A program made the position numbers and the translations under genes. The notes beneath the pieces are model-generated. The model worked only from the letters and a program-made list of their open reading frames with translations, was not told the origin of the DNA and made no database searches. A stretch of DNA of 64,000 nt, from contig CM060985.1 of NCBI GenBank assembly GCA_030765065.1, positions 180,136,996 to 180,200,995 on the forward strand. Direction: 5' to 3'. Positions 1-64,000 of the stretch are shown piece after piece. Positions within the stretch are counted from its first letter, which is position 1. Every line of letters starts with the position of its first letter. This DNA is from Deroplatys truncata (taxonomy: Eukaryota > Arthropoda > Insecta > Mantodea > Mantidae).

Positions 1-1528
1 GTCGGCTCTCAAGCTTGCCTAACCACCCGTCCTTCGATGTCTTTTACGAGGATTCGCTAGATCGTCAATATTTCGTTAGCTCCTCTGCATTGCTCCCCCC
101 AGGGGTTCGATTTCGACTGCTACTTCGGCATTTGGACGTTACGCCAGCGCCGGCCCTTACCCGAGGGGAAACGCGTTTTCCTCCATGGTCGCGCGCTGAG
201 GCCCACATCCACCTTGGGCTAACGTCGATGCCGAAAAATGCGACCCCTGCTTCTGTTCTTAGATCCGCCTTTTTAGAACTACAGGCGCAGTTCGGGGACT
301 GTCATTTTATATATACTGATGGGTCTAAGACTGATGTTGGAGTAGGATGTGCCTTTGTTTTTGGTGTACAGAGTTTTACTTTTCGTTTACCTCACCAATG
401 TTCAATTTTTACGGCCGAACTTTTTAGCATTTATCAATCTGTTTTATTCATTCAGCGGCACGCCTTACGGCACTGTTTTATTTGTACGGACTCTCTGAGT
501 GCCCTTCAGGCTATTCATGCGCTGTACCATTACCACCCCCTCGTACAGCGCATACATGACCTGCTCCACTCGCTCGGTGTCTCTGGCATCAGCGTCTCCT
601 TCATGTGGATTCCAGGTCATGTGGGCATCTCAGGTAACGAGTCTGCCGACGCCGCTGCGAAATCGGCGATTTTATTACCCAGATTTTTTACCTCTGTAGT
701 TCCCTCGTCAGATTCGTGTGCTATTTTACGTCGCCGCATCCTCTCGCGCTGGCGCGATGAGTGGACGGCCCTCCGGGGGAACAAGTTGCGGGAGGTTAAG
801 CCTCTCCCGTTAATCTGGGGTACCTCTTCTCGTTCTTCACGTCGGGAGGAGGTACTTTTAGCCCGTTTACGAATTGGACATTGTGTTTTTAGTCATAGGT
901 ATTTGCTCAGTGGTGACCCCGCACCACTCTGTGGGCAGTGTGACGTGCCCTTAACGGTGCGTCACATTTTAACAGAGTGTCAGGTTTTAGCTGCATTGCG
1001 TGCTCGTGTAGGTCTGCCTGTTGGCTTAGCCAACGTTTTGGCAGACGACACGCATGCTGTGGAATGTGTTTTACGTTTTATTCATGACAGTGATTTTAAT
1101 CTGCGCATTTAATGCGTTGAGCGTCTTTTAACTTATTACTTTTATTCTGTCAGTTTTTATGGGGACTCTATTCCCCAGTGGACATATGGCGCTCATGTCC
1201 CTCGCATTCCATAGTTCTTGACACGTTTTAATCGTTTATTGCCTATGCTTTTAGTGTGTTGGTTTTTTCAGATATTTGTATTGTTATTGTTGTTGTTATT
1301 GATTTTATTGTTGTTATTGTTATTCTTGTTGTTACTGTTATCATTATAGTTATTGTTATCTTATTGTTATTTTTAGCCTTTTGGACATCGCGGGTTTACG
1401 TCCCGTTTTTTAATTATGCGGTTCTTTTACTTGTTTTTATCTTTTGACTTTATATTTTATACATTGTAAGGGCGCTGATGACCTCAGCAGTTTAGCGCCC
1501 TTAAGCCGCATATCATCATCATCATCAT
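1..1528 (+). mobile_element. I-like LINE copy A (5' part outside window)
   Basis: This is the 3' quarter of a non-LTR retrotransposon: the end of ORF2, then the family 3' UTR with its T/G-rich (TTATTG)-like tract, the 3' stem-loop at 1467-1503 and an (ATC)n tail ending at 1528. The next bases are already reverse-transcriptase codons of copy B, so no host DNA separates the two. Over about 1.5 kb it differs from copy B at only about three positions that I could find, so the two share a very recent origin. Confidence 0.93.
3..1112 (+). CDS. LINE ORF2 C-terminal part: RNase H and terminal Cys-His motif (partial, copy A)
   Basis: This is the open reading frame of ORF2 running in from the left window edge to a TAA. 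Visible RNase H motifs are YTDGSK, TAELFS, TDSLSAL and WIPGHVGISGNESAD, which supply the D-E-D-D active-site residues. The C-terminal CGQCDVPLTVRHILTEC is the Cys-His motif (C-x2-C-x7-H-x4-C) seen at the end of many I/Jockey-type ORF2 proteins. RNase H would remove the RNA strand during target-primed reverse transcription. Nothing in the visible part is broken, but the endonuclease and RT lie outside the window, so intactness cannot be judged. Confidence 0.9.
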   Translation, partial: RLSSLPNHPSFDVFYEDSLDRQYFVSSSALLPPGVRFRLLLRHLDVTPAPALTRGETRFPPWSRAEAHIHLGLTSMPKNATPASVLRSAFLELQAQFGDCHFIYTDGSKTDVGVGCAFVFGVQSFTFRLPHQCSIFTAELFSIYQSVLFIQRHALRHCFICTDSLSALQAIHALYHYHPLVQRIHDLLHSLGVSGISVSFMWIPGHVGISGNESADAAAKSAILLPRFFTSVVPSSDSCAILRRRILSRWRDEWTALRGNKLREVKPLPLIWGTSSRSSRREEVLLARLRIGHCVFSHRYLLSGDPAPLCGQCDVPLTVRHILTECQVLAALRARVGLPVGLANVLADDTHAVECVLRFIHDSDFNLRI

Positions 1529-3484
1529 GACCTGGAGAAAGCTTATGACACTTGTTGGAGGGGCGGCATTTTACGTACACTTCACGATTGGAATTTACGC
1601 GGTCGTCTTCCCATATTTCTTCGGGAGTTTATGACGGACCGCGTCTTTCGTGTACGTGTGGGCTCGGTTTTATCTCGTCGTTTTATTCAAGAGAACGGAG
1701 TACCGCAGGGCTCTGTACTCAGTGTCACACTTTTTGCGATTGCTATCAACCCCATTGTTGATTGTATTCCACCTGGCATTTCATCGTCCCTTTTTGTTGA
1801 CGATTTCGCTATTTCTTGCAGTTCACGGCGGACCTGTCTACTCGAACGCCGTCTCCAGAGCTGTATCGACCGTCTCTACGCCTGTAGTAACGCCAACGGC
1901 TTTAATTTCTCCGCCGAGAAATCCGTCTGCATCAACTTCTGGCGCCGGAAGTATTTCCCTCCGCCCTCTCTCCATCTTGGGCCAGGGATACTTGCGTTTG
2001 CAGACGAGGCGAAATTTTTGGGGTTGATTTTTGACAGGAAGTTGTGTTGGACCTCGCACGTTTCCTTTTTAAAAGCCAAGTGTGACCGTTCTCTTAATCT
2101 TTTACGTGTTTTAAGTGGCACATCCTGGGGAGCTGATCGGACCGTCCTTCTTCGCCTTTATCGCTCTTTGGTCCGATCCAAACTTGATTACGGGTGTATA
2201 GTTTATTCGTCGGCACGTCCATCTGTGTTACGTCGTTTGAATCCCATTCATCATCGTGGTATTAGAGTCGCTACAGGGGCCTTTCCAACTAGCCCCGTGC
2301 CCAGTCTTTACGCTGAGGCTGCAGAGCCTCCGCTGTCTTTCAGGCGTGAGCTGCTCTTATGTAGCTATGCTTGTCGGCTCTCAAGCTTGCCTAACCACCC
2401 GTCCTTCGATGTCTTTTACGAGGATTCGCTAGATCGTCAATATTTCGTTAGCTCCTCTGCATTGCTCCCCCCAGGGGTTCGATTTCGACTGCTACTTCGG
2501 CATTTGGACGTTACGCCAGCGCCGGCCCTTACCCGAGGGGAAACGCGTTTTCCTCCATGGTCGCGCGCTGAGGCCCACATCCACCTTGGGCTAACGTCGA
2601 TGCCGAAAAATGCGACCCCTGCTTCTGTTCTTAGATCCGCCTTTTTAGAACTACAGGCGCAGTTCGGGGACTGTCATTTTATATATACTGATGGGTCTAA
2701 GACTGATGTTGGAGTAGGATGTGCCTTTGTTTTTGGTGTACAGAGTTTTACTTTTCGTTTACCTCAACAATGTTCAATTTTTACGGCCGAACTTTTTAGC
2801 ATTTATCAATCTGTTTTATTCATTCAGCGGCACGCCTTACGGCACTGTTTTATTTGTACGGACTCTCTGAGTGCCCTTCAGGCTATTCATGCGCTGTACC
2901 ATTACCACCCACTCGTACAGCGCATACATGACCTGCTCCACTCGCTCGGTGTCTCTGGCATCAGCGTCTCCTTCATGTGGATTCCAGGTCATGTGGGCAT
3001 CTCAGGTAACGAGTCTGCCGACGCCGCTGCGAAATCGGCGATTTTATTACCCAGATTTTTTACCTCTGTAGTTCCCTCGTCAGATTCGTGTGCTATTTTA
3101 CGTCGCCGCATCCTCTCGCGCTGGCGCGATGAGTGGACGGCCCTCCGGGGGAACAAGTTGCGGGAGGTTAAGCCTCTCCCGTTAATCTGGGGTACCTCTT
3201 CTCGTTCTTCACGTCGGGAGGAGGTACTTTTAGCCCGTTTACGAATTGGACATTGTGTTTTTAGTCATAGGTATTTGCTCAGTGGTGACCCCGCACCACT
3301 CTGTGGGCAGTGTGACGTGCCCTTAACGGTGCGTCACATTTTAACAGAGTGTCAGGTTTTAGCTGCATTGCGTGCTCGTGTAGGTCTGCCTGTTGGCTTA
3401 GCCAACGTTTTGGCAGACGACACGCATGCTGTGGAATGTGTTTTACGTTTTATTCATGACAGTGATTTTAATCTGCGCATTTAA
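1529..3484 (+). pseudogene. 5'-truncated LINE ORF2 (copy B): RT palm to C-terminus
   Basis: The frame is open from RT motif A through the catalytic FVDD box, RNase H and the terminal Cys-His motif to TAA. It lacks the endonuclease and the front of the RT and has no start codon of its own, so it is a dead-on-arrival copy. The residue after FVDDFAI is Ser where every other copy has Tyr. No frameshift is present, which fits a young insertion. Confidence 0.9.
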
Positions 3485-3896
3485 TGCGTTGAGCGTCTTT
3501 TAACTTATTACTTTTATTCTGTCAGTTTTTATGGGGACTCTATTCCCCAGTGGACATATGGCGCTCATGTCCCTCGCATTCCATAGTTCTTGACACGTTT
3601 TAATCGTTTATTGCCTATGCTTTTAGTGTGTTGGTTTTTTCAGATATTTGTATTGTTATTGTTGTTGTTATTGATTTTATTGTTGTTATTGTTATTCTTG
3701 TTGTTACTGTTATCATTATAGTTATTGTTCTCTTATTGTTATTTTTAGCCTTTTGGACATCGCGGGTTTACGTCCCGTTTTTTAATTATGCGGTTCTTTT
3801 ACTTGTTTTTATCTTTTGACTTTATATTTTATACATTGTAAGGGCGCTGATGACCTCAGCAGTTTAGCGCCCTTAAGCCGCATATCATCATCATCA
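1529..3896 (+). mobile_element. I-like LINE copy B, 5'-truncated in the RT domain
   Basis: It starts abruptly inside RT motif A (DLEKAYDTCW) directly after the ATC tail of copy A and ends with its own stem-loop (3840-3874) and ATC tail. No target-site duplication can be separated from the ATC repeats. The truncation is typical of incomplete target-primed reverse transcription; the landing place is the tail of a sister element. Confidence 0.93.
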
Positions 3897-6800
3897 CCCC
3901 CGTTCATCCTCCCAACCTCGGCGGCCACCTGTTCAGTGGTGGAACGAGGATTGTCGGGACGCCGTTCGTGCCCGTAGGACTGCACTTAGGGTGTTTCGGC
4001 GCCACCCTACACTTGATAATTTGGTGAATTTTAAACAATCGCGCGCCAGGGCTCGTCGCATTATTCAGGATAGCAAGAAGGCATCTTGGGCTCGTTTTGT
4101 CGAGTCTTTTAATCGTTTTACGCCTTCCTCCGTTGTTTGGGATAAACTTCGTCGCTTCTCAGGTAAAGTGTCACATTTTACTGTTTCTGGCCTTCAGGTT
4201 TCTAATGCCACCATAGTGGATCCGGCTGCCATCGCTAACACTCTGGGTTCTGCGTTTGAGGCGGTATCCAGTTCAGACCATTATTCCGCCGGCTTTCGCT
4301 CTATTAAAGACCGGCAGGATTCCGCATCATATACTTTTCGGTCTGCTAATGCTGAATGCTATAACGAACTATTCACAATGAGGGAGCTGGAGCACGCTCT
4401 TCATTGCTCTCGGCACTCCGCTCCCGGGCCGGACGGCATTCATGTCCTGATCTTAAAGAACCTTTCAGCCGACAGTAAACTATTTCTCTTACAGGTCTAT
4501 AACCGTATTTGGCAAGACGGCATTTTTCCTTCCGTTTGGCGCGAAGCCACCATTGTCCCTATACTTAAGCCTGGGAAGGATCGCCAACTACCTTCCAGCT
4601 ACCGCCCTATCTCTCTCTCCAGTTGCATTTGCAAGGTGATGGAGCGCATGATCAACGGGCGGTTGACATGGTGGCTTGAGTCTCAGAAACTTCTAGCGAA
4701 CGCTCAGTGCGGGTTTCGTCGCTATCGCTCTACCGTCGACCATCTGGTGTCCTTGTCGACGCATATTATGAATGGATTTCTGAGAAAGTGTCAAACCGTG
4801 GCTGTATTTTTTGACCTGGAGAAAGCTTATGACACTTGTTGGAGGGGCGGCATTTTACGTACACTTCACGATTGGAATATCCGCGGTCGTCTTCCCATAT
4901 TTCTTCGGGAGTTTATGACGGACCGCGTCTTTCGTGTACGTGTGGGCTCGGTTTTATCTCGTCGTTTTATTCAAGAGAACGGAGTACCGCAGGGCTCTGT
5001 ACTCAGTGTCACACTTTTTGCGATTGCTATCAACCCCATTGTTGATTGTATTCCACCTGGCATTTCATCGTCCCTTTTTGTTGACGATTTCGCTATTTAT
5101 TGCAGTTCACGGCGGACCTGTCTACTCGAACGCCGTCTCCAGAGCTGTATCGACCGTCTCTACGCCTGGAGTAACGCCAACGGCTTTAATTTCTCCGCCG
5201 AGAAATCCGTCTGCATCAACTTCTGGCGCCGAAAGTATTTCCCTCCGCCCTCTCTCCATCTTGGGCCAGGGATACTTCCGTTTGCAGACGAGGCGAAATT
5301 TTTGGGGTTGATTTTTGACAGGAAGTTGTGTTGGACCTCGCAGTTTCCTTTTTAAAAGCCAAGTGTGACCGTTCTCTTAATCTTTTACGTGTTTTAAGTG
5401 GCACATCCTGGGGAGCTGATCGGACCGTCCTTCTTCGCCTTTATCGCTCTTTGGTCCGATCCAAACTTGATTACGGGTGTATAGTTTATTCGTCGGCACG
5501 TCCATCTGTGTTACGTCGTTTGAATCCCATTCATCATCGTGGAATTAGAGTCGCTACAGGGGCCTTTCCAACTAGCCCCGTGCCCAGTCTTTACGCTGAG
5601 GCTGCAGAGCCTCCGCTGTCTTTCAGGCGTGAGATGCTCTTATGTAGCTATGCTTGTCGGCTCTCAAGCTTGCCTAACCACCCGTCCTTCGATGTATTTT
5701 ACGAGGATTCGCTAGATCGACAATATTTCGTTAGCTCCTCTGCATTGCTCCCCCCAGGGGTTCGATTTCGACTGCTACTTCGGCATTTGGGCGTTACGCC
5801 AGCGCCGGCCCTTACCCGAGGGGAAACGCGTTTTCCTCCATGGTCGCGCGCTGAGGCCCACATCCACCTTGGGCTAACGTCGATGCCGAAAAATGCGACC
5901 CCTGCTTCTGTTCTTAGATCCGCCTTTTTAGAATTACAGGCGCAGTTCGGGGACTGTCATTTTATATATACTGATGGGTCTAAGACTGATGTTGGAGTAG
6001 GATGTGCCTTTGTTTTTGGTGTACGGAGTTTTACTTTTCGTTTACCTCAACAATGTTCAATTTTTACCGCCGAACTTTTTAGCATTTATCAATCTGTTTT
6101 ATTCATTCAGCGGCACGACTTACGGCACTGTTTTATTTGTACGGACTCTCTGAGTGCCCTTCAGGCTATTCATGCGCTGTACAATTACCACCCACTCGTA
6201 CAGCGCATACATGACCTGCTCCACTCGCTCGGTGTCTCTGGCATCAGCGTCTCCTTCATGTGGATTCCAGGTCATGTGGGCATCTCAGGTAACGAGTCTG
6301 CCGACGCCGCTGCGAAATCGGCGATTTTATTACCCAGATTTTTTACCTCTGTAGTTCCCTCGTCAGATTCGTGTGCTCTTTTACGTCGCCGCATCCTCTC
6401 GCGCTGGCGCGATGAGTGGACGGCCCTCCGGGGGAACAAGTTGCGGGAGGTTAAGCCTCTCCCGTTAATCTGGGGTACCTCTTCTCGTTCTTCACGTCGG
6501 GAGGAGGTACTTTTAGCCCGCTTACGCATTGGACATTGTGTTTTTAGTCATAGGTATTTGCTCAGTGGTGACCCCGCACCACTCTGTGGGCAGTGTGACG
6601 TGCCCTTAACGGTGCGTCACATTTTAACAGAGTGTGAGGTTTTAGCTGCATTGCGTGCTCGTGTCGGTCTGCCTGTTGGCTTAGCCAACGTTTTGGCAGA
6701 CGACACGCATGCTGTGGAATGTGTTTTACGTTTTATTCATGACAGTGATTTTAACCTGCGCATTTAATGCGTTGAGCGTCTTTTAGCTTATTACTTTTAT

Positions 6801-7191
6801 TCAGTCAGTTTTTATGGGGACTCTATTCCCCAGTGGACATATGGCGCTCATGTCCCTCGCATTCCATAGTCCTTGACACGTTTTAATCGTTTATTGCCTA
6901 TGCTTTTAGTGTGTTGGTTTTTTCAGATATTTGTATTGTTATTGTTGTTGTTATTGCTTTTATTGTTATTGATTTTATTGTTGTTATTGTTATTCTTGTT
7001 GTTATTGTTATCATTATTGTTATCTTATTGTTATTTTTAGCCTTTTGGACATCGCGGGTTTACGTCCCGTTTTTTAATTATGCGGCTCTTTTACCTGTTT
7101 TTATCTTTTGACTTTATATTTTCTCCATTGTAAGGGCGCTGATGACCTCAGCAGTTTAGCGCCCTTAAGCCGCATATCATCATCATCATCA
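3897..7191 (+). mobile_element. I-like LINE copy C, 5'-truncated between EN and RT
   Basis: It begins in the linker between endonuclease and RT (PRSSSQPRRP) right after the tail of copy B. It ends with the stem-loop (7132-7166) and ATC tail, followed immediately by copy D. Its 3' UTR (TTATTG)-like tract differs in length from those of A and B. Confidence 0.93.
3898..6767 (+). pseudogene. LINE ORF2 fragment (copy C) with one frameshift
   Basis: It contains the EN-RT linker, the full RT, RNase H and the C-terminal Cys-His motif. A single missing C near 5341 (CGCAGTTTCC where other copies read CGCACGTTTCC) shifts the frame between the RT thumb and the following region. The RT catalytic FVDD box and the RNase H motifs are both present, on opposite sides of the break. 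There is no start codon or endonuclease. Confidence 0.9.
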
Positions 7192-10100
7192 TACTCCAGC
7201 GACCATTTCCCCTGCATCGTTTCTCTTCTGTCGCACCACGTACAGCATTCCAGAGTACCTACCTGGACATTCGCAAAAGCCGACTGGAGCTTGTATTCCA
7301 GCCTCGTGCATTTTGACGACCAGCCCTTCTCCGACATTAATCAACTAGTGCAGCACCTTACGTCTATTATTTTCTCAGCCGCCGAACGTGCAATACCCCG
7401 TTCATCCTCCCAACCTCGGCGGCCACATGTTCCGTGGTGGAACGAGGATTGTCGGGACGCCGTTCGTGCCCGTAGGACTGCACTTAGGGTGTTTCGGCGC
7501 CACCCTACACATGATAATTTGGTGACTTTTAAACAATCGCGCGCCAGGGCTCGTCGCATTATTCAGGATAGCAAGAAGGCATCTTGGGCTCGTTTTGTCG
7601 AGTCTTTTAATCGTTTCACGCCTTCATCCGTTGTTTGGGATAAAGTTCGTCGCTTCTCAGGTAAAGTGTCACATTGTACTGTTTCTGGCCTTCAGGTTTC
7701 TAATGCCACCATAGTGGATCCGGCTGCCATCGCTAACACTCTGGGTTCTGCCTTTGAGGCGGTTTCCAGTTCAGACCATTATTCCGCCGGCTTTCGCTCT
7801 ATTAAAGACCGGCAGGATTCCGCATCATATACTTTTCGGTCTGCTAATGATGAATGCTATAACGAACTATTCACAAAGGGAGCTGGAGCACGCTCTTCAT
7901 TGCTCTCGGCACTCCGCTCCCGGGCCGGACGGCATTCATGTCTTGATGTTAAAGAACCTTTCAGCCGACAGTAAACTATTTCTCTTACAGGTCTATAACC
8001 GTATTTGGCAAGACGGCATTTTTCCTTCCGTTTGGCGCGAAGCCACCATTGTTCCTATACTTAAGCCTGGGAAGGATCGCCAACTACCTTCCAGCTACCG
8101 CCCTATCTCCCTCACCAGTTGCATTTGCAAGCTGCTGGAGCGCATGATCAACGGGCGGTTGACATGGTGGCTTGAGTCTCAGAAACTTTTAGCGAACGCT
8201 CAGTGCGGATTTCGTCGCTATCGCTCTACCGTCGACCATCTGGTGTCCCTGTCGACGCATGTTATGAATGGATTTCTGAGAAAGTGTCAAACCGTGGCTG
8301 TGTTTTTTGACCTGGAGAAAGCTTATGACACTTGTTGGAGGGGCGGCATTTTACGTACACTTCACGATAGGAATTTCCGCGGTCGTCTTCCCATATTTCT
8401 TCGGGAGTTTATGACGGACCGCGTCTTTCGTGTACGTGTGGGCTCGGTTTTATCTCGTCGTTTTATTCAAGAGAACGGAGTACCGCAGGGCTCTGTACTC
8501 AGTGTCACACTTTTTGCGATTGCTATCAACCCCATTGTTGATTGTATTCCACCTGGCATTTCATCGTCCCTTTTTGTTGACGATTTCGCTATTTATTGCA
8601 GTTCACGGCGGACCTGTCTACTCGAACGCCGTCTCCAGAGCTGTATCGACCGTCTCTACGCCTGGAGTAACGCCAACGGCTTTACTTTCTCCGCCGAGAA
8701 ATCCGTCTGCATCAACTTCTGGCGCCGGAAGTATTTCCCTCCGCCCTCTCTCCATTTGGGCCAGGGATACTTCCGTTTGCAGACGAGGCGAAATTTTTGG
8801 GGTTGATTTTTGACAGGAAGTTGTGTTGGACCTCGCACATTTCCTTTTTAAAAGCAAAGTGTGACCGTTCTCTTAATCTTTTACGTGTTTTAAGTGGCAC
8901 ATCCTGGGGAGCTGATCGGACCGTCCTTCTTCGCCTTTATTGCTCTTTGGTCCGATCCAAACTTGATTACGGGTGTATAGTTTATTCGTCGGCACGTCCA
9001 TCTGTGTTACGTCGTTTGAATCCCATTCATCATCGTGGTATTAGAGTCGCTACAGGGGCCTTTCCAACTAGCCCCGTGCCCAGTCTTTACGCTGAGGCTG
9101 CAGAGCCTCCGCTGTCTTTCAGGCGTGAGATGCTCTTATGTAGCTATGCTTGTCGGCTCTCAAGCTTGCCTAACCACCCGTCCTTCGATGTATTTTACGA
9201 GGATTCGCTAGATCGACAATATTTCGTTAGCTCCTCTGCATTGCTCCCCCCAGGGGTTCGATTTCGACTGCTACTTCGGCATTTGGACGTTACGCCAGCG
9301 CCGGCCCTTACCCGAGGGGAAACGCGTTTTCCTCCGTGGTCGCGCGCTGAGGCCCACATCCACCTTGGGCTAACGTCGATGCCGAAAAATGCGACCCCTG
9401 CTTCTGTTCTTAGATCCGCGTTTTTAGAACTACAGGCGCAGTTCGGGGACTGTCATTTTATATATACTGATGGGTCTAGGACTGATGTTGGAGTAGGATG
9501 TGCCTTTGTTTTTGGTGTACAGAGTTTTACTTTTCGTTTACCTCGACAATGTTCAATTTTTACCGCCGAACTTTTTAGCATTTATCAATCTGTTTTATTC
9601 ATTCAGCGGCATGACTTACGGCACTGTTTTATTTGTACGGACTCTCTGAGTGCCCTTCAGGCTATTCATGCGCTGTACCATTACCACCCACTCGTACAGC
9701 GTATACATGACCTGCTCCACTCGCTCGGTGTCTCTGGCATCAGCGTCTCCTTCATGTGGATTCCAGGTCATGTGGGCATCTCAGGTAACGAGTCTGCCGA
9801 CGCCGCTGCGAAATCGGCGATTTTATTACCCAGATTTTTTACCTCTGTAGTTCCCTCGTCAGATTCGTGTGCTATTTTACGTCGCCGCATCCTCTCGCGC
9901 TGGCGCGATGAGTGGACGGCCCTCCGGGGGAACAAGTTGCGGGAGGTTAAGCCTCTCCCGTTAATCTGGGGTACCTCTTCTCGTTCTTCACGTCGGGAGG
10001 AGGTACTTTTAGCCCGTTTACGAATTGGACATTGTGTTTTTAGTCATAGGTATTTGCTCAGTGGTGACCCCGCACCACTCTGTGGGCAGTGTGACGTGCC

Positions 10101-10263
10101 CTTAACGGTGCGTCACATTTTAACAGAGTGTCAGGTTTTAGCTGCATTGCGTGCTCGTGTAGGTCTGCCTGTTGGCTTAGCCAACGTTTTGGCAGACGAC
10201 ACGCATGCTGTGGAATGTGTTTTACGTTTTATTCACGACAGTGATTTTAATCTGCGCATTTAA
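7192..10263 (+). pseudogene. LINE ORF2 fragment (copy D) with two frameshifts
   Basis: It runs from the SDHF endonuclease motif through RT and RNase H to the stop. A 2-bp loss near 7877 (CACAAAGGGAG against CACAATGAGGGAG elsewhere) and a 1-bp loss near 8756 (CTCCATTTGGG against CTCCATCTTGGG) break it into three frames. All the domain motifs can still be read in turn. Confidence 0.9.
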
Positions 10264-10676
10264 TGCGTTGGGCGTCTGTTAGCTTAGTACTTTTATTCTG
10301 TCTGTTTTTATGGGAACTCTTATCCCCAGTGGACATATGGCGCTCATGTCCCTCGCATTCCATAGTTCTTGACACGTTTTAATCGTTTATTGCCTATGCT
10401 TTTAGTGTGTTGGTTTTTTTCAGATATTTGTATTGTTATTGTTGTTGTTATTGATTTTATTGTTGTTATTGTTATTCTTGTTGTTACTGTTATCATTATT
10501 GTTATTGTTCTCTTATTGTTATTTTTAGCCTTTTGGACATCGCGGGTTTACGTCCCGTTTTTTAATTATGCGGTTCTTTTACTTGTTTTTATCTTTTGAC
10601 TTTATATTTTCTACATTGTAAGGGCGCTGATGACCTCAGCAGTTTAGCGCCCTTAAGCCGCATCTCATCATCATCA
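7192..10676 (+). mobile_element. I-like LINE copy D, 5'-truncated at the end of EN
   Basis: It starts at the last endonuclease motif (TYSSDHF) straight after the copy C tail. It ends with the stem-loop (10620-10654) and a short ATC tail, then unrelated AT-rich DNA from 10677. It is the 3'-most and longest member of the A-D head-to-tail array. Confidence 0.93.
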
Positions 10677-11289
10677 ACAACACCTAAATCAGCTTCATTA
10701 ACAACTAATTTATCGCTGGATGTTACATGATACCTCTACTCCTTCCACCATTATTTTGCATGTTTTCATTTAGACACAAGAATCTATGGAATGTTACATT
10801 CATTCACCCTCAGAAAACACAGTTCGAATCTATAAAAAGCTGTAGTCCAGAACTCTTTGAAAACATGTGTGAGGTAATAACATAAAGTCTTGACTTTTTT
10901 TATTCCATATCTGGCATAAAGTTAAATGCAACAATGTAAAAGTATCAAAGGTTTATCTCAGAATATTATACATACTTTGATACCACCAAGTGTTGAGAGT
11001 ATCGAGGTATGGAGGTCCCATCCCTAATGGAGATTAACCTTCATTATATATTTTGTTGTAGGTATAAGAATACAGTAAGTAAAGCAGTCAGAGTTTTAAA
11101 AACCATGCCACTATGTAACAGCTTTTAAATTCCTTTGCTTCACCTTGAGAATAAACAAATAGTGACTTACCATCTGAAAAAAAGTATTTATATTTATACA
11201 TTCACATCATAGAATACCTCAGAAATGGTTAAGCACCACAAATATTCTTATTTGACATAGATTGTGTGCTCTAACAAGACCTATATTTT
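10677..11289. other. AT-rich stretch without a recognisable gene
   Basis: I see no coding frame, tRNA or known repeat. The only local structure is a short inverted pair, GTATCAAAG at 10942-10950 and CTTTGATAC at 10974-10982. Its left edge is the 3' flank of LINE copy D (ACAACACCTAAATC), which could identify the target site if the 5' end of the array were known. Confidence 0.5.
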
Positions 11290-11372
11290 TACTTTCTCTG
11301 CTACACTCAGTAAGTAGGGGAAGTACTGTATTTCACCCAACACTTTGATACCAACAATTTCACTGGGGCGGA
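11290..11372 (-). repeat. Dispersed repeat family end, minus orientation
   Basis: The reverse complement of this stretch matches the terminal segment of the repeat that recurs at 13867-14095 and in the palindrome arms (47780-47832). The shared landmarks are ACTTTCTCT, AGTAAGTAGGGGAAGTA and the following TTTCACCCAA-like run. It is only a fragment. The family itself is not one I recognise. Confidence 0.6.
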
Positions 11373-11459
11373 TAAAGTAGCCTGCCACCTCAAGTTGTCC
11401 CCTGGGTAACGCTAAATAGGCTACAACACTGTACAGAAGTCAGCCAATATAAGCACAAA

Positions 11460-12204
11460 TATAGGAAGAGACCAGAAGTATGCAGAATTGCTACACTTGA
11501 ACATCTACATAATCAATTCCCCGAAACAGAGTGCCTTAAAATTTATTCAGATGGTTCTGCAGATAAATTGAGAAATAATGTGGGAGGTTTACATTGCCTA
11601 GTCCAGCCACAAATTTTGATGGTGAAGTTTTTGCAATACAATGAGCATTACAACAGATATACTACAGGACTGATATAAAAGAAAATAAAGTAGTTGTTCT
11701 CACAGACTCAGATTCTGTCATTGAAGCAATAGAACGATATGATAGTCCAGATGAATCTTATAATATTAAGGATGTAAGATCTTATTATAGATTACTCCAA
11801 ACAAAATTTCAACAGATAATATCACTGTGGATACCAGCACATGTGTAAGTGAATGGTAACGAGACTGCAGACTTTCTGGCCAAAAAGTGTGCAGTGTTAT
11901 ATTCAAAACTAAAAAATGTCAAAATTAATATAGAACAAAAGTACCAATATAATATTCAAAAGGAAATTACTAACAAAAATTTCTCCAACATAAAAGAAAT
12001 ACTACAAAAAATAAAAAATCTACATGACTGTAGATTTGGTTTTATGAATGAGAAAGCATGTAAGATTTGCAATATTGACAAGATTTTAAATGGAGAGCAC
12101 CTACTAGAATGCCCAGAATTGAGGAAAGCTGTACCAGATGGGAAGATACACAATTTATATTGGCCAGCTAGGGAAAAATTGATGGATCAAAATCCTGCAC
12201 ATTA
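11460..12204 (+). pseudogene. Decayed RNase H and Cys-His C-terminus of a different LINE
   Basis: Several frames contain remnants in the right order: YSDGSAD near 11548, LTDSDSVIEAI near 11704, SLWIPAHV near 11820, then NGNETADFLAKK and a terminal C-x2-C-x9-H-x3-C motif (CKICNID...HLLEC) near 12060-12115. A TAA replaces a codon at 11846-11848 and frames shift earlier. This is the tail of an ORF2 from another, older and AT-richer RNase H-bearing LINE, not the I-like family that dominates the window. RT and endonuclease are absent. Confidence 0.75.
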
Positions 12205-12949
12205 GATCAGCAACAACAAATTTCACAGGAAATACATGATTTGAGGCCCCGAATCCTAAAAAAGCATTTTTGGAAAAAGGTCTGTTGTGTGTGTATCTCT
12301 AAACAGCAGAACTCAAAAGCTAAAATACCAAACACTTCACACAAATATTCCCAAGAAAATCCCTCCCACCTCAAACAGTCCTTTACATGGAATACTTTTC
12401 AAAATTTTAAATTTACTCAAAAATAGCTCTAAGAATTTTAATTAAAGTACCATACATTAAAGATAAATGACATGACAAATAAGATATGTATCTTGAATTT
12501 TCTGGAAATAGCCTGTGAAGTCTCTCTTCATTTGGAAGGAATTTTATATAATTTTTTATAACTGGTAAACATTAAGTGATAGATGAAAACATACTACACA
12601 AAAAATATAATTATCTTTAAAACACACAATTTATTTCAAATACATTTTTTGTGCCATACGTCACTTCCAAAATATTCATCATTAATGGTTTGCATTAATT
12701 CAATACATTGTCATTGTTTTAAGTCCTCTCAACAGCTGTTTCTCACAACTGCATGGAAAGAGTATATGAGTCCATATAGTCTGAAACATTTCCCTATCTC
12801 TATTCCCTTCGCATTTGTAACAAAGTGTGTAATGTAGCTGTTTCTACAACGTTTTATCTCCATTAAAATGAAGTGAACAGAAAAATAAGCTTTCTTAAGA
12901 AAAGTTTTTATAACCATTAATAAATTATACAAGGTAGAAAAAGCCATGT
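12205..12949. other. AT-rich stretch, no gene seen
   Basis: It contains short chance frames only, on both strands, with no domain motif, no splice-supported exon and no RNA gene that I can recognise. It may be the decayed 3' UTR of the preceding LINE relic plus old repeat debris. Confidence 0.45.
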
Positions 12950-13275
12950 GAATGTAACACATCAGATTTTTGTCTATCTCTTATTTTTTCACCAACTATA
13001 CGGAAGTCATATAGAGTCTGTTCACAGAAAATTGAAGATATACATTTTGTTTGTTGTGTAAATATTATAAACATATGGTGTTTTAATCAAAATCATTATG
13101 AGCCAGTTTTGAGAAGATAAAAAACTACTAAAAGTTGCTCATGTAAAAGGTAGTTTGGTGTGGGGGGATTTTCTTGAAAATCTTCATCTTGCATCCTTGA
13201 AAGACATTGAATATAAAAGCTAAGTTTGCTATTTCATCAACTATTTGGTTTTGAGTTACGCTGTTCACATCTCTT
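12950..13275 (+). repeat. Diverged copy of the macrosatellite unit found at 47-50 kb
   Basis: In order, TTTTGTCTATCTCTTA, a GAAGATATACATTTT-like run, ATGGTGTTTTAATCAAAAT, GTGGGGGGATTTTCTTGAAA and GAGTTACGCTGTTCACA parallel the sequence at about 47335-47655. The similarity covers some 300 bp with many substitutions, so this is an old dispersed copy of the unit that is tandemly repeated in the palindrome arms. Confidence 0.65.
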
Positions 13276-13371
13276 AAATAGCTTCTGAGTTCGGTCAAGA
13301 ATAAAGCAGATTTAAGATTGGCAGAATAGGGATTTTGATCTCCCCTTAAATGCATTGAGTTAAGCTTTATA

Positions 13372-13530
13372 TCTTAGGGTCTGTTTCACAGTTTAAGCTT
13401 TGGTAAGCTATGGATGCCACTTAAACAAGGCTTAAGCTTTGTCGAGTTTCACAGTATGGCAATCAGGTTCAGCTTTACAGAGCTGAACTCCATAGAACAG
13501 TAAAGTTGGTAATGCTTGCACATCGAGTGA
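13372..13530 (+). repeat. MITE-like repeat related to 33400-33548
   Basis: It opens with TCTTAGGGTCTGTTTCACAG followed by TTTAAGCTTTGG. The reverse complement of 33400-33548 opens with the closely similar TCTAAGGTCCAGCTTCACAG followed by TTTAAGTTTTG. Both contain repeated GCTTAAG words. The pair suggests a small non-autonomous DNA transposon family, but the outer ends and target duplications are not clear. Confidence 0.4.
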
Positions 13531-13866
13531 ATTTCCAACATTTGTTTATGGCGATGCTGTTTCTAAAATAAGCTTTTGTAGGTTATCCAGCAACATAAAC
13601 TTAAAATGATCAAAAAATCAGGGTTATCATTCAGTATGGGGGTAGGAGCTGAATCCATCCTTATATAGTGGTTATGGTTGACATTTTGTCTGGAGTTGTT
13701 GCCAACATAAGAAAAAAGAAATCCTGGGGCAGTGCCCTGTTGTCGCTCCTCTACTTGAACAAAATATCCCTCAGCTACGCGTAGAGCCAATGTTGGCTGC
13801 TGAAGATCCCATAATGCCTTGGGTGGGATGCTTGTAGTGCCTACCCGCATGCAGAATATTGTTGAA

Positions 13867-14095
13867 AATCAGAATAAACAAGTTTGGTGTTTATCCGACT
13901 GTTCGTTTTTGAGTTATGCTGTTCACACACACACAGACACACAGACACACACACGGACATGTTTCCAAAAATGCTTTTTTTGGATTCAGGAGGTCTCAAA
14001 ACATGTATTTCCGGTGAAATCTCGGTATCGAATTTTTGGGTGGAATGCAATACTTCCCCTACTTACTATACGTAGTAGAGAAAGTAAAAAAGTAG
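13867..14095 (+). repeat. Dispersed repeat with (CA)-rich core, related to 47590-47832
   Basis: GTTTGGTGTTTATCCGACTG, then a CACACAGACACA tract, then CGGACATGTTTCCAAAAATG and CAATACTTCCCCTACTTACT all reappear nearly unchanged at about 47605-47832 and in the mirrored right palindrome arm. The conservation is much higher than for the neighbouring copy at 12950, so this is a younger dispersed copy. Confidence 0.75.
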
Positions 14096-15013
14096 AACTT
14101 TACTTCACAAAAAGTCAGTATACTCCTAGAAATTGTGAAGCAGCATAAGAATGCAAGCGATCGAGAAATTACTATGCGGGGAAACATTGCAATATAAAGG
14201 TTGGCTTAGAATGGTGTGAAGCAAGTTGATAACTCTGGATGCTGTAGATTTTGAGATGTCAGAAAAATTTTCAGCTTCAATTAGCTTGCATGTTACTGAA
14301 ATATAAATCACGTTATAGATGTGATGGCAATGGGTGAAACGATATACGTATAGAATAAAAGTATGAAGTATAAATTTAAATTTAAGGGGCTTTCTAAATT
14401 AAGTTTCACTTCTTACAATTTGTTTTATGTTTAATTGTATCATCAGTAATTTCTGGTACAATTTACTTAATCGAAATCTCTCAAAGAATTCTCAATTGTT
14501 TCATATGTGAAAATGATTTGGATGCACTTTAAACATACTGCACCAGCTTGTTGTGTACGTGGGTTAAAAAAATGGTTAGTATTTGGTATGACAAAACGGG
14601 CCGGTTTGACTATGCACATGATACATCTAGATGCTGATTTTATTACTTTTGTATCAGTATAGTACATTGTGAACACTAATGGACATTGTAGTTTACATGT
14701 TTCTTTGCATTTTTGCAAACTATTGTTTGCTTTGTTCCATATTGACCACGCATCGCATTCATCCTATTGAAGGTATCGTGGGAGCATTACCAACATTGAC
14801 AGCCTGCCCCTAAGCCACAAGGCATAGCCAAGGGATAGTTTTCTAAAGTAGTTGATTGGAGCAGTTACAGCTGAGGACCTGTGCGACTAAACTTGAATGA
14901 TCCACGTTAGCCGCATTTTGTTACTTTGGAAATGCTCAGAACAAAATGTCGCCAGTTTCCACTGTAAAAGTACGGTTGCTAAAAAGGATGGGTGGCTGGG
15001 TCCAATGATACCG
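14096..15013. other. Unique AT-rich flank of LINE copy E, no gene seen
   Basis: No convincing exon, repeat or RNA gene is visible. The last bases carry the empty-site sequence into which copy E inserted (GATCAAGCAACAATT). Confidence 0.45.
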
Positions 15014-15027
15014 ATCAAGCAACAATT

Positions 15028-15665
15028 CCCCTCAGGGGCTCACCTTATGTGAGTACGGGTTTTTGGCGCACCCGGGGGTTCCCGAGCCAATCATCGCCAC
15101 ATTCATCCCCTCACCACCATCCGGTCGAGGTGGGTTCTTCAAGTGACCGGTGGACCCAAGGTAGGCTCTCGTGCGTTCTTTGCATTCCATTCATAACGCA
15201 CCCCACCATCGTTTCTTTCTTCCCTTATCACTTTCCGGCCATTTCGCACCACGACATTCGCATATCTCTCTTTTTCTTCCCCGCCGGCCTACCTTGCGTG
15301 CGAAACGCCCACACAGTTTTAGTTTCTTTTATCTTTTTATTTAAATCCTCCGTGGACACAGCCTGACGGATACCCGCGCACCGCGTGCGCAGCTGGGTGA
15401 GTGGGTAATGGCGTCATCCCCACCACCCGGGGTCGTCATGTAGGGTTTGTGTTCGTATCCGCTGTTCAACTGCAGTCCCGCGGGGGGGCCATTGCATGAG
15501 CTGCTGACTTCTGACGGCGATTGGGTCCCTCTGTCTATGTTCTGGGAGGTGTGACCCTGGGGTGAGTCTGGTATAGATAGGCCACTCACCCAAGCCGGGG
15601 TAACGCCCGAGAAGTCAGAGCCCGAGGTCGGAGACGGTTGCAATGGTGGAGGATTTCTTTTCGCT
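15028..15665 (+). promoter_or_regulatory. LINE 5' UTR, presumed internal promoter, structured 5' end
   Basis: The first 35 bases can fold into two small hairpins, CCCC-TCA-GGGG and CTCAC-CTTAT-GTGAG, followed by a CGGG/CCCG pairing. The same 5' end begins copies F, H and J, so it is the true transcript start. Non-LTR elements of this kind usually carry a promoter downstream of their own start site; that role is inferred here. In copy H the first 106 bp are present twice in tandem. Confidence 0.6.
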
Positions 15666-16955
15666 ATGGAGCACCCTTCCTCCATTAATACTAACAAGCG
15701 CCGAAAAGTTTATGTAACAGAAGTGACACCACCGACAACTGGTTGTTACTTGGTCATTTCACGAACCGAAGAAGGACAAAGCTTTGAGAAGGTGAACCCT
15801 TTCATCATTCAAAAGGGCATTGATGCAATTGCTGGTGCGGTTCAGTCCTGCACTCGTCTACGCAATGGTTCCTTATTAGCCCAAACGAAATCCGATCAGC
15901 AAAGTAAGACCTTGTTGCGCGCTACGCTTCTCCACGGCTATCCCATCCGTGTGGAGAAGCACCGCACATTGAACTCCTGTCGAGGCGTTATTACCACCCA
16001 TAGCCTCGATGGTATATCGGACGAGGACCTGGTAGAATATCTTGCAGACCAGAAGGTGACAGCGGTCCATCGAGTGCAGGCCAAACGCGACGGCGTATTG
16101 GTACCCACTCGTACCCTGTTTATTACATTTGATGGCGTCGATCTGCCCACGAGCATTTCCGCAGGGTACGAACGGATTTCTGTGAGGCCTTATATTCCTA
16201 GACCTCTGCGTTGTTTTAAATGCCAACGTTTTGGGCATACGCAAGTCTCCTGTAAGAGTGCCGTTAACATCTGTGCAACATGTAGCCAGCCCTCACACGA
16301 AGGTACCTGTTCAACAGCCCCCGTCTGCGTTAATTGTAAAGGGTCACATTCTGCCTCGTTTGCCGACTGTCCGCGGTATTTGGACGAGAAGGCGATCCAG
16401 GAGATCCGGGTAAAGGAAAAACTCTCCTTCGCTGAAGCCCGGAGGCGTTTCCATGCGCGCCAACCTTCACTCCTGCGATCTGGCACATTTAGTTCTGTTG
16501 TTGCCTCGCCAGTACCACGAGTAGATGCCGAAACTCAGACCTGGACCTTGACTGGATTAACCGCCACTACCATCCGGCCGTCTATTAAGGCTACAGTTAC
16601 CAAGCCGTATAAACCTGGTCCCAAGTCAATGAAGTCGCAAGCCGTTGAAAAGAAGCCCAAGCAGAAACTTCGTAGGGAAGATTTTTTAAAAGACCCTCCG
16701 CGTGCGCGCGGTAACAAAGGTTCACCTTCTCCTCCTCGGAGGTCGCTGTCCCAGGATGGACCTGGGACAAGCCGCGCTCAGCGGCACCCTTCACCCATCG
16801 CCACCCAGAACCGATTCACGGCGCTTGAATCGGTTTCTGGCACTGAGCGCGTAGGCCCTCCCTCCGAGGAAGCTATGGAGTCTGACCAACTCCATACAAA
16901 AAGCCCGAGCCCAAAGGTTAAACAAAAGGTAATTTTAAGCCGCCCTTCTAAATAG
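15666..16955 (+). CDS. LINE ORF1 protein, gag-like, three CCHC knuckles (copy E)
   Basis: This is a 429-aa nucleic-acid-binding protein expected to coat the LINE RNA and form the ribonucleoprotein that is reverse transcribed in the nucleus. Residues about 20-170 form the conserved region before the knuckles (CTRLRNGSLL, then RTLFITFDG). Three zinc knuckles follow at about 173-186 (C-x2-C-x4-H-x4-C), 193-205 (C-x2-C-x4-H-x3-C) and 211-225 (C-x2-C-x3-H-x6-C). The C-terminal 200 residues are Pro/Ser/Lys-rich and look disordered. The start MEHPSS is chosen because it is conserved in E, F, H and J; in H and J the frame is open nine codons further upstream, but in E it is not. ORF2 begins 22 bp after the stop in the +1 frame. 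Confidence 0.93.
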   Translation: MEHPSSINTNKRRKVYVTEVTPPTTGCYLVISRTEEGQSFEKVNPFIIQKGIDAIAGAVQSCTRLRNGSLLAQTKSDQQSKTLLRATLLHGYPIRVEKHRTLNSCRGVITTHSLDGISDEDLVEYLADQKVTAVHRVQAKRDGVLVPTRTLFITFDGVDLPTSISAGYERISVRPYIPRPLRCFKCQRFGHTQVSCKSAVNICATCSQPSHEGTCSTAPVCVNCKGSHSASFADCPRYLDEKAIQEIRVKEKLSFAEARRRFHARQPSLLRSGTFSSVVASPVPRVDAETQTWTLTGLTATTIRPSIKATVTKPYKPGPKSMKSQAVEKKPKQKLRREDFLKDPPRARGNKGSPSPPRRSLSQDGPGTSRAQRHPSPIATQNRFTALESVSGTERVGPPSEEAMESDQLHTKSPSPKVKQKVILSRPSK

Positions 16956-16977
16956 ACAGTTTATCCCCTTATTCTCC

Positions 16978-19900
16978 ATGGCTATCCTGACCTGGAATGT
17001 ACGTGGTGTACGATCGCATAGGGCGGAACTGCAACTTTTATTGCGTTCCCATTCGCCTATGGTCGTATGTTTGCAGGAGACTAAGCTTCGCCCTCACGAT
17101 CCTTTTGATCTCCGAGGATATACTCCGGTTCGCTACGACCTTGAACCGGAGGAGGGTACTCCTGCTCATGGAGGTGTCATGTTGTTAGTGCGTAACGACG
17201 TTCATTTTACACCTGTCACACTTACATCCGACTTGCAAGCTGTTGCCGTTCGCCTTCATTTACCCGGCTTTTTGTTTTCTGTTTGCTCTGTATATTCACC
17301 TCCATCGTCTCCCCTCGCTCCCGCGGACATTCGAGCTCTCCTGTCCGCTCTCCCAACACCATTTCTTCTGTTGGGAGATTTTAATGCCCATCACCCACTA
17401 TGGGGTTCGCCAAGGGCTTGTGCGAGGGGAACTCTTCTTTCCGACATTTTTTATCAGTTCAATCTTTCCATCCTCAATACAGGTGCACCTACTTTTATTT
17501 CTGATTCTTCCGGTACATTCTCTCACCTGGACCTTGCCATATGCTCAATCCAGCTTGCACGTCGTCTTCAGTGGAACGTCGTCGCTGACACCTACTCCAG
17601 CGACCATTTCCCCTGCATCGTTTCTCTTCTGTCGCACCACGTACAGCATTCCAGAGTACCTACCTGGATATTCGCAAAAGCCGACTGGAGCTTGTATTCC
17701 AGCATCGTGCATTTTGACGACCAGCCCTTCTCCGACATTAATCAACTAGTGCAGCACCTTACGTCTATTATTTTCTCAGCCGCCGAACGTGCAATACCCC
17801 GTTCATCCTCGCAACCTCGGCGGCCACCTGTTCCGTGGTGGAACGAGGATTGTCGGGACGCCGTTCGTGCCCGTAGGACTGCCCTTAGGGTGTTTCGGCG
17901 CCACCCTACACTTGATAATTTGGTGACTTTTAAACAATCGCGCGCCAGGGCTCGTCGCATTATTCAGGATAGCAAGAAGGCATCTTGGGCTCGTTTTGTC
18001 GAGTCTTTTAATCGTTTTACGCCTTCATCCGTTGTTTGGGATAAACTTCGTCGCTTCTCAGGTAAAGTGTCACATTGTACTGTTTCTGGCCTTCAGGTTT
18101 CTAATGCCACCATAGTGGATCCGGCTGCCATCGCTAACACTCTGGGTTCTGCCTTTGAGGCGGTCTCCAGTTCAGACCATTATTCCGCCGGCTTTCGCTC
18201 TATTAAGGACCGGCAGGATTCCGCATCATATACTTTTCGGTCTGCTAATGATGAATGCTATAACGAACTATTCACAATGAGGGAGCTGGAGCATGCTCTT
18301 CATTGCTCTCGGCACTCCGCTCCTGGGCCGGACGGCATTCATGTCCTGATGTTAAAGAACCTTTCAGCCGACAGTACACTCTTTCTCTTACAGGTCTATA
18401 ACCGTATTTGGCAGGACGGCATTTTTCCTTCCGTTTGGCGCGAAGCCACCATTGTCCCTATACTTAAGCCTGGGAAGGATCGCCAACTACCTTCCAGCTA
18501 CCGCCCTATCTCCCTCACCAGTTGCATTTGCAAGGTGATGGAGCGCATGATCAACGGGCGGTTGACATGGTGGCTTGAGTCTCAGAAACTTCTAGCGAAC
18601 GCTCAGTGCGGGTTTCGTCGCTATCGCTCTACCGTCGACCATCTGGTGTCCTTGTCGACGCATATTATGCATGGATTTCTGAGAAAGTGTCAAACCGTGG
18701 CTGTATTTTTTGACCTGGAGAAAGCTTATGACACTTGTTGGAGGGGCGGCATTTTACGTACACTTCACGCATGGAATATCCGCGGTCGTCTTCCCATATT
18801 TCTTAGGGAGTTCATGACGGACCGCGTCTTTCGTGTACGTGTGGGCTCGGTTTTATCTCGCCGTTTTATTCAAGAGAACGGAGTACCGCAGGGCTCTGTA
18901 CTCAGTGTCACACTTTTTGCGATTGCTATCAACCCCATTGTTGATTGTATTCCACCTGGCATTTCATCGTCCCTTTTTGTTGACGATTTCGCTATTTATT
19001 GCAGTTCACGGCGGACCTGTCTACTCGAACGCCGTCTCCAGAGCTGTATCGACCGTCTCTACACCTGGAGTAACGCCAACGGCTTTAATTTCTCCGCCGA
19101 GAAATCCGTCTGCATCAACTTCTGGCGCCGGAAGTATTTCCCTCCGCCCTCTCTCCATCTTGGGCCAGGGATACTTCCGTTTGCAGACGAGGCGAAATTT
19201 TTGGGGTTGATTTTTGATAGGAAGTTGTGTTGGACCTCGCACGTTTCCTTTTTAAAAGCAAAGTGTGACCGTTCTCTTAATATTTTACGTGTTTTAAGTG
19301 GCACATCCTGGGGAGCTGATCGGACCGTCCTTCTTCGCCTTTATCGCTCTTTGGTCCGATCCAAACTTGATTACGGGTGTATTGTTTATTCGTCGGCACG
19401 TCCATCTGTGTTACGTCGTTTGAATCCCATTCATCATCGTGGTATTAGAGTCGCTACAGGGGCCTTTCCAACTAGCCCCGTGCCCAGTCTTTACGCTGAG
19501 GCTGCAGAGCCTCCGCTGTCTTTCAGGCGTGAGATGCTCTTATGTAGCTATGCCTGTCGACTCTCCAGCTTGCCTGACCACCCGTCCTTCGCGGCATTTT
19601 ACGAGGATTCACTTGACCGGCAATATTTAGTTAGCTCCTCTGCTTTGCTCCCTCCAGGGGTTCGATTTCGACTGCTCCTTCGGCATTTGGACGTTACGCC
19701 AGCGCCGGCCCTTCCAAGGGGGGAAACGCGTTTTCCTCCATGGTCGCGCGCTGAGGCCCTCTGTCACCTTGGGTTATCGTCAATGCCGAAGAATGAGACC
19801 CCTTCTTCAGTCTTTAGATCAGCGTTTTTAGAACTTCAGTCGCAATTCGGGGACTTGCCTTTTATCTTTACTGATGGATCTAAGACTGATGCTGGAGTAG

Positions 19901-20667
19901 GATGTGCCTTTTTTTGTGGTGGAAATAGTTTTACCTTTCGTTTACCAGAGCAATGTTCGATTTTTACCGCCGAACTTTTTAGCATTTATCAGTCTCTTTT
20001 ATATATTCAGCGGCACGACATACGGCACTGTTTTATTTGTTCCGACTCCCTGAGTGCTCTTCAAAGTATTAGCTCGCTGTACAGTTACCACCCGCTCGTA
20101 CAGCGCATACATGACCTGCTCCACTCGCTTGATGTCTCTGGCATCAGCGTCTCCTTCTTGTGGATTCCAGGTCATGTGGGCATCTCAGGTAATGAGTCTG
20201 CCGATGTCGCTGCCAAGTCGGCGATTTTATCACCCAGACGTTTTACCTCTGTTGTTCCCTCGTCAGATTTGTTTATTGTTTTACGTCGCCGCATCCTCTC
20301 GCTTTGGAGCGATGAGTGGACGGCCCTCCGGGGGAACAAGTTGCGGGAGGTTAAGCCTCTCCCGTTAGTCTGGGCTACCTCTTCCCGTGCTTCTCGTCGG
20401 GAAGAGGTAATTTTAACACGCCTTCGTATCGGACATTGCATTTTTAGTCATAAGTATTTGCTGAGTGGTGACCCCGCGCCACTCTGTGGGCAGTGTGACG
20501 TGCCCTTAACGGTGCGTCACATTTTAACAGAGTGTCAGGTTTTAGCTGCATTGCGTGCTCGTGTGGGTCTGCCTGTTGGCCTAGCCAACGTTTTGGCAGA
20601 CGACACGCATGCTGTGGAATGTGTTTTACGTTTTATTCATGACAGTGATTTTAATCTGCGCATTTAA
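16978..20667 (+). CDS. LINE ORF2 protein: APE endonuclease, RT, RNase H (copy E)
   Basis: This 1229-aa polyprotein nicks the target and copies the element RNA from the nick. The endonuclease spans about residues 1-225: WNVRG, LQETKL, GDFNAHHPLWG near 133-143, and SDHF near 208. The RT spans about 470-760: SYRPISLTSC, CGFRRYRSTVDH, FDLEKAYD, GVPQGSVLS, and catalytic FVDD near 666-669. RNase H spans about 960-1080: FTDGSK, TAELFS, SDSLSAL, WIPGHVGISGNESAD. The Cys-His motif (C-x2-C-x7-H-x4-C) is near 1171-1187. All catalytic residues that I can identify are present. The first 800 residues are almost identical to those of H, while the RNase H block is clearly diverged. Translation probably follows ORF1 by reinitiation, given the 22-bp spacing. 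Confidence 0.95.
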   Translation: MAILTWNVRGVRSHRAELQLLLRSHSPMVVCLQETKLRPHDPFDLRGYTPVRYDLEPEEGTPAHGGVMLLVRNDVHFTPVTLTSDLQAVAVRLHLPGFLFSVCSVYSPPSSPLAPADIRALLSALPTPFLLLGDFNAHHPLWGSPRACARGTLLSDIFYQFNLSILNTGAPTFISDSSGTFSHLDLAICSIQLARRLQWNVVADTYSSDHFPCIVSLLSHHVQHSRVPTWIFAKADWSLYSSIVHFDDQPFSDINQLVQHLTSIIFSAAERAIPRSSSQPRRPPVPWWNEDCRDAVRARRTALRVFRRHPTLDNLVTFKQSRARARRIIQDSKKASWARFVESFNRFTPSSVVWDKLRRFSGKVSHCTVSGLQVSNATIVDPAAIANTLGSAFEAVSSSDHYSAGFRSIKDRQDSASYTFRSANDECYNELFTMRELEHALHCSRHSAPGPDGIHVLMLKNLSADSTLFLLQVYNRIWQDGIFPSVWREATIVPILKPGKDRQLPSSYRPISLTSCICKVMERMINGRLTWWLESQKLLANAQCGFRRYRSTVDHLVSLSTHIMHGFLRKCQTVAVFFDLEKAYDTCWRGGILRTLHAWNIRGRLPIFLREFMTDRVFRVRVGSVLSRRFIQENGVPQGSVLSVTLFAIAINPIVDCIPPGISSSLFVDDFAIYCSSRRTCLLERRLQSCIDRLYTWSNANGFNFSAEKSVCINFWRRKYFPPPSLHLGPGILPFADEAKFLGLIFDRKLCWTSHVSFLKAKCDRSLNILRVLSGTSWGADRTVLLRLYRSLVRSKLDYGCIVYSSARPSVLRRLNPIHHRGIRVATGAFPTSPVPSLYAEAAEPPLSFRREMLLCSYACRLSSLPDHPSFAAFYEDSLDRQYLVSSSALLPPGVRFRLLLRHLDVTPAPALPRGETRFPPWSRAEALCHLGLSSMPKNETPSSVFRSAFLELQSQFGDLPFIFTDGSKTDAGVGCAFFCGGNSFTFRLPEQCSIFTAELFSIYQSLLYIQRHDIRHCFICSDSLSALQSISSLYSYHPLVQRIHDLLHSLDVSGISVSFLWIPGHVGISGNESADVAAKSAILSPRRFTSVVPSSDLFIVLRRRILSLWSDEWTALRGNKLREVKPLPLVWATSSRASRREEVILTRLRIGHCIFSHKYLLSGDPAPLCGQCDVPLTVRHILTECQVLAALRARVGLPVGLANVLADDTHAVECVLRFIHDSDFNLRI

Positions 20668-21019
20668 TGCGTTGAGCGTCTGTTAGCTTCGTACTTTTAT
20701 CCTGTCGGTTTTTTATGGGAACTCTTATCCCCAGTGGACATATGACGCTCATGTCCCTCGCATTCTACAGTTCCTGACACGTTTTAATCCTTTACTGCCT
20801 ATGCTTTTAGTGTGTTGTTTTTCAGATCTTTGTCTTGTTCTTATTATTGTAGTTATTGTTATTATTGTTTTTATTGTTATTGTTATTATTGTTATTGTTA
20901 TATTTGTTATTGTTATATTGTTAGTTTTAGTTTTTTGACATCGCGGGTTTGTGTCCCGTTTTTTAATTATGCGGTTTTTTACATGTCTTTTATTTTTTGA
21001 CTTTATATTTTATACCTTG

Positions 21020-21056
21020 CAAGGGCGCTGATGACCTCAGCAGTTTAGCGCCCTTA
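21020..21056 (+). promoter_or_regulatory. 3' stem-loop of the I-like LINE family
   Basis: AAGGGCGCT pairs perfectly with AGCGCCCTT across a 17-nt loop that begins GATGACC; in most copies a flanking T-A pair extends the stem, but here the base before the stem is C. The ATC tail begins about 10 bases downstream. The same structure lies at 1467-1503, 3839-3875, 7131-7167, 10619-10655, 22210-22246 (fragment F'), 29406-29442 (H), 32795-32831 (I) and 59352-59388 (J). The stem is invariant while the loop varies, as expected for an RNA element bound by the element's own RT during priming. That function is inferred from the behaviour of related LINEs. Confidence 0.8.
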
Positions 21057-21174
21057 AGCCGCATATCATCATCATCATCATCAAGCAACAATTACTTCAT
21101 AAAGCAACTCCACAGAACACTCCGGGCATTATATAACCTCACTTTCATAAGGATTTACCTCGCAAAATTAAACT

Positions 21175-21279
21175 GAGTTTTATTTATGGACGTTCTTTAA
21201 CTACTATGGTTCTTAGCATCCCATTCTGTATTGTGGGTGAAATACCGGAAATTTTGCCCAGAGGTCTCTTTATCAGACT
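21175..21279 (-). mobile_element. tRNA-derived SINE, 3' part (split by mariner)
   Basis: The reverse complement matches the 3' half of the SINE at 38165-38440: GAGTTTTATTTATGGA, ATCCCATTCT, a CCGGA-AATTTTGC-like run and CAGAGG appear in the same order. The matching 5' half lies at 33141-33314, on the far side of the mariner relic and everything nested in it. So this is one SINE now split by about 11.9 kb. Confidence 0.7.
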
Positions 21280-21411
21280 TGTCCAGAAAGTAATCTCCGT
21301 TTTTAAATAAACATGAAACCGGTATACATACAAAAGTTTTAATATATACATCTAAAAGCTATAGCTTTTCTCTGCTTTTCTACATAGTCTCCAAACAGAT
21401 TCAGGCACTTG

Positions 21412-21628
21412 TCATACCTTTTCACAGTCTTTAAAATAACCTCTGCATAAAATTCTGCCGCCTGTCACGGTGTTTTGAAGCTCTTCGTCATTGCCAAAGT
21501 GCTGAGCTGCAGACCACGTTTTCATGTACGGGAACAAATGGAAGTCGCTAGCGGCCAAGTCCTGGCTGTACAGGAAGTGGTGAAAAAGTCCCATTTGAAC
21601 TTGGCCAAAAGCTCATTTGTGTTGTTCG
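21412..21628 (-). pseudogene. mariner transposase, C-terminal fragment
   Basis: On the minus strand the frame reads NELLAKFKWDFF, then QDLAASDFHLFPYMKTW, NDEELQNTV and CRGYFKDCEKV. This is the C-terminal part of a mariner DDE/D transposase. Family members usually read YSPDLAPSDFHLFP here, and the Asp of that block is the third catalytic residue. Two of the conserved prolines are already lost. It joins to the fragment at 32862-32985 across the LINE insertion. Confidence 0.8.
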
Positions 21629-22034
21629 CCCCCCCAGGGGCTCACCTTTTGTGAGTACGGGTTAGGCCCACCCGGGGTACCCGAGCCAATCATCGCCATC
21701 ATCATCCTTCCACCCCCATCCGGTCGAGGTGGGTTCTTCAAGTGACCGGTGGACACAAGGTAGGCTCTCGTGCGTTCTTTGCATTCCATCCATTCCGCAC
21801 CTCACCATCGTTTCTTTCTTCCCTTATCACTTTCCGGCCATTTCGCACCACAACATTCGCATATCTCTCTTTTTCTTCCCCGCCGGCCTACCTTGCGTGC
21901 GAAACGCCCACGCAGTTTTAGTTTCTTTTATCTTTTTATTTAAATCCTCCGTGGACACAGCCTGACGGATACCCGCGCACGGGGTGCGCAGCTGGGTGAG
22001 AGGGTAATGGCGTCATCCCCACCACCCGGGGTCG

Positions 22035-22274
22035 CCGGGATATATTTTTTGAGATATATTTATTGTTATTCTTGTTGTTATTTTTATTCTTGTTGTTATT
22101 GTTATGGTATTGTTAGTTTTAACTTTTTGGACATCGCGGGTTTGTGTCCCGTTTTTTAATTATGCGGTTTTTTTACCTTTTATATTTTGAACTTATATTT
22201 TACACATTGTAAGGGCGCTGATGACCCTAGCAGTTTAGCGCCCTTAAACCGCATATCATCATCATCATCATCAT
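22035..22274 (+). mobile_element. F': 240-bp 3'-end fragment of the LINE inside the 5' UTR of F
   Basis: This is a 3' UTR only, from the (TTATTG)-like tract through the stem-loop and ATC tail, flanked by a 12-bp duplication CACCCGGGGTCG at 22023-22034 and 22275-22286. It is therefore an ordinary, extremely 5'-truncated insertion, not an internal deletion of F. It shows that the last 240 bp are sufficient to be retrotransposed. Confidence 0.8.
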
Positions 22275-22515
22275 CACCCGGGGTCGTCATGTAGGGTTTG
22301 TGTTCGTATCCGCTGTTCAACTGCAGTCCCGCGGGGGGGCCATTGCATGAGCTGCTGACTTCTGACGGCGATTGGGTCCCTCTGTCTATGCTCTGGGAGG
22401 TGTGACCCTGGGGTGAGTCTGGTATAGATAGGCCACTCACCCAAGCCGGGGTAACGCCCGAGAAGTTAGAGCCCGAGGTCGGAGACGGTTGCAATGGTGG
22501 AGGATTTATTTCGCT

Positions 22516-23290
22516 ATGGAGCACCCTTCCTCCATTAATACAAACAAGCGCCGAAAAGTCATTGTAACAGAAGTAGCACCGCCGTCATCTGGTTGTTACT
22601 TGGTCATTTCGAGAACAGAAGAAGGACAAAACTTTGAGAAGGTGAACCCTTTTATAATTCAGAAGGCCATAGATGCTATTGCTGGTGCGGTTCAATCATG
22701 CACTCGTCTACGGAATGGTTCCTTATTGGCACAAACTAAGTCCGATCAGCAAAGTAAGAACTTGTTGCGCGCTACGCTTCTCCACGGTTACCCCATCCGT
22801 GTTGAGAAGCACCGCACATTGAACTCCTGACGGGGCGTCGTTACCACCCATAGCCTCGATGGTATATCGGACGAGGATCTCGTAGAATATCTATCCGATC
22901 AAAAGGTGACTGCAGTGCATCGAACGCAGGCCAAACGCGACGGCGTATTGGTACCCACTCGTACCCTGTTTATTACATTTGATGGCGTCGATCTGCCCAC
23001 GAGCATTTCCGCAGGGTACGAACGGATTTCTGTGAGGCCTTATATTCCTAGACCTCTGCGTTGTTTTAAATGCCAACGTTTTGGGCATACGCAAGTCTCA
23101 TGTAAGAGTGCCGTTAACATCTGTGCAACATGTAGCCAGCCCTCACACGAAGGTACCTGTTCAACAGCCCCCGTCTGCGTTAATTGTAAAGGGTCTCATT
23201 CTGCTTCGTTTGCCGACTGTCCGCGGTACTTGGACGAGAAGGCGATCCAGGAGATCCGGGTTAAGGAAAAACTCTCCTTCGCTGAAGCCC
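22516..23290 (+). pseudogene. ORF1 fragment of copy F, nonsense and 3'-deleted
   Basis: It starts at MEHPSS and reads normally through the first third, where a TGA at 22828-22830 stands for the CGA or TGT codon region of other copies (NSCRG). The frame is otherwise open through all three zinc knuckles to KLSFAEA, where the sequence stops at the left edge of copy H. The C-terminal disordered part of ORF1 is missing. Confidence 0.85.
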
Positions 23291-23292
23291 AA

Positions 23293-23398
23293 CCCCTCAG
23301 GGGCTCACCTTATGTGAGTACGGGTTTTTGGCGCACCCGGGGGTTCCCGAGCCAATCATCGCCACATTCATCCCCTCACCCCCATCCGGTCGACGTGC
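23293..23398 (+). repeat. Tandem duplicate of the LINE 5' end
   Basis: It is nearly identical to the first 102 or so bases of copy H (23399 onward), and diverges only at the join, GTCGACGTG instead of GTCGAGGTGG. It carries the whole structured 5' terminus. It resembles promoter monomer duplications known from some mammalian L1 families, but a single extra unit could also come from the RT restarting on a second RNA. Confidence 0.85.
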
Positions 23399-24033
23399 CC
23401 CTCAGGGGCTCACCTTATGTGAGTACGGGTTTTTGGCACACCCGGGGGTTCCCGAGCCATTCATCGCCACATTCATCCCCTCACCCCCATCCGGTCGAGG
23501 TGGGTTCTTCAAGTGACCGGTGGACCCAAGGTAGGCTCTCGTGCGTTCTTTACATTCCATTCATACCGCACCTCACCATCGTTTCTTTCTTCCCTTATCA
23601 CTTTCCGGCCATTTCGCACCACGACATTCGCATATCTCTCTTTTTCTTCCCCGCCGGCCTACCTTGCGTGCGAAACGCCCACACAGTTTTAGTTTCTTTT
23701 ATCTTTTTATTTAAATCCTCCGTGGACACAGCCTGACGGATACCCGCGCACCGCGTGCGCAGCTGGGTGAGTGGGTAATGGCGTCATCCCCACCACCCGG
23801 GGTCGTCATGTAGGGTTGTTGTTCGTATCCGCTGTTCAACGGCAGTCCCGCGGGGGGCCATTGCATGAGCTGCTGGCTTCCGACGGCGATTGGGTCCCTC
23901 TGTCTATGTTCTGGGAAGTGTGACCCTGGGGTGAGCTAGGTATAGATAGGCCACTCACCCAAGCCGGGGTAACGCCCGGGAAGTCAGAGCCCGAGGTCGG
24001 AGACGGTTGCAATGGTGGAGGATTTATTTCGCT

Positions 24034-25323
24034 ATGGAGCACCCTTCCTCCATTACTACTAACAAGCGCCGAAAAGTTTATGTAACAGAAGTGACACCAC
24101 CGACAACTGGTTGTTACTTGGTCATTTCACGAACCGAAGAAGGACAAAGTTTTGAGAAGGTGAACCCTTTCATCATACAAAAGGGGATTGATGCAATTGC
24201 TGGTGCGGTTCAGTCCTGCACTCGTCTACGGAATGGTTCCTTATTAGCCCAAACGAAATCCGATCAGCAAAGTAAGACCTTGTTGAATGCTACGCTTCTC
24301 CACGGCTATCCCATCCGTGTGGAGAAGCACCGCACATTGAATTCCTGTCGAGGCGTTATTACCACCCATAGCCTCGATGGTATATCGGACGAGGACCTGG
24401 TAGAATATCTTGCAGACCAGAAGGTGACAGCGGTCCATCGAGTGCAGGCCAAACGCGACGGCGTATTGGTACCCACTCGTACCCTGTTTATTACATTTGA
24501 TGGCGTCGATCTGCCCACGAGCATCTCCGCAGGGTACGAACGAATTTCTGTGAGGCCTTATATTCCTAGACCTCTGCGTTGTTTTAAATGCCAACGTTTT
24601 GGGCATACGCAAGTCTCATGTAAGAGTGCCGTTAACATCTGTGCAACATGTAGCCAGCCCTCACACGAAGGTACCTGTTCAACAGCCCCTGTCTGCGTTA
24701 ATTGTAAAGGGTCTCATTCTGCTTCGTTTGCCGACTGTCCGCGGTACTTGGACGAGAAGGCGATCCAGGAGATCCGGGTAAAGGAAAAACTCTCCTTCGC
24801 TGAAGCCCGGAGGCGTTACCATGCGCGCCAACCTTCACTCCTCCGATCTGGCACATTTAGTTCTGTTGTTGCCTCGCCAGTACCGCGAGTAGATGCCGAA
24901 ACTCAGACCTGGACCTTGACTGGATTAACCGCCACTACCATCCGGCCGTCTATTAAGGCTACAGTTACCAAGCCGTATAAACCTGGTCCCAAGTCAATGA
25001 AGTCGCAAGCCGCTGAAAAGAAGCCCAAGCAGAAACTACGTAGGGAAGATTTTTTGAAAGACCCTCCGCGTGCGCGCGGTAACAAAAGTTCACCTTCTCC
25101 TCCTCGGAGGTCGCTGTCCCAGGAAGGTCCTGGGACAAGCCGCGCTCAGCGGCACCCTTCACCCATCGCCACCCAGAACCGATTCACGGCGCTTGAATCG
25201 GTTTCTGGCACGGAGCGCGTGGGCCCTCCCTCCGAGGAAGCTATGGAGTCTGACCAACTCCATACAAAAAGCCCGAGCCCAAAGGTTAAACAAAAGGTAA
25301 TTTTAAGCCGCCCTTCTAAATAG
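24034..25323 (+). CDS. LINE ORF1 protein, gag-like (copy H)
   Basis: 429 aa, with the same layout as the copy E protein and only scattered differences (for example SITTNKRRK, LLNATLLHG, AAEKKPKQK). All three zinc knuckles are intact. In H the frame is open nine codons upstream of MEHPSS, but the conserved Met is preferred because E cannot use the longer start. Its stop is 22 bp before ORF2. Confidence 0.93.
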   Translation: MEHPSSITTNKRRKVYVTEVTPPTTGCYLVISRTEEGQSFEKVNPFIIQKGIDAIAGAVQSCTRLRNGSLLAQTKSDQQSKTLLNATLLHGYPIRVEKHRTLNSCRGVITTHSLDGISDEDLVEYLADQKVTAVHRVQAKRDGVLVPTRTLFITFDGVDLPTSISAGYERISVRPYIPRPLRCFKCQRFGHTQVSCKSAVNICATCSQPSHEGTCSTAPVCVNCKGSHSASFADCPRYLDEKAIQEIRVKEKLSFAEARRRYHARQPSLLRSGTFSSVVASPVPRVDAETQTWTLTGLTATTIRPSIKATVTKPYKPGPKSMKSQAAEKKPKQKLRREDFLKDPPRARGNKSSPSPPRRSLSQEGPGTSRAQRHPSPIATQNRFTALESVSGTERVGPPSEEAMESDQLHTKSPSPKVKQKVILSRPSK

Positions 25324-25345
25324 ACAGTTTATCCCCTTATATTTA

Positions 25346-28300
25346 ATGGCTATCCTGACCTGGAATGTACGTGGTGTACGATCGCATAGGGCGGAACTGC
25401 AGCTTTTATTGCGTTCCCATTCACCTATGGCCGTATGTTTGCAGGAGACTAAACTTCGCCCTCACGATCCTTTTGATCTCCGAGGATATACTCCGGTTCG
25501 CTACGACCTTGAACCGGAGGAGGGTACTCCTGCTCATGGAGGTGTCATGTTCTTAGTGCGTAACGACGTTCATTTTACACCTGTCACACTTACATCTGAC
25601 TTGCAAGCTGTTGCCGTTCGCCTTCACTTACCCGGCTTTTTGTTTTCTGTTTGCTCTGTGTATACACCTCCATCGTCTCCCCTCGCTCCCGCGGACATTC
25701 GATCTCTCCTGTCCGCTCTCCCAACACCATTTCTTCTGTTGGGAGATTTTAATGCCCATCACCCACTATGGGGTTCGCCAAGGGCTTGTGCTAGGGGAAC
25801 TCTTCTTTCCGACATTTTTTATCAGTTCAATCTTTCCATCCTCAATACCGGTGCACCTACTTTTATTTCTGATTCTTCCGGTACATTCTCTCACCTGGAC
25901 CTTGCCATATGCTCAATCCAGCTTGCACGTCGTCTTCAGTGGAACGTCGTCGCTGACACCTACTCCAGCGACCATTTCCCCTGCATCGTTTCTCTTCTGT
26001 CGCACCACGTACAGCATTCCAGAGTACCTACCTGGATATTCGCAAAAGCCGACTGGAGCTTGTATTCCAGCCTCGTGCATTTTGACGACCAGCCCTTCTC
26101 CGACATTAATCAACTAGTGCAGCACCTTACGTCTATTATTTTCTCAGCCGCCGAACGTGCAATACCCCGTTCATCCTCCCAACCTCGGCGGCCACCTGTT
26201 CCGTGGTGGAACGAGGATTGTCGGGACGCCGTTCGTGCCCGTAGGACTGCACTTAGGGTGTTTCGGCGCCACCCTACACTTGATAATTTGGTGACTTTTA
26301 AACAATCGCGCGCCAGGGCTCGTCGCATTATTCAGGATAGCAAGAAGGCATCTTGGGCTCGTTTTGTCGAGTCTTTTAATCGTTTTACGCCTTCATCCGT
26401 TGTTTGGGATAAACTTCGTCGCTTCTCAGGTAAAGTGTCACATTGTACTGTTTCTGGCCTTCAGGTTTCTAATGCCACCATAGTGGATCCGGCTGCTATC
26501 GCTAACACTCTGGGTTCTGCCTTTGAGGCGGTTTCCAGTTCAGACCATTATTCCGCCGGCTTTCGCTCTATTAAAGACCGGCAGGATTCCGCATCATATA
26601 CTTTTCGGTCTGCTAATGCTGAATGCTATAACGAACTATTCACAATGAGGGAGCTGGAGCACGCTCTTCATTGCTCTCGGCACTCCGCTCCCGGGCCGGA
26701 CGGCATTCATGTCCTGATGTTAAAGAACCTTTCAGCCGACAGTAAACTATTTCTCTTACAGGTCTATAACCGTATTTGGCAAGACGGCATTTTTCCTTCC
26801 GTTTGGCGCGAAGCCACCATTGTCCCTATACTTAAGCCTGGGAAGGATCGCCAACTACCTTCCAGCTACCGCCCTATCTCCCTCACCAGTTGCATTTGTA
26901 AGGTGATGGAGCGCATGATCAACGGGCGGTTGACATGGTGGCTTGAGTCTCAGAAACTTCTAGCGAACGCTCAGTGCGGGTTTCGTCGTTATCGCTCTAC
27001 CGTCGACCATCTGGTGTCCTTGTCGACGCATATTATGAATGGATTTCTGAGAAAGTGTCAAACCGTGGCTGTATTTTTTGACCTGGAGAAAGCTTATGAC
27101 ACTTGTTGGAGGGGCGGCATTTTACGTACACTTCACGATTGGAATATCCGCGGTCGTCTTCCCATATTTCTTCGGGAGTTTATGACGGACCGCGTCTTTC
27201 GTGTACGTGTGGGCTCGGTTTTATCTCGTCGTTTTATTCAAGAGAACGGAGTACCGCAGGGCTCTGTACTCAGTGTCACACTTTTTGCGATTGCTATCAA
27301 CCCCATTGTTCATTGTATTCCACCTGGCATTTCATCGTCCCTTTTTGTTGACGATTTCGCTATTTATTGTAGTTCACGGCGGACCTGTCTACTCGAACGC
27401 CGTCTCCAGAGCTGTATCGACCGTCTCTACGCCTGGAGTAACGCCAACGGCTTTAATTTCTCCGCCGAGAAATCCGTCTGCATCAACTTTTGGCGCCGGA
27501 AGTATTTCCCTCCACCCTCACTCCATCTTGGGCCTGGGATACTTCCGTTTGCAGACGAGGCGAAATTTTTGGGGTTGATTTTTGACAGGAAGTTGTGTTG
27601 GACCTCGCACGTTTCCTTTTTAAAAGCAAAGTGTGACCGTTCTCTTAATCTTTTACGTGTTTTAAGTGGCACATCCTGGGGAGCTGATCGGACCGTCCTT
27701 CTTCGCCTTTATCGCTCTTTGGTCCGATCCAAGCTTGATTACGGGTGTATTGTTTATTCGTCGGCAGGTCCATCTGTGTTACGTCGATTGAATGCCATTC
27801 ACCATCGTGGCATAAGAGTCGCTACAGGGGCCTTTCCAACTAGCCCTGTACCCAGTCTGTACGCAGAAGCTGCAGAGCCTCCGCTGTCCTTCAGGCGTGA
27901 GTTGCTCTTGTGCAGCTATGCTTGTCGACTCTCAAGCTTGCCTAACCACCCGTCCTTCGATGTATTTTACGAGGATTCGCTTGACCGGCAATATTTAGTT
28001 AGCTCCTCTGCATTGCTCCCTCCAGGGGTTCGATTTCGACTGCTACTTCGGCATTTGGACGTTACGCCAGCGCCGGCCCTTCCACGGGGAGAAACGCGTT
28101 TTCCTCCATGGTCCCGCGCTGAGGCCCACTGTCACCTTGGGCTAACGTCAATGCCGAAGGCTGAGACCCCTGCTTCAGTCTTTAGATCGGCTTTTTTAGA
28201 AGTACGGGCTCAATTCGGGGACTTCCATTTTATCTTTACCGATGGTTCTAAGACTGAAGCTGGAGTTGGATGTGCCTTTGTTTCTGGTCACTGTAGTTTT

Positions 28301-29035
28301 AAGTTTTGTTTACCTGCACAATGTTCAATTTTTACCGCCGAACTTTTTAGTATTTATCAATCTATTTTATACATTCAGCGGCACGCCTTACAGCACTGTT
28401 TTATTTGTACGGACTCTCTGAGTGCCCTTCAGACTATTACTGCGCTGTACCATTACCACCCGCTTGTACAGCGCATACATGACCTGCTCCACTCGCTTGG
28501 TGTCTCTGGCATCAGCGTGTCCTTCATGTGGATTCCAGGTCATGTGGGCATCTCAGGGAATGAGTCTGCCGACGCCGCTGCGAAATCGGCGATTTTATTA
28601 CCCAGATTTTTTACCTCTGTTGTTCCCTCGTCAGATTCGTGTGCTATTTTACGTCGCCGCATCCTCTCGCGCTGGCGCGATGAGTGGACGGCCCTCCGGG
28701 GGAACAAGTTGCGGGAGGTTAAGCCTCTCCCGTTAATCTGGGGTACCTCTTCTCGTTCTTGTCGTCGGGAAGAGGTAATTTTAGCTCGTCTACGGATTGG
28801 ACATTGTGTTTTTAGTCATAGGTATTTGCTCAGTGGTGACCCCGCACCACTCTGTGGGCAGTGTGACGTGCCCTTAACGGTGCGTCACATTTTAACAGAG
28901 TGTCAGGTTTTAGCTGCATTGCGTGCTCGTGTGGGTCTGCCTGTTGGCCTAGCCAACGTTTTGGCAGACGACACGCGTGCTGTAGAATGTGTTTTACGTT
29001 TTATTCATGACAGTGATTTTAATCTGCGCATTTAA
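25346..29035 (+). CDS. LINE ORF2 protein: APE endonuclease, RT, RNase H (copy H)
   Basis: 1229 aa, open throughout. Endonuclease, RT (FVDD) and RNase H motifs match copy E. Individual peculiarities are NPIVHC in place of NPIVDC shortly after the GVPQGS box, and SSAGPSVLRRLNA in place of SSARPSVLRRLNP. The RNase H block around residues 945-1010 (FTDGSKTEAGVGCAFVSG) differs from E, J and the A-D copies far more than the rest of the protein does. Probably functional as judged from the sequence alone. Confidence 0.94.
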   Translation: MAILTWNVRGVRSHRAELQLLLRSHSPMAVCLQETKLRPHDPFDLRGYTPVRYDLEPEEGTPAHGGVMFLVRNDVHFTPVTLTSDLQAVAVRLHLPGFLFSVCSVYTPPSSPLAPADIRSLLSALPTPFLLLGDFNAHHPLWGSPRACARGTLLSDIFYQFNLSILNTGAPTFISDSSGTFSHLDLAICSIQLARRLQWNVVADTYSSDHFPCIVSLLSHHVQHSRVPTWIFAKADWSLYSSLVHFDDQPFSDINQLVQHLTSIIFSAAERAIPRSSSQPRRPPVPWWNEDCRDAVRARRTALRVFRRHPTLDNLVTFKQSRARARRIIQDSKKASWARFVESFNRFTPSSVVWDKLRRFSGKVSHCTVSGLQVSNATIVDPAAIANTLGSAFEAVSSSDHYSAGFRSIKDRQDSASYTFRSANAECYNELFTMRELEHALHCSRHSAPGPDGIHVLMLKNLSADSKLFLLQVYNRIWQDGIFPSVWREATIVPILKPGKDRQLPSSYRPISLTSCICKVMERMINGRLTWWLESQKLLANAQCGFRRYRSTVDHLVSLSTHIMNGFLRKCQTVAVFFDLEKAYDTCWRGGILRTLHDWNIRGRLPIFLREFMTDRVFRVRVGSVLSRRFIQENGVPQGSVLSVTLFAIAINPIVHCIPPGISSSLFVDDFAIYCSSRRTCLLERRLQSCIDRLYAWSNANGFNFSAEKSVCINFWRRKYFPPPSLHLGPGILPFADEAKFLGLIFDRKLCWTSHVSFLKAKCDRSLNLLRVLSGTSWGADRTVLLRLYRSLVRSKLDYGCIVYSSAGPSVLRRLNAIHHRGIRVATGAFPTSPVPSLYAEAAEPPLSFRRELLLCSYACRLSSLPNHPSFDVFYEDSLDRQYLVSSSALLPPGVRFRLLLRHLDVTPAPALPRGETRFPPWSRAEAHCHLGLTSMPKAETPASVFRSAFLEVRAQFGDFHFIFTDGSKTEAGVGCAFVSGHCSFKFCLPAQCSIFTAELFSIYQSILYIQRHALQHCFICTDSLSALQTITALYHYHPLVQRIHDLLHSLGVSGISVSFMWIPGHVGISGNESADAAAKSAILLPRFFTSVVPSSDSCAILRRRILSRWRDEWTALRGNKLREVKPLPLIWGTSSRSCRREEVILARLRIGHCVFSHRYLLSGDPAPLCGQCDVPLTVRHILTECQVLAALRARVGLPVGLANVLADDTRAVECVLRFIHDSDFNLRI

Positions 29036-29463
29036 TGCGTTGGGCGTCTGTTAGCTTAGTACTTTTATTCTGTCTGTTTTATGGGAACTCTTATCCCCAG
29101 TGGACATATGACGCTCATGTCCCTCGCGTTCTACAGTTCCTGACACGTTTTAATCTTTTATAGCCCTTGCTTTTAGTGTGTTGGTTTTTCAGACCTTTGT
29201 ATTGTTGTTATTGTTATGCTTGTTATTATTGTTGTTCTTGTTATTGTTATTGTTATTATTGTTATTGTTATTTTTGTTGTTATTGTAATTTTGTTATTGT
29301 TCTGTTGTTGGTTTTAGCTATTTGAACATCGCGGGTTTGTGTCCCGTTTTTAACTATGCGGTTCTTTTACCTGTTTTATATTTTGACATTATCTTTTATA
29401 CATTGTAAGGGCGCTGATGACCGTAGCAGTTTAGCGCCCTTAAACCGCATATCTTACTTACTT

Positions 29464-32400
29464 ACTTACCTGGATATTCGCAAAAGCCGACTGGAGCTTG
29501 TATTCCAGCCTCGTGCATTTTGACGACCAGCCCTTCTCCGACATTAACCAACTAGTGCAGCACCTTACGTCTCTTATTTTCTCTGCCGCCGAACGCGCAA
29601 TACCCCGTTCATCCTCCCAACCTCGGCGGCCACCTGTTCCGTGGTGGAACGAGGATTGTCGGGACGCCGTTCGTGCCCGTAGGACTGCACTTAGGGTGTT
29701 TCGGCGACACCCTACACTTGATAATTTGGTGACTTTTAAACAATCGCGCGCCAGGGCTCGTCGCATTATTCAGGATAGCAAGAAGGCATCTTGGGCTCGT
29801 TTTGTCGAGTCTTTTAATCGTTTTACGCCTTCATCCGTTGTTTGGGATAAACTTCGTCGCTTCTCAGGTAAAGTGTCACATTGTATACTGTTTCTGGCCT
29901 TCAGGTTTCTAATGCCACCATAGTGGATCCGGCTGCCATCGCTAACACTCTGGGTGCTGCCTTTGAGGCGGTTTCCAGTTCAGACCATTATTCCGGCGGC
30001 TTTCGCTCTATTAAAGACCGGCTGGATTCCGCATCATATACTTTTCGGTCTGCTAATGACGAATGCTATAACGAACTATTCACAATGAGGGAGCTGGAGC
30101 ACGCTCTTCATTGCTCTCGCACTCCGCTCCTGGGCCGGACGGCATTCATGTCCTGATGTTAAAGAACCTTTCAGCCGACAGTAAACTATTTTTCTTACAG
30201 GTCTATAACCGTATTTGGCAAGACGGCATTTTCCCTTCCGTTTGGCGCGAAGCCACCATTGTCCCTATACTTAAGCCTGGGAAGGATCGCCAACTCCCTT
30301 CCAGTTACCGCCCTATCTCCCTCACCAGTTGCATTTGCAAGGTGATGGAGCGCATGATCAACGGGCGGTTGACATGGTGGCTTGAGTCTCAGAAACTTCT
30401 AGCGAACGCTCAGTGCGGGTTTCGTCGCTATCGCTCTACCGTCGACCATCTGGTGTCCTTGTCGACGCATATTATGAATGGATTTCTGAGAAAGTGTCAA
30501 ACCGTGGCTGTATTTTTTGACCTGGAGAAAGCATATGACACTTGGAGGGGCGGCATTTTACGTACACTTCACGATTGGAATATCCGCGGTCGTCTTCCCA
30601 TATTTCTTCGGGGGTTTATGACGGACCGCGTCTTTCGTGTACGTGTGGGCTCGGTTTTATCTCGTCGTTTTATTCAAGAGAACGGAGTACCGCAGGGCTC
30701 TGTACTCAGTGTCACTTTTTGCGATTGCTATCAACCCCATTGTTGATTGTATTCCACCTGGCATTTCATCGTCCCTTTTAGTTGACGATTTCGCTATTTA
30801 TTGCAGTTCACGGCGGACCTGTGTACTCGAACGCCGTCTCCAGAGCTGTATCGACCGTCTCTACGCCTGGAGTAACGCCAACGGCTTTAATTTCTCTGCC
30901 GAGAAATCCGTCTGCATCAACTTCTGGCGCCGAAAGTATTTCCCTCCGCCCTCTCTCCATCTTGGGCCAGGGATACTTCCGTTTGCGGACGAGGCGAAAT
31001 TTTTGGGGTTGATGTTTGATAGGAAGTTGTGTTGGACCTCGCACGTTTCCTTTTTAAAAGCAAAGTGTGACCGTTCTCTTAATCTTTTACGTGTTTTAAG
31101 TGGCACATCCTGGGGAGCTGATCGGACCGTCCTTCTTCGCCTTTATCGCTCTTTGGTCCGATCCAAGCTTGATTACGGGTGTATTGTTTATTCGTCGGCA
31201 CGTCCATCTGTGTTACGTCGATTGAATGCCATTCACCATCGTGGCATAAGAGTCGCTACAGGGGCCTTTCCAACTAGCCCTGTACCCAGTCTGTACGCAG
31301 AAGCTGCAGAGCCTCCGCTGTCCTTCCGGCGTGAGATGCTTTTGTGCAGCTATGCTTGTCGACTCTCAAGCTTGCCTAACCACCCGTCCTTCGATGTATT
31401 TTACGAGGATTCGCTTGATCGCCAATAATTCGTTAGGTCCTCTGCATTGCTCCCTCCAGGGGTTCGATTTCGACTACTACTTCGGCATTTGGACGTTACG
31501 CCAGCGCCGGCCCTTACCCGAGGGGAAACGCGCTTTCCTCCATGGTCGCGCGCTGAGGCCCACATCCACCTTGGGCTAACGTCGCTGCCGAAAAATGCGA
31601 CCCCTGCTTCTGTTCTTAGATCCGCCTTTATAGAACTATAGGCGCAGTTCGGGGACTGTCATTTTATATATACTGATGGGTCTAAGACTGATGTTGGAGT
31701 AGGATGTGCCTTTGTTTTTGGTGTACAGAGTTTTACTTTTCGTTTACCTCGACAATGTTCAATTTTTACCGCCGAACTTTTTAGCATTTATCAATCTGTT
31801 TTATACATTCAGCGGCATGACTTACGGCACTGTTTTATTTGTACGGACTCTCTGAGTGCCCTTCATACTATTCATGCGCTGTACCATTACCACCCACTCG
31901 TACAGCGCATACATGACCTGCTCCACTCGCTTGGTGTCTCTGGCATCAGCGTGTCCTTCATGTGGATTCCAGGTCATGTGGGCATCTCAGGTAATGAGTC
32001 TGCCGACGTCGCTGCGAAGTCGGCGATTTTATTACCCAGATTTACTTCTGTTGTTCCCTCGTCAGATTCGTGTGTTATTTTACGTCGCCGCATCCTCTCG
32101 CGCTGGCGCGATGAGTGGACGGCCCTCCGGGGGAACAAGTTGCGGGAGGTTAAGCCTTTCCCTTTGCTCTGGGGTACCTCTTCTCGTTCTTGTCGTCGGG
32201 AAGAGGTAATTTTAGCTCGTCTACGGATTGGACATTGTGTTTTTAGTCATAGGTATTTGCTCAGTGGTGACCCCGCACCACTCTGTGGGTAGTGTGACGT
32301 GCCCTTAACGGTGCGTCACATTTTAACAGAGTGTCAGGTTTTAGCTGCATTGCGTGTTCGTGTGGGTCTGCCTGTTGGCCTAGCCAACGTTTTGGCAGAC

Positions 32401-32466
32401 GACACGTGTGCTGTAGAATGTGTTTTACCTTTTATTCATGACAGTGATTTTAATCTGCGCATTTAA
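29464..32466 (+). pseudogene. ORF2 remnant of old copy F/I, multiply disrupted
   Basis: It covers the late endonuclease linker to the C-terminus. Lesions in order are: a 2-bp gain near 29884; a 1-bp loss near 30119; loss of one codon near 30543 in RT motif A; a 2-bp loss near 30716 just after the PQGS box; TAA at 31426-31428; TAG at 31639-31641; a one-codon loss near 32043; and TAG at 32290-32292 in the C-terminal Cys-His motif. Despite this, the domain order is still plain. It is clearly the oldest I-like copy in the window. Confidence 0.9.
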
Positions 32467-32861
32467 TGCGATGAGCGTCTTTTAGCGTAGTAATTTTATT
32501 CTCTATTTTTTATGGGGACTCTAATCCCCAGTGGACAAAAGGCGCCCATGTCCTTCGCATTCTACAGTCCTTGACACGTTTTAATCTTTTATTGCCTATG
32601 CTTTTAGTGTGTTGGTTTTTCAGATATATTTATTGTTATTATTGTTATTGTTATTATTGTTGTTATTGTTATTATTGTTATTGTTATTCTATTGTTATTT
32701 TTAACTTTTTTGAAATCGCGGGTTTGTGTCCCGTTTTTTAATTATGCGGTTTTTTACCTGTCCTTTATATTATGACCTTATATTTTACACATTGTAAGGG
32801 CGCTGATGACCGCAGCAGTTTAGCGCCCTTAAACCGCATATCATCATCATCGTGTTGTTCG

Positions 32862-32985
32862 CTGTGTGAGGCCGAGCGTTGTCATGCAAAAACACAACAC
32901 CAGATGTCAGAAGACACCGTGATTGTTTTGGAATGCTCTTATTAGCGTTTTCACACTTGGCGGTATTTGTTATTTCGGCGCTCAT
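32862..32985 (-). pseudogene. mariner transposase, middle fragment
   Basis: The minus strand reads KQSRCLLTSGVVFLHDNARP followed by HTANNT. HDNARPH with its Asp is the second catalytic block of mariner transposases. The frame runs into the LINE after the duplication GTGTTGTTCG and resumes at 21628. The preceding N-terminal DNA-binding half and first catalytic Asp are absent. Confidence 0.85.
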
Positions 32986-33140
32986 GTTGTTAGGTTATAA
33001 CTAGCAAACACGCGACAGTACGATGCTTTACCTTGCACAGCTAGAAGCATACCGAGCCACTGCGCACGCTGATGTCGAAATGGCGGTGCTATCCCCACTA
33101 CTTCTCGGGCTATTCATGAACGGAGGTTACTTTCTGGACA

Positions 33141-33314
33141 GCCCGCATATGTGCCATAAATCTGTGACACAGGACCACTGGCTTTACTTCCTTTCCAAAG
33201 GAAGCCAAGCTAAGGATTTTAAGGCTAAAAAAATTCTATCGCCCTCCATCGGGTTTGAACCCATGTCCTCAGGAACTAGAGGCTAGCATGGTACCCCATA
33301 GACCCTGTAGGACG
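33141..33314 (-). mobile_element. tRNA-derived SINE, 5' part (split by mariner)
   Basis: On the minus strand it reads a tRNA-like head with GGTACCATGCTAGC, then a Pol III B-box GGGTTCAAACCC (33251-33263 region), then GAAGTAAAGCC-GTGGTCC and ATTTATGGCAC. Each of these is matched in the plus-strand copy at 38165. Its continuation lies at 21175-21279. Confidence 0.78.
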
Positions 33315-33399
33315 ACTATCTTTTTTCACTCATTTCGTCAAACCAAAAAAGAACCAGAATAATACGCATTTCCTCATTACTAATATCGTCTTCAACATA

Positions 33400-33548
33400 A
33401 CACGCTGACCCCTTAGCTTACACCACAGTTCAGTAGGGCTTAAGTTAAGCCACATATAAGCTCAGCTTACTGCTTGAACTGCACACTGTAAAACTCCATT
33501 GCAGCTTAAGCCCAATTCAAAACTTAAACTGTGAAGCTGGACCTTAGA
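33400..33548 (-). repeat. MITE-like repeat with GCTTAAG-rich inverted ends
   Basis: The left part (CTTAGCTTACACCACAGTTC) and the right part (AACTGTGAAGCTGGACCTTAG) are roughly inverted. The interior contains several TTAAGC and GCTTAAG words. It resembles the stretch at 13372-13530. It lies in the presumed intron just upstream of the host exon. Confidence 0.45.
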
Positions 33549-33580
33549 AGAGTATATTAAAGTTTCTGCTCTGTTTGCAG

Positions 33581-33790
33581 TTGATCAGCCTTCTGGAAGA
33601 AAACGCTTTCAAGCATCTGGAACAGTTGAATGTCTCTCCACCGATACCTAGGATTACCGTACAGAATCTTGCTGACCGCTGTCTCAGACTTAAACATATC
33701 CAGAAGGTAGACACTACAGGGGATAAAACAGATGTGAGAAATTTTCTTGACTATATGAAGATTAACCATCCTGGTATTGCTCTAGAATAG
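33581..33790 (+). CDS. Probable terminal exon of an unidentified host gene
   Basis: A pyrimidine-rich tract ending TTTGCAG (AG at 33579-33580) is followed by 69 codons that read like real protein: LISLLEENAFKHLEQLNV, then a PPIPRITVQNLADRCLRL block and DVRNFLDYMKINHPGIALE, ending in TAG. The composition is balanced and low in simple sequence, unlike the surrounding DNA, and the stop is followed by AT-rich DNA with an AATAAA about 490 bp on. I do not recognise the protein. If correct, the gene runs on the plus strand and the nested SINE-mariner-LINE block lies upstream, possibly in its last intron. Confidence 0.55.
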   Translation: MISLLEENAFKHLEQLNVSPPIPRITVQNLADRCLRLKHIQKVDTTGDKTDVRNFLDYMKINHPGIALE

Positions 33791-34310
33791 CCCTCTAGGT
33801 TTCCTTCATATAATATACTTGCTGTTTTAGCAGTAAATATTCTTTTTGCATAAAGCAAAAGGAATTTTGCAGCAGATAGCTGTTATAAATAAGCAGAAAA
33901 TTAATGCAATCTGCAATTTCGAGTTCCGTGAAACGACAAATTTAGGATCCGCGGTGGCAATAAGGCATCCATTTTTAGTTCTTAATACCATTTGATACAT
34001 TTTAATGGATATATCCAAATCTTCATTCTATATTCAGAATATTTCTAGCACCTCCAATTTACTATTTTAGATGACAGTTTCCTATAAATTGTACTAATTT
34101 TTATAGCATAATTTTCAACATTTTTGAACTCTCTATAGCATTTACACTCTAAACAATGCTGCTGTGCTATGTAGTGACTAGAGATTTAGTTTTGTGTAAT
34201 TGCACTACATGTGATTCCATTTTAAACAACAAATGAATATTAAAATTGTACCATCTGAGAAGAAAATGCGGAGTATTATGGAATAAAACTATATATTTTT
34301 TAAAAAACAT
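33791..34310 (+). other. Candidate 3' UTR with poly(A) signal
   Basis: AT-rich sequence without an open frame follows the candidate terminal exon. AATAAA at 34281-34286 is the first good polyadenylation signal downstream of the stop. No other feature is seen. Confidence 0.4.
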
Positions 34311-34667
34311 GTTCTTATTTTAACAATATATAAGGTTCCAAACTAATACCAACACATTCTTATGCACATGTGGCAGTCTAGTACGCTCTCAGAGCTAATT
34401 CAGGATGTTGTGTGTTTGGAACACTACTTGAACCGTTCTGTCATGGCCTTCTTCATTCGATAGTATCTATAACAAAGACGAAAGGTGTTCAACCTGGTTT
34501 TGCTTAGTACTATATACCTACCAAAAGTCTCTGATTGTAGCAGTAATCATGCAAAGAGGAATAAACTACATATTAAAATTTATTCCTCCAAGTAATAAGG
34601 CTTTTTCTGCTGACTCTGGAGAAATACGGTCTCAACTCTGTTAAAATAATCAGAGCGAAAAATAATA
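34311..34667. other. Stretch without recognisable features
   Basis: No exon, repeat or RNA gene is visible between the candidate poly(A) signal and the 3' end of the R1-clade relic. Confidence 0.4.
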
Positions 34668-34677
34668 AAAAAAAAAA

Positions 34678-34711
34678 GCCCGAGATCTTGCTCTTCAGCA
34701 AGACCTCGGCC
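34678..34711 (-). promoter_or_regulatory. Hairpin at the 3' end of the R1-clade relic
   Basis: CCGAGATCTTGCT and AGCAAGACCTCGG form a 13-bp stem with one mismatch around a CTTC tetraloop. In the minus orientation the hairpin directly precedes a run of 12 T. It is most likely a 3' UTR structure for RT recognition. Confidence 0.6.
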
Positions 34712-34935
34712 ACCTTTTATCTTTTTTACCTGAGTCCTTTTTTATATCTCAGGCTATCTTTTCATCTTTATTGTTTTCTTGTACATCCAGTTTACATACT
34801 TATTTTTATTACAAGGAGTACTTAAGTCTATTAATACATACTATTCTAATCTTACTTATTAATATGTAATCTATAGCTAGTTTTAATCAAAATTTGACTA
34901 AGTCTGGGGTTGTTGTCATGTTCAGGAGTTCAGTT

Positions 34936-37790
34936 TCAGTGTCCATTATCTCTGCGTCTTCTAAAGTTGGTTGCAGCTTTCAGGAATATGGTGTTGGTCA
35001 TTCTGTTTAGCCATCTCCAAAGTCGTCTGCTTCTGATAATTTCGCTGATTTGTCGGTTCTGCAAATGAGACAGTGCTGTGGTTCTTGACGTAGCAGTCAG
35101 CGGGCACTCCCAAACTGCGTGTTCAGGAGTTTCCCTGGCCTTGCAGCTGCAGACATCAGTGTTCTTGAGTCTAAACCGGTGGAGATATGTTGCATATGGC
35201 CCATGGCCTGTTACGTAGTGGCTAAGGCACTTTGATGAGTGTAGGTACTTGAGATCTTTCACTCGCTCCTCTATGCTGGGTAGGATTTCGTATGTCCTTC
35301 CTGTGTCGCTAGCGTACCATTCCTCTCTCAGGATTTCTAGTACGTCTTGTTCATCTCTTACAGGAGCACCAGTCATCAGAGCTGCCCTTATCGGATTCTC
35401 GTTCCTCAACCAGTAGATTGCTGCTCTTATCTCTAGGTCTGTTGGCATGATGCCAAGTGTGACTGTCGGTGTTGTGGAGAATGCTCCAGATAGATGGAGA
35501 AGCATCTTTTGTTGTGTGCGTCTCATGATTTTTTGGGCCATGTAGAGGAATAGTCGTTGGGCCCATGTGAAGCCTGCAATAGGCGCCAGTAGCATGTTAT
35601 TATACATGAGGATTGTTTTGTATGGGATTATTCCGTGGTTCCTAGCCAGACATGCTATCTTGTGGATCATGGTGGTCGCCTTCTTAGTACACTCCTTGAC
35701 TGTTCCTTGAACAGAAGACCCTCATCGAGGGTAACTCCTAGGTACCCCATGCTTTGTGCCTGATGCAATCTTTGGTCATGTGGATGGTTGGGTCTCTGAT
35801 GAGTTTTCCTGTCAGAACTACATACTTGGTTTTGTCAGGGCAGATCTCCAGTTTCCCTTATTGTATGTATTCATGTAGCTTGTTTAATACCTGGCTGCTT
35901 TTGGTTTCAATCTCTCTTCTAGAGTTGCCGTCTATTATTAGGAGCAAGTCGTCCGCATATGCAGTATGCCCCAGTAGGTTGTCATTTCTTGAGTCTTTTT
36001 AGTAGTGGGGGTCCAGGTTGACGTTCCAGAAGTTGGGCCCACATACTGAGCCTTGTGGGCACCTCTTTGTTGTAGTTCTAGTTATCCGTTGGATTTTTGC
36101 CTGGAGGGATACCTGTTTCCCCTCACAGTAGTTCTTTAGTGTGTCATATAAGTTCTTCTGTGCATCCAAGATCTCTTAATTCCTTAAATAGGGAAGGCCA
36201 CCATGAGTTGTTAAATGCTCCTTTTATGTCTAGAAAGATTCCTAGTACATATTTCGACGGAGTGTCTACAATCTTGTCTATTGATGAGTTTATGGTGTCC
36301 TCAGCTGATTTCCCCTTTCTAAAGCCATATTGTGTTTCGGCGAGCCAGATCTTTGTCAAATCTCCTCCAATCCTAGTAGTCTTTCATGCAGTTTGCTAAG
36401 CGTGTTTAGCAGTGTGATCGGGGGTAGGAGTCTGGGTCAGTGACATCTTTATCCGAACCTTTCTTTACGATCACCAGGTTAGCTGTCTTCCATGTAAGAG
36501 ATATCACTGTTGTCTGAGGCATTCGTTGTAGAGTCGACAGAGGATAGGGGAGAGTGGCTGTACTAGTGCCTGGATGATCTCGTTCGGGATCCTGTCTGGT
36601 CCAGGAGCCTTGTGTTTTCTAAGTCCATTGATTTCTCTGGTGATTTATTCTACCTCAAGGGCTGTGTTCTATGATGAGTATTGTTGGCTTCCGTTAGTTT
36701 CGTGTGCAGCTCTTGGTAGGTCATCCAGTCTGTTGTCATCTGGGATAAGATGATCCAGTAAGCATTGTGCGGTTTCCATTGCTGTCGTTATAGGGCTGCC
36801 GTCCACTTTTGTTATTGTTACATTTGGTGTATGATCAAACTTTTCTCGCACTATTCGGTATGATAGGCCCCAGTGGTCCTTTTCTAGGCAATCCCTGGTG
36901 AAGGACTCCCAGCTGTCTTTCCTAGTGCTTTGTAGGAGCTTTGCGTAGGCCTCTTTCCTTCTGCAGTAGATGAGCAATCTAACTTCTCTTTCTTCCTGAC
37001 TTATGGAGTTTTGGTATGCATTCCTGGCCCTTCTGGCATTTCTGTGGAAACGTTGTAGTTGACCATTCCATGGGCTGCTTCTGGGATTGGACTTGTGCGT
37101 TTTGGGGATAGCTCGTTCCATGCTATCTGTTATGGCTTTGGTTATTTGATTGGTGGCGTGATCTATGTCTCCATTCTCTTAGATTGTTGGTGGCGACTGG
37201 TAAGTTTCTCGGAGGAGAGTCCAATTTGCCCGTCGCAGATTAAACCGCCAGTTCCAATTTTTCCCTTCTTGTTTTCTCAGGCCTACCTCGAAATGGATGC
37301 TGTTATGGTCACTGGTGGTCTTTTCCTGTGTTACTTTCCAGTTGTGGATCGTGTATGCTCTCGCAGTGTTCGCAAGTGTGACATCTATGTTAGCTGCCAC
37401 ACCTACTCTGCCCACATAAGTGGGCGGGTGTCCTGGGCGGTTCATTACTTGCATTTCCAGGTCGATAATTGTATCGGCTAGGAGGTGTCCACAGTCGTCT
37501 TCGCGTTGGATGTGCCATAGCGTTGATTTTGAGTTGGCATCTATTGTGCAGATGATCGGGGTGTTCGGAATTGTCAGCAAAGCTTGTCGCATATGTTGTA
37601 GGTATCTTTCTATTTCTTGGCTTGGTTGGAAGTAGCTGTTTATTATGGTTATGTTTTGGTTGCTGTTCTTCATGGAGAGCTCGGTGCAGATGGAATGAGT
37701 GGTACATAGTTGTGCTATTTTTGTGACTTTGATGTTTGGGTTGAATACAATGTTGCTGTCATGGGTGCCTCACCCTGAGCGATGACCGGG
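34936..37790 (-). pseudogene. ORF2 of R1-clade LINE, frameshifted and 5'-truncated
   Basis: In minus-strand order: endonuclease remnants with IINSYFQPS, IDANSKSTLWH and TTSDHNSIHFE (37179-37673); a linker block (36669-37121); RT motifs TQYGFRKGKSAEDTI and FLDIKGAFNNSWW (36144-36359); CPQGSVCGPNFWNV near 36010-36060; AYADDLLLIIDG with the catalytic YADD at 35948-35959; and a C-terminal 244-codon frame (34936-35670) ending in a C-x-C-x7-H-x4-C motif. Several shifts separate these blocks. No RNase H is seen. Confidence 0.85.
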
Positions 37791-37800
37791 ATGCGGCCGT

Positions 37801-38164
37801 TGGTGGATGCCGTCCCCAAATTCTTCATCCACTTCTGCAAGAGATTCGGCCGAGGCAGCCAGCCAGCCAGCTAATTAGTAATGTTTCACTCTTGGCCATT
37901 AAAAGATATGTTTCAATTTTAAAAAACCATCCATATACTGTAGCTCTTTAACTCCCTTTTGAAATTAGATTTTGTTAATTGTTCGTTTTGATTTTATTGT
38001 TTACTTTCTATAATTACTTCACTGTGCCTTTACCCTTTTAATGCATTTTATTACGTTTTATATGATTATTTTTGTACTTGTTTGGTTGTTTAATTTACTT
38101 GTAAATCTTTGTCTTAATGGCAGTCTCAGAATGAGAAAGCAGAAAGGCATTCCTTTCAAAATAA
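37801..38164. other. Flank of the R1-clade relic, no gene seen
   Basis: About 80 bp next to the relic (CGGCCGAGGCAGCCAGCCAG region) is GC-rich and may belong to the 5' part of the R1-clade element. The rest is AT-rich with no recognisable feature. Confidence 0.35.
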
Positions 38165-38440
38165 AAGCCGTCCTCTGTGGTGTATGGTTACCATGCTAGC
38201 AAGGTCATGGGTTCAAACCTGGTGGAGGATGATGGATTTTTCGAACGTAAAAATCCTTACCATTGCTTCCTAGGGAAGCGAAGTAAAGCCGGTGGTCCAG
38301 TGTTGTAGATTTATAGCACGTAGAAAAACCTCAAGCCTTATAAATAGGCCTCTGAGCAAATTATCCGGCCTTTCATGTCCTATATAGAATGGGATACTAA
38401 GGACCATAGCAGTTAAGCAGCATCCATAAATAAAACTCAA
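38165..38440 (+). mobile_element. tRNA-derived SINE
   Basis: A tRNA-like head contains an A-box-like TGGTGTATGGTTA near 38178 and a B box GGTTCAAACC at 38210-38219, 20-30 bp apart as in tRNA promoters. It is followed by a unique body and a 3' end with ATAAATAAAAC before a T-rich run. Pol III would transcribe it, and a LINE would supply the RT. It is the same family as the split SINE at 21175-21279 plus 33141-33314. Confidence 0.75.
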
Positions 38441-38496
38441 TTTAATTATTTTTTTTTTTCAAAATAAAATATCACTTTCTCCAAACTCTCTGGCAT

Positions 38497-38762
38497 GTTT
38501 GTTCCAAGCTATCAGAATAAATTCTGAATTAACTTAGTATGCACAGTAGACTATACAATTTGCGCATGTCTGGAATTTTCACTTCCTACTCTTGATCAAG
38601 AACCAATTTCGCTCGTTTCGAACAGTTCCCAAATACGTTAGAACATCAAGTTGGAAATTCAGGACTAGTTCTAAACTGATTATCTGTCATGTTGGAACGC
38701 TACTTAGCTACTGTGCATACTCAAATAATTCTGAATCGATTCCGAATAGTGTGGGAACAAAC
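38497..38762. mobile_element. MITE with about 58-bp imperfect terminal inverted repeats
   Basis: The left end GTTTGTTCC...GTATGCACAGTAGACTA and the inverted right end GTTTGTTCC...GTATGCACAGTAGCTA match over roughly 58 bp with small differences. Total length is 266 bp and nothing inside looks coding. The target duplication is not obvious, so the superfamily remains open. Confidence 0.7.
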
Positions 38763-38945
38763 CTTATAATATTATTGTCATGATATGAGGTGTGTTTTTA
38801 AAGTAAGTACCAATAATTTTCTAAAATATAACAGAACGTTATTTCTCAAATACTTTATTATCATTCATTACCATGATAAAATTATGAGTCAAAATAGTAT
38901 TAAAAGCCTTCACTTACATCAAGATGGTAAAAGGATGGATGATCA

Positions 38946-38973
38946 TTTCAAGGCTGCGAAGCCTCATCATCAG
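38946..38973 (-). ncRNA. Possible hammerhead-ribozyme core in the Penelope 3' region
   Basis: The minus strand reads CTGATGA, then a stem AGGCT-TCGC-AGCCT, then GAAA: the conserved order of the hammerhead core (CUGAUGA, stem II, GAAA). There is one extra U and a G-U pair at the base of stem II. Stems I and III and the cleavage UH are not clearly seen, so it may be degenerate or fortuitous. Confidence 0.35.
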
Positions 38974-39199
38974 CAATTTGAAAGTCGACTAAACTCACAC
39001 TCTAAAACTAGGGTGTGTAGAACCCATGAAATCGAATGGAAGGACCTGAGGTTGTAGTTTCTGTAACTGCCAAAGGTGAAACCAAAGGCTGCCTCTCTTG
39101 GTATGTTGGAGACCTTGAAGTAGGATGGGTACCATATTCATCTAATTTGTTCTGTGGTTGAACCAGAAGACGTGTGACGTCATCCAACGGCGGAATTTC

Positions 39200-40870
39200 A
39201 AAATTTAAAACTTGTGGATTATTTTTAATAATAAATATTTTTTCCAAGGATCCAAAAGGGATGAATTATGTATAGGTTTTAACAATTCAATATCTTGACC
39301 AATTTCATGTTGAGTGTTGCAAAAGTGGTATGACACAGCTGATTTAAGCTTGATATTTCTTTGACGTTCTTTTAAATGGCTTAAGAGGTTACATTTGTTC
39401 TTCCAATGTAAAACTTGTCACAATGGTCACATTTTATTTTATAAATACCAGAAAGAGTTTTCTTATCTTTCTATGTTAACATTTGACTTGTTTAACAAAT
39501 TGTTGAGACTGAACCTATTCTGTGGAGCTAACTTTCTTCCATAGGTCTTAAACATATTTTCAAATTTCTTGAATAATTTAGGGTGATAAGTACATTTTAT
39601 AAACACTGATGGCTGTTCTTTGAAGTTGTTGAGAGTGCTGATCTGTTGCATCTGTTTTTTGTATTTGTAACGTTTTACCGTATTATTAATCGACTTGGGA
39701 TCAAAACCATTCTTTAAAGTTGTCTGTTGAATGTGTTTAAATTCTTTCCAATGTTCTTGTTTAGACAGTGGTAAGTTGACAAGTCTATGAATCAGGCTGT
39801 GAAAAACAGCATGTTGATATTGTACAGGGTTACAAGAATTATTCTTAAGATAATTGTCAACATGCGTAGGTTTTTGATAAACATCATACTCAAGCTGATT
39901 ATTAATTCTTAATATTTTCTATTTTGTTCTGTTTCCATGGTAAACTTTATAGTGGTATCTTGATTATTCAACAGATTCAAAGCTGTGTCAATTTGTGAAT
40001 GGGAAACAATAGCTAAAATATCGTCCACATATCTGATCCAAAACTTGAATAAGTGTGGGTGAGTGTGTAACTTTTGTCTCCATTGAACTCATGTATAAAT
40101 CTGCTAATAAAGGTGATAAAAGGTCTACCCATAGACAAACCATGTGTCTGTTGATAAGTTTCTGTGTCAAAAGTAAGAAAGTTTTGATTTATGCAGATTT
40201 CCGTAAGTGTGATCATTTCTTTAACTATTTCTTCTTCAACATCATAAGTATAAAGCCAGTTCTCTATTAACTCAGGTAGTTTTTCAGTAGATACAATAGT
40301 AGAGAGTGAAGAAACATCAAAAGAGACTAAGGTGTCATCAGAAGATAATGATACTGTTTTCAATTTTGTGGTGATCTCTACAGAGTTTTTAATGCTTAAG
40401 CTCTCAAATTTTGGCCAGGAGTTGACCTTTTTGTTTTTCACCAGCCATTTTGCTAACAAATAGGAGAACCTATATTGTTAATAACAGCTCTCATGCTGTT
40501 GTTTGCTTTGTGGATTTTTGGTAAGCAGTATAATTTAGGCAATTTCGGGTTATAGACCTTGAGAAATGTTTTCTTCGACACTGGAACCAACAGACTGTGA
40601 GAGAGCTTTGTTATGAGCTGTTACACATTTGTTAGGAGCATTTTTATGTATTGCTTTATAAACTTCTGAGTTTAGCAGGTTGATTACTCTGTTGTGATAT
40701 TCACCTTTGACTAAAATTACTATTTTGTTGCCTTTATCTGCTTTAATGTAGACCACAGGTTTCTTGTTTAGGTCTTTAACAAGTTTAAAGTGAGAGCTGT
40801 TGTTAGTATATGATGCTTGTAATTCTTTTACTATGGGAGCACATTTCCTTTTTATTAAAGTTTTATCAAC
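39200..40870 (-). pseudogene. Penelope-like RT and GIY-YIG nuclease, frameshifted
   Basis: RT: LLAKWLVKN, VSFDVSSLSTIV (motif A with its Asp), LTEICINQNFLTFD, then PLLADLYMSSME and RYVDDILAI with catalytic YVDD at 40020-40031. GIY-YIG: GIYKIKCDHCDKFYIGRT at 39396-39449, with the two Tyr and the Arg of the nuclease core. The C-terminal tail includes YHFCNTQHEIGQDIELLKP and ends near 39205. Frames change at least twice (near 40130 and near 39450), and a stop follows RTNVTS. The expected GTAMGSPLSP-like block reads GLSMGRP here. Confidence 0.8.
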
Positions 40871-40912
40871 GTCGGTAATCCATTAGTAGCTATAAGTATG
40901 TCTGCTATATGA

Positions 40913-41117
40913 TGTGGCATGTGCACAGATTATATTAATGGTAATACGCCCTCTGGTTACCGAGTCGAAGGTTGGCAGTTTATCTGAGAGTAGGAGCGAT
41001 TCAGGGGAAGCAGTGTGTCATTGGTAGGGATATGGCGTTAGTGATGCCAAGCTTAGCGTGGGTTTTCTGAGTATTCTGTGACTAGTGTCCGCGGGAGTTA
41101 GACGGATAACTGCGACA
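40913..41117 (+). repeat. 5' LTR
   Basis: It begins TGTGGCA and probably ends ...GCGACA just before the TGG of the primer-binding site, giving about 205 bp. Only the first 194 bp are shared with the right-hand repeat. Confidence 0.65.
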
Positions 41118-41375
41118 TGGCGTCCTCACCCGGCAGACACATGGGGTAAGAAAACATTTTATAATAAATCTACCAGCTATCCATTTCCTTGCCGTTTTTA
41201 ATTATGATAGTGTAGAATCCTTGCCTCTCCCTTCAGCCAGGAATTATGTTAGTGTAATTATGTTGTGAATCTAACTTTAGCTGCGTCCTTTGTCGATACC
41301 TCGAGTTTAAAGTTCTTTGTTTGTTCAACGATCCCTCTCATAAGCGAGTCGCCCTCCTCTGAAGTTAAATAATTA

Positions 41376-41699
41376 CTAAATATATGAGGTATACGACAAA
41401 TTGGTGGAGGCGCCGGGTAAAGAGTGAACATACAAAGTGTTGTATCTTCTGGCAAAACCGATTTGATGTCTACCTTCTTCGCTGTCAATTTCCTCTGGTT
41501 TAAAAAGTGGCAAAAGTTTTACAATATATCTACGACATAAAGGACAACGTATCACTTCAAGATTCACCTGCAAAGCACATTGGTTGATGCACTGACCACA
41601 AAATGAGTGTCCGCAGCTTGTTCCCATACGATAGGTGCAAGGTTCGAGGCAGATTGCGCAGTTGACTTCTTGGAAAAATTCTCTCTGCCGCAGAGCCAT
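41376..41699 (-). CDS. RING-finger reading frame, antisense inside the LTR unit
   Basis: The 107-codon frame starts at ATGGCTCTG and encodes a C3HC4 RING: C14-x2-C17-x11-C29-x-H31-x2-C34-x2-C37-x14-C52-x2-C55, followed by RRYIVKLLPLF. RING domains bind two zinc ions and recruit ubiquitin-conjugating enzymes, so an E3 ligase role is likely. The RING and the following LLPLF segment remind me of RNF170-type proteins, but the membrane segments are absent. A GT donor-like GAAG-GTAGAC at about 41468-41477 suggests the coding sequence may splice out after codon 76, so the last residues of the frame may be intronic. It may be a captured host exon or an independent host gene. Confidence 0.6.
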   Translation of the reverse strand: MALRQREFFQEVNCAICLEPCTYRMGTSCGHSFCGQCINQCALQVNLEVIRCPLCRRYIVKLLPLFKPEEIDSEEGRHQIGFARRYNTLYVHSLPGASTNLSYTSYI

Positions 41700-43673
41700 A
41701 TTGTTTTCTTCCTGAGTCTTTGAGGCGAAAATCTCTCAGTACTTCGTGAACACTTGACTACGCACGAGAAATATCACGACTGAATCCTGCCGCTGTTGTT
41801 AGCCTTGTGAATAAGAATGTCTCTGCTAAATTACAAGTATATTATTATTGTGGGTGTAATTTAAATTTTGAATTATGTTTTGGGAACTGCAAATCATTTG
41901 TTTTGTTGTATTATGCTGCAGGAATGTGTTTCATGTGTACTATATGCTTAATTGAGCTTTCATTTTCAGGAATGTTATGTGACAATCTTGTTTTGAGTAA
42001 TGATGTGATGTTGTTTTGTTGCATTCGATTTGATTTGATATGATTTGACTTGACTCGATTTGATTTTGGGTTTCATAATGATGCTGTGATCTTTATTTGC
42101 AGAAAATTGTTGCATGAATAGTGTTTGTATCTATGTGTGTATTTGAGGTTATGTGATATAGGTGAGATTTGCCTCGGTGGGAGTGCCAAAGTGTAACCCC
42201 GACGGTGTTAATGAGATGAGGAGAGATGAGAAGAGATGAGATGATGTCAGCTTCGGTGGAAGTGCCACAGTGTAACCCCGACAGTTGTCTGATTTCAGAG
42301 ATTTTGCTTATTGGTGTTGCTGTAACGTGCCCAGTATAGCGTGTGTGATGAATTCACACGAGAGATTAAATAGATGGAAGTGAATGTAATGAAAATAATT
42401 TTTTTTTCTGTTTATGCAACAAGTTTATTACCATCTTAGATAGCAAATGTTAATACCACCTGTTTTCCAGCTTAAATTTTCATTTTGAGGATGTAGATGC
42501 AACATTATAATGTCATGTTATTTGTGTAATTCCTGAATCGTTAATGTGATTTCTTGAAGGTTAGGCCTATGTCAGATGTTTTGAATTTACAGCCTGTTAA
42601 ATGAGACACGTAAGTGCAGATGTTTTGTTTTGGAGAGAAAATTGAAAGATGATGATGCTTGAAGTAATGATCGAGATTGCACTATTACTGCTGATGATGT
42701 TGATGATGATTATGATTGCGTTGATGCTAATACTGCGATGACAAAGATAGTGATTGTCTTGTAAGTGCACTTACTTTCTTTTGTTAGTGATACCAGCTGG
42801 TTATTGAGATGTAATATTGGGATCCCAAAATAAGGTTATGTTTCATTTCTGTCATGTTCATGTATTTTGAGTCTGTTTTACTGTTATTTGGATTATGAAG
42901 CATTGTAAGTTACACTTTGGATGGCAACTCTGTAAAATTTCTTTCTTATGCCAATTTGTACTAATTTTTGTTTCTCTTTCTTTGCCCCATGTCATAAGAA
43001 TTCTTTTAGTGTACACTTTTCATACTTTAAAATCTTTCATTGTAAATGACATACCCTTCTTTTATGTGATTGTGGGAGCAGCCTGTTTATTGTGTGGTGG
43101 TTTTGTTTTAGTCTTTCGCTGTGGCAGAGAGCGAGAAAGTGCATCAGCATCCCCAGGGCACACCAGAAGTCAAGAAACACCACAGGGAAGCTGTCGGGCA
43201 GCCACTACACTGCCGTGGCATAAGGAGCCACCATGTCGGGGGGCAGTCCAAGCCAGCGACTGCCCACCCTGTTGTCACCACCAGAGACCTGCGGTGCTAA
43301 TTCTACACCAGGACAAATCGTCGTTGTGGGCACTGTCTAAATCCATCCACAAACAGTTACGGCAGACCATCACCATTTTGCGCAGTGTAGTGTGCCTGTG
43401 AACTGAGGCAGCGTGGTGTGTGCGTGTGCGGGATGCTAAAGATAAGTGCATTAACAATACTAGTCAACAGCACTTACGTCTCTCGTCTCTCGTCATCACC
43501 CAGCACCATTGTTTCGTCGGCTGGGTGCTTACCACACACATGTCTATTGTTATATTTTACTTCCTCACACATTTGTATGTCATTTTTGGTATGTCTTTGT
43601 TTTGTTTTTCATGTTTATTGTATTTATTTTCTTTCTGTCGACGAGGACGTCGACTTCGGTGGCCAGGGGGAGA
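41700..43673. other. LTR-unit interior of unknown content
   Basis: No gag-pol motif is seen on either strand. At 42040-42060 there is a TGATTTGA-rich patch, and at 42171-42288 two copies of a short motif. A plus-strand frame at 42895-43401 contains a hydrophobic run (FFYVIVGAACLLCGGFVLVF) that could be a membrane segment, but it lacks other support. The last 400 bp become GC-richer before the purine tract. Confidence 0.45.
42171..42288 (+). repeat. Two copies of a 37-bp motif, 78 bp apart
   Basis: TCGGTGGGAGTGCCAAAGTG followed by TAACCCCGACGGT, and TCGGTGGAAGTGCCACAGTG followed by TAACCCCGACAGT. The ends TCGG and CCGA are themselves inverted. The spacer is GAGATGA-rich. Function unknown. Confidence 0.7.
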
Positions 43674-43868
43674 TGTGGCATGTGCACAGATTATATTAAT
43701 GGTAATACGCCCTCTGGTTACCGAGTCGAAGGTTGGCAGTTTAATCTGAGAGTAGGAGCGATTCAGGGGAAGCAGTGCGTCATTGGTAGGGATATGGCGT
43801 TAGTGACGCCAAGCTTAGCGTGGGTTTTCTGAGCATTCTGTGACTAGTGTCCGCGGGAGTTAGACGGA
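43674..43868 (+). repeat. 3' LTR, lacking the last ~11 bp
   Basis: It matches the 5' LTR up to TTAGACGGA and then departs; the expected TAACTGCGACA is absent and AGTAGTAATA leads into a foldback element. Either the 3' LTR was trimmed when the foldback or the adjoining array arrived, or the true LTR ends at GACGGA. Confidence 0.7.
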
Positions 43869-43878
43869 AGTAGTAATA

Positions 43879-44028
43879 GTCCCGGATGAGCCAATTGTTT
43901 TTAACGATAATCCTGCCGCTAGGGGCGCTAGTGTCGCTAGTGTCGCTGCGTGCGACGGCGGCGGCGGTAAGTTTGAAAAGCGCCCTGAGCGGTAGGATTA
44001 TCGTTAAATCGGTTGGCTCATCCGGGAC
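43879..44028. mobile_element. 150-bp foldback element
   Basis: GTCCCGGATGAGCCAA...ACGATAATCCTGCCGCT is repeated in inverted orientation at the other end (...GTTGGCTCATCCGGGAC). With the inner GGGCGCT/AGCGCCC the arms reach about 52 bp. The centre is GC-rich (GTCGCTAGTGTCGCTGCGTG, then GCGGCGGCGG). No target duplication is evident. It separates the LTR unit from the tandem array. Confidence 0.75.
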
Positions 44029-44147
44029 GAGTTGAAAGAATTGAGGAAGTGACGTGTAGTGTTTTGATTGGTTCGTTAATTTGGGGTGGGAGATGGAGGA
44101 AGGGAGATGGAGGAGTATGGAGGTCGCGTGATGGAGAGGAGCTGGGT

Positions 44148-46622
44148 GGCGAGGTGTTGTCTGTGCGGAGGTCGGTACTGAAAGAGGGGTAAAGATGGGG
44201 AGCGAGGGATAAAAAGTGTAACAGAAAGTGACGTGTGAAGTTGTGATTGGTGGGAGTAAGAAGTGATTTTATTGGTGGAAAGGAACAAATGAGAGTTGTT
44301 GATTGGTAGGAATAAGAGGGATTATGATTGGTGGAAAAGAAAAAGTTGTGGGAGTGGGGTATGTTGGAGGTGATGGGAAAGGTGAGTTTTGCTAGCAGCA
44401 AGATTTGCAAAAGCCTGTCTTGAACTGATCAGCAATTTTTGAACGTCGGATGGTAGTTTTCTTGAGTGGATAGAGAGATGGGGGCGATATGAGATGCGGT
44501 GGCGAAAATGGGAACTAGACAAGGTTGTTGAGACAAGAGGTTTAAGGACGAGGAAATTTGGAGGTTAGTGGTGAACACGGCGGTCGCAAGAGGTGGGGGT
44601 AAGGAGACGCGGTGGTGAGAATGGGAACTAAAAGAAGATGGCGGTAGCAAGAGGTTAGAAGAGTAGATTTTGAGGTTAAAATAGCGGGAACTAAAAATGG
44701 CGGAGGGTCTGCGACAAGGAGATGCGGTGAGAACTAAACAAGATGGCGGACGCAAGAGGTGGGAAAGGAGGTTTGAGGTTACAGTACCAAAACATGAAAG
44801 GATATATTCCTACGCCAAGCAGGTCCGAAAAATAATTATGCGTGTGTTACTTACCTGTTACCGGTGTGGATGCGTCACCAAAAGCGCGGCACGCGACGCG
44901 AAAAAATAAAAGCAAACTGTTTTTGAAAATGCTTAACCAGCTTTAAGATCAACCAACATCACTACGCACTGATATACCTAGGTTTTTAAAGCGGTACAGA
45001 CACCCTTTGCAGAGGCGTAATTTAACTATACCAAAAACCTGGTACTGGACCATCGTGATGGTCGCTAGCGTACGTAGGAGCAGGGTTCTCAAGCCGGTCG
45101 AAAGCGGTCAAAAACGTGTACGACGTAGGTGTTCGCAGTAGCTGCTGTCGAGTCAACCGTCGAGGTGTGAATAAACGAGATCTGTTCTCGCCGGCAATTT
45201 GGTTCGGAGATGTGAGCAGCGGCGAGGTGTTGTCTGTGCGGAGGTCGGGACTGAAAGAGGGAAAAGATGGGGAGCGAGGGATAAAAAGTGTAACAGAAAG
45301 TGACGTGTGAAGTTGTGATTGGTGGGAATAAGAAGTGATTTTATTGGTGGAAAGGAGCAAATGAAAGTTGTTGATTGGTAAGAATAAGAGAGGTTATGAT
45401 TGGTGGAAAGAAAAAGGAGTGGGGTATGTTGGAGGTGATGGGAAAGGTAAGTTTTGCTAGCAACAAGATTTGCAAAAGCCTGTCGTGAACTGATCAGCAA
45501 TTTTTGAACGTTGGATGGTAGTTTTCTTGAGTGGATAGAGAGATGGGGCGATATGAGATGCGGTGGCGAAAATGGGAACTAAACAAGGTGGTTGAGACAA
45601 GAGGTTTAAGGACGAGGAAAGTTGGAGGTTAGTGGTGAACATGGCGGTCGCAAGAGGTGGGGGTAAGGAGATGCGGTGGTGAGAATGGGAACTAAAAGAA
45701 GATGGCGGTAGCAAGAGGTTAGAAGAGTAGATTTTGAGGTTAAAATAGCGGGAACTAAAAATGGCGGAGGGTTTGCGACAAGGAGATGCGGTGAGAACTA
45801 AACAAGATGGCGGACGCAAGAGGAGGGTAAGGAGGTTTGAGGTTACAGTACCAAAACACGAAAGGATATATTCCTACGCCAAGCAGGTCCGAAAAATAAT
45901 TATGCGTGTGTTACTTACCTGTTACCGGTGTGGATGCGTCACCAAAAGCGCGGCACGCGAGGCGGAAAAATAAAAGCAAACTGTTTTTGAAAATGCTTAA
46001 CCAGCTTTAAGATCAACCAACATCACTACGCACTGATATACCTAGGTTTTTAAAGCGGTACAGACACCCTTTGCAGAGGCGTAATTTAACTATACCAAAA
46101 CCTGGTACTGGACCATCGTGATGGTCGCTAGCGTACGTAGGAGCAGGGTTCTCAAGCCGGTCGAAAGCGGTCAAAAACGTGTACGACGTAGGTGTTGGCA
46201 GTAGCTGCTGCCGAGGCAACCGTCGAGGTGCGAATGAACGAGATCTGTTCTTGCAGGCAATCTGGTTGAGAGATGAGAGGCGCGGTGGTAAAAATGTGAA
46301 CTAAATAAGATGGCGGAGGCACGAAGTTGAGGTTAAGGAGCGGCGAGGCGTTGACTGTGCGGCGGTTGGGGTCTGAAAGAGGGGGAAAGATGGCGAACGA
46401 GGGATAAAAAGTATAACAGAAAGTGACGTGTGAAGTTGTGATTGGTGGGAATAAGAAGTGACGTTATTGGTGGAAAGGAACAAATGAAAGTTGCTGATTG
46501 GCGAGAATAAGAGAGATTATGATTGGTGGAAAGAAAAAAGGTGTGGGAGTGGGGTATGTTGGAGGTGATGGAAAAGGTGAGTTTTGCTACCAACAACATT
46601 TGCAAAAGCCTATGCAGAACTC
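44148..46622 (-). repeat. Tandem array of ~1.07-kb promoter-like units
   Basis: The unit start GGCGAGG-GTTGTCTGTGCGG recurs at 44148, 45221 and 46342, giving two full units and a partial third; the first two are more than 90% alike by eye. Read on the minus strand, each unit holds several CCGCCATCTT-type motifs in an AGTTCCC context, then 3-4 CCAAT boxes about 25-30 bp apart, an ACGTCA, and a CTTTTTATCCCTCG TATA-like box. That is the order of a strong promoter. No long ORF follows any of the TATA-like boxes. Confidence 0.8.
44204..44260 (-). promoter_or_regulatory. Promoter-like cassette (CCAAT, ACGTCA, TATA-like), copy 1
   Basis: The plus strand reads GGGATAAAAAG, then TGACGT, then GATTGGTGGG within 57 bp. 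Copies recur at 45276-45332 and 46399-46455, and a homologous cassette lies in both palindrome arms (52441-52497 and mirrored 52961-53017). The spacing between TATA-like box, CRE-like site and CCAAT box is the same in all five. Confidence 0.65.
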
Positions 46623-46639
46623 ATCAGCAATTTTAAATA

Positions 46640-46930
46640 ACTAGTGTTTCGGGGGTTTTCTCTGGTTGGTAGACGAATGCAAGCTGTTTCTACCATACTT
46701 ATATTATTCGTCTTTTTCCTTTTTTTTTTTAAAATGACTAGTTTTTTTTTTTTTTTTTTTTTTTTTGGGAGTTTTCTGCGGATGGTAAACAAATGCAAGC
46801 TCTTTCTGCTTTTTCATAGGTTTTCCCTGGTTGGTAGGCGTGATCGGTAAGCGTTAGAATACTCTTAGAGCTTTTTTCAGGTTTTTTAGCGGTTGTCCCT
46901 GGCCGGTAGGCAAATGATAAAGTTTTTCTA
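46640..46930. repeat. Four degenerate ~40-bp repeats
   Basis: Variants of GGTTTTCCCTGGTTGGTAGR followed by CRAATGCAAGCTNTTTCTNC occur near 46655, 46767, 46829 and 46891. The first two are separated by T-rich tracts (26 T at 46741-46766). They lie between the promoter-like array and a microsatellite; their origin is unknown. Confidence 0.6.
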
Positions 46931-46977
46931 TAACGTCGTCGTTTTGGCTTGTGGCGCACGGATACTAGGCACGTACT

Positions 46978-46989
46978 CGCGCGCGCGCG

Positions 46990-47025
<36 letters not shown>
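46978..47025. repeat. (CG)n(CA)n microsatellite
   Basis: About nine CG dinucleotides run straight into about twelve CA dinucleotides. The alternating purine-pyrimidine tract is a classical Z-DNA-prone sequence. Assembly length may be inexact. Confidence 0.9.
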
Positions 47026-47028
<3 letters not shown>

Positions 47029-47099
47029 ATAGTAGCGTATAAAAAAAAACTGATGTGTTACACTCACATGACTTTCTCTACTCTTGTACAATCTAATTG

Positions 47100-50000
47100 G
47101 TAGCTTTTAAGCGATAGTCAAATATTTTAACGCTGGTTGCTATGTGGCGAATTCCATTCTGTTTGCATGTTCAGGACATAAAAAAAATGAATAAACGAAT
47201 TTGAGAAAAAGTATAAGTATTGGAAAATTTAAGGAAATAACAAGCAATATCTCGAAAACGGTTCCCTCAACAAAAGAAACGTATATGACATAAGTTGTGT
47301 ATTTTAACGCGATCTACATTTTTTGTGTAGTAAAATTTTGTCTATCTCTTATGGTTTACCAGTTATGCAAAAGTCGTTCACAATGAAGAATATTTTTGGA
47401 GACATTCCCAGAAAATTCGAGATATACATTTTATTTGACATGACAATATCTTAAACATATGATGTTTTAATCAAAATCGTTAGAGCCGTTTTTGAGAAAA
47501 TTAAAATTTTCGAAAAATGTTCCATGTAAAGGGTAGTCTGGGGTGGGGGGATTTTCTTGAAAACCTTCATGTCGTATCTCTGGAAGATACTGAACCTAAA
47601 TACCAAGTTTGGTGTTTATCCGACTGTTCGTTTTTGAGTTATGCTGTTCACAGACACACAGACACACAGACAGACACACACACGGACATGTTTCCAAAAA
47701 TGCTTTTTTTTTTTTTTTTTCTGGATTCAGTGATTCTCAAAACATGTATTTCGAGTGAAATCTCGGTATCGAATTTTTGGGTGGAATGCAATACTTCCCC
47801 TACTTACTATACGTAGTAGAGAAAGTAAAAATGAATAACGCATTTGAGAAAAAGTATAAGTATTGGAAAATTTAAAGGAAATAACAAGCAATATCTCGAA
47901 AAACGGTTCACTCAACAAAATAAATGTATATGGCATAAGTTGTGTATTTTAACGCGATCTACATTTTTTGTGTAGCAAACTTTTGTCTATCTCTTACGGT
48001 TTATCAGTTATGAAAAAGTCGTTCACAATGAAGAATTCTTTTGGAGACATTCCCAGAAAATTCGAGATATACATTTCATTTCTCTCGACATTATCTTAAA
48101 TATATGATATTTTCATCAAAATCGTTAGAGCCATTTTTTAATACAAAGAGAACGGGATTTCACAAGTGAAACAGTACTGTGATAACGATACCACTGAAAC
48201 AAAAAAAAAAATCTGATGTGTAACACTCACATGACTTTCTCAACTCTTGTACAAAGTATTTTTACAAACGCTTATTCCCCATCTAGTTCATGTTAATCGA
48301 GATAAACATTTGCAAAATCTATTTTATTGCTAATTTTCTTGTATAAAAAAAAAATCTGATGTGTAACACTCACATGACGTTCTCTACTCTTGTACAAAGT
48401 ATTTTTACAAACGCTTATGCTCCATCTAGTTCATGTTAATCGAGATAAACATTTGCAAACTCTATTTTATTGCTAATTTTCTTGTAGATGTAGGGGAAAA
48501 TATATTTACAAGGGGAATATAGAAAAACAGTAGCCTTTAAGCACATACATATCTCTTAATAGCTGGTTGCTATGTGCAACACCATTCTTTTTGCCACAGA
48601 TTAATACTGTTTGCATATCAAAGACAAAAAAAAATGAATAACGAAGTCCCATTTGAGAAAATAAATATTGGAAAATTAACAAACAATATCTCGAAAACGG
48701 TTCACTCAACAACAAAAATGTATATTACATAAGATGTGTATTTTAACGCGATCTACATTTTTTGTGTAGTAAAATTTTGTCTATCTCTTACGGTTTTTCA
48801 GTTATGAAAAAGACGTTCACAATGAAGAATACTTTTGGAGACATTCCCAGAAAATTCGAGATATACATTTCATTTCTCACGACATTATATTAAACATACG
48901 ATATTTTTCATCAAAATCGTTAGAGCCATTTTTTTTTAATACAAAGAGAACGGGATTTCACAAGTGAAACAGTACTGTGATAACGATACCAACAAAACTA
49001 ATTATTATTCACCCACTGAAACACATAAAAAAAATCTGATGTGTAACACTCACATGACTTTTCTCATCTCTTGTACAAAGTATTTTTACAAACGCTTATT
49101 CCCCATCTAGTTCATGTTAATCGAGATAAACATTTGCAAACTCTGTTTTATTGCTAATTTTGTTGTAGATGTAGGGAAAATATATTTACAAGGGGAATAT
49201 AGAAAAACAGTAGCCTTTAAGCACATACATATCTCTTAATAGCTGGTTGCTATGTGCAACACCATTCTTTTTGCCACAGATTAATACTGTTTGCATATCA
49301 AAGACAAAAAAAAAATGAATAACGAAGTCCCATTTGAGAAAATAAATATTGGAAAATTAACAAACAATATCTCGAAAACGGTTCACTCAACAACAAAAAT
49401 GTATATTACATAAGATGTGTATTTTAACGCGATCTACATTTTTTGTGTAGTAAAATTTTGTCTATCTCTTACGGTTTTTCAGTTATGAAAAAGACGTTCA
49501 CAATGAAGAATACTTTTGGAGACATTCCCAGATAAATTCGAGATATACATTTCATTTCTCACGACATTATATTAAACATACGATATTTTTCATCAAAATC
49601 GTTAGAGCCATTTTTTTTAATACAAAGAGAACGGGATTTCACAAGTGAAACAGTACTGTGATAACGATACCAACAAAACTAATTATTATTCACCCACTGA
49701 AACACATAAAAAAAATCTGATGTGTAACACTCACATGACTTTTCTCATCTCTTGTACAAAGTATTTTTACAAACGCTTATTCCCCATCTAGTTCATGTTA
49801 ATCGAGATAAACATTTGCAAACTCTGTTTTATTGCTAATTTTGTTGTAGATGTAGGGAAAATATATTTACAAGGGGAATATAGAAAAACAGTAGCCTTTA
49901 AGCACATACATATCTCTTAATAGCTGGTTGCTATGTGCAGTACCATTCTTTTTGCCACAGATTAATACTCTTTGCATATCAAAGACAAAAAAAAAATGAA

Positions 50001-50127
50001 TAACGAATTCCCATTTGAGAAAATAACTATTGGAAAATTTAAGTAAATAACAAGCAATATCTCGAAAACGGTTCACTCAACAATAAAGATGTATATGACA
50101 TAAGTTGTGTATTTTAACGCGATCTAC
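47100..50127 (-). repeat. Macrosatellite, five diverged 0.65-0.8-kb units (left arm)
   Basis: The landmark CGCGATCTACATTTTTTG and its flanks recur at 47308, 47953, 48747, 49428 and (truncated) 50118, spaced 645, 794, 681 and 690 bp. Units 3 and 4 are almost identical. A 138-bp sub-duplication sits at 48208-48486, and unit 1 carries the CACACAGACACA block known from 13867-14095. Short frames in the units are not conserved as protein. The part from about 47536 is mirrored at 61398-63991. Confidence 0.8.
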
Positions 50128-50589
50128 ATACTTTCGTACTCACCTATAAGATATAGAGGGTAGAGGTCGTACGAACGTAGCACTTTGAGAATCTATATTC
50201 AACAGTTGGTGTTACTCCTTAGAAAGGAAGTATCTGCTGATTTTTATTTAATTCTTTACATTTTACATAACACGTATGCACTGGCACAGCACAAAAGCAC
50301 TACACACAATACTCAGTTTTAATATTTGCACTAATAACATCAGGAATAACTGAAGTCTGCAAACAGTCATTTCCCATGGGCAGCCTTACGTACAGAAAAC
50401 GTGTGTGGCTGATCTATGCGTAAAAAGAGCCTGAGAGCGGATGTACGTCAGCGGTAAAATCTTTTAAATGCATTTTTATTGGCGATGGTAGAAAACGTGC
50501 AGTGGTGGATCGTGAAAATTCATATAAATGGATGTATCACCTCATAATAAGCCTCTATATACCAAGAATATTGAGTTTTTAAAAAGTCA
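50128..50589 (+). other. Unique 462-bp segment of the left arm
   Basis: It lies between the macrosatellite and the 76-bp array and is mirrored exactly at 60936-61397. No ORF, TIR or known repeat is recognised. It starts with a CTCACCTATAAG donor-like word next to the truncated fifth satellite unit. Confidence 0.5.
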
Positions 50590-52152
50590 GCAACTGTACC
50601 TGTGTTTCTATACGTGAACGTCAGATGGCAGCTTCGATACGTGTCCACGGAGACCTTAGTGCTAGGCAACTGTACCTCTGTTTCTATACGTGAACGGCAG
50701 ATTGCAGCTTCGATACGTGTCCACGGAGACCTTAGTGCTAGGCAACTGTACCTCTGTTTCTATACGTGAACGGCAGATTGCAGCTTCGATACGTGTCCAC
50801 GGAGACCTTAGTGCTAGGCAACTGCACCTCTGTTTCTATACGTGAACGGCAGATTGCAGCTTCGATACGTGTCCACGGAGACCTTAGCGCTAGGCAACTG
50901 CACCTCTGTTTCTATACGTGAACGGCAGATTGCAGCTTCGATACGTGTCCACGGAGACCTTAGTGCTAGGCAACTGTACCTCTGTTTCTATACGTGAACG
51001 GCAGATTGCAGCTTCGATACGTGTCCACGGAGACCTTAGTGCTAGGCAACTGTACCTCTGTTTGTATACGTGAACGGCAGATTGCAGCTTCGATACGTGT
51101 CCACGGAGACCTTAGTGCTAGGCAACTGCACCTCTGTTTCTATACGTGAACGGCAGATTGCAGCTTCGATACGTATCCACGGAGACCTTAGTGCTAGGCA
51201 ACTGCACCTCTGTTTCTATACGTGAACGGCAGATTGCAGCTTCAATACGTGTCCACGGAGACCTTAGTGCTAGGCAACTGTACCTCTGTTTCTATACGTG
51301 AACGGGAGATTGCAGCTTCGATACGTGTCCACGGAGACCTTAGTGCTAGGCAACTGCACCTCTGTTTCTATACGTGAACGTCAAATTGCAGCTTCGATAC
51401 GTGTCCACGGAGACCTTAGTGCTAGGCAACTGCACCTCTGTTTCTATACGTGAACGGCAGATTGCAGCTTCGATACGTATCCACGGGGACCTTAGTGCTA
51501 GGGAACTGCACCTCTGTTTGTATACGTGAACGGCAGATTGCAGCTTCAATACGTGTACACGGAGACCTTAGTGCTAGGCAGCTGTACCTCTGTTTCTATA
51601 CGTGAACGGCAGATTGCAGCTTCGATACGTGTCCACGGAGATCTTAGTGCTAGGCAGCTATACCTGTTTCTATACGTGAACGTCAGATTGCAGCTTCGAT
51701 ACGTGTTCACGGAGACCTTAGTGCTAGGCAACTGTACCTGTGTTTCTATACGTGTCCACGGAGACCTTAGTGCTAGACAACTGTACCTCTGTTTCTATAC
51801 GTGAACGGCAGATTGCAGCTTCAATACGTGTCCACGGAGACCTTAGTGCTAGTGCTAGGCAACTATACCTCTGTTTCTATACGTGAACGGCAGATTGCAG
51901 GTTCGATACGTGTCCACGGAGATCTTAGTGCTAGGCAACTATACCTGTTTCTATACGTGAACGGCAGATTGCAGCTTCGATACGTGTCCACGGAGACCTT
52001 AGTGCTAGGCAACTGTACCTGTGTTTCTATACGTGAACGTCAGATGGCAGCTTCGATACGTGTCCACGGAGACCTTAGTGTTAGGCAACTGTACCTCTGT
52101 TTCTATACGTGAACGGCAGATTGCAGCTTCGATACGTGTCCACGGAGACCTT
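50590..52152 (+). repeat. 76-bp tandem array, about 20 units (left arm)
   Basis: The unit contains CTATACGTGAACGGCAGATT, GCAGCTTCGATACGTGTCCA and CGGAGACCTTAGTGCTAGGC, then AACTGTACCTCTGTT. The period is 76 bp, with a few shortened units of 73 bp or less near 51650-51780 and one small internal gain (AGTGCT) near 51850. Most units differ by 1-4 bases. Two ATACGTG words 28 bp apart occur in each unit. It is mirrored at 53306-53359 plus 59415-60935. Confidence 0.95.
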
Positions 52153-52715
52153 TCGCTTCAGGTGACAAAATAACACTAGGCACTTGTGTGCCGTGGTGTA
52201 AGCCGCAATCACGGTATTGGTAGCGTGGATCTCCTTGGGGCTCTCCTCGGAGTTACCTCAACACCACGTACATGACCTGGTTCGTCACGGGTACGCAGGT
52301 CTGCACTACCACTTCCTCGGCGTTGAGCAGGCCCAGGAGGCGATCGTACCGGTACACCAGCTAGCACGTGGACATGTTATCGCGCGGTGGTGTTGCGTGT
52401 GCGAGGTATGGAAACTCAAGGACGCAAAACATGCACGACCGAGGGTTAAAAAGCAGAACAAGTAGTGACGTGGAGCGTTGTGATTGGTGTAAATAAGACG
52501 ATCTCTGATAGGTGGACAAATTGAAATAACGTGATGTGATAGGCGAAAATAAAATCAAAGGTGATTGGATGAAAAATGACGAGAAGGAATTAGCGGTGAA
52601 TTTGTGAACTAAGATGGCGAAGATTTTTTTTTTTTTTAAAAAAAAGGATAATATAAGTACGGCAACTGTAACGGTTTACGGCAAACGCGCGCCGCGCAAT
52701 GCGTCACGCCGGGCA
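52153..52715 (-). promoter_or_regulatory. Palindrome core with outward promoter-like cassette (left)
   Basis: Read outward (minus strand) from the centre: GC-rich CGCGGCGCGCG, a CGCCATCTTAGTTCACA motif, CCAAT boxes mirrored to 52890-52894 and 52971-52975, ACGTCA, a CTTTTTAACCCTCGG TATA-like box, then an ATG. The 57-bp stretch 52441-52497 aligns with the cassette repeated at 44-46 kb at roughly 80% identity by eye. An identical copy faces the other way at 52743-53305, so the centre looks like a bidirectional promoter. This is inference from motifs only. Confidence 0.55.
52253..52432 (-). CDS. Small ORF with in-frame TAG, left arm copy
   Basis: Exact mirror of 53026-53205: ATG, 23 codons, TAG, 35 further codons in the same frame, then TAA. 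See the right-arm entry for its features. Confidence 0.3.
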
Positions 52716-52742
52716 TCTTGCTCAATATGATTTTTGTTTTAT
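52716..52742. other. 27-bp asymmetric spacer at the palindrome centre
   Basis: TCTTGCTCAATATGATTTTT followed by GTTTTAT is the only non-mirrored sequence between the arms. The arms close on CGCGGCGCGCG/CGCGCGCCGCG stretches. Such a short spacer would allow a long stem with a small loop in RNA or single-stranded DNA. Confidence 0.9.
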
Positions 52743-53025
52743 TGCCCGGCGTGACGCATTGCGCGGCGCGCGTTTGCCGTAAACCGTTACAGTTGCCGTA
52801 CTTATATTATCCTTTTTTTTAAAAAAAAAAAAAATCTTCGCCATCTTAGTTCACAAATTCACCGCTAATTCCTTCTCGTCATTTTTCATCCAATCACCTT
52901 TGATTTTATTTTCGCCTATCACATCACGTTATTTCAATTTGTCCACCTATCAGAGATCGTCTTATTTACACCAATCACAACGCTCCACGTCACTACTTGT
53001 TCTGCTTTTTAACCCTCGGTCGTGC

Positions 53026-53205
53026 ATGTTTTGCGTCCTTGAGTTTCCATACCTCGCACACGCAACACCACCGCGCGATAACATGTCCACGTGCTAGCTG
53101 GTGTACCGGTACGATCGCCTCCTGGGCCTGCTCAACGCCGAGGAAGTGGTAGTGCAGACCTGCGTACCCGTGACGAACCAGGTCATGTACGTGGTGTTGA
53201 GGTAA
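53026..53205 (+). CDS. Small ORF with in-frame TAG, right arm copy
   Basis: The ATG lies about 15 bp after the TATA-like box. The first 23 codons (MFCVLEFPYLAHATPPRDNM...) end at TAG (53095-53097, context TGC TAG CTG). The same frame then continues for 35 codons (LVYRYDRLLGLLNAEEVVVQ...VVLR) to TAA. In the second part about 31 of 35 third positions are G or C, in a region otherwise AT-rich, which is the signature of real coding DNA. Stop readthrough, an acceptor at the CTAG, or a decayed exon could explain it. I do not recognise the peptide. Confidence 0.35.
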
Positions 53206-53996
53206 CTCCGAGGAGAGCCCCAAGGAGATCCACGCTACCAATACCGTGATTGCGGCTTACACCACGGCACACAAGTGCCTAGTGTTATTTTGTCACCTGA
53301 AGCGAAAGGTCTCCGTGGACACGTATCGAAGCTGCAATCTGCCGTTCACGTATAGAAACCCCCTCAGGGGCTCACCTTATGTGAGTACGGGTTTTTGGCG
53401 CACCCGGGGGTTCCCGAGCCACTCATCGCCACATTCATCCTCTCACCCCCATCCGGTCGAGGTGGGTTCTTCTCGTGACCGGTGGACCCAAGGTAGGCTC
53501 TCGTGCGTTCTTTGCATTCCATCCATACCGCACCTCACCATCGTTTCTTTCTTCCCTTATCACTTTCCGGCCATTTCGCACCACGACATTCGCATATCTC
53601 TCTTTTTCTTCCCCGCCGGCCTACCTTGCGTGCGAAACGCCCACACAGTTTTAGTTTCTTTTATCTTTTTATTTAACTCCTCCGTGGACACAGCCTGACG
53701 GATACCCGCGCACCGCGTGCGCAGCTGGGTGAGTGGGTAATGGCGTCATCCCCACCACCCGGGGTCGTCATGTAGGGTTGTTGTTCGTATCCGCTGTTCA
53801 ACTGCAGTCCCGCGGGGGGGCCATTGCATGAGCTGCTGGCTTCCGACGGCGATTGGGTCCCTCTGTCTATGTTCTGGGAGGTGTGACCCTGGGGTGAGCT
53901 AGGTATAGATAGGCCACTCACCCAAGCCGGGGTAACGCCCGGGAAGTCAGAGCCCGAGGTCGGAGACGGTTGCAATGGTGGAGGATTTTTTTCGCT

Positions 53997-55286
53997 ATGG
54001 AGCACCCTTTCTCCATTGTTAACAACAAGCGCCGCAAAGTTTTTGTAACAGAAGTAGCACCGCCAACAGCTGGTTGTTACTTAGTGATTACCCGTACAGA
54101 GGAGGGACAATCATTCGAGAAGGTGAACCCTTTTATTATCCAGAAGGGCATTGACTCAATTGCTGGTCCGGTTCTTTCCTGCACTCGTCTTCGTAATGGT
54201 TCGTTGCTAGTTCAAAGCAAATCCGAGGCACAAAGTATGTCCTTGTTGAGCGCCACGCTTCTCCACGGTTATCCTATCCGTGTTGAGAAGCACCGCACCT
54301 TGAATTCTTGTAGAGGCGTTGTCACCACGCATAGCCTCGATGGTATCTCTGACGAAGCCCTGGTGGAATATCTTGCAGACCAGAGGGTGACAGCGGTTCA
54401 TCGAGTGCAGGCCAAACGCGACGGCGTGTTGGTACCCACTCGTACCCTGTTTATTACCTTTGATGGCGTCGATCTGCCCACGAGCATTTCCGCAGGGTAC
54501 GAACGGATTTCTGTGAGGCCTTATATTCCTAGACCTCTGCGTTGTTTTAAATGCCAACGTTTTGGGCATACGCAAGTCTCATGTAAGAGTGCCGTTAACA
54601 TCTGTGCAACCTGTAGCCAGCCCTCACACGAAGGTACCTGTTCAACAGCCCCCGTCTGCGTTAATTGTAAAGGGTCTCATTCTGCTTCGTTTGCCGACTG
54701 TCCGCGGTACTTGGACGAGAAGGCGATCCAGGAGATCCGGGTAAAGGAAAAACTCTCCTTCGCTGAAGCCCGGAGGCGTTACCATGCGCGCCAACCTTCA
54801 CTCCTGCGATCTGGCACATTTAGTTCTGTTGTTGCCTCGCCAGTACCACGCGTAGATGCCGAAACTCAAACCTGGACCTTGACTGGATTAACCGCCACTA
54901 CCATCCGGCCGTCTATTAAGGCTACAGTTACCAAGCCGTATAAACCTGGTCCCAAGTCAATGAAGTCGCAAGCCGTTGAAAAGAAGCCCAAGCAGAAACT
55001 ACGTAGGGAAGATTTTTTGAAAGACCCTCCGCGTGCGCGCGGTAAGAAAAGTTCACCTTCTCCTCCTCGGAGGTCGCTGTCCCAGGAAGGTCCTGGGACA
55101 AGCCGCGCTCAGCGGCACCCTTCACCCATCGCCACCCAGAACCGATTCACGGCGCTTGAATCGGTTTCTGGCACTGAGCGCGTGGGCCCTCCCTCCGAGG
55201 AAGCTATGGAGTCTGACCAACTCCATACAAAAAGCCCGAGCCCAAAGGTTAAACAAAAGGTAATTTTAAGCCGCCCTTCTAAGTAG
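53997..55286 (+). CDS. LINE ORF1 protein, gag-like (copy J)
   Basis: 429 aa with three intact zinc knuckles. The first ~135 residues differ noticeably from E and H (MEHPFSIVNNKRRKVFVTEV, GPVLSCTRLRNGSLLVQSKS), whereas the remainder is almost identical. The change is abrupt near residue 140, which suggests recombination between subfamilies. Stop to ORF2 start is 20 bp here, against 22 bp in E and H, so ORF2 is in a different relative frame. Confidence 0.93.
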   Translation: MEHPFSIVNNKRRKVFVTEVAPPTAGCYLVITRTEEGQSFEKVNPFIIQKGIDSIAGPVLSCTRLRNGSLLVQSKSEAQSMSLLSATLLHGYPIRVEKHRTLNSCRGVVTTHSLDGISDEALVEYLADQRVTAVHRVQAKRDGVLVPTRTLFITFDGVDLPTSISAGYERISVRPYIPRPLRCFKCQRFGHTQVSCKSAVNICATCSQPSHEGTCSTAPVCVNCKGSHSASFADCPRYLDEKAIQEIRVKEKLSFAEARRRYHARQPSLLRSGTFSSVVASPVPRVDAETQTWTLTGLTATTIRPSIKATVTKPYKPGPKSMKSQAVEKKPKQKLRREDFLKDPPRARGKKSSPSPPRRSLSQEGPGTSRAQRHPSPIATQNRFTALESVSGTERVGPPSEEAMESDQLHTKSPSPKVKQKVILSRPSK

Positions 55287-55306
55287 ACAGTTTATCCCTT
55301 TTATTC

Positions 55307-58300
55307 ATGGCTATCCTGAGCTGGAATGTACGTGGTGTACGATCGCATAGGGCGGAACTGCAACTTTTATTGCGTTCCCATTCACCTATGGTCGTGTGTT
55401 TGCAGGAGACCAAGCTTCGCCCTCACGACCCTTTCGATCTCCGAGGGTACACTCCGGTTCGCTATGATCTTGAACCGGAGGAGGGTGCTCCTGCTCATGG
55501 AGGTGTCATGTTGTTGGTGCGTAATGACGTTCATTTTCAGCCTATCACACTTACGTCCGACTTGCAAACTGTTGCCATTAGACTGCAGTTACCCGGTTTT
55601 TTCTTTTCTGTTTGTTCTGTGTATACACCTCCATCGTCTCCCCTCGCTCCCGCGGACATTCGATCTCTCCTGTCCGCTCTCCCAACACCATTTCTTCTGT
55701 TGGGAGATTTTAATGCCCATCACCCACTATGGGGTTCGCCAAGGGCTTGTGCGAGGGGAACTCTTCTTTCCGACATTTTTTATCAGTTCAATCTTTCCAT
55801 CCTCAATACAGGTGCACCTACTTTTATTTCTGATTCTTCTGGTACATTCTCTCACCTGGACCTTGCGATTTGCTCAATCCAGCTTGCACGTCGTCTTCAG
55901 TGGAACGTCGTCGCTGACACCTACTCCAGCGACCATTTCCCCTGCATCGTTTCTCTTCTGTCGCACCACGTACAGCATTCCAGAGTACCTACCTGGATGT
56001 TCGCAAAAGCCGACTGGAGCTTGTATTCCAGCCTCGTGCATTTTGACGACCAGCCCTTCTCCGACATTAATCAACTAGTGCAGCACCTTACGTCTATTAT
56101 TTTCTCAGCCGCCGAACGTGCAATACCCCGTTCATCCTCCCAACCTCGGCGGCCACCTGTTCCATGGTGGAACGAGGATTGTCGGGACGCCGTTCGTGCC
56201 CGTAGGACTGCACTTAGGGTGTTTCGGCGCCACCCTACACTTGATAATTTGGTGACTTTTAAACAATCGCGCGCCAGGGCTCGTCGTATTATTCAGGATA
56301 GCAAGAAGGCATCTTGGGCTCGTTTTGTCGAGTCTTTTAATCGTTTTACGCCTTCATCCGTTGTTTGGGATAAACTTCGTCGCTTCTCAGGTAAAGTGTC
56401 ACATTGTACTGTTTCTGGCCTTCAGGTTTCTAATGCCACCATAGTGGATCCGGCTGCCATCGCTAACACTCTGGGTTCTGCCTTTGAGGCGGTTTCCAGT
56501 TCAGACCATTATTCCGCCGGCTTTCGCTCTATCCAAGACCGGCTGGATTTCGACACCCTTAATTTTCGGTCTGCTAATAATGAGTGTTATAATGAACTTT
56601 TCACACTGAGGGAGCTGGAGCACGCTCTTAATTGCTCTAGGCACTCCGCTCCTGGCCCGGACGGCATTCATGTCCTGATGTTAAAGCACCTTTCAGCCGA
56701 CAGTAAACTCTTTCTCTTACAGGTCTATAACCGTATTTGGCAAAACGGCATTTTTCCTTCCGTTTGGCGCGAAGCCACCATTGTCCCTATACTTAAGCCT
56801 GGGAAGGATCGCCAACTACCTTCCAGCTACCGCCCTATCTCCCTCACCAGTTGCATTTGCAAGGTGATGGAGCGCATGATCAACGGGCGGTTGACATGGT
56901 GGCTTGAGTCTCAGAAACTTCTAGCGAACGCTCAGTGCGGGTTTCGTCGCTATCGCTCTACCGTCGACCATCTGGTGTCCTTGTCGACGCATATTATGAA
57001 TGGATTTCTGAGAAAGTGTCAAACCGTGGCTGTATTTTTTGACCTGGAGAAAGCTTATGACACTTGTTGGAGGGGCGGCATTTTACGTACACTTCACGAT
57101 TGGAATATCCGCGGTCGTCTTCCCATATTTCTTCGGGAGTTTATGACGGACCGCGTCTTTCGTGTACGTGTGGGCTCGGTTTTATCTCGTCGTTTTATTC
57201 AAGAGAACGGAGTACCGCAGGGCTCTGTACTCAGTGTCACACTTTTTGCGATTGCTATCAACCCCATTGTTGATTGTATTCCACCTGGCATTTCATCGTC
57301 CCTTTTTGTTGACGATTTCGCTATTTATTGTAGTTCACGGCGGACCTGTCTACTCGAACGCCGTCTCCAGAGCTGTATCGACCGTCTCTACGCCTGGAGT
57401 AACGCCAACGGCTTTAATTTCTCCGCCGAGAAATCCGTCTGCATCAACTTTTGGCGCCGGAAGTATTTCCCTCCGCCCTCTCTCCATCTTGGGCCAGGGA
57501 TCCTTCCGTTTGCAGACGAGGCGAAATTTTTGGGGTTGATTTTTGACAGGAAGTTGTGTTGGACCTCGCACGTTTCCTTTTTAAAAGCAAAGTGTGACCG
57601 TTCTCTTAATATTTTACGTGTTTTAAGTGGCACATCTTGGGGAGCTGATCGGACCGTCCTTCTTCGTCTCTATCGCTCTTTGGTCCGATCCAAGCTTGAT
57701 TACGGGTGTATTGTTTATTCGTCGGCACGTCCATCTGTGTTACGTCGATTGAATGCCATTCACCATCGTGGCATAAGAGTCGCTACAGGGGCCTTTCCAA
57801 CTAGCCCTGTACCCAGTCTGTACGCAGAAGCTGCAGAGCCTCCGCTGTCCTTCCGGCGTGAGATGCTTTTGTGCAGCTATGCTTGTCGACTCTCAAGCTT
57901 GCCTAACCACCCGTCCTTCGATGTATTTTACGAGGATTCGCTTGATCGCCAATATTTTGTTAGCTCCTCTGCATTGCTCCCTCCAGGGGTTCGATTTCGA
58001 CTGCTACTTCGGCATTTGGACGTTACGCCAGCGCCGGCCCTTACCCGAGGGGAAACGTGCTTTCCTCCATGGTCGCGCGCTGAGGCCCACATCCACTTTG
58101 GGCTAACGTCGATGCCGAAGAATGCGACCCCTGCTTCAGTCTTTAGATCCGCATTTTTAGAACTTCAGGCAACATTCGGTGACTGTAATTTTATTTATAC
58201 TGATGGATCTAAGACTGATGTTGGAGTAGGATGTGCCTTTGTTTTAGGTGCGAATAGTTTTACTTTTCGTTTACCCGGGCAATGTTCGATTTATACCGCC

Positions 58301-58996
58301 GAACTTTTTAGTATCTATCAATGTGTTTTATACATTCAGCGGCATGTTTTACGGCGTTGTGTTATTTGTTCGGACTCTCTGAGTGCCCTTCAGAGTATTA
58401 ACGCGCTGTACTCTTACCACCCCCTCGTACAGCGCATTCATGACCTGCTCCATTCGCTGGGTGCCTCTGGCATCAGCGTCTCTTTTATGTGGATTCCAGG
58501 TCATGTGGGTATCTCAGGGAATGAGTCGGCCGACGCCGCTGCGAAATCGGCGATTTTATTACCCAGATTTTTTACTTCTGTTGTTCCCTCGTCAGATTCG
58601 TGTGTCATTTTACGTCGCCGTATCCTCTCGCGCTGGCGCGATGAGTGGACGGCCCTCCGGGGGAACAAGTTGCGGGAGGTTAAACCTCTTCCGCTAGTCT
58701 GGGCTACCTCTTCCCGTGCTTCTCGTCGGGAAGAGGTACTTTTAACACGCCTTCGTATCGGACATTGCCTTTTTAGTCATAGATACCTGTTAAGTGGTGA
58801 TCCCGCACCTGTGTGTGGTCAGTGTGACGTGCCCTTAACGGTCCGTCACATTTTAACCGAGTGTCAAGTTTTAGCTCCACTGCGCGTTCGCGTGGGTCTG
58901 CCTGTTGGCCTAGCCAACGTGTTGGCAGACGACGCGCATGCTGTAGAATGTCTTTTACGTTTTATCACTGACATTGGTTTTAGCCGTCGCATTTGA
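55307..58996 (+). CDS. LINE ORF2 protein: APE endonuclease, RT, RNase H (copy J)
   Basis: 1229 aa without stops or shifts, with all endonuclease, RT (FVDD) and RNase H motifs present. Diverged patches lie near residues 80-105 (VHFQPITLTSDLQTVAIRLQ), 408-440 (IQDRLDFDTLNFRSANNECY) and 930-1030 (RNase H). The C-terminus is FITDIGFSRRI where other copies have FIHDSDFNLRI. Between these patches it is nearly identical to E and H. Potentially functional as judged from the sequence. Confidence 0.95.
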   Translation: MAILSWNVRGVRSHRAELQLLLRSHSPMVVCLQETKLRPHDPFDLRGYTPVRYDLEPEEGAPAHGGVMLLVRNDVHFQPITLTSDLQTVAIRLQLPGFFFSVCSVYTPPSSPLAPADIRSLLSALPTPFLLLGDFNAHHPLWGSPRACARGTLLSDIFYQFNLSILNTGAPTFISDSSGTFSHLDLAICSIQLARRLQWNVVADTYSSDHFPCIVSLLSHHVQHSRVPTWMFAKADWSLYSSLVHFDDQPFSDINQLVQHLTSIIFSAAERAIPRSSSQPRRPPVPWWNEDCRDAVRARRTALRVFRRHPTLDNLVTFKQSRARARRIIQDSKKASWARFVESFNRFTPSSVVWDKLRRFSGKVSHCTVSGLQVSNATIVDPAAIANTLGSAFEAVSSSDHYSAGFRSIQDRLDFDTLNFRSANNECYNELFTLRELEHALNCSRHSAPGPDGIHVLMLKHLSADSKLFLLQVYNRIWQNGIFPSVWREATIVPILKPGKDRQLPSSYRPISLTSCICKVMERMINGRLTWWLESQKLLANAQCGFRRYRSTVDHLVSLSTHIMNGFLRKCQTVAVFFDLEKAYDTCWRGGILRTLHDWNIRGRLPIFLREFMTDRVFRVRVGSVLSRRFIQENGVPQGSVLSVTLFAIAINPIVDCIPPGISSSLFVDDFAIYCSSRRTCLLERRLQSCIDRLYAWSNANGFNFSAEKSVCINFWRRKYFPPPSLHLGPGILPFADEAKFLGLIFDRKLCWTSHVSFLKAKCDRSLNILRVLSGTSWGADRTVLLRLYRSLVRSKLDYGCIVYSSARPSVLRRLNAIHHRGIRVATGAFPTSPVPSLYAEAAEPPLSFRREMLLCSYACRLSSLPNHPSFDVFYEDSLDRQYFVSSSALLPPGVRFRLLLRHLDVTPAPALTRGETCFPPWSRAEAHIHFGLTSMPKNATPASVFRSAFLELQATFGDCNFIYTDGSKTDVGVGCAFVLGANSFTFRLPGQCSIYTAELFSIYQCVLYIQRHVLRRCVICSDSLSALQSINALYSYHPLVQRIHDLLHSLGASGISVSFMWIPGHVGISGNESADAAAKSAILLPRFFTSVVPSSDSCVILRRRILSRWRDEWTALRGNKLREVKPLPLVWATSSRASRREEVLLTRLRIGHCLFSHRYLLSGDPAPVCGQCDVPLTVRHILTECQVLAPLRVRVGLPVGLANVLADDAHAVECLLRFITDIGFSRRI

Positions 58997-60935
58997 TGCG
59001 CTGAGCGCCTTTTAGCTGTTTGATTTTATATTGTTAGTTTAATGGGGCCCTTCTCCCCAGACATAAGGCGCTCATGTTCCTTATATTCTACAGTTCTTGA
59101 CACGTTTTATTCTTTTAGTGACCATGATTTTAGTGTGTTGGTTTTTTTTAGATATTTGTATTGTTATTTTGTTGTTATTGATATTGTTGTTATTGTTTTT
59201 ATTGTTGTTATTGTTATTATTGTTATTGTGGTTATTCTTATTGTTATTGTTATATTATTGTTATTTTAGCCTTTTTAGACATCGCGGGTTTCTGTCCCGT
59301 TTTTTAATTATGCGGTAATTTTATCCTTTTGACTTTATCTTTTATACATTGTAAGGGCGCTGATGACCTTAGTAGTTTAGCGCCCTTAAACCGCATCTCA
59401 TCATCATCATCATCACGTATAGAAACAGAGGTACAGTTGCCTAACACTAAGGTCTCCGTGGACACGTATCGAAGCTGCCATCTGACGTTCACGTATAGAA
59501 ACACAGGTACAGTTGCCTAGCACTAAGGTCTCCGTGGACACGTATCGAAGCTGCAATCTGCCGTTCACGTATAGAAACAGGTATAGTTGCCTAGCACTAA
59601 GATCTCCGTGGACACGTATCGAACCTGCAATCTGCCGTTCACGTATAGAAACAGAGGTATAGTTGCCTAGCACTAGCACTAAGGTCTCCGTGGACACGTA
59701 TTGAAGCTGCAATCTGCCGTTCACGTATAGAAACAGAGGTACAGTTGTCTAGCACTAAGGTCTCCGTGGACACGTATAGAAACACAGGTACAGTTGCCTA
59801 GCACTAAGGTCTCCGTGAACACGTATCGAAGCTGCAATCTGACGTTCACGTATAGAAACAGGTATAGCTGCCTAGCACTAAGATCTCCGTGGACACGTAT
59901 CGAAGCTGCAATCTGCCGTTCACGTATAGAAACAGAGGTACAGCTGCCTAGCACTAAGGTCTCCGTGTACACGTATTGAAGCTGCAATCTGCCGTTCACG
60001 TATACAAACAGAGGTGCAGTTCCCTAGCACTAAGGTCCCCGTGGATACGTATCGAAGCTGCAATCTGCCGTTCACGTATAGAAACAGAGGTGCAGTTGCC
60101 TAGCACTAAGGTCTCCGTGGACACGTATCGAAGCTGCAATTTGACGTTCACGTATAGAAACAGAGGTGCAGTTGCCTAGCACTAAGGTCTCCGTGGACAC
60201 GTATCGAAGCTGCAATCTCCCGTTCACGTATAGAAACAGAGGTACAGTTGCCTAGCACTAAGGTCTCCGTGGACACGTATTGAAGCTGCAATCTGCCGTT
60301 CACGTATAGAAACAGAGGTGCAGTTGCCTAGCACTAAGGTCTCCGTGGATACGTATCGAAGCTGCAATCTGCCGTTCACGTATAGAAACAGAGGTGCAGT
60401 TGCCTAGCACTAAGGTCTCCGTGGACACGTATCGAAGCTGCAATCTGCCGTTCACGTATACAAACAGAGGTACAGTTGCCTAGCACTAAGGTCTCCGTGG
60501 ACACGTATCGAAGCTGCAATCTGCCGTTCACGTATAGAAACAGAGGTACAGTTGCCTAGCACTAAGGTCTCCGTGGACACGTATCGAAGCTGCAATCTGC
60601 CGTTCACGTATAGAAACAGAGGTGCAGTTGCCTAGCGCTAAGGTCTCCGTGGACACGTATCGAAGCTGCAATCTGCCGTTCACGTATAGAAACAGAGGTG
60701 CAGTTGCCTAGCACTAAGGTCTCCGTGGACACGTATCGAAGCTGCAATCTGCCGTTCACGTATAGAAACAGAGGTACAGTTGCCTAGCACTAAGGTCTCC
60801 GTGGACACGTATCGAAGCTGCAATCTGCCGTTCACGTATAGAAACAGAGGTACAGTTGCCTAGCACTAAGGTCTCCGTGGACACGTATCGAAGCTGCCAT
60901 CTGACGTTCACGTATAGAAACACAGGTACAGTTGC

Positions 60936-61397
60936 TGACTTTTTAAAAACTCAATATTCTTGGTATATAGAGGCTTATTATGAGGTGATACATCCATTTA
61001 TATGAATTTTCACGATCCACCACTGCACGTTTTCTACCATCGCCAATAAAAATGCATTTAAAAGATTTTACCGCTGACGTACATCCGCTCTCAGGCTCTT
61101 TTTACGCATAGATCAGCCACACACGTTTTCTGTACGTAAGGCTGCCCATGGGAAATGACTGTTTGCAGACTTCAGTTATTCCTGATGTTATTAGTGCAAA
61201 TATTAAAACTGAGTATTGTGTGTAGTGCTTTTGTGCTGTGCCAGTGCATACGTGTTATGTAAAATGTAAAGAATTAAATAAAAATCAGCAGATACTTCCT
61301 TTCTAAGGAGTAACACCAACTGTTGAATATAGATTCTCAAAGTGCTACGTTCGTACGACCTCTACCCTCTATATCTTATAGGTGAGTACGAAAGTAT
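60936..61397 (-). other. Unique 462-bp segment of the right arm
   Basis: Mirror copy of 50128-50589. No recognisable gene or repeat. Confidence 0.5.
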
Positions 61398-64000
61398 GTA
61401 GATCGCGTTAAAATACACAACTTATGTCATATACATCTTTATTGTTGAGTGAACCGTTTTCGAGATATTGCTTGTTATTTACTTAAATTTTCCAATAGTT
61501 ATTTTCTCAAATGGGAATTCGTTATTCATTTTTTTTTTGTCTTTGATATGCAAAGAGTATTAATCTGTGGCAAAAAGAATGGTACTGCACATAGCAACCA
61601 GCTATTAAGAGATATGTATGTGCTTAAAGGCTACTGTTTTTCTATATTCCCCTTGTAAATATATTTTCCCTACATCTACAACAAAATTAGCAATAAAACA
61701 GAGTTTGCAAATGTTTATCTCGATTAACATGAACTAGATGGGGAATAAGCGTTTGTAAAAATACTTTGTACAAGAGATGAGAAAAGTCATGTGAGTGTTA
61801 CACATCAGATTTTTTTTATGTGTTTCAGTGGGTGAATAATAATTAGTTTTGTTGGTATCGTTATCACAGTACTGTTTCACTTGTGAAATCCCGTTCTCTT
61901 TGTATTAAAAAAAATGGCTCTAACGATTTTGATGAAAAATATCGTATGTTTAATATAATGTCGTGAGAAATGAAATGTATATCTCGAATTTATCTGGGAA
62001 TGTCTCCAAAAGTATTCTTCATTGTGAACGTCTTTTTCATAACTGAAAAACCGTAAGAGATAGACAAAATTTTACTACACAAAAAATGTAGATCGCGTTA
62101 AAATACACATCTTATGTAATATACATTTTTGTTGTTGAGTGAACCGTTTTCGAGATATTGTTTGTTAATTTTCCAATATTTATTTTCTCAAATGGGACTT
62201 CGTTATTCATTTTTTTTTTGTCTTTGATATGCAAACAGTATTAATCTGTGGCAAAAAGAATGGTGTTGCACATAGCAACCAGCTATTAAGAGATATGTAT
62301 GTGCTTAAAGGCTACTGTTTTTCTATATTCCCCTTGTAAATATATTTTCCCTACATCTACAACAAAATTAGCAATAAAACAGAGTTTGCAAATGTTTATC
62401 TCGATTAACATGAACTAGATGGGGAATAAGCGTTTGTAAAAATACTTTGTACAAGAGATGAGAAAAGTCATGTGAGTGTTACACATCAGATTTTTTTTAT
62501 GTGTTTCAGTGGGTGAATAATAATTAGTTTTGTTGGTATCGTTATCACAGTACTGTTTCACTTGTGAAATCCCGTTCTCTTTGTATTAAAAAAAAATGGC
62601 TCTAACGATTTTGATGAAAAATATCGTATGTTTAATATAATGTCGTGAGAAATGAAATGTATATCTCGAATTTTCTGGGAATGTCTCCAAAAGTATTCTT
62701 CATTGTGAACGTCTTTTTCATAACTGAAAAACCGTAAGAGATAGACAAAATTTTACTACACAAAAAATGTAGATCGCGTTAAAATACACATCTTATGTAA
62801 TATACATTTTTGTTGTTGAGTGAACCGTTTTCGAGATATTGTTTGTTAATTTTCCAATATTTATTTTCTCAAATGGGACTTCGTTATTCATTTTTTTTTG
62901 TCTTTGATATGCAAACAGTATTAATCTGTGGCAAAAAGAATGGTGTTGCACATAGCAACCAGCTATTAAGAGATATGTATGTGCTTAAAGGCTACTGTTT
63001 TTCTATATTCCCCTTGTAAATATATTTTCCCCTACATCTACAAGAAAATTAGCAATAAAATAGAGTTTGCAAATGTTTATCTCGATTAACATGAACTAGA
63101 TGGAGCATAAGCGTTTGTAAAAATACTTTGTACAAGAGTAGAGAACGTCATGTGAGTGTTACACATCAGATTTTTTTTTTATACAAGAAAATTAGCAATA
63201 AAATAGATTTTGCAAATGTTTATCTCGATTAACATGAACTAGATGGGGAATAAGCGTTTGTAAAAATACTTTGTACAAGAGTTGAGAAAGTCATGTGAGT
63301 GTTACACATCAGATTTTTTTTTTTGTTTCAGTGGTATCGTTATCACAGTACTGTTTCACTTGTGAAATCCCGTTCTCTTTGTATTAAAAAATGGCTCTAA
63401 CGATTTTGATGAAAATATCATATATTTAAGATAATGTCGAGAGAAATGAAATGTATATCTCGAATTTTCTGGGAATGTCTCCAAAAGAATTCTTCATTGT
63501 GAACGACTTTTTCATAACTGATAAACCGTAAGAGATAGACAAAAGTTTGCTACACAAAAAATGTAGATCGCGTTAAAATACACAACTTATGCCATATACA
63601 TTTATTTTGTTGAGTGAACCGTTTTTCGAGATATTGCTTGTTATTTCCTTTAAATTTTCCAATACTTATACTTTTTCTCAAATGCGTTATTCATTTTTAC
63701 TTTCTCTACTACGTATAGTAAGTAGGGGAAGTATTGCATTCCACCCAAAAATTCGATACCGAGATTTCACTCGAAATACATGTTTTGAGAATCACTGAAT
63801 CCAGAAAAAAAAAAAAAAAAAAAGCATTTTTGGAAACATGTCCGTGTGTGTGTCTGTCTGTGTGTCTGTGTGTCTGTGAACAGCATAACTCAAAAACGAA
63901 CAGTCGGATAAACACCAAACTTGGTATTTAGGTTCAGTATCTTCCAGAGATACGACATGAAGGTTTTCAAGAAAATCCCCCCACCCCAGACTAACCCCTT
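61398..64000 (+). repeat. Macrosatellite of the right arm (cut by window end)
   Basis: Mirror of 47525-50127, with units in the opposite order. The A tract at 63805-63823 is 19 long against 17 T in the left arm. The last bases (CTAACCCCTT) differ slightly from the mirrored left-arm bases. Confidence 0.85.

Follow-up and report, generated by a model that had tools for sequence, protein, structure and literature searches.

A near-perfect palindrome with 5.2-kb arms, probably a recent inverted duplication among repeats

Introduction

How has a near-perfect palindrome with arms exceeding 5 kb arisen in DNA filled with repeats, and is it a mobile element, a chromosomal rearrangement or a product of sequencing and assembly? 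The question is raised by a locus lying in a 64-kb stretch of DNA that we analyzed as a whole, and which we call the window. The original prediction left three options, namely a new foldback-type element, a chromosomal inverted duplication and a head-to-head join of two haplotypes. Of these the chromosomal inverted duplication proves the best supported, given the identity of the arms, an insertion present in one arm only and a left end located within a dispersed repeat. From the arrangement of the sequence we favor an inverted duplication that is young, interstitial and set in repeat-rich DNA, with a probability of about 0.6. The event is likeliest a fresh instance of a striking but known type of rearrangement. 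Among the titles and abstract openings that our literature searches listed, none matches this palindrome.

Two near-identical arms facing across a short spacer

Direct comparison reveals a near-perfect palindrome (Table 1). Its left arm measures 5182 bp; the right, which is divided into two parts, measures 5184 bp. Two near-identical facing arms of at least 5.18 kb had been predicted, together with a spacer of 27 bp, and both are borne out. Counted from the center, the arms are an exact inverse match for the first 5012 bp. There follows their sole difference, a poly-T tract at 47704 that has 17 versus 19 bases, and beyond this a further 170 bp match exactly, reaching 47534 in the left arm and 63993 in the right one. 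Thus there are 0 substitutions between the arms over 5182 bp. If a later insertion is subtracted, the length of the palindrome is 10,393 bp. Folded as single-stranded DNA, the central 341 nt form one hairpin (−208 kcal/mol, compared with a mean of −43.5 for shuffled sequences; z = −42), and 0 of 100 shuffles were equally good. The palindrome is far beyond chance.

Table 1. Positions of the palindrome, the layers of its left arm and the retrotransposon within the window
Feature	Position	Strand	Remarks
Left arm	47534..52715	+	Uninterrupted, 5182 bp; exact inverse match 5012 bp + 170 bp
Spacer, center	52716..52742	.	27 bp, non-palindromic, asymmetric
Right arm, inner part	52743..53359	-	Arm-to-arm match
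Right arm, outer part	59427..63993	-	Arm-to-arm match; 7 bp left to window end
Left core	52153..52715	+	Partly similar to 1.07-kb direct repeats
76-bp satellite array	50590..52152	+	1563 bp, about 20.6 units
About 460-bp segment	50130..50589	+	Unmatched in window outside palindrome
Macrosatellite	47534..50129	+	Spacing of copies about 680 bp; made of dispersed repeat family F
Further macrosatellite/F sequence	47037..47533	+	Outside palindrome, continuous with left arm
Non-LTR retrotransposon	53360..59412	+	6053 bp, splits right arm; frames 457 aa + 1237 aa
Target-site duplication, 5′ copy	53346..53359	+	14 bp, identical to 59413-59426
Target-site duplication, 3′ copy	59413..59426	+	14 bp

Layered structure of the arms

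Each arm had been described as a core followed outwards by about 20 repeats of 76 bp, a segment of about 460 bp and a macrosatellite, and the coordinates agree with this layering. In the 76-bp array, TRF finds 15.4 units at 95% matches and an overlapping run of 5.3 units. Fourteen units taken in register have pairwise identities of 89–100% (mean 96%), and only 3 of the 91 pairs are identical. Between units the differences therefore reach 10.5%, yet the array is identical in register from arm to arm, which indicates that the whole arm was copied as one block rather than amplified twice. The segment of about 460 bp has no second match within the window outside the palindrome (E up to 1e-3).

The core is related to sequence lying outside the palindrome. 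The region 52370-52516 is 71–79% similar to 1.07-kb direct repeats at 44148-46634, in pieces of 63–149 bp and in the same orientation. The local alignments score 58, 79 and 72, of which the last extends to 52552; the maximum score in 100 single-base shuffles, made against the second repeat unit only, was 38. The motif ATTGG, the inverse of CCAAT, is found on the + strand only in this core part and in the 1.07-kb repeats (12 versus 0; 3 versus 0), as is GATGGCG (6 versus 0; 1 versus 0). Over the whole window the counts on the + and − strands are 54 versus 30 for ATTGG and 11 versus 2 for GATGGCG. A promoter-like cassette had been proposed for the core. The CCAAT- and TATA-like words are indeed there, while the label promoter-like is drawn from those words alone and the function is putative. 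It might be imagined that promoter-like cassette, 76-bp satellite and macrosatellite together define large palindromes of a new class, mobile or self-propagating, that always come as inverted pairs whose ends are fixed, but we consider this very unlikely.

The ends of the arms and the foldback transposons

The left arm ends inside a dispersed repeat, family F. A diverged copy of F at 13021-13269 aligns in one piece with 47405-47652 (78.3% identity), running colinearly across the arm end at 47534 with 102 of 129 positions identical before it (79.1%) and 91 of 117 after it (77.8%). Since this copy passes through the end with similar identity on both sides, the left end does not look like the terminus of a transposon. 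To the right of 63993 only 7 bp lie within the window, and in an ungapped comparison four of the seven mismatch the mirrored left flank. This is compatible with a boundary, but one substitution together with one indel would fit too, and 7 bp are too few to establish that the arm stops there.

These ends bear on whether the palindrome might be a foldback DNA transposon resembling FB or Galileo, with very long satellite-bearing inverted ends. As described for Galileo, a member of the P superfamily, and for FB, such elements share with our palindrome kilobase inverted arms, internal tandem repeats, little sequence in the middle and the presence of inserted elements (PMC4168063). In D. willistoni, Galileo copy 112 reportedly spans 9021 bp; its arms, 4246 and 4680 bp long, hold other inserted elements as well as tandem repeats of about 140 bp, and the copy is flanked by identical target-site duplications (PMC4168063). 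On that description a real transposon can resemble this palindrome closely, and the arms here are likewise kilobase inverted repeats that contain tandem repeats. The target-site duplications of Galileo are 7–8 bp in length. There is also an old inverted pair of family F elsewhere in the window, at 11285-14098.

In contrast to Galileo and FB, however, the outer end of the left arm does not look like an element end and lies within another repeat family, and a target-site duplication is unreadable in the window. The end motif of the F pair faces outwards, whereas within the palindrome the F end motif points to the center, so that the palindrome is not itself an F element; a target-site duplication was sought for the pair and none was found. 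The absence of a transposase had been noted, and it holds for the frames scanned against Pfam (sets of 10 and 8), in which no transposase family is present. In the first set three of the 10 frames match Pfam families, all three retrotransposon ones. The seven palindrome frames scanned give four weak sub-threshold Pfam matches only, in two frames located within the satellite or on its margin, none being to a transposase. With its left end in F and no transposase in the scanned frames, the foldback-type element is disfavored, and we regard it as improbable.

A retrotransposon in one arm only

A non-LTR retrotransposon, which had no place in the reasoning of the original prediction, splits the right arm. 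The target-site duplication on its two sides has the 14-bp sequence TCACGTATAGAAAC. In the left arm the empty site is preserved, the 14-mer being present once in register at the mirrored position 52099-52112 (reverse strand). This 14-mer is a piece of the 76-bp repeat and has 18 occurrences in the left arm; because it recurs in the array, the empty site is identified by the arm-to-arm register and not by the 14-mer itself. Since the left arm has kept its empty site, the order of events can be read as duplication first and retrotransposon second.

Palindromic artefacts of long-read sequencing share near-perfect arms and a short or absent spacer with the structure described here (PMC12870357, PMC6218980), but our arms differ by a 6053-bp insertion that has a target-site duplication. 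Foldback artefacts are frequent in certain long-read data. As reported, they make up about 0.55–0.6% of ONT genomic reads and virtually none of PacBio HiFi reads (PMC12870357), and palindromes were present in 40–50% of reads from amplified Arabidopsis samples compared with 0.5% in the unamplified control (PMC6218980). One folded molecule would yield arms of equal content, with the 6-kb insertion in both or in neither. The retrotransposon is in one arm only, which argues against an artefact copied from a single molecule. Even if the palindrome should not be real, such one-arm-only content offers a simple test, made within the sequence, against the one-molecule foldback artefact, although not against haplotype misjoins.

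In a misjoin of that kind, foldback artefact reads at the center would have connected two haplotypes, one of them by its reverse strand, the retrotransposon being heterozygous. A second allele, with one substitution and one indel, might then explain the four mismatched bases past the right arm. Yet the two haplotypes would need to have acquired 0 substitutions in 5182 bp despite differing by a 6-kb insertion. The Poisson chance of this is 0.0056 at a heterozygosity of 0.1% and 3e-5 at 0.2%, though larger if the source was inbred, and there are 0 N bases in the window. A misjoin is in our judgment unlikely, while deserving to be taken seriously; it is the improbable identity of the haplotypes, combined with the 6-kb difference, that leads us to weight duplication above it.

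On mammalian Y chromosomes the arms of palindromes are homogenized by gene conversion. An old origin, with conversion between the arms preserving their identity, would be consistent with the lack of substitutions, beside related repeats in the window that are about 70–90% identical. However, the retrotransposon has been neither removed from the right arm nor copied into the left, and we find such a history extremely unlikely. Age and conversion as such cannot be separated from this sequence.

Origin of the palindrome

We return to the young inverted duplication as the preferred reading. Fold-back priming or template switching is inferred both from the product and from published cases. A DNA end or stalled fork would have folded onto itself at a short inverted repeat beside the spacer, and synthesis would then have copied the sequence lying outward (the 76-bp array, the unique segment and the macrosatellite) inversely for about 5.2 kb. 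A second switch or joining near 63993 may have ended the copying. Later, the (TCA)n-tailed non-LTR retrotransposon would have entered the 76-bp array of the right arm, at a site starting TCA. The likeness of the arms would reflect a recent event, or its maintenance by gene conversion.

Comparable products have been described. Junctions of ODIRA in yeast have inverted repeats of 5–6 bp interrupted by 40–80 bp (PMC10766186), and a reported inverted duplication has at its center imperfect repeats of 11 bp separated by a 6-bp spacer (PMC10622511). Such events can thus be expected to produce palindromes with short spacers. In common with fold-back inversion and ODIRA as described in these sources, the structure has near-identical inverse arms, a short asymmetric spacer and arbitrary contents, with no requirement for a terminus motif (PMC10622511, PMC10766186). 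It differs in that it is known from assembled sequence alone, is located in satellite DNA and has a later insertion in one arm, and in that neither the priming repeat nor the second junction is visible. Long palindromes are reported to be unstable in every setting into which they have been introduced, and to be uncommon in natural genomes (PMC10766186), so that a stable germline case is less likely a priori.

If it is real, the palindrome is a fresh natural inverted duplication that carries its own time mark, in the form of an insertion into one arm only. It would then be useful in studying how perfect 5-kb palindromes persist in the germline.

Some features of the geometry may be noted separately. 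Near-identical arms and a short spacer, the combination looked for in an inverted duplication, are both found. Against this reading, the spacer of 27 bp falls between the lengths in the two published cases, exceeding the 6 bp of the fold-back duplication and lying outside the 40–80 bp of ODIRA. The window also breaks off at the right boundary, so that the arm is only presumably finite.

Other candidates at the center

The core frames scanned give no indication of a protein family. No match to Pfam was obtained at E 1 for the 87-aa frame at 52202-52465, for which the protein search also gave no candidate, and the four core frames scanned have 0 Pfam families at E 1. A known RNA in the core was considered and rejected. 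There are 0 Rfam matches at the gathering level in the whole window, and seven of the eight sub-threshold matches are to microRNA or sRNA families at the center (E from 0.00031). All fall below their gathering scores, and a perfect hairpin can produce such matches. No tRNA genes were found in the search.

Repeats of 76 bp lying near a perfect hairpin invite comparison with the hairpin telomeres of poxviruses. A dimer junction of such telomeres was rejected; the outer arms consist of repeats that are found elsewhere in the window, and the scanned frames contain no viral gene. A search of viral contigs gave 0 exact-pattern matches to the 76-bp repeat or the core, and the five short telomere repeat pairs checked occur 0 times in the window.

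The retrotransposon and its relatives

The 1237-aa frame of the retrotransposon contains endonuclease, reverse transcriptase and RNase H domains (Pfam PF14529/PF03372, PF00078 and PF00075). One CCHC knuckle is matched in the 457-aa frame, which has no Pfam match, and the 3′ end of the element is (TCA)n. Two further copies of the same length are present in the window, at 15028-21080 (93.0% identical) and 23398-29450 (93.5%). In a protein search with the 1237-aa frame, 565 of 7987 scored candidates matched at E up to 0.001. The 120 best of these 565 include four proteins from the sea spider Nymphon striatum and one from a shrimp nimavirus, a weak hint that the DNA comes from an arthropod; the rest of the 120, with the second-listed match among them, carry no species label. 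The first-listed match is from N. striatum, with 43% identity over 78% of the query, and the second-listed has 47% identity over 99%.

Head-to-tail copies of the non-LTR retrotransposon

Pieces of a single non-LTR retrotransposon, the 6053-bp element with a (TCA)n tail, lie head-to-tail in 1-10676 and 22060-32851. Throughout the window all matches to the element longer than 150 bp (11 of 11) are on the + strand. Four copies fall within 1-10676, the first of which is cut by the start of the window, and they meet at three junctions (1527, 3896 and 7191). At each of these the (TCA)n tail of the preceding copy ends no more than 1 bp from the start of the next, 5′-truncated copy. It is possible that this layout arose by new copies inserting into the tails of older ones. 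The retrotransposon arrays of Drosophila telomeres are similar in layout.

For two of the copies, at 15028 and 53360, the duplicated target site starts with TCA; no such duplication is seen for the copy at 23398. At the start of this last copy the first 105 bp of the element are doubled in tandem (23293-23502).

Other repeats

Positions of the other repeats in the window
Feature	Position	Identity	Remarks
Inverted pair of family F, old	11285-14098		Termini ACTTTCTC...GAGAAAGT; pair broken up by other sequence
Direct repeat pair	40911-41106 and 43672-43868	98%	
Self-complementary stretch, 150 bp	43879-44028	72%	Next to repeat 43672-43868
Direct repeats, ~1.07 kb	44148-46634	95.7%	Plus partial third copy

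A target-site duplication was sought for the inverted pair of family F, the dispersed family that builds the macrosatellite of the palindrome arms, and none was found. Judged from its sequence, the direct repeat pair has the appearance of LTR retrotransposon ends, with a purine-rich tract preceding the second repeat. The neighbouring self-complementary stretch resembles a small inverted-repeat element. In the 1.07-kb direct repeats the words ATTGG and GATGGCG are biased to one strand, and the palindrome core (52153-52715, the innermost layer of the left arm) is distantly similar to these repeats.
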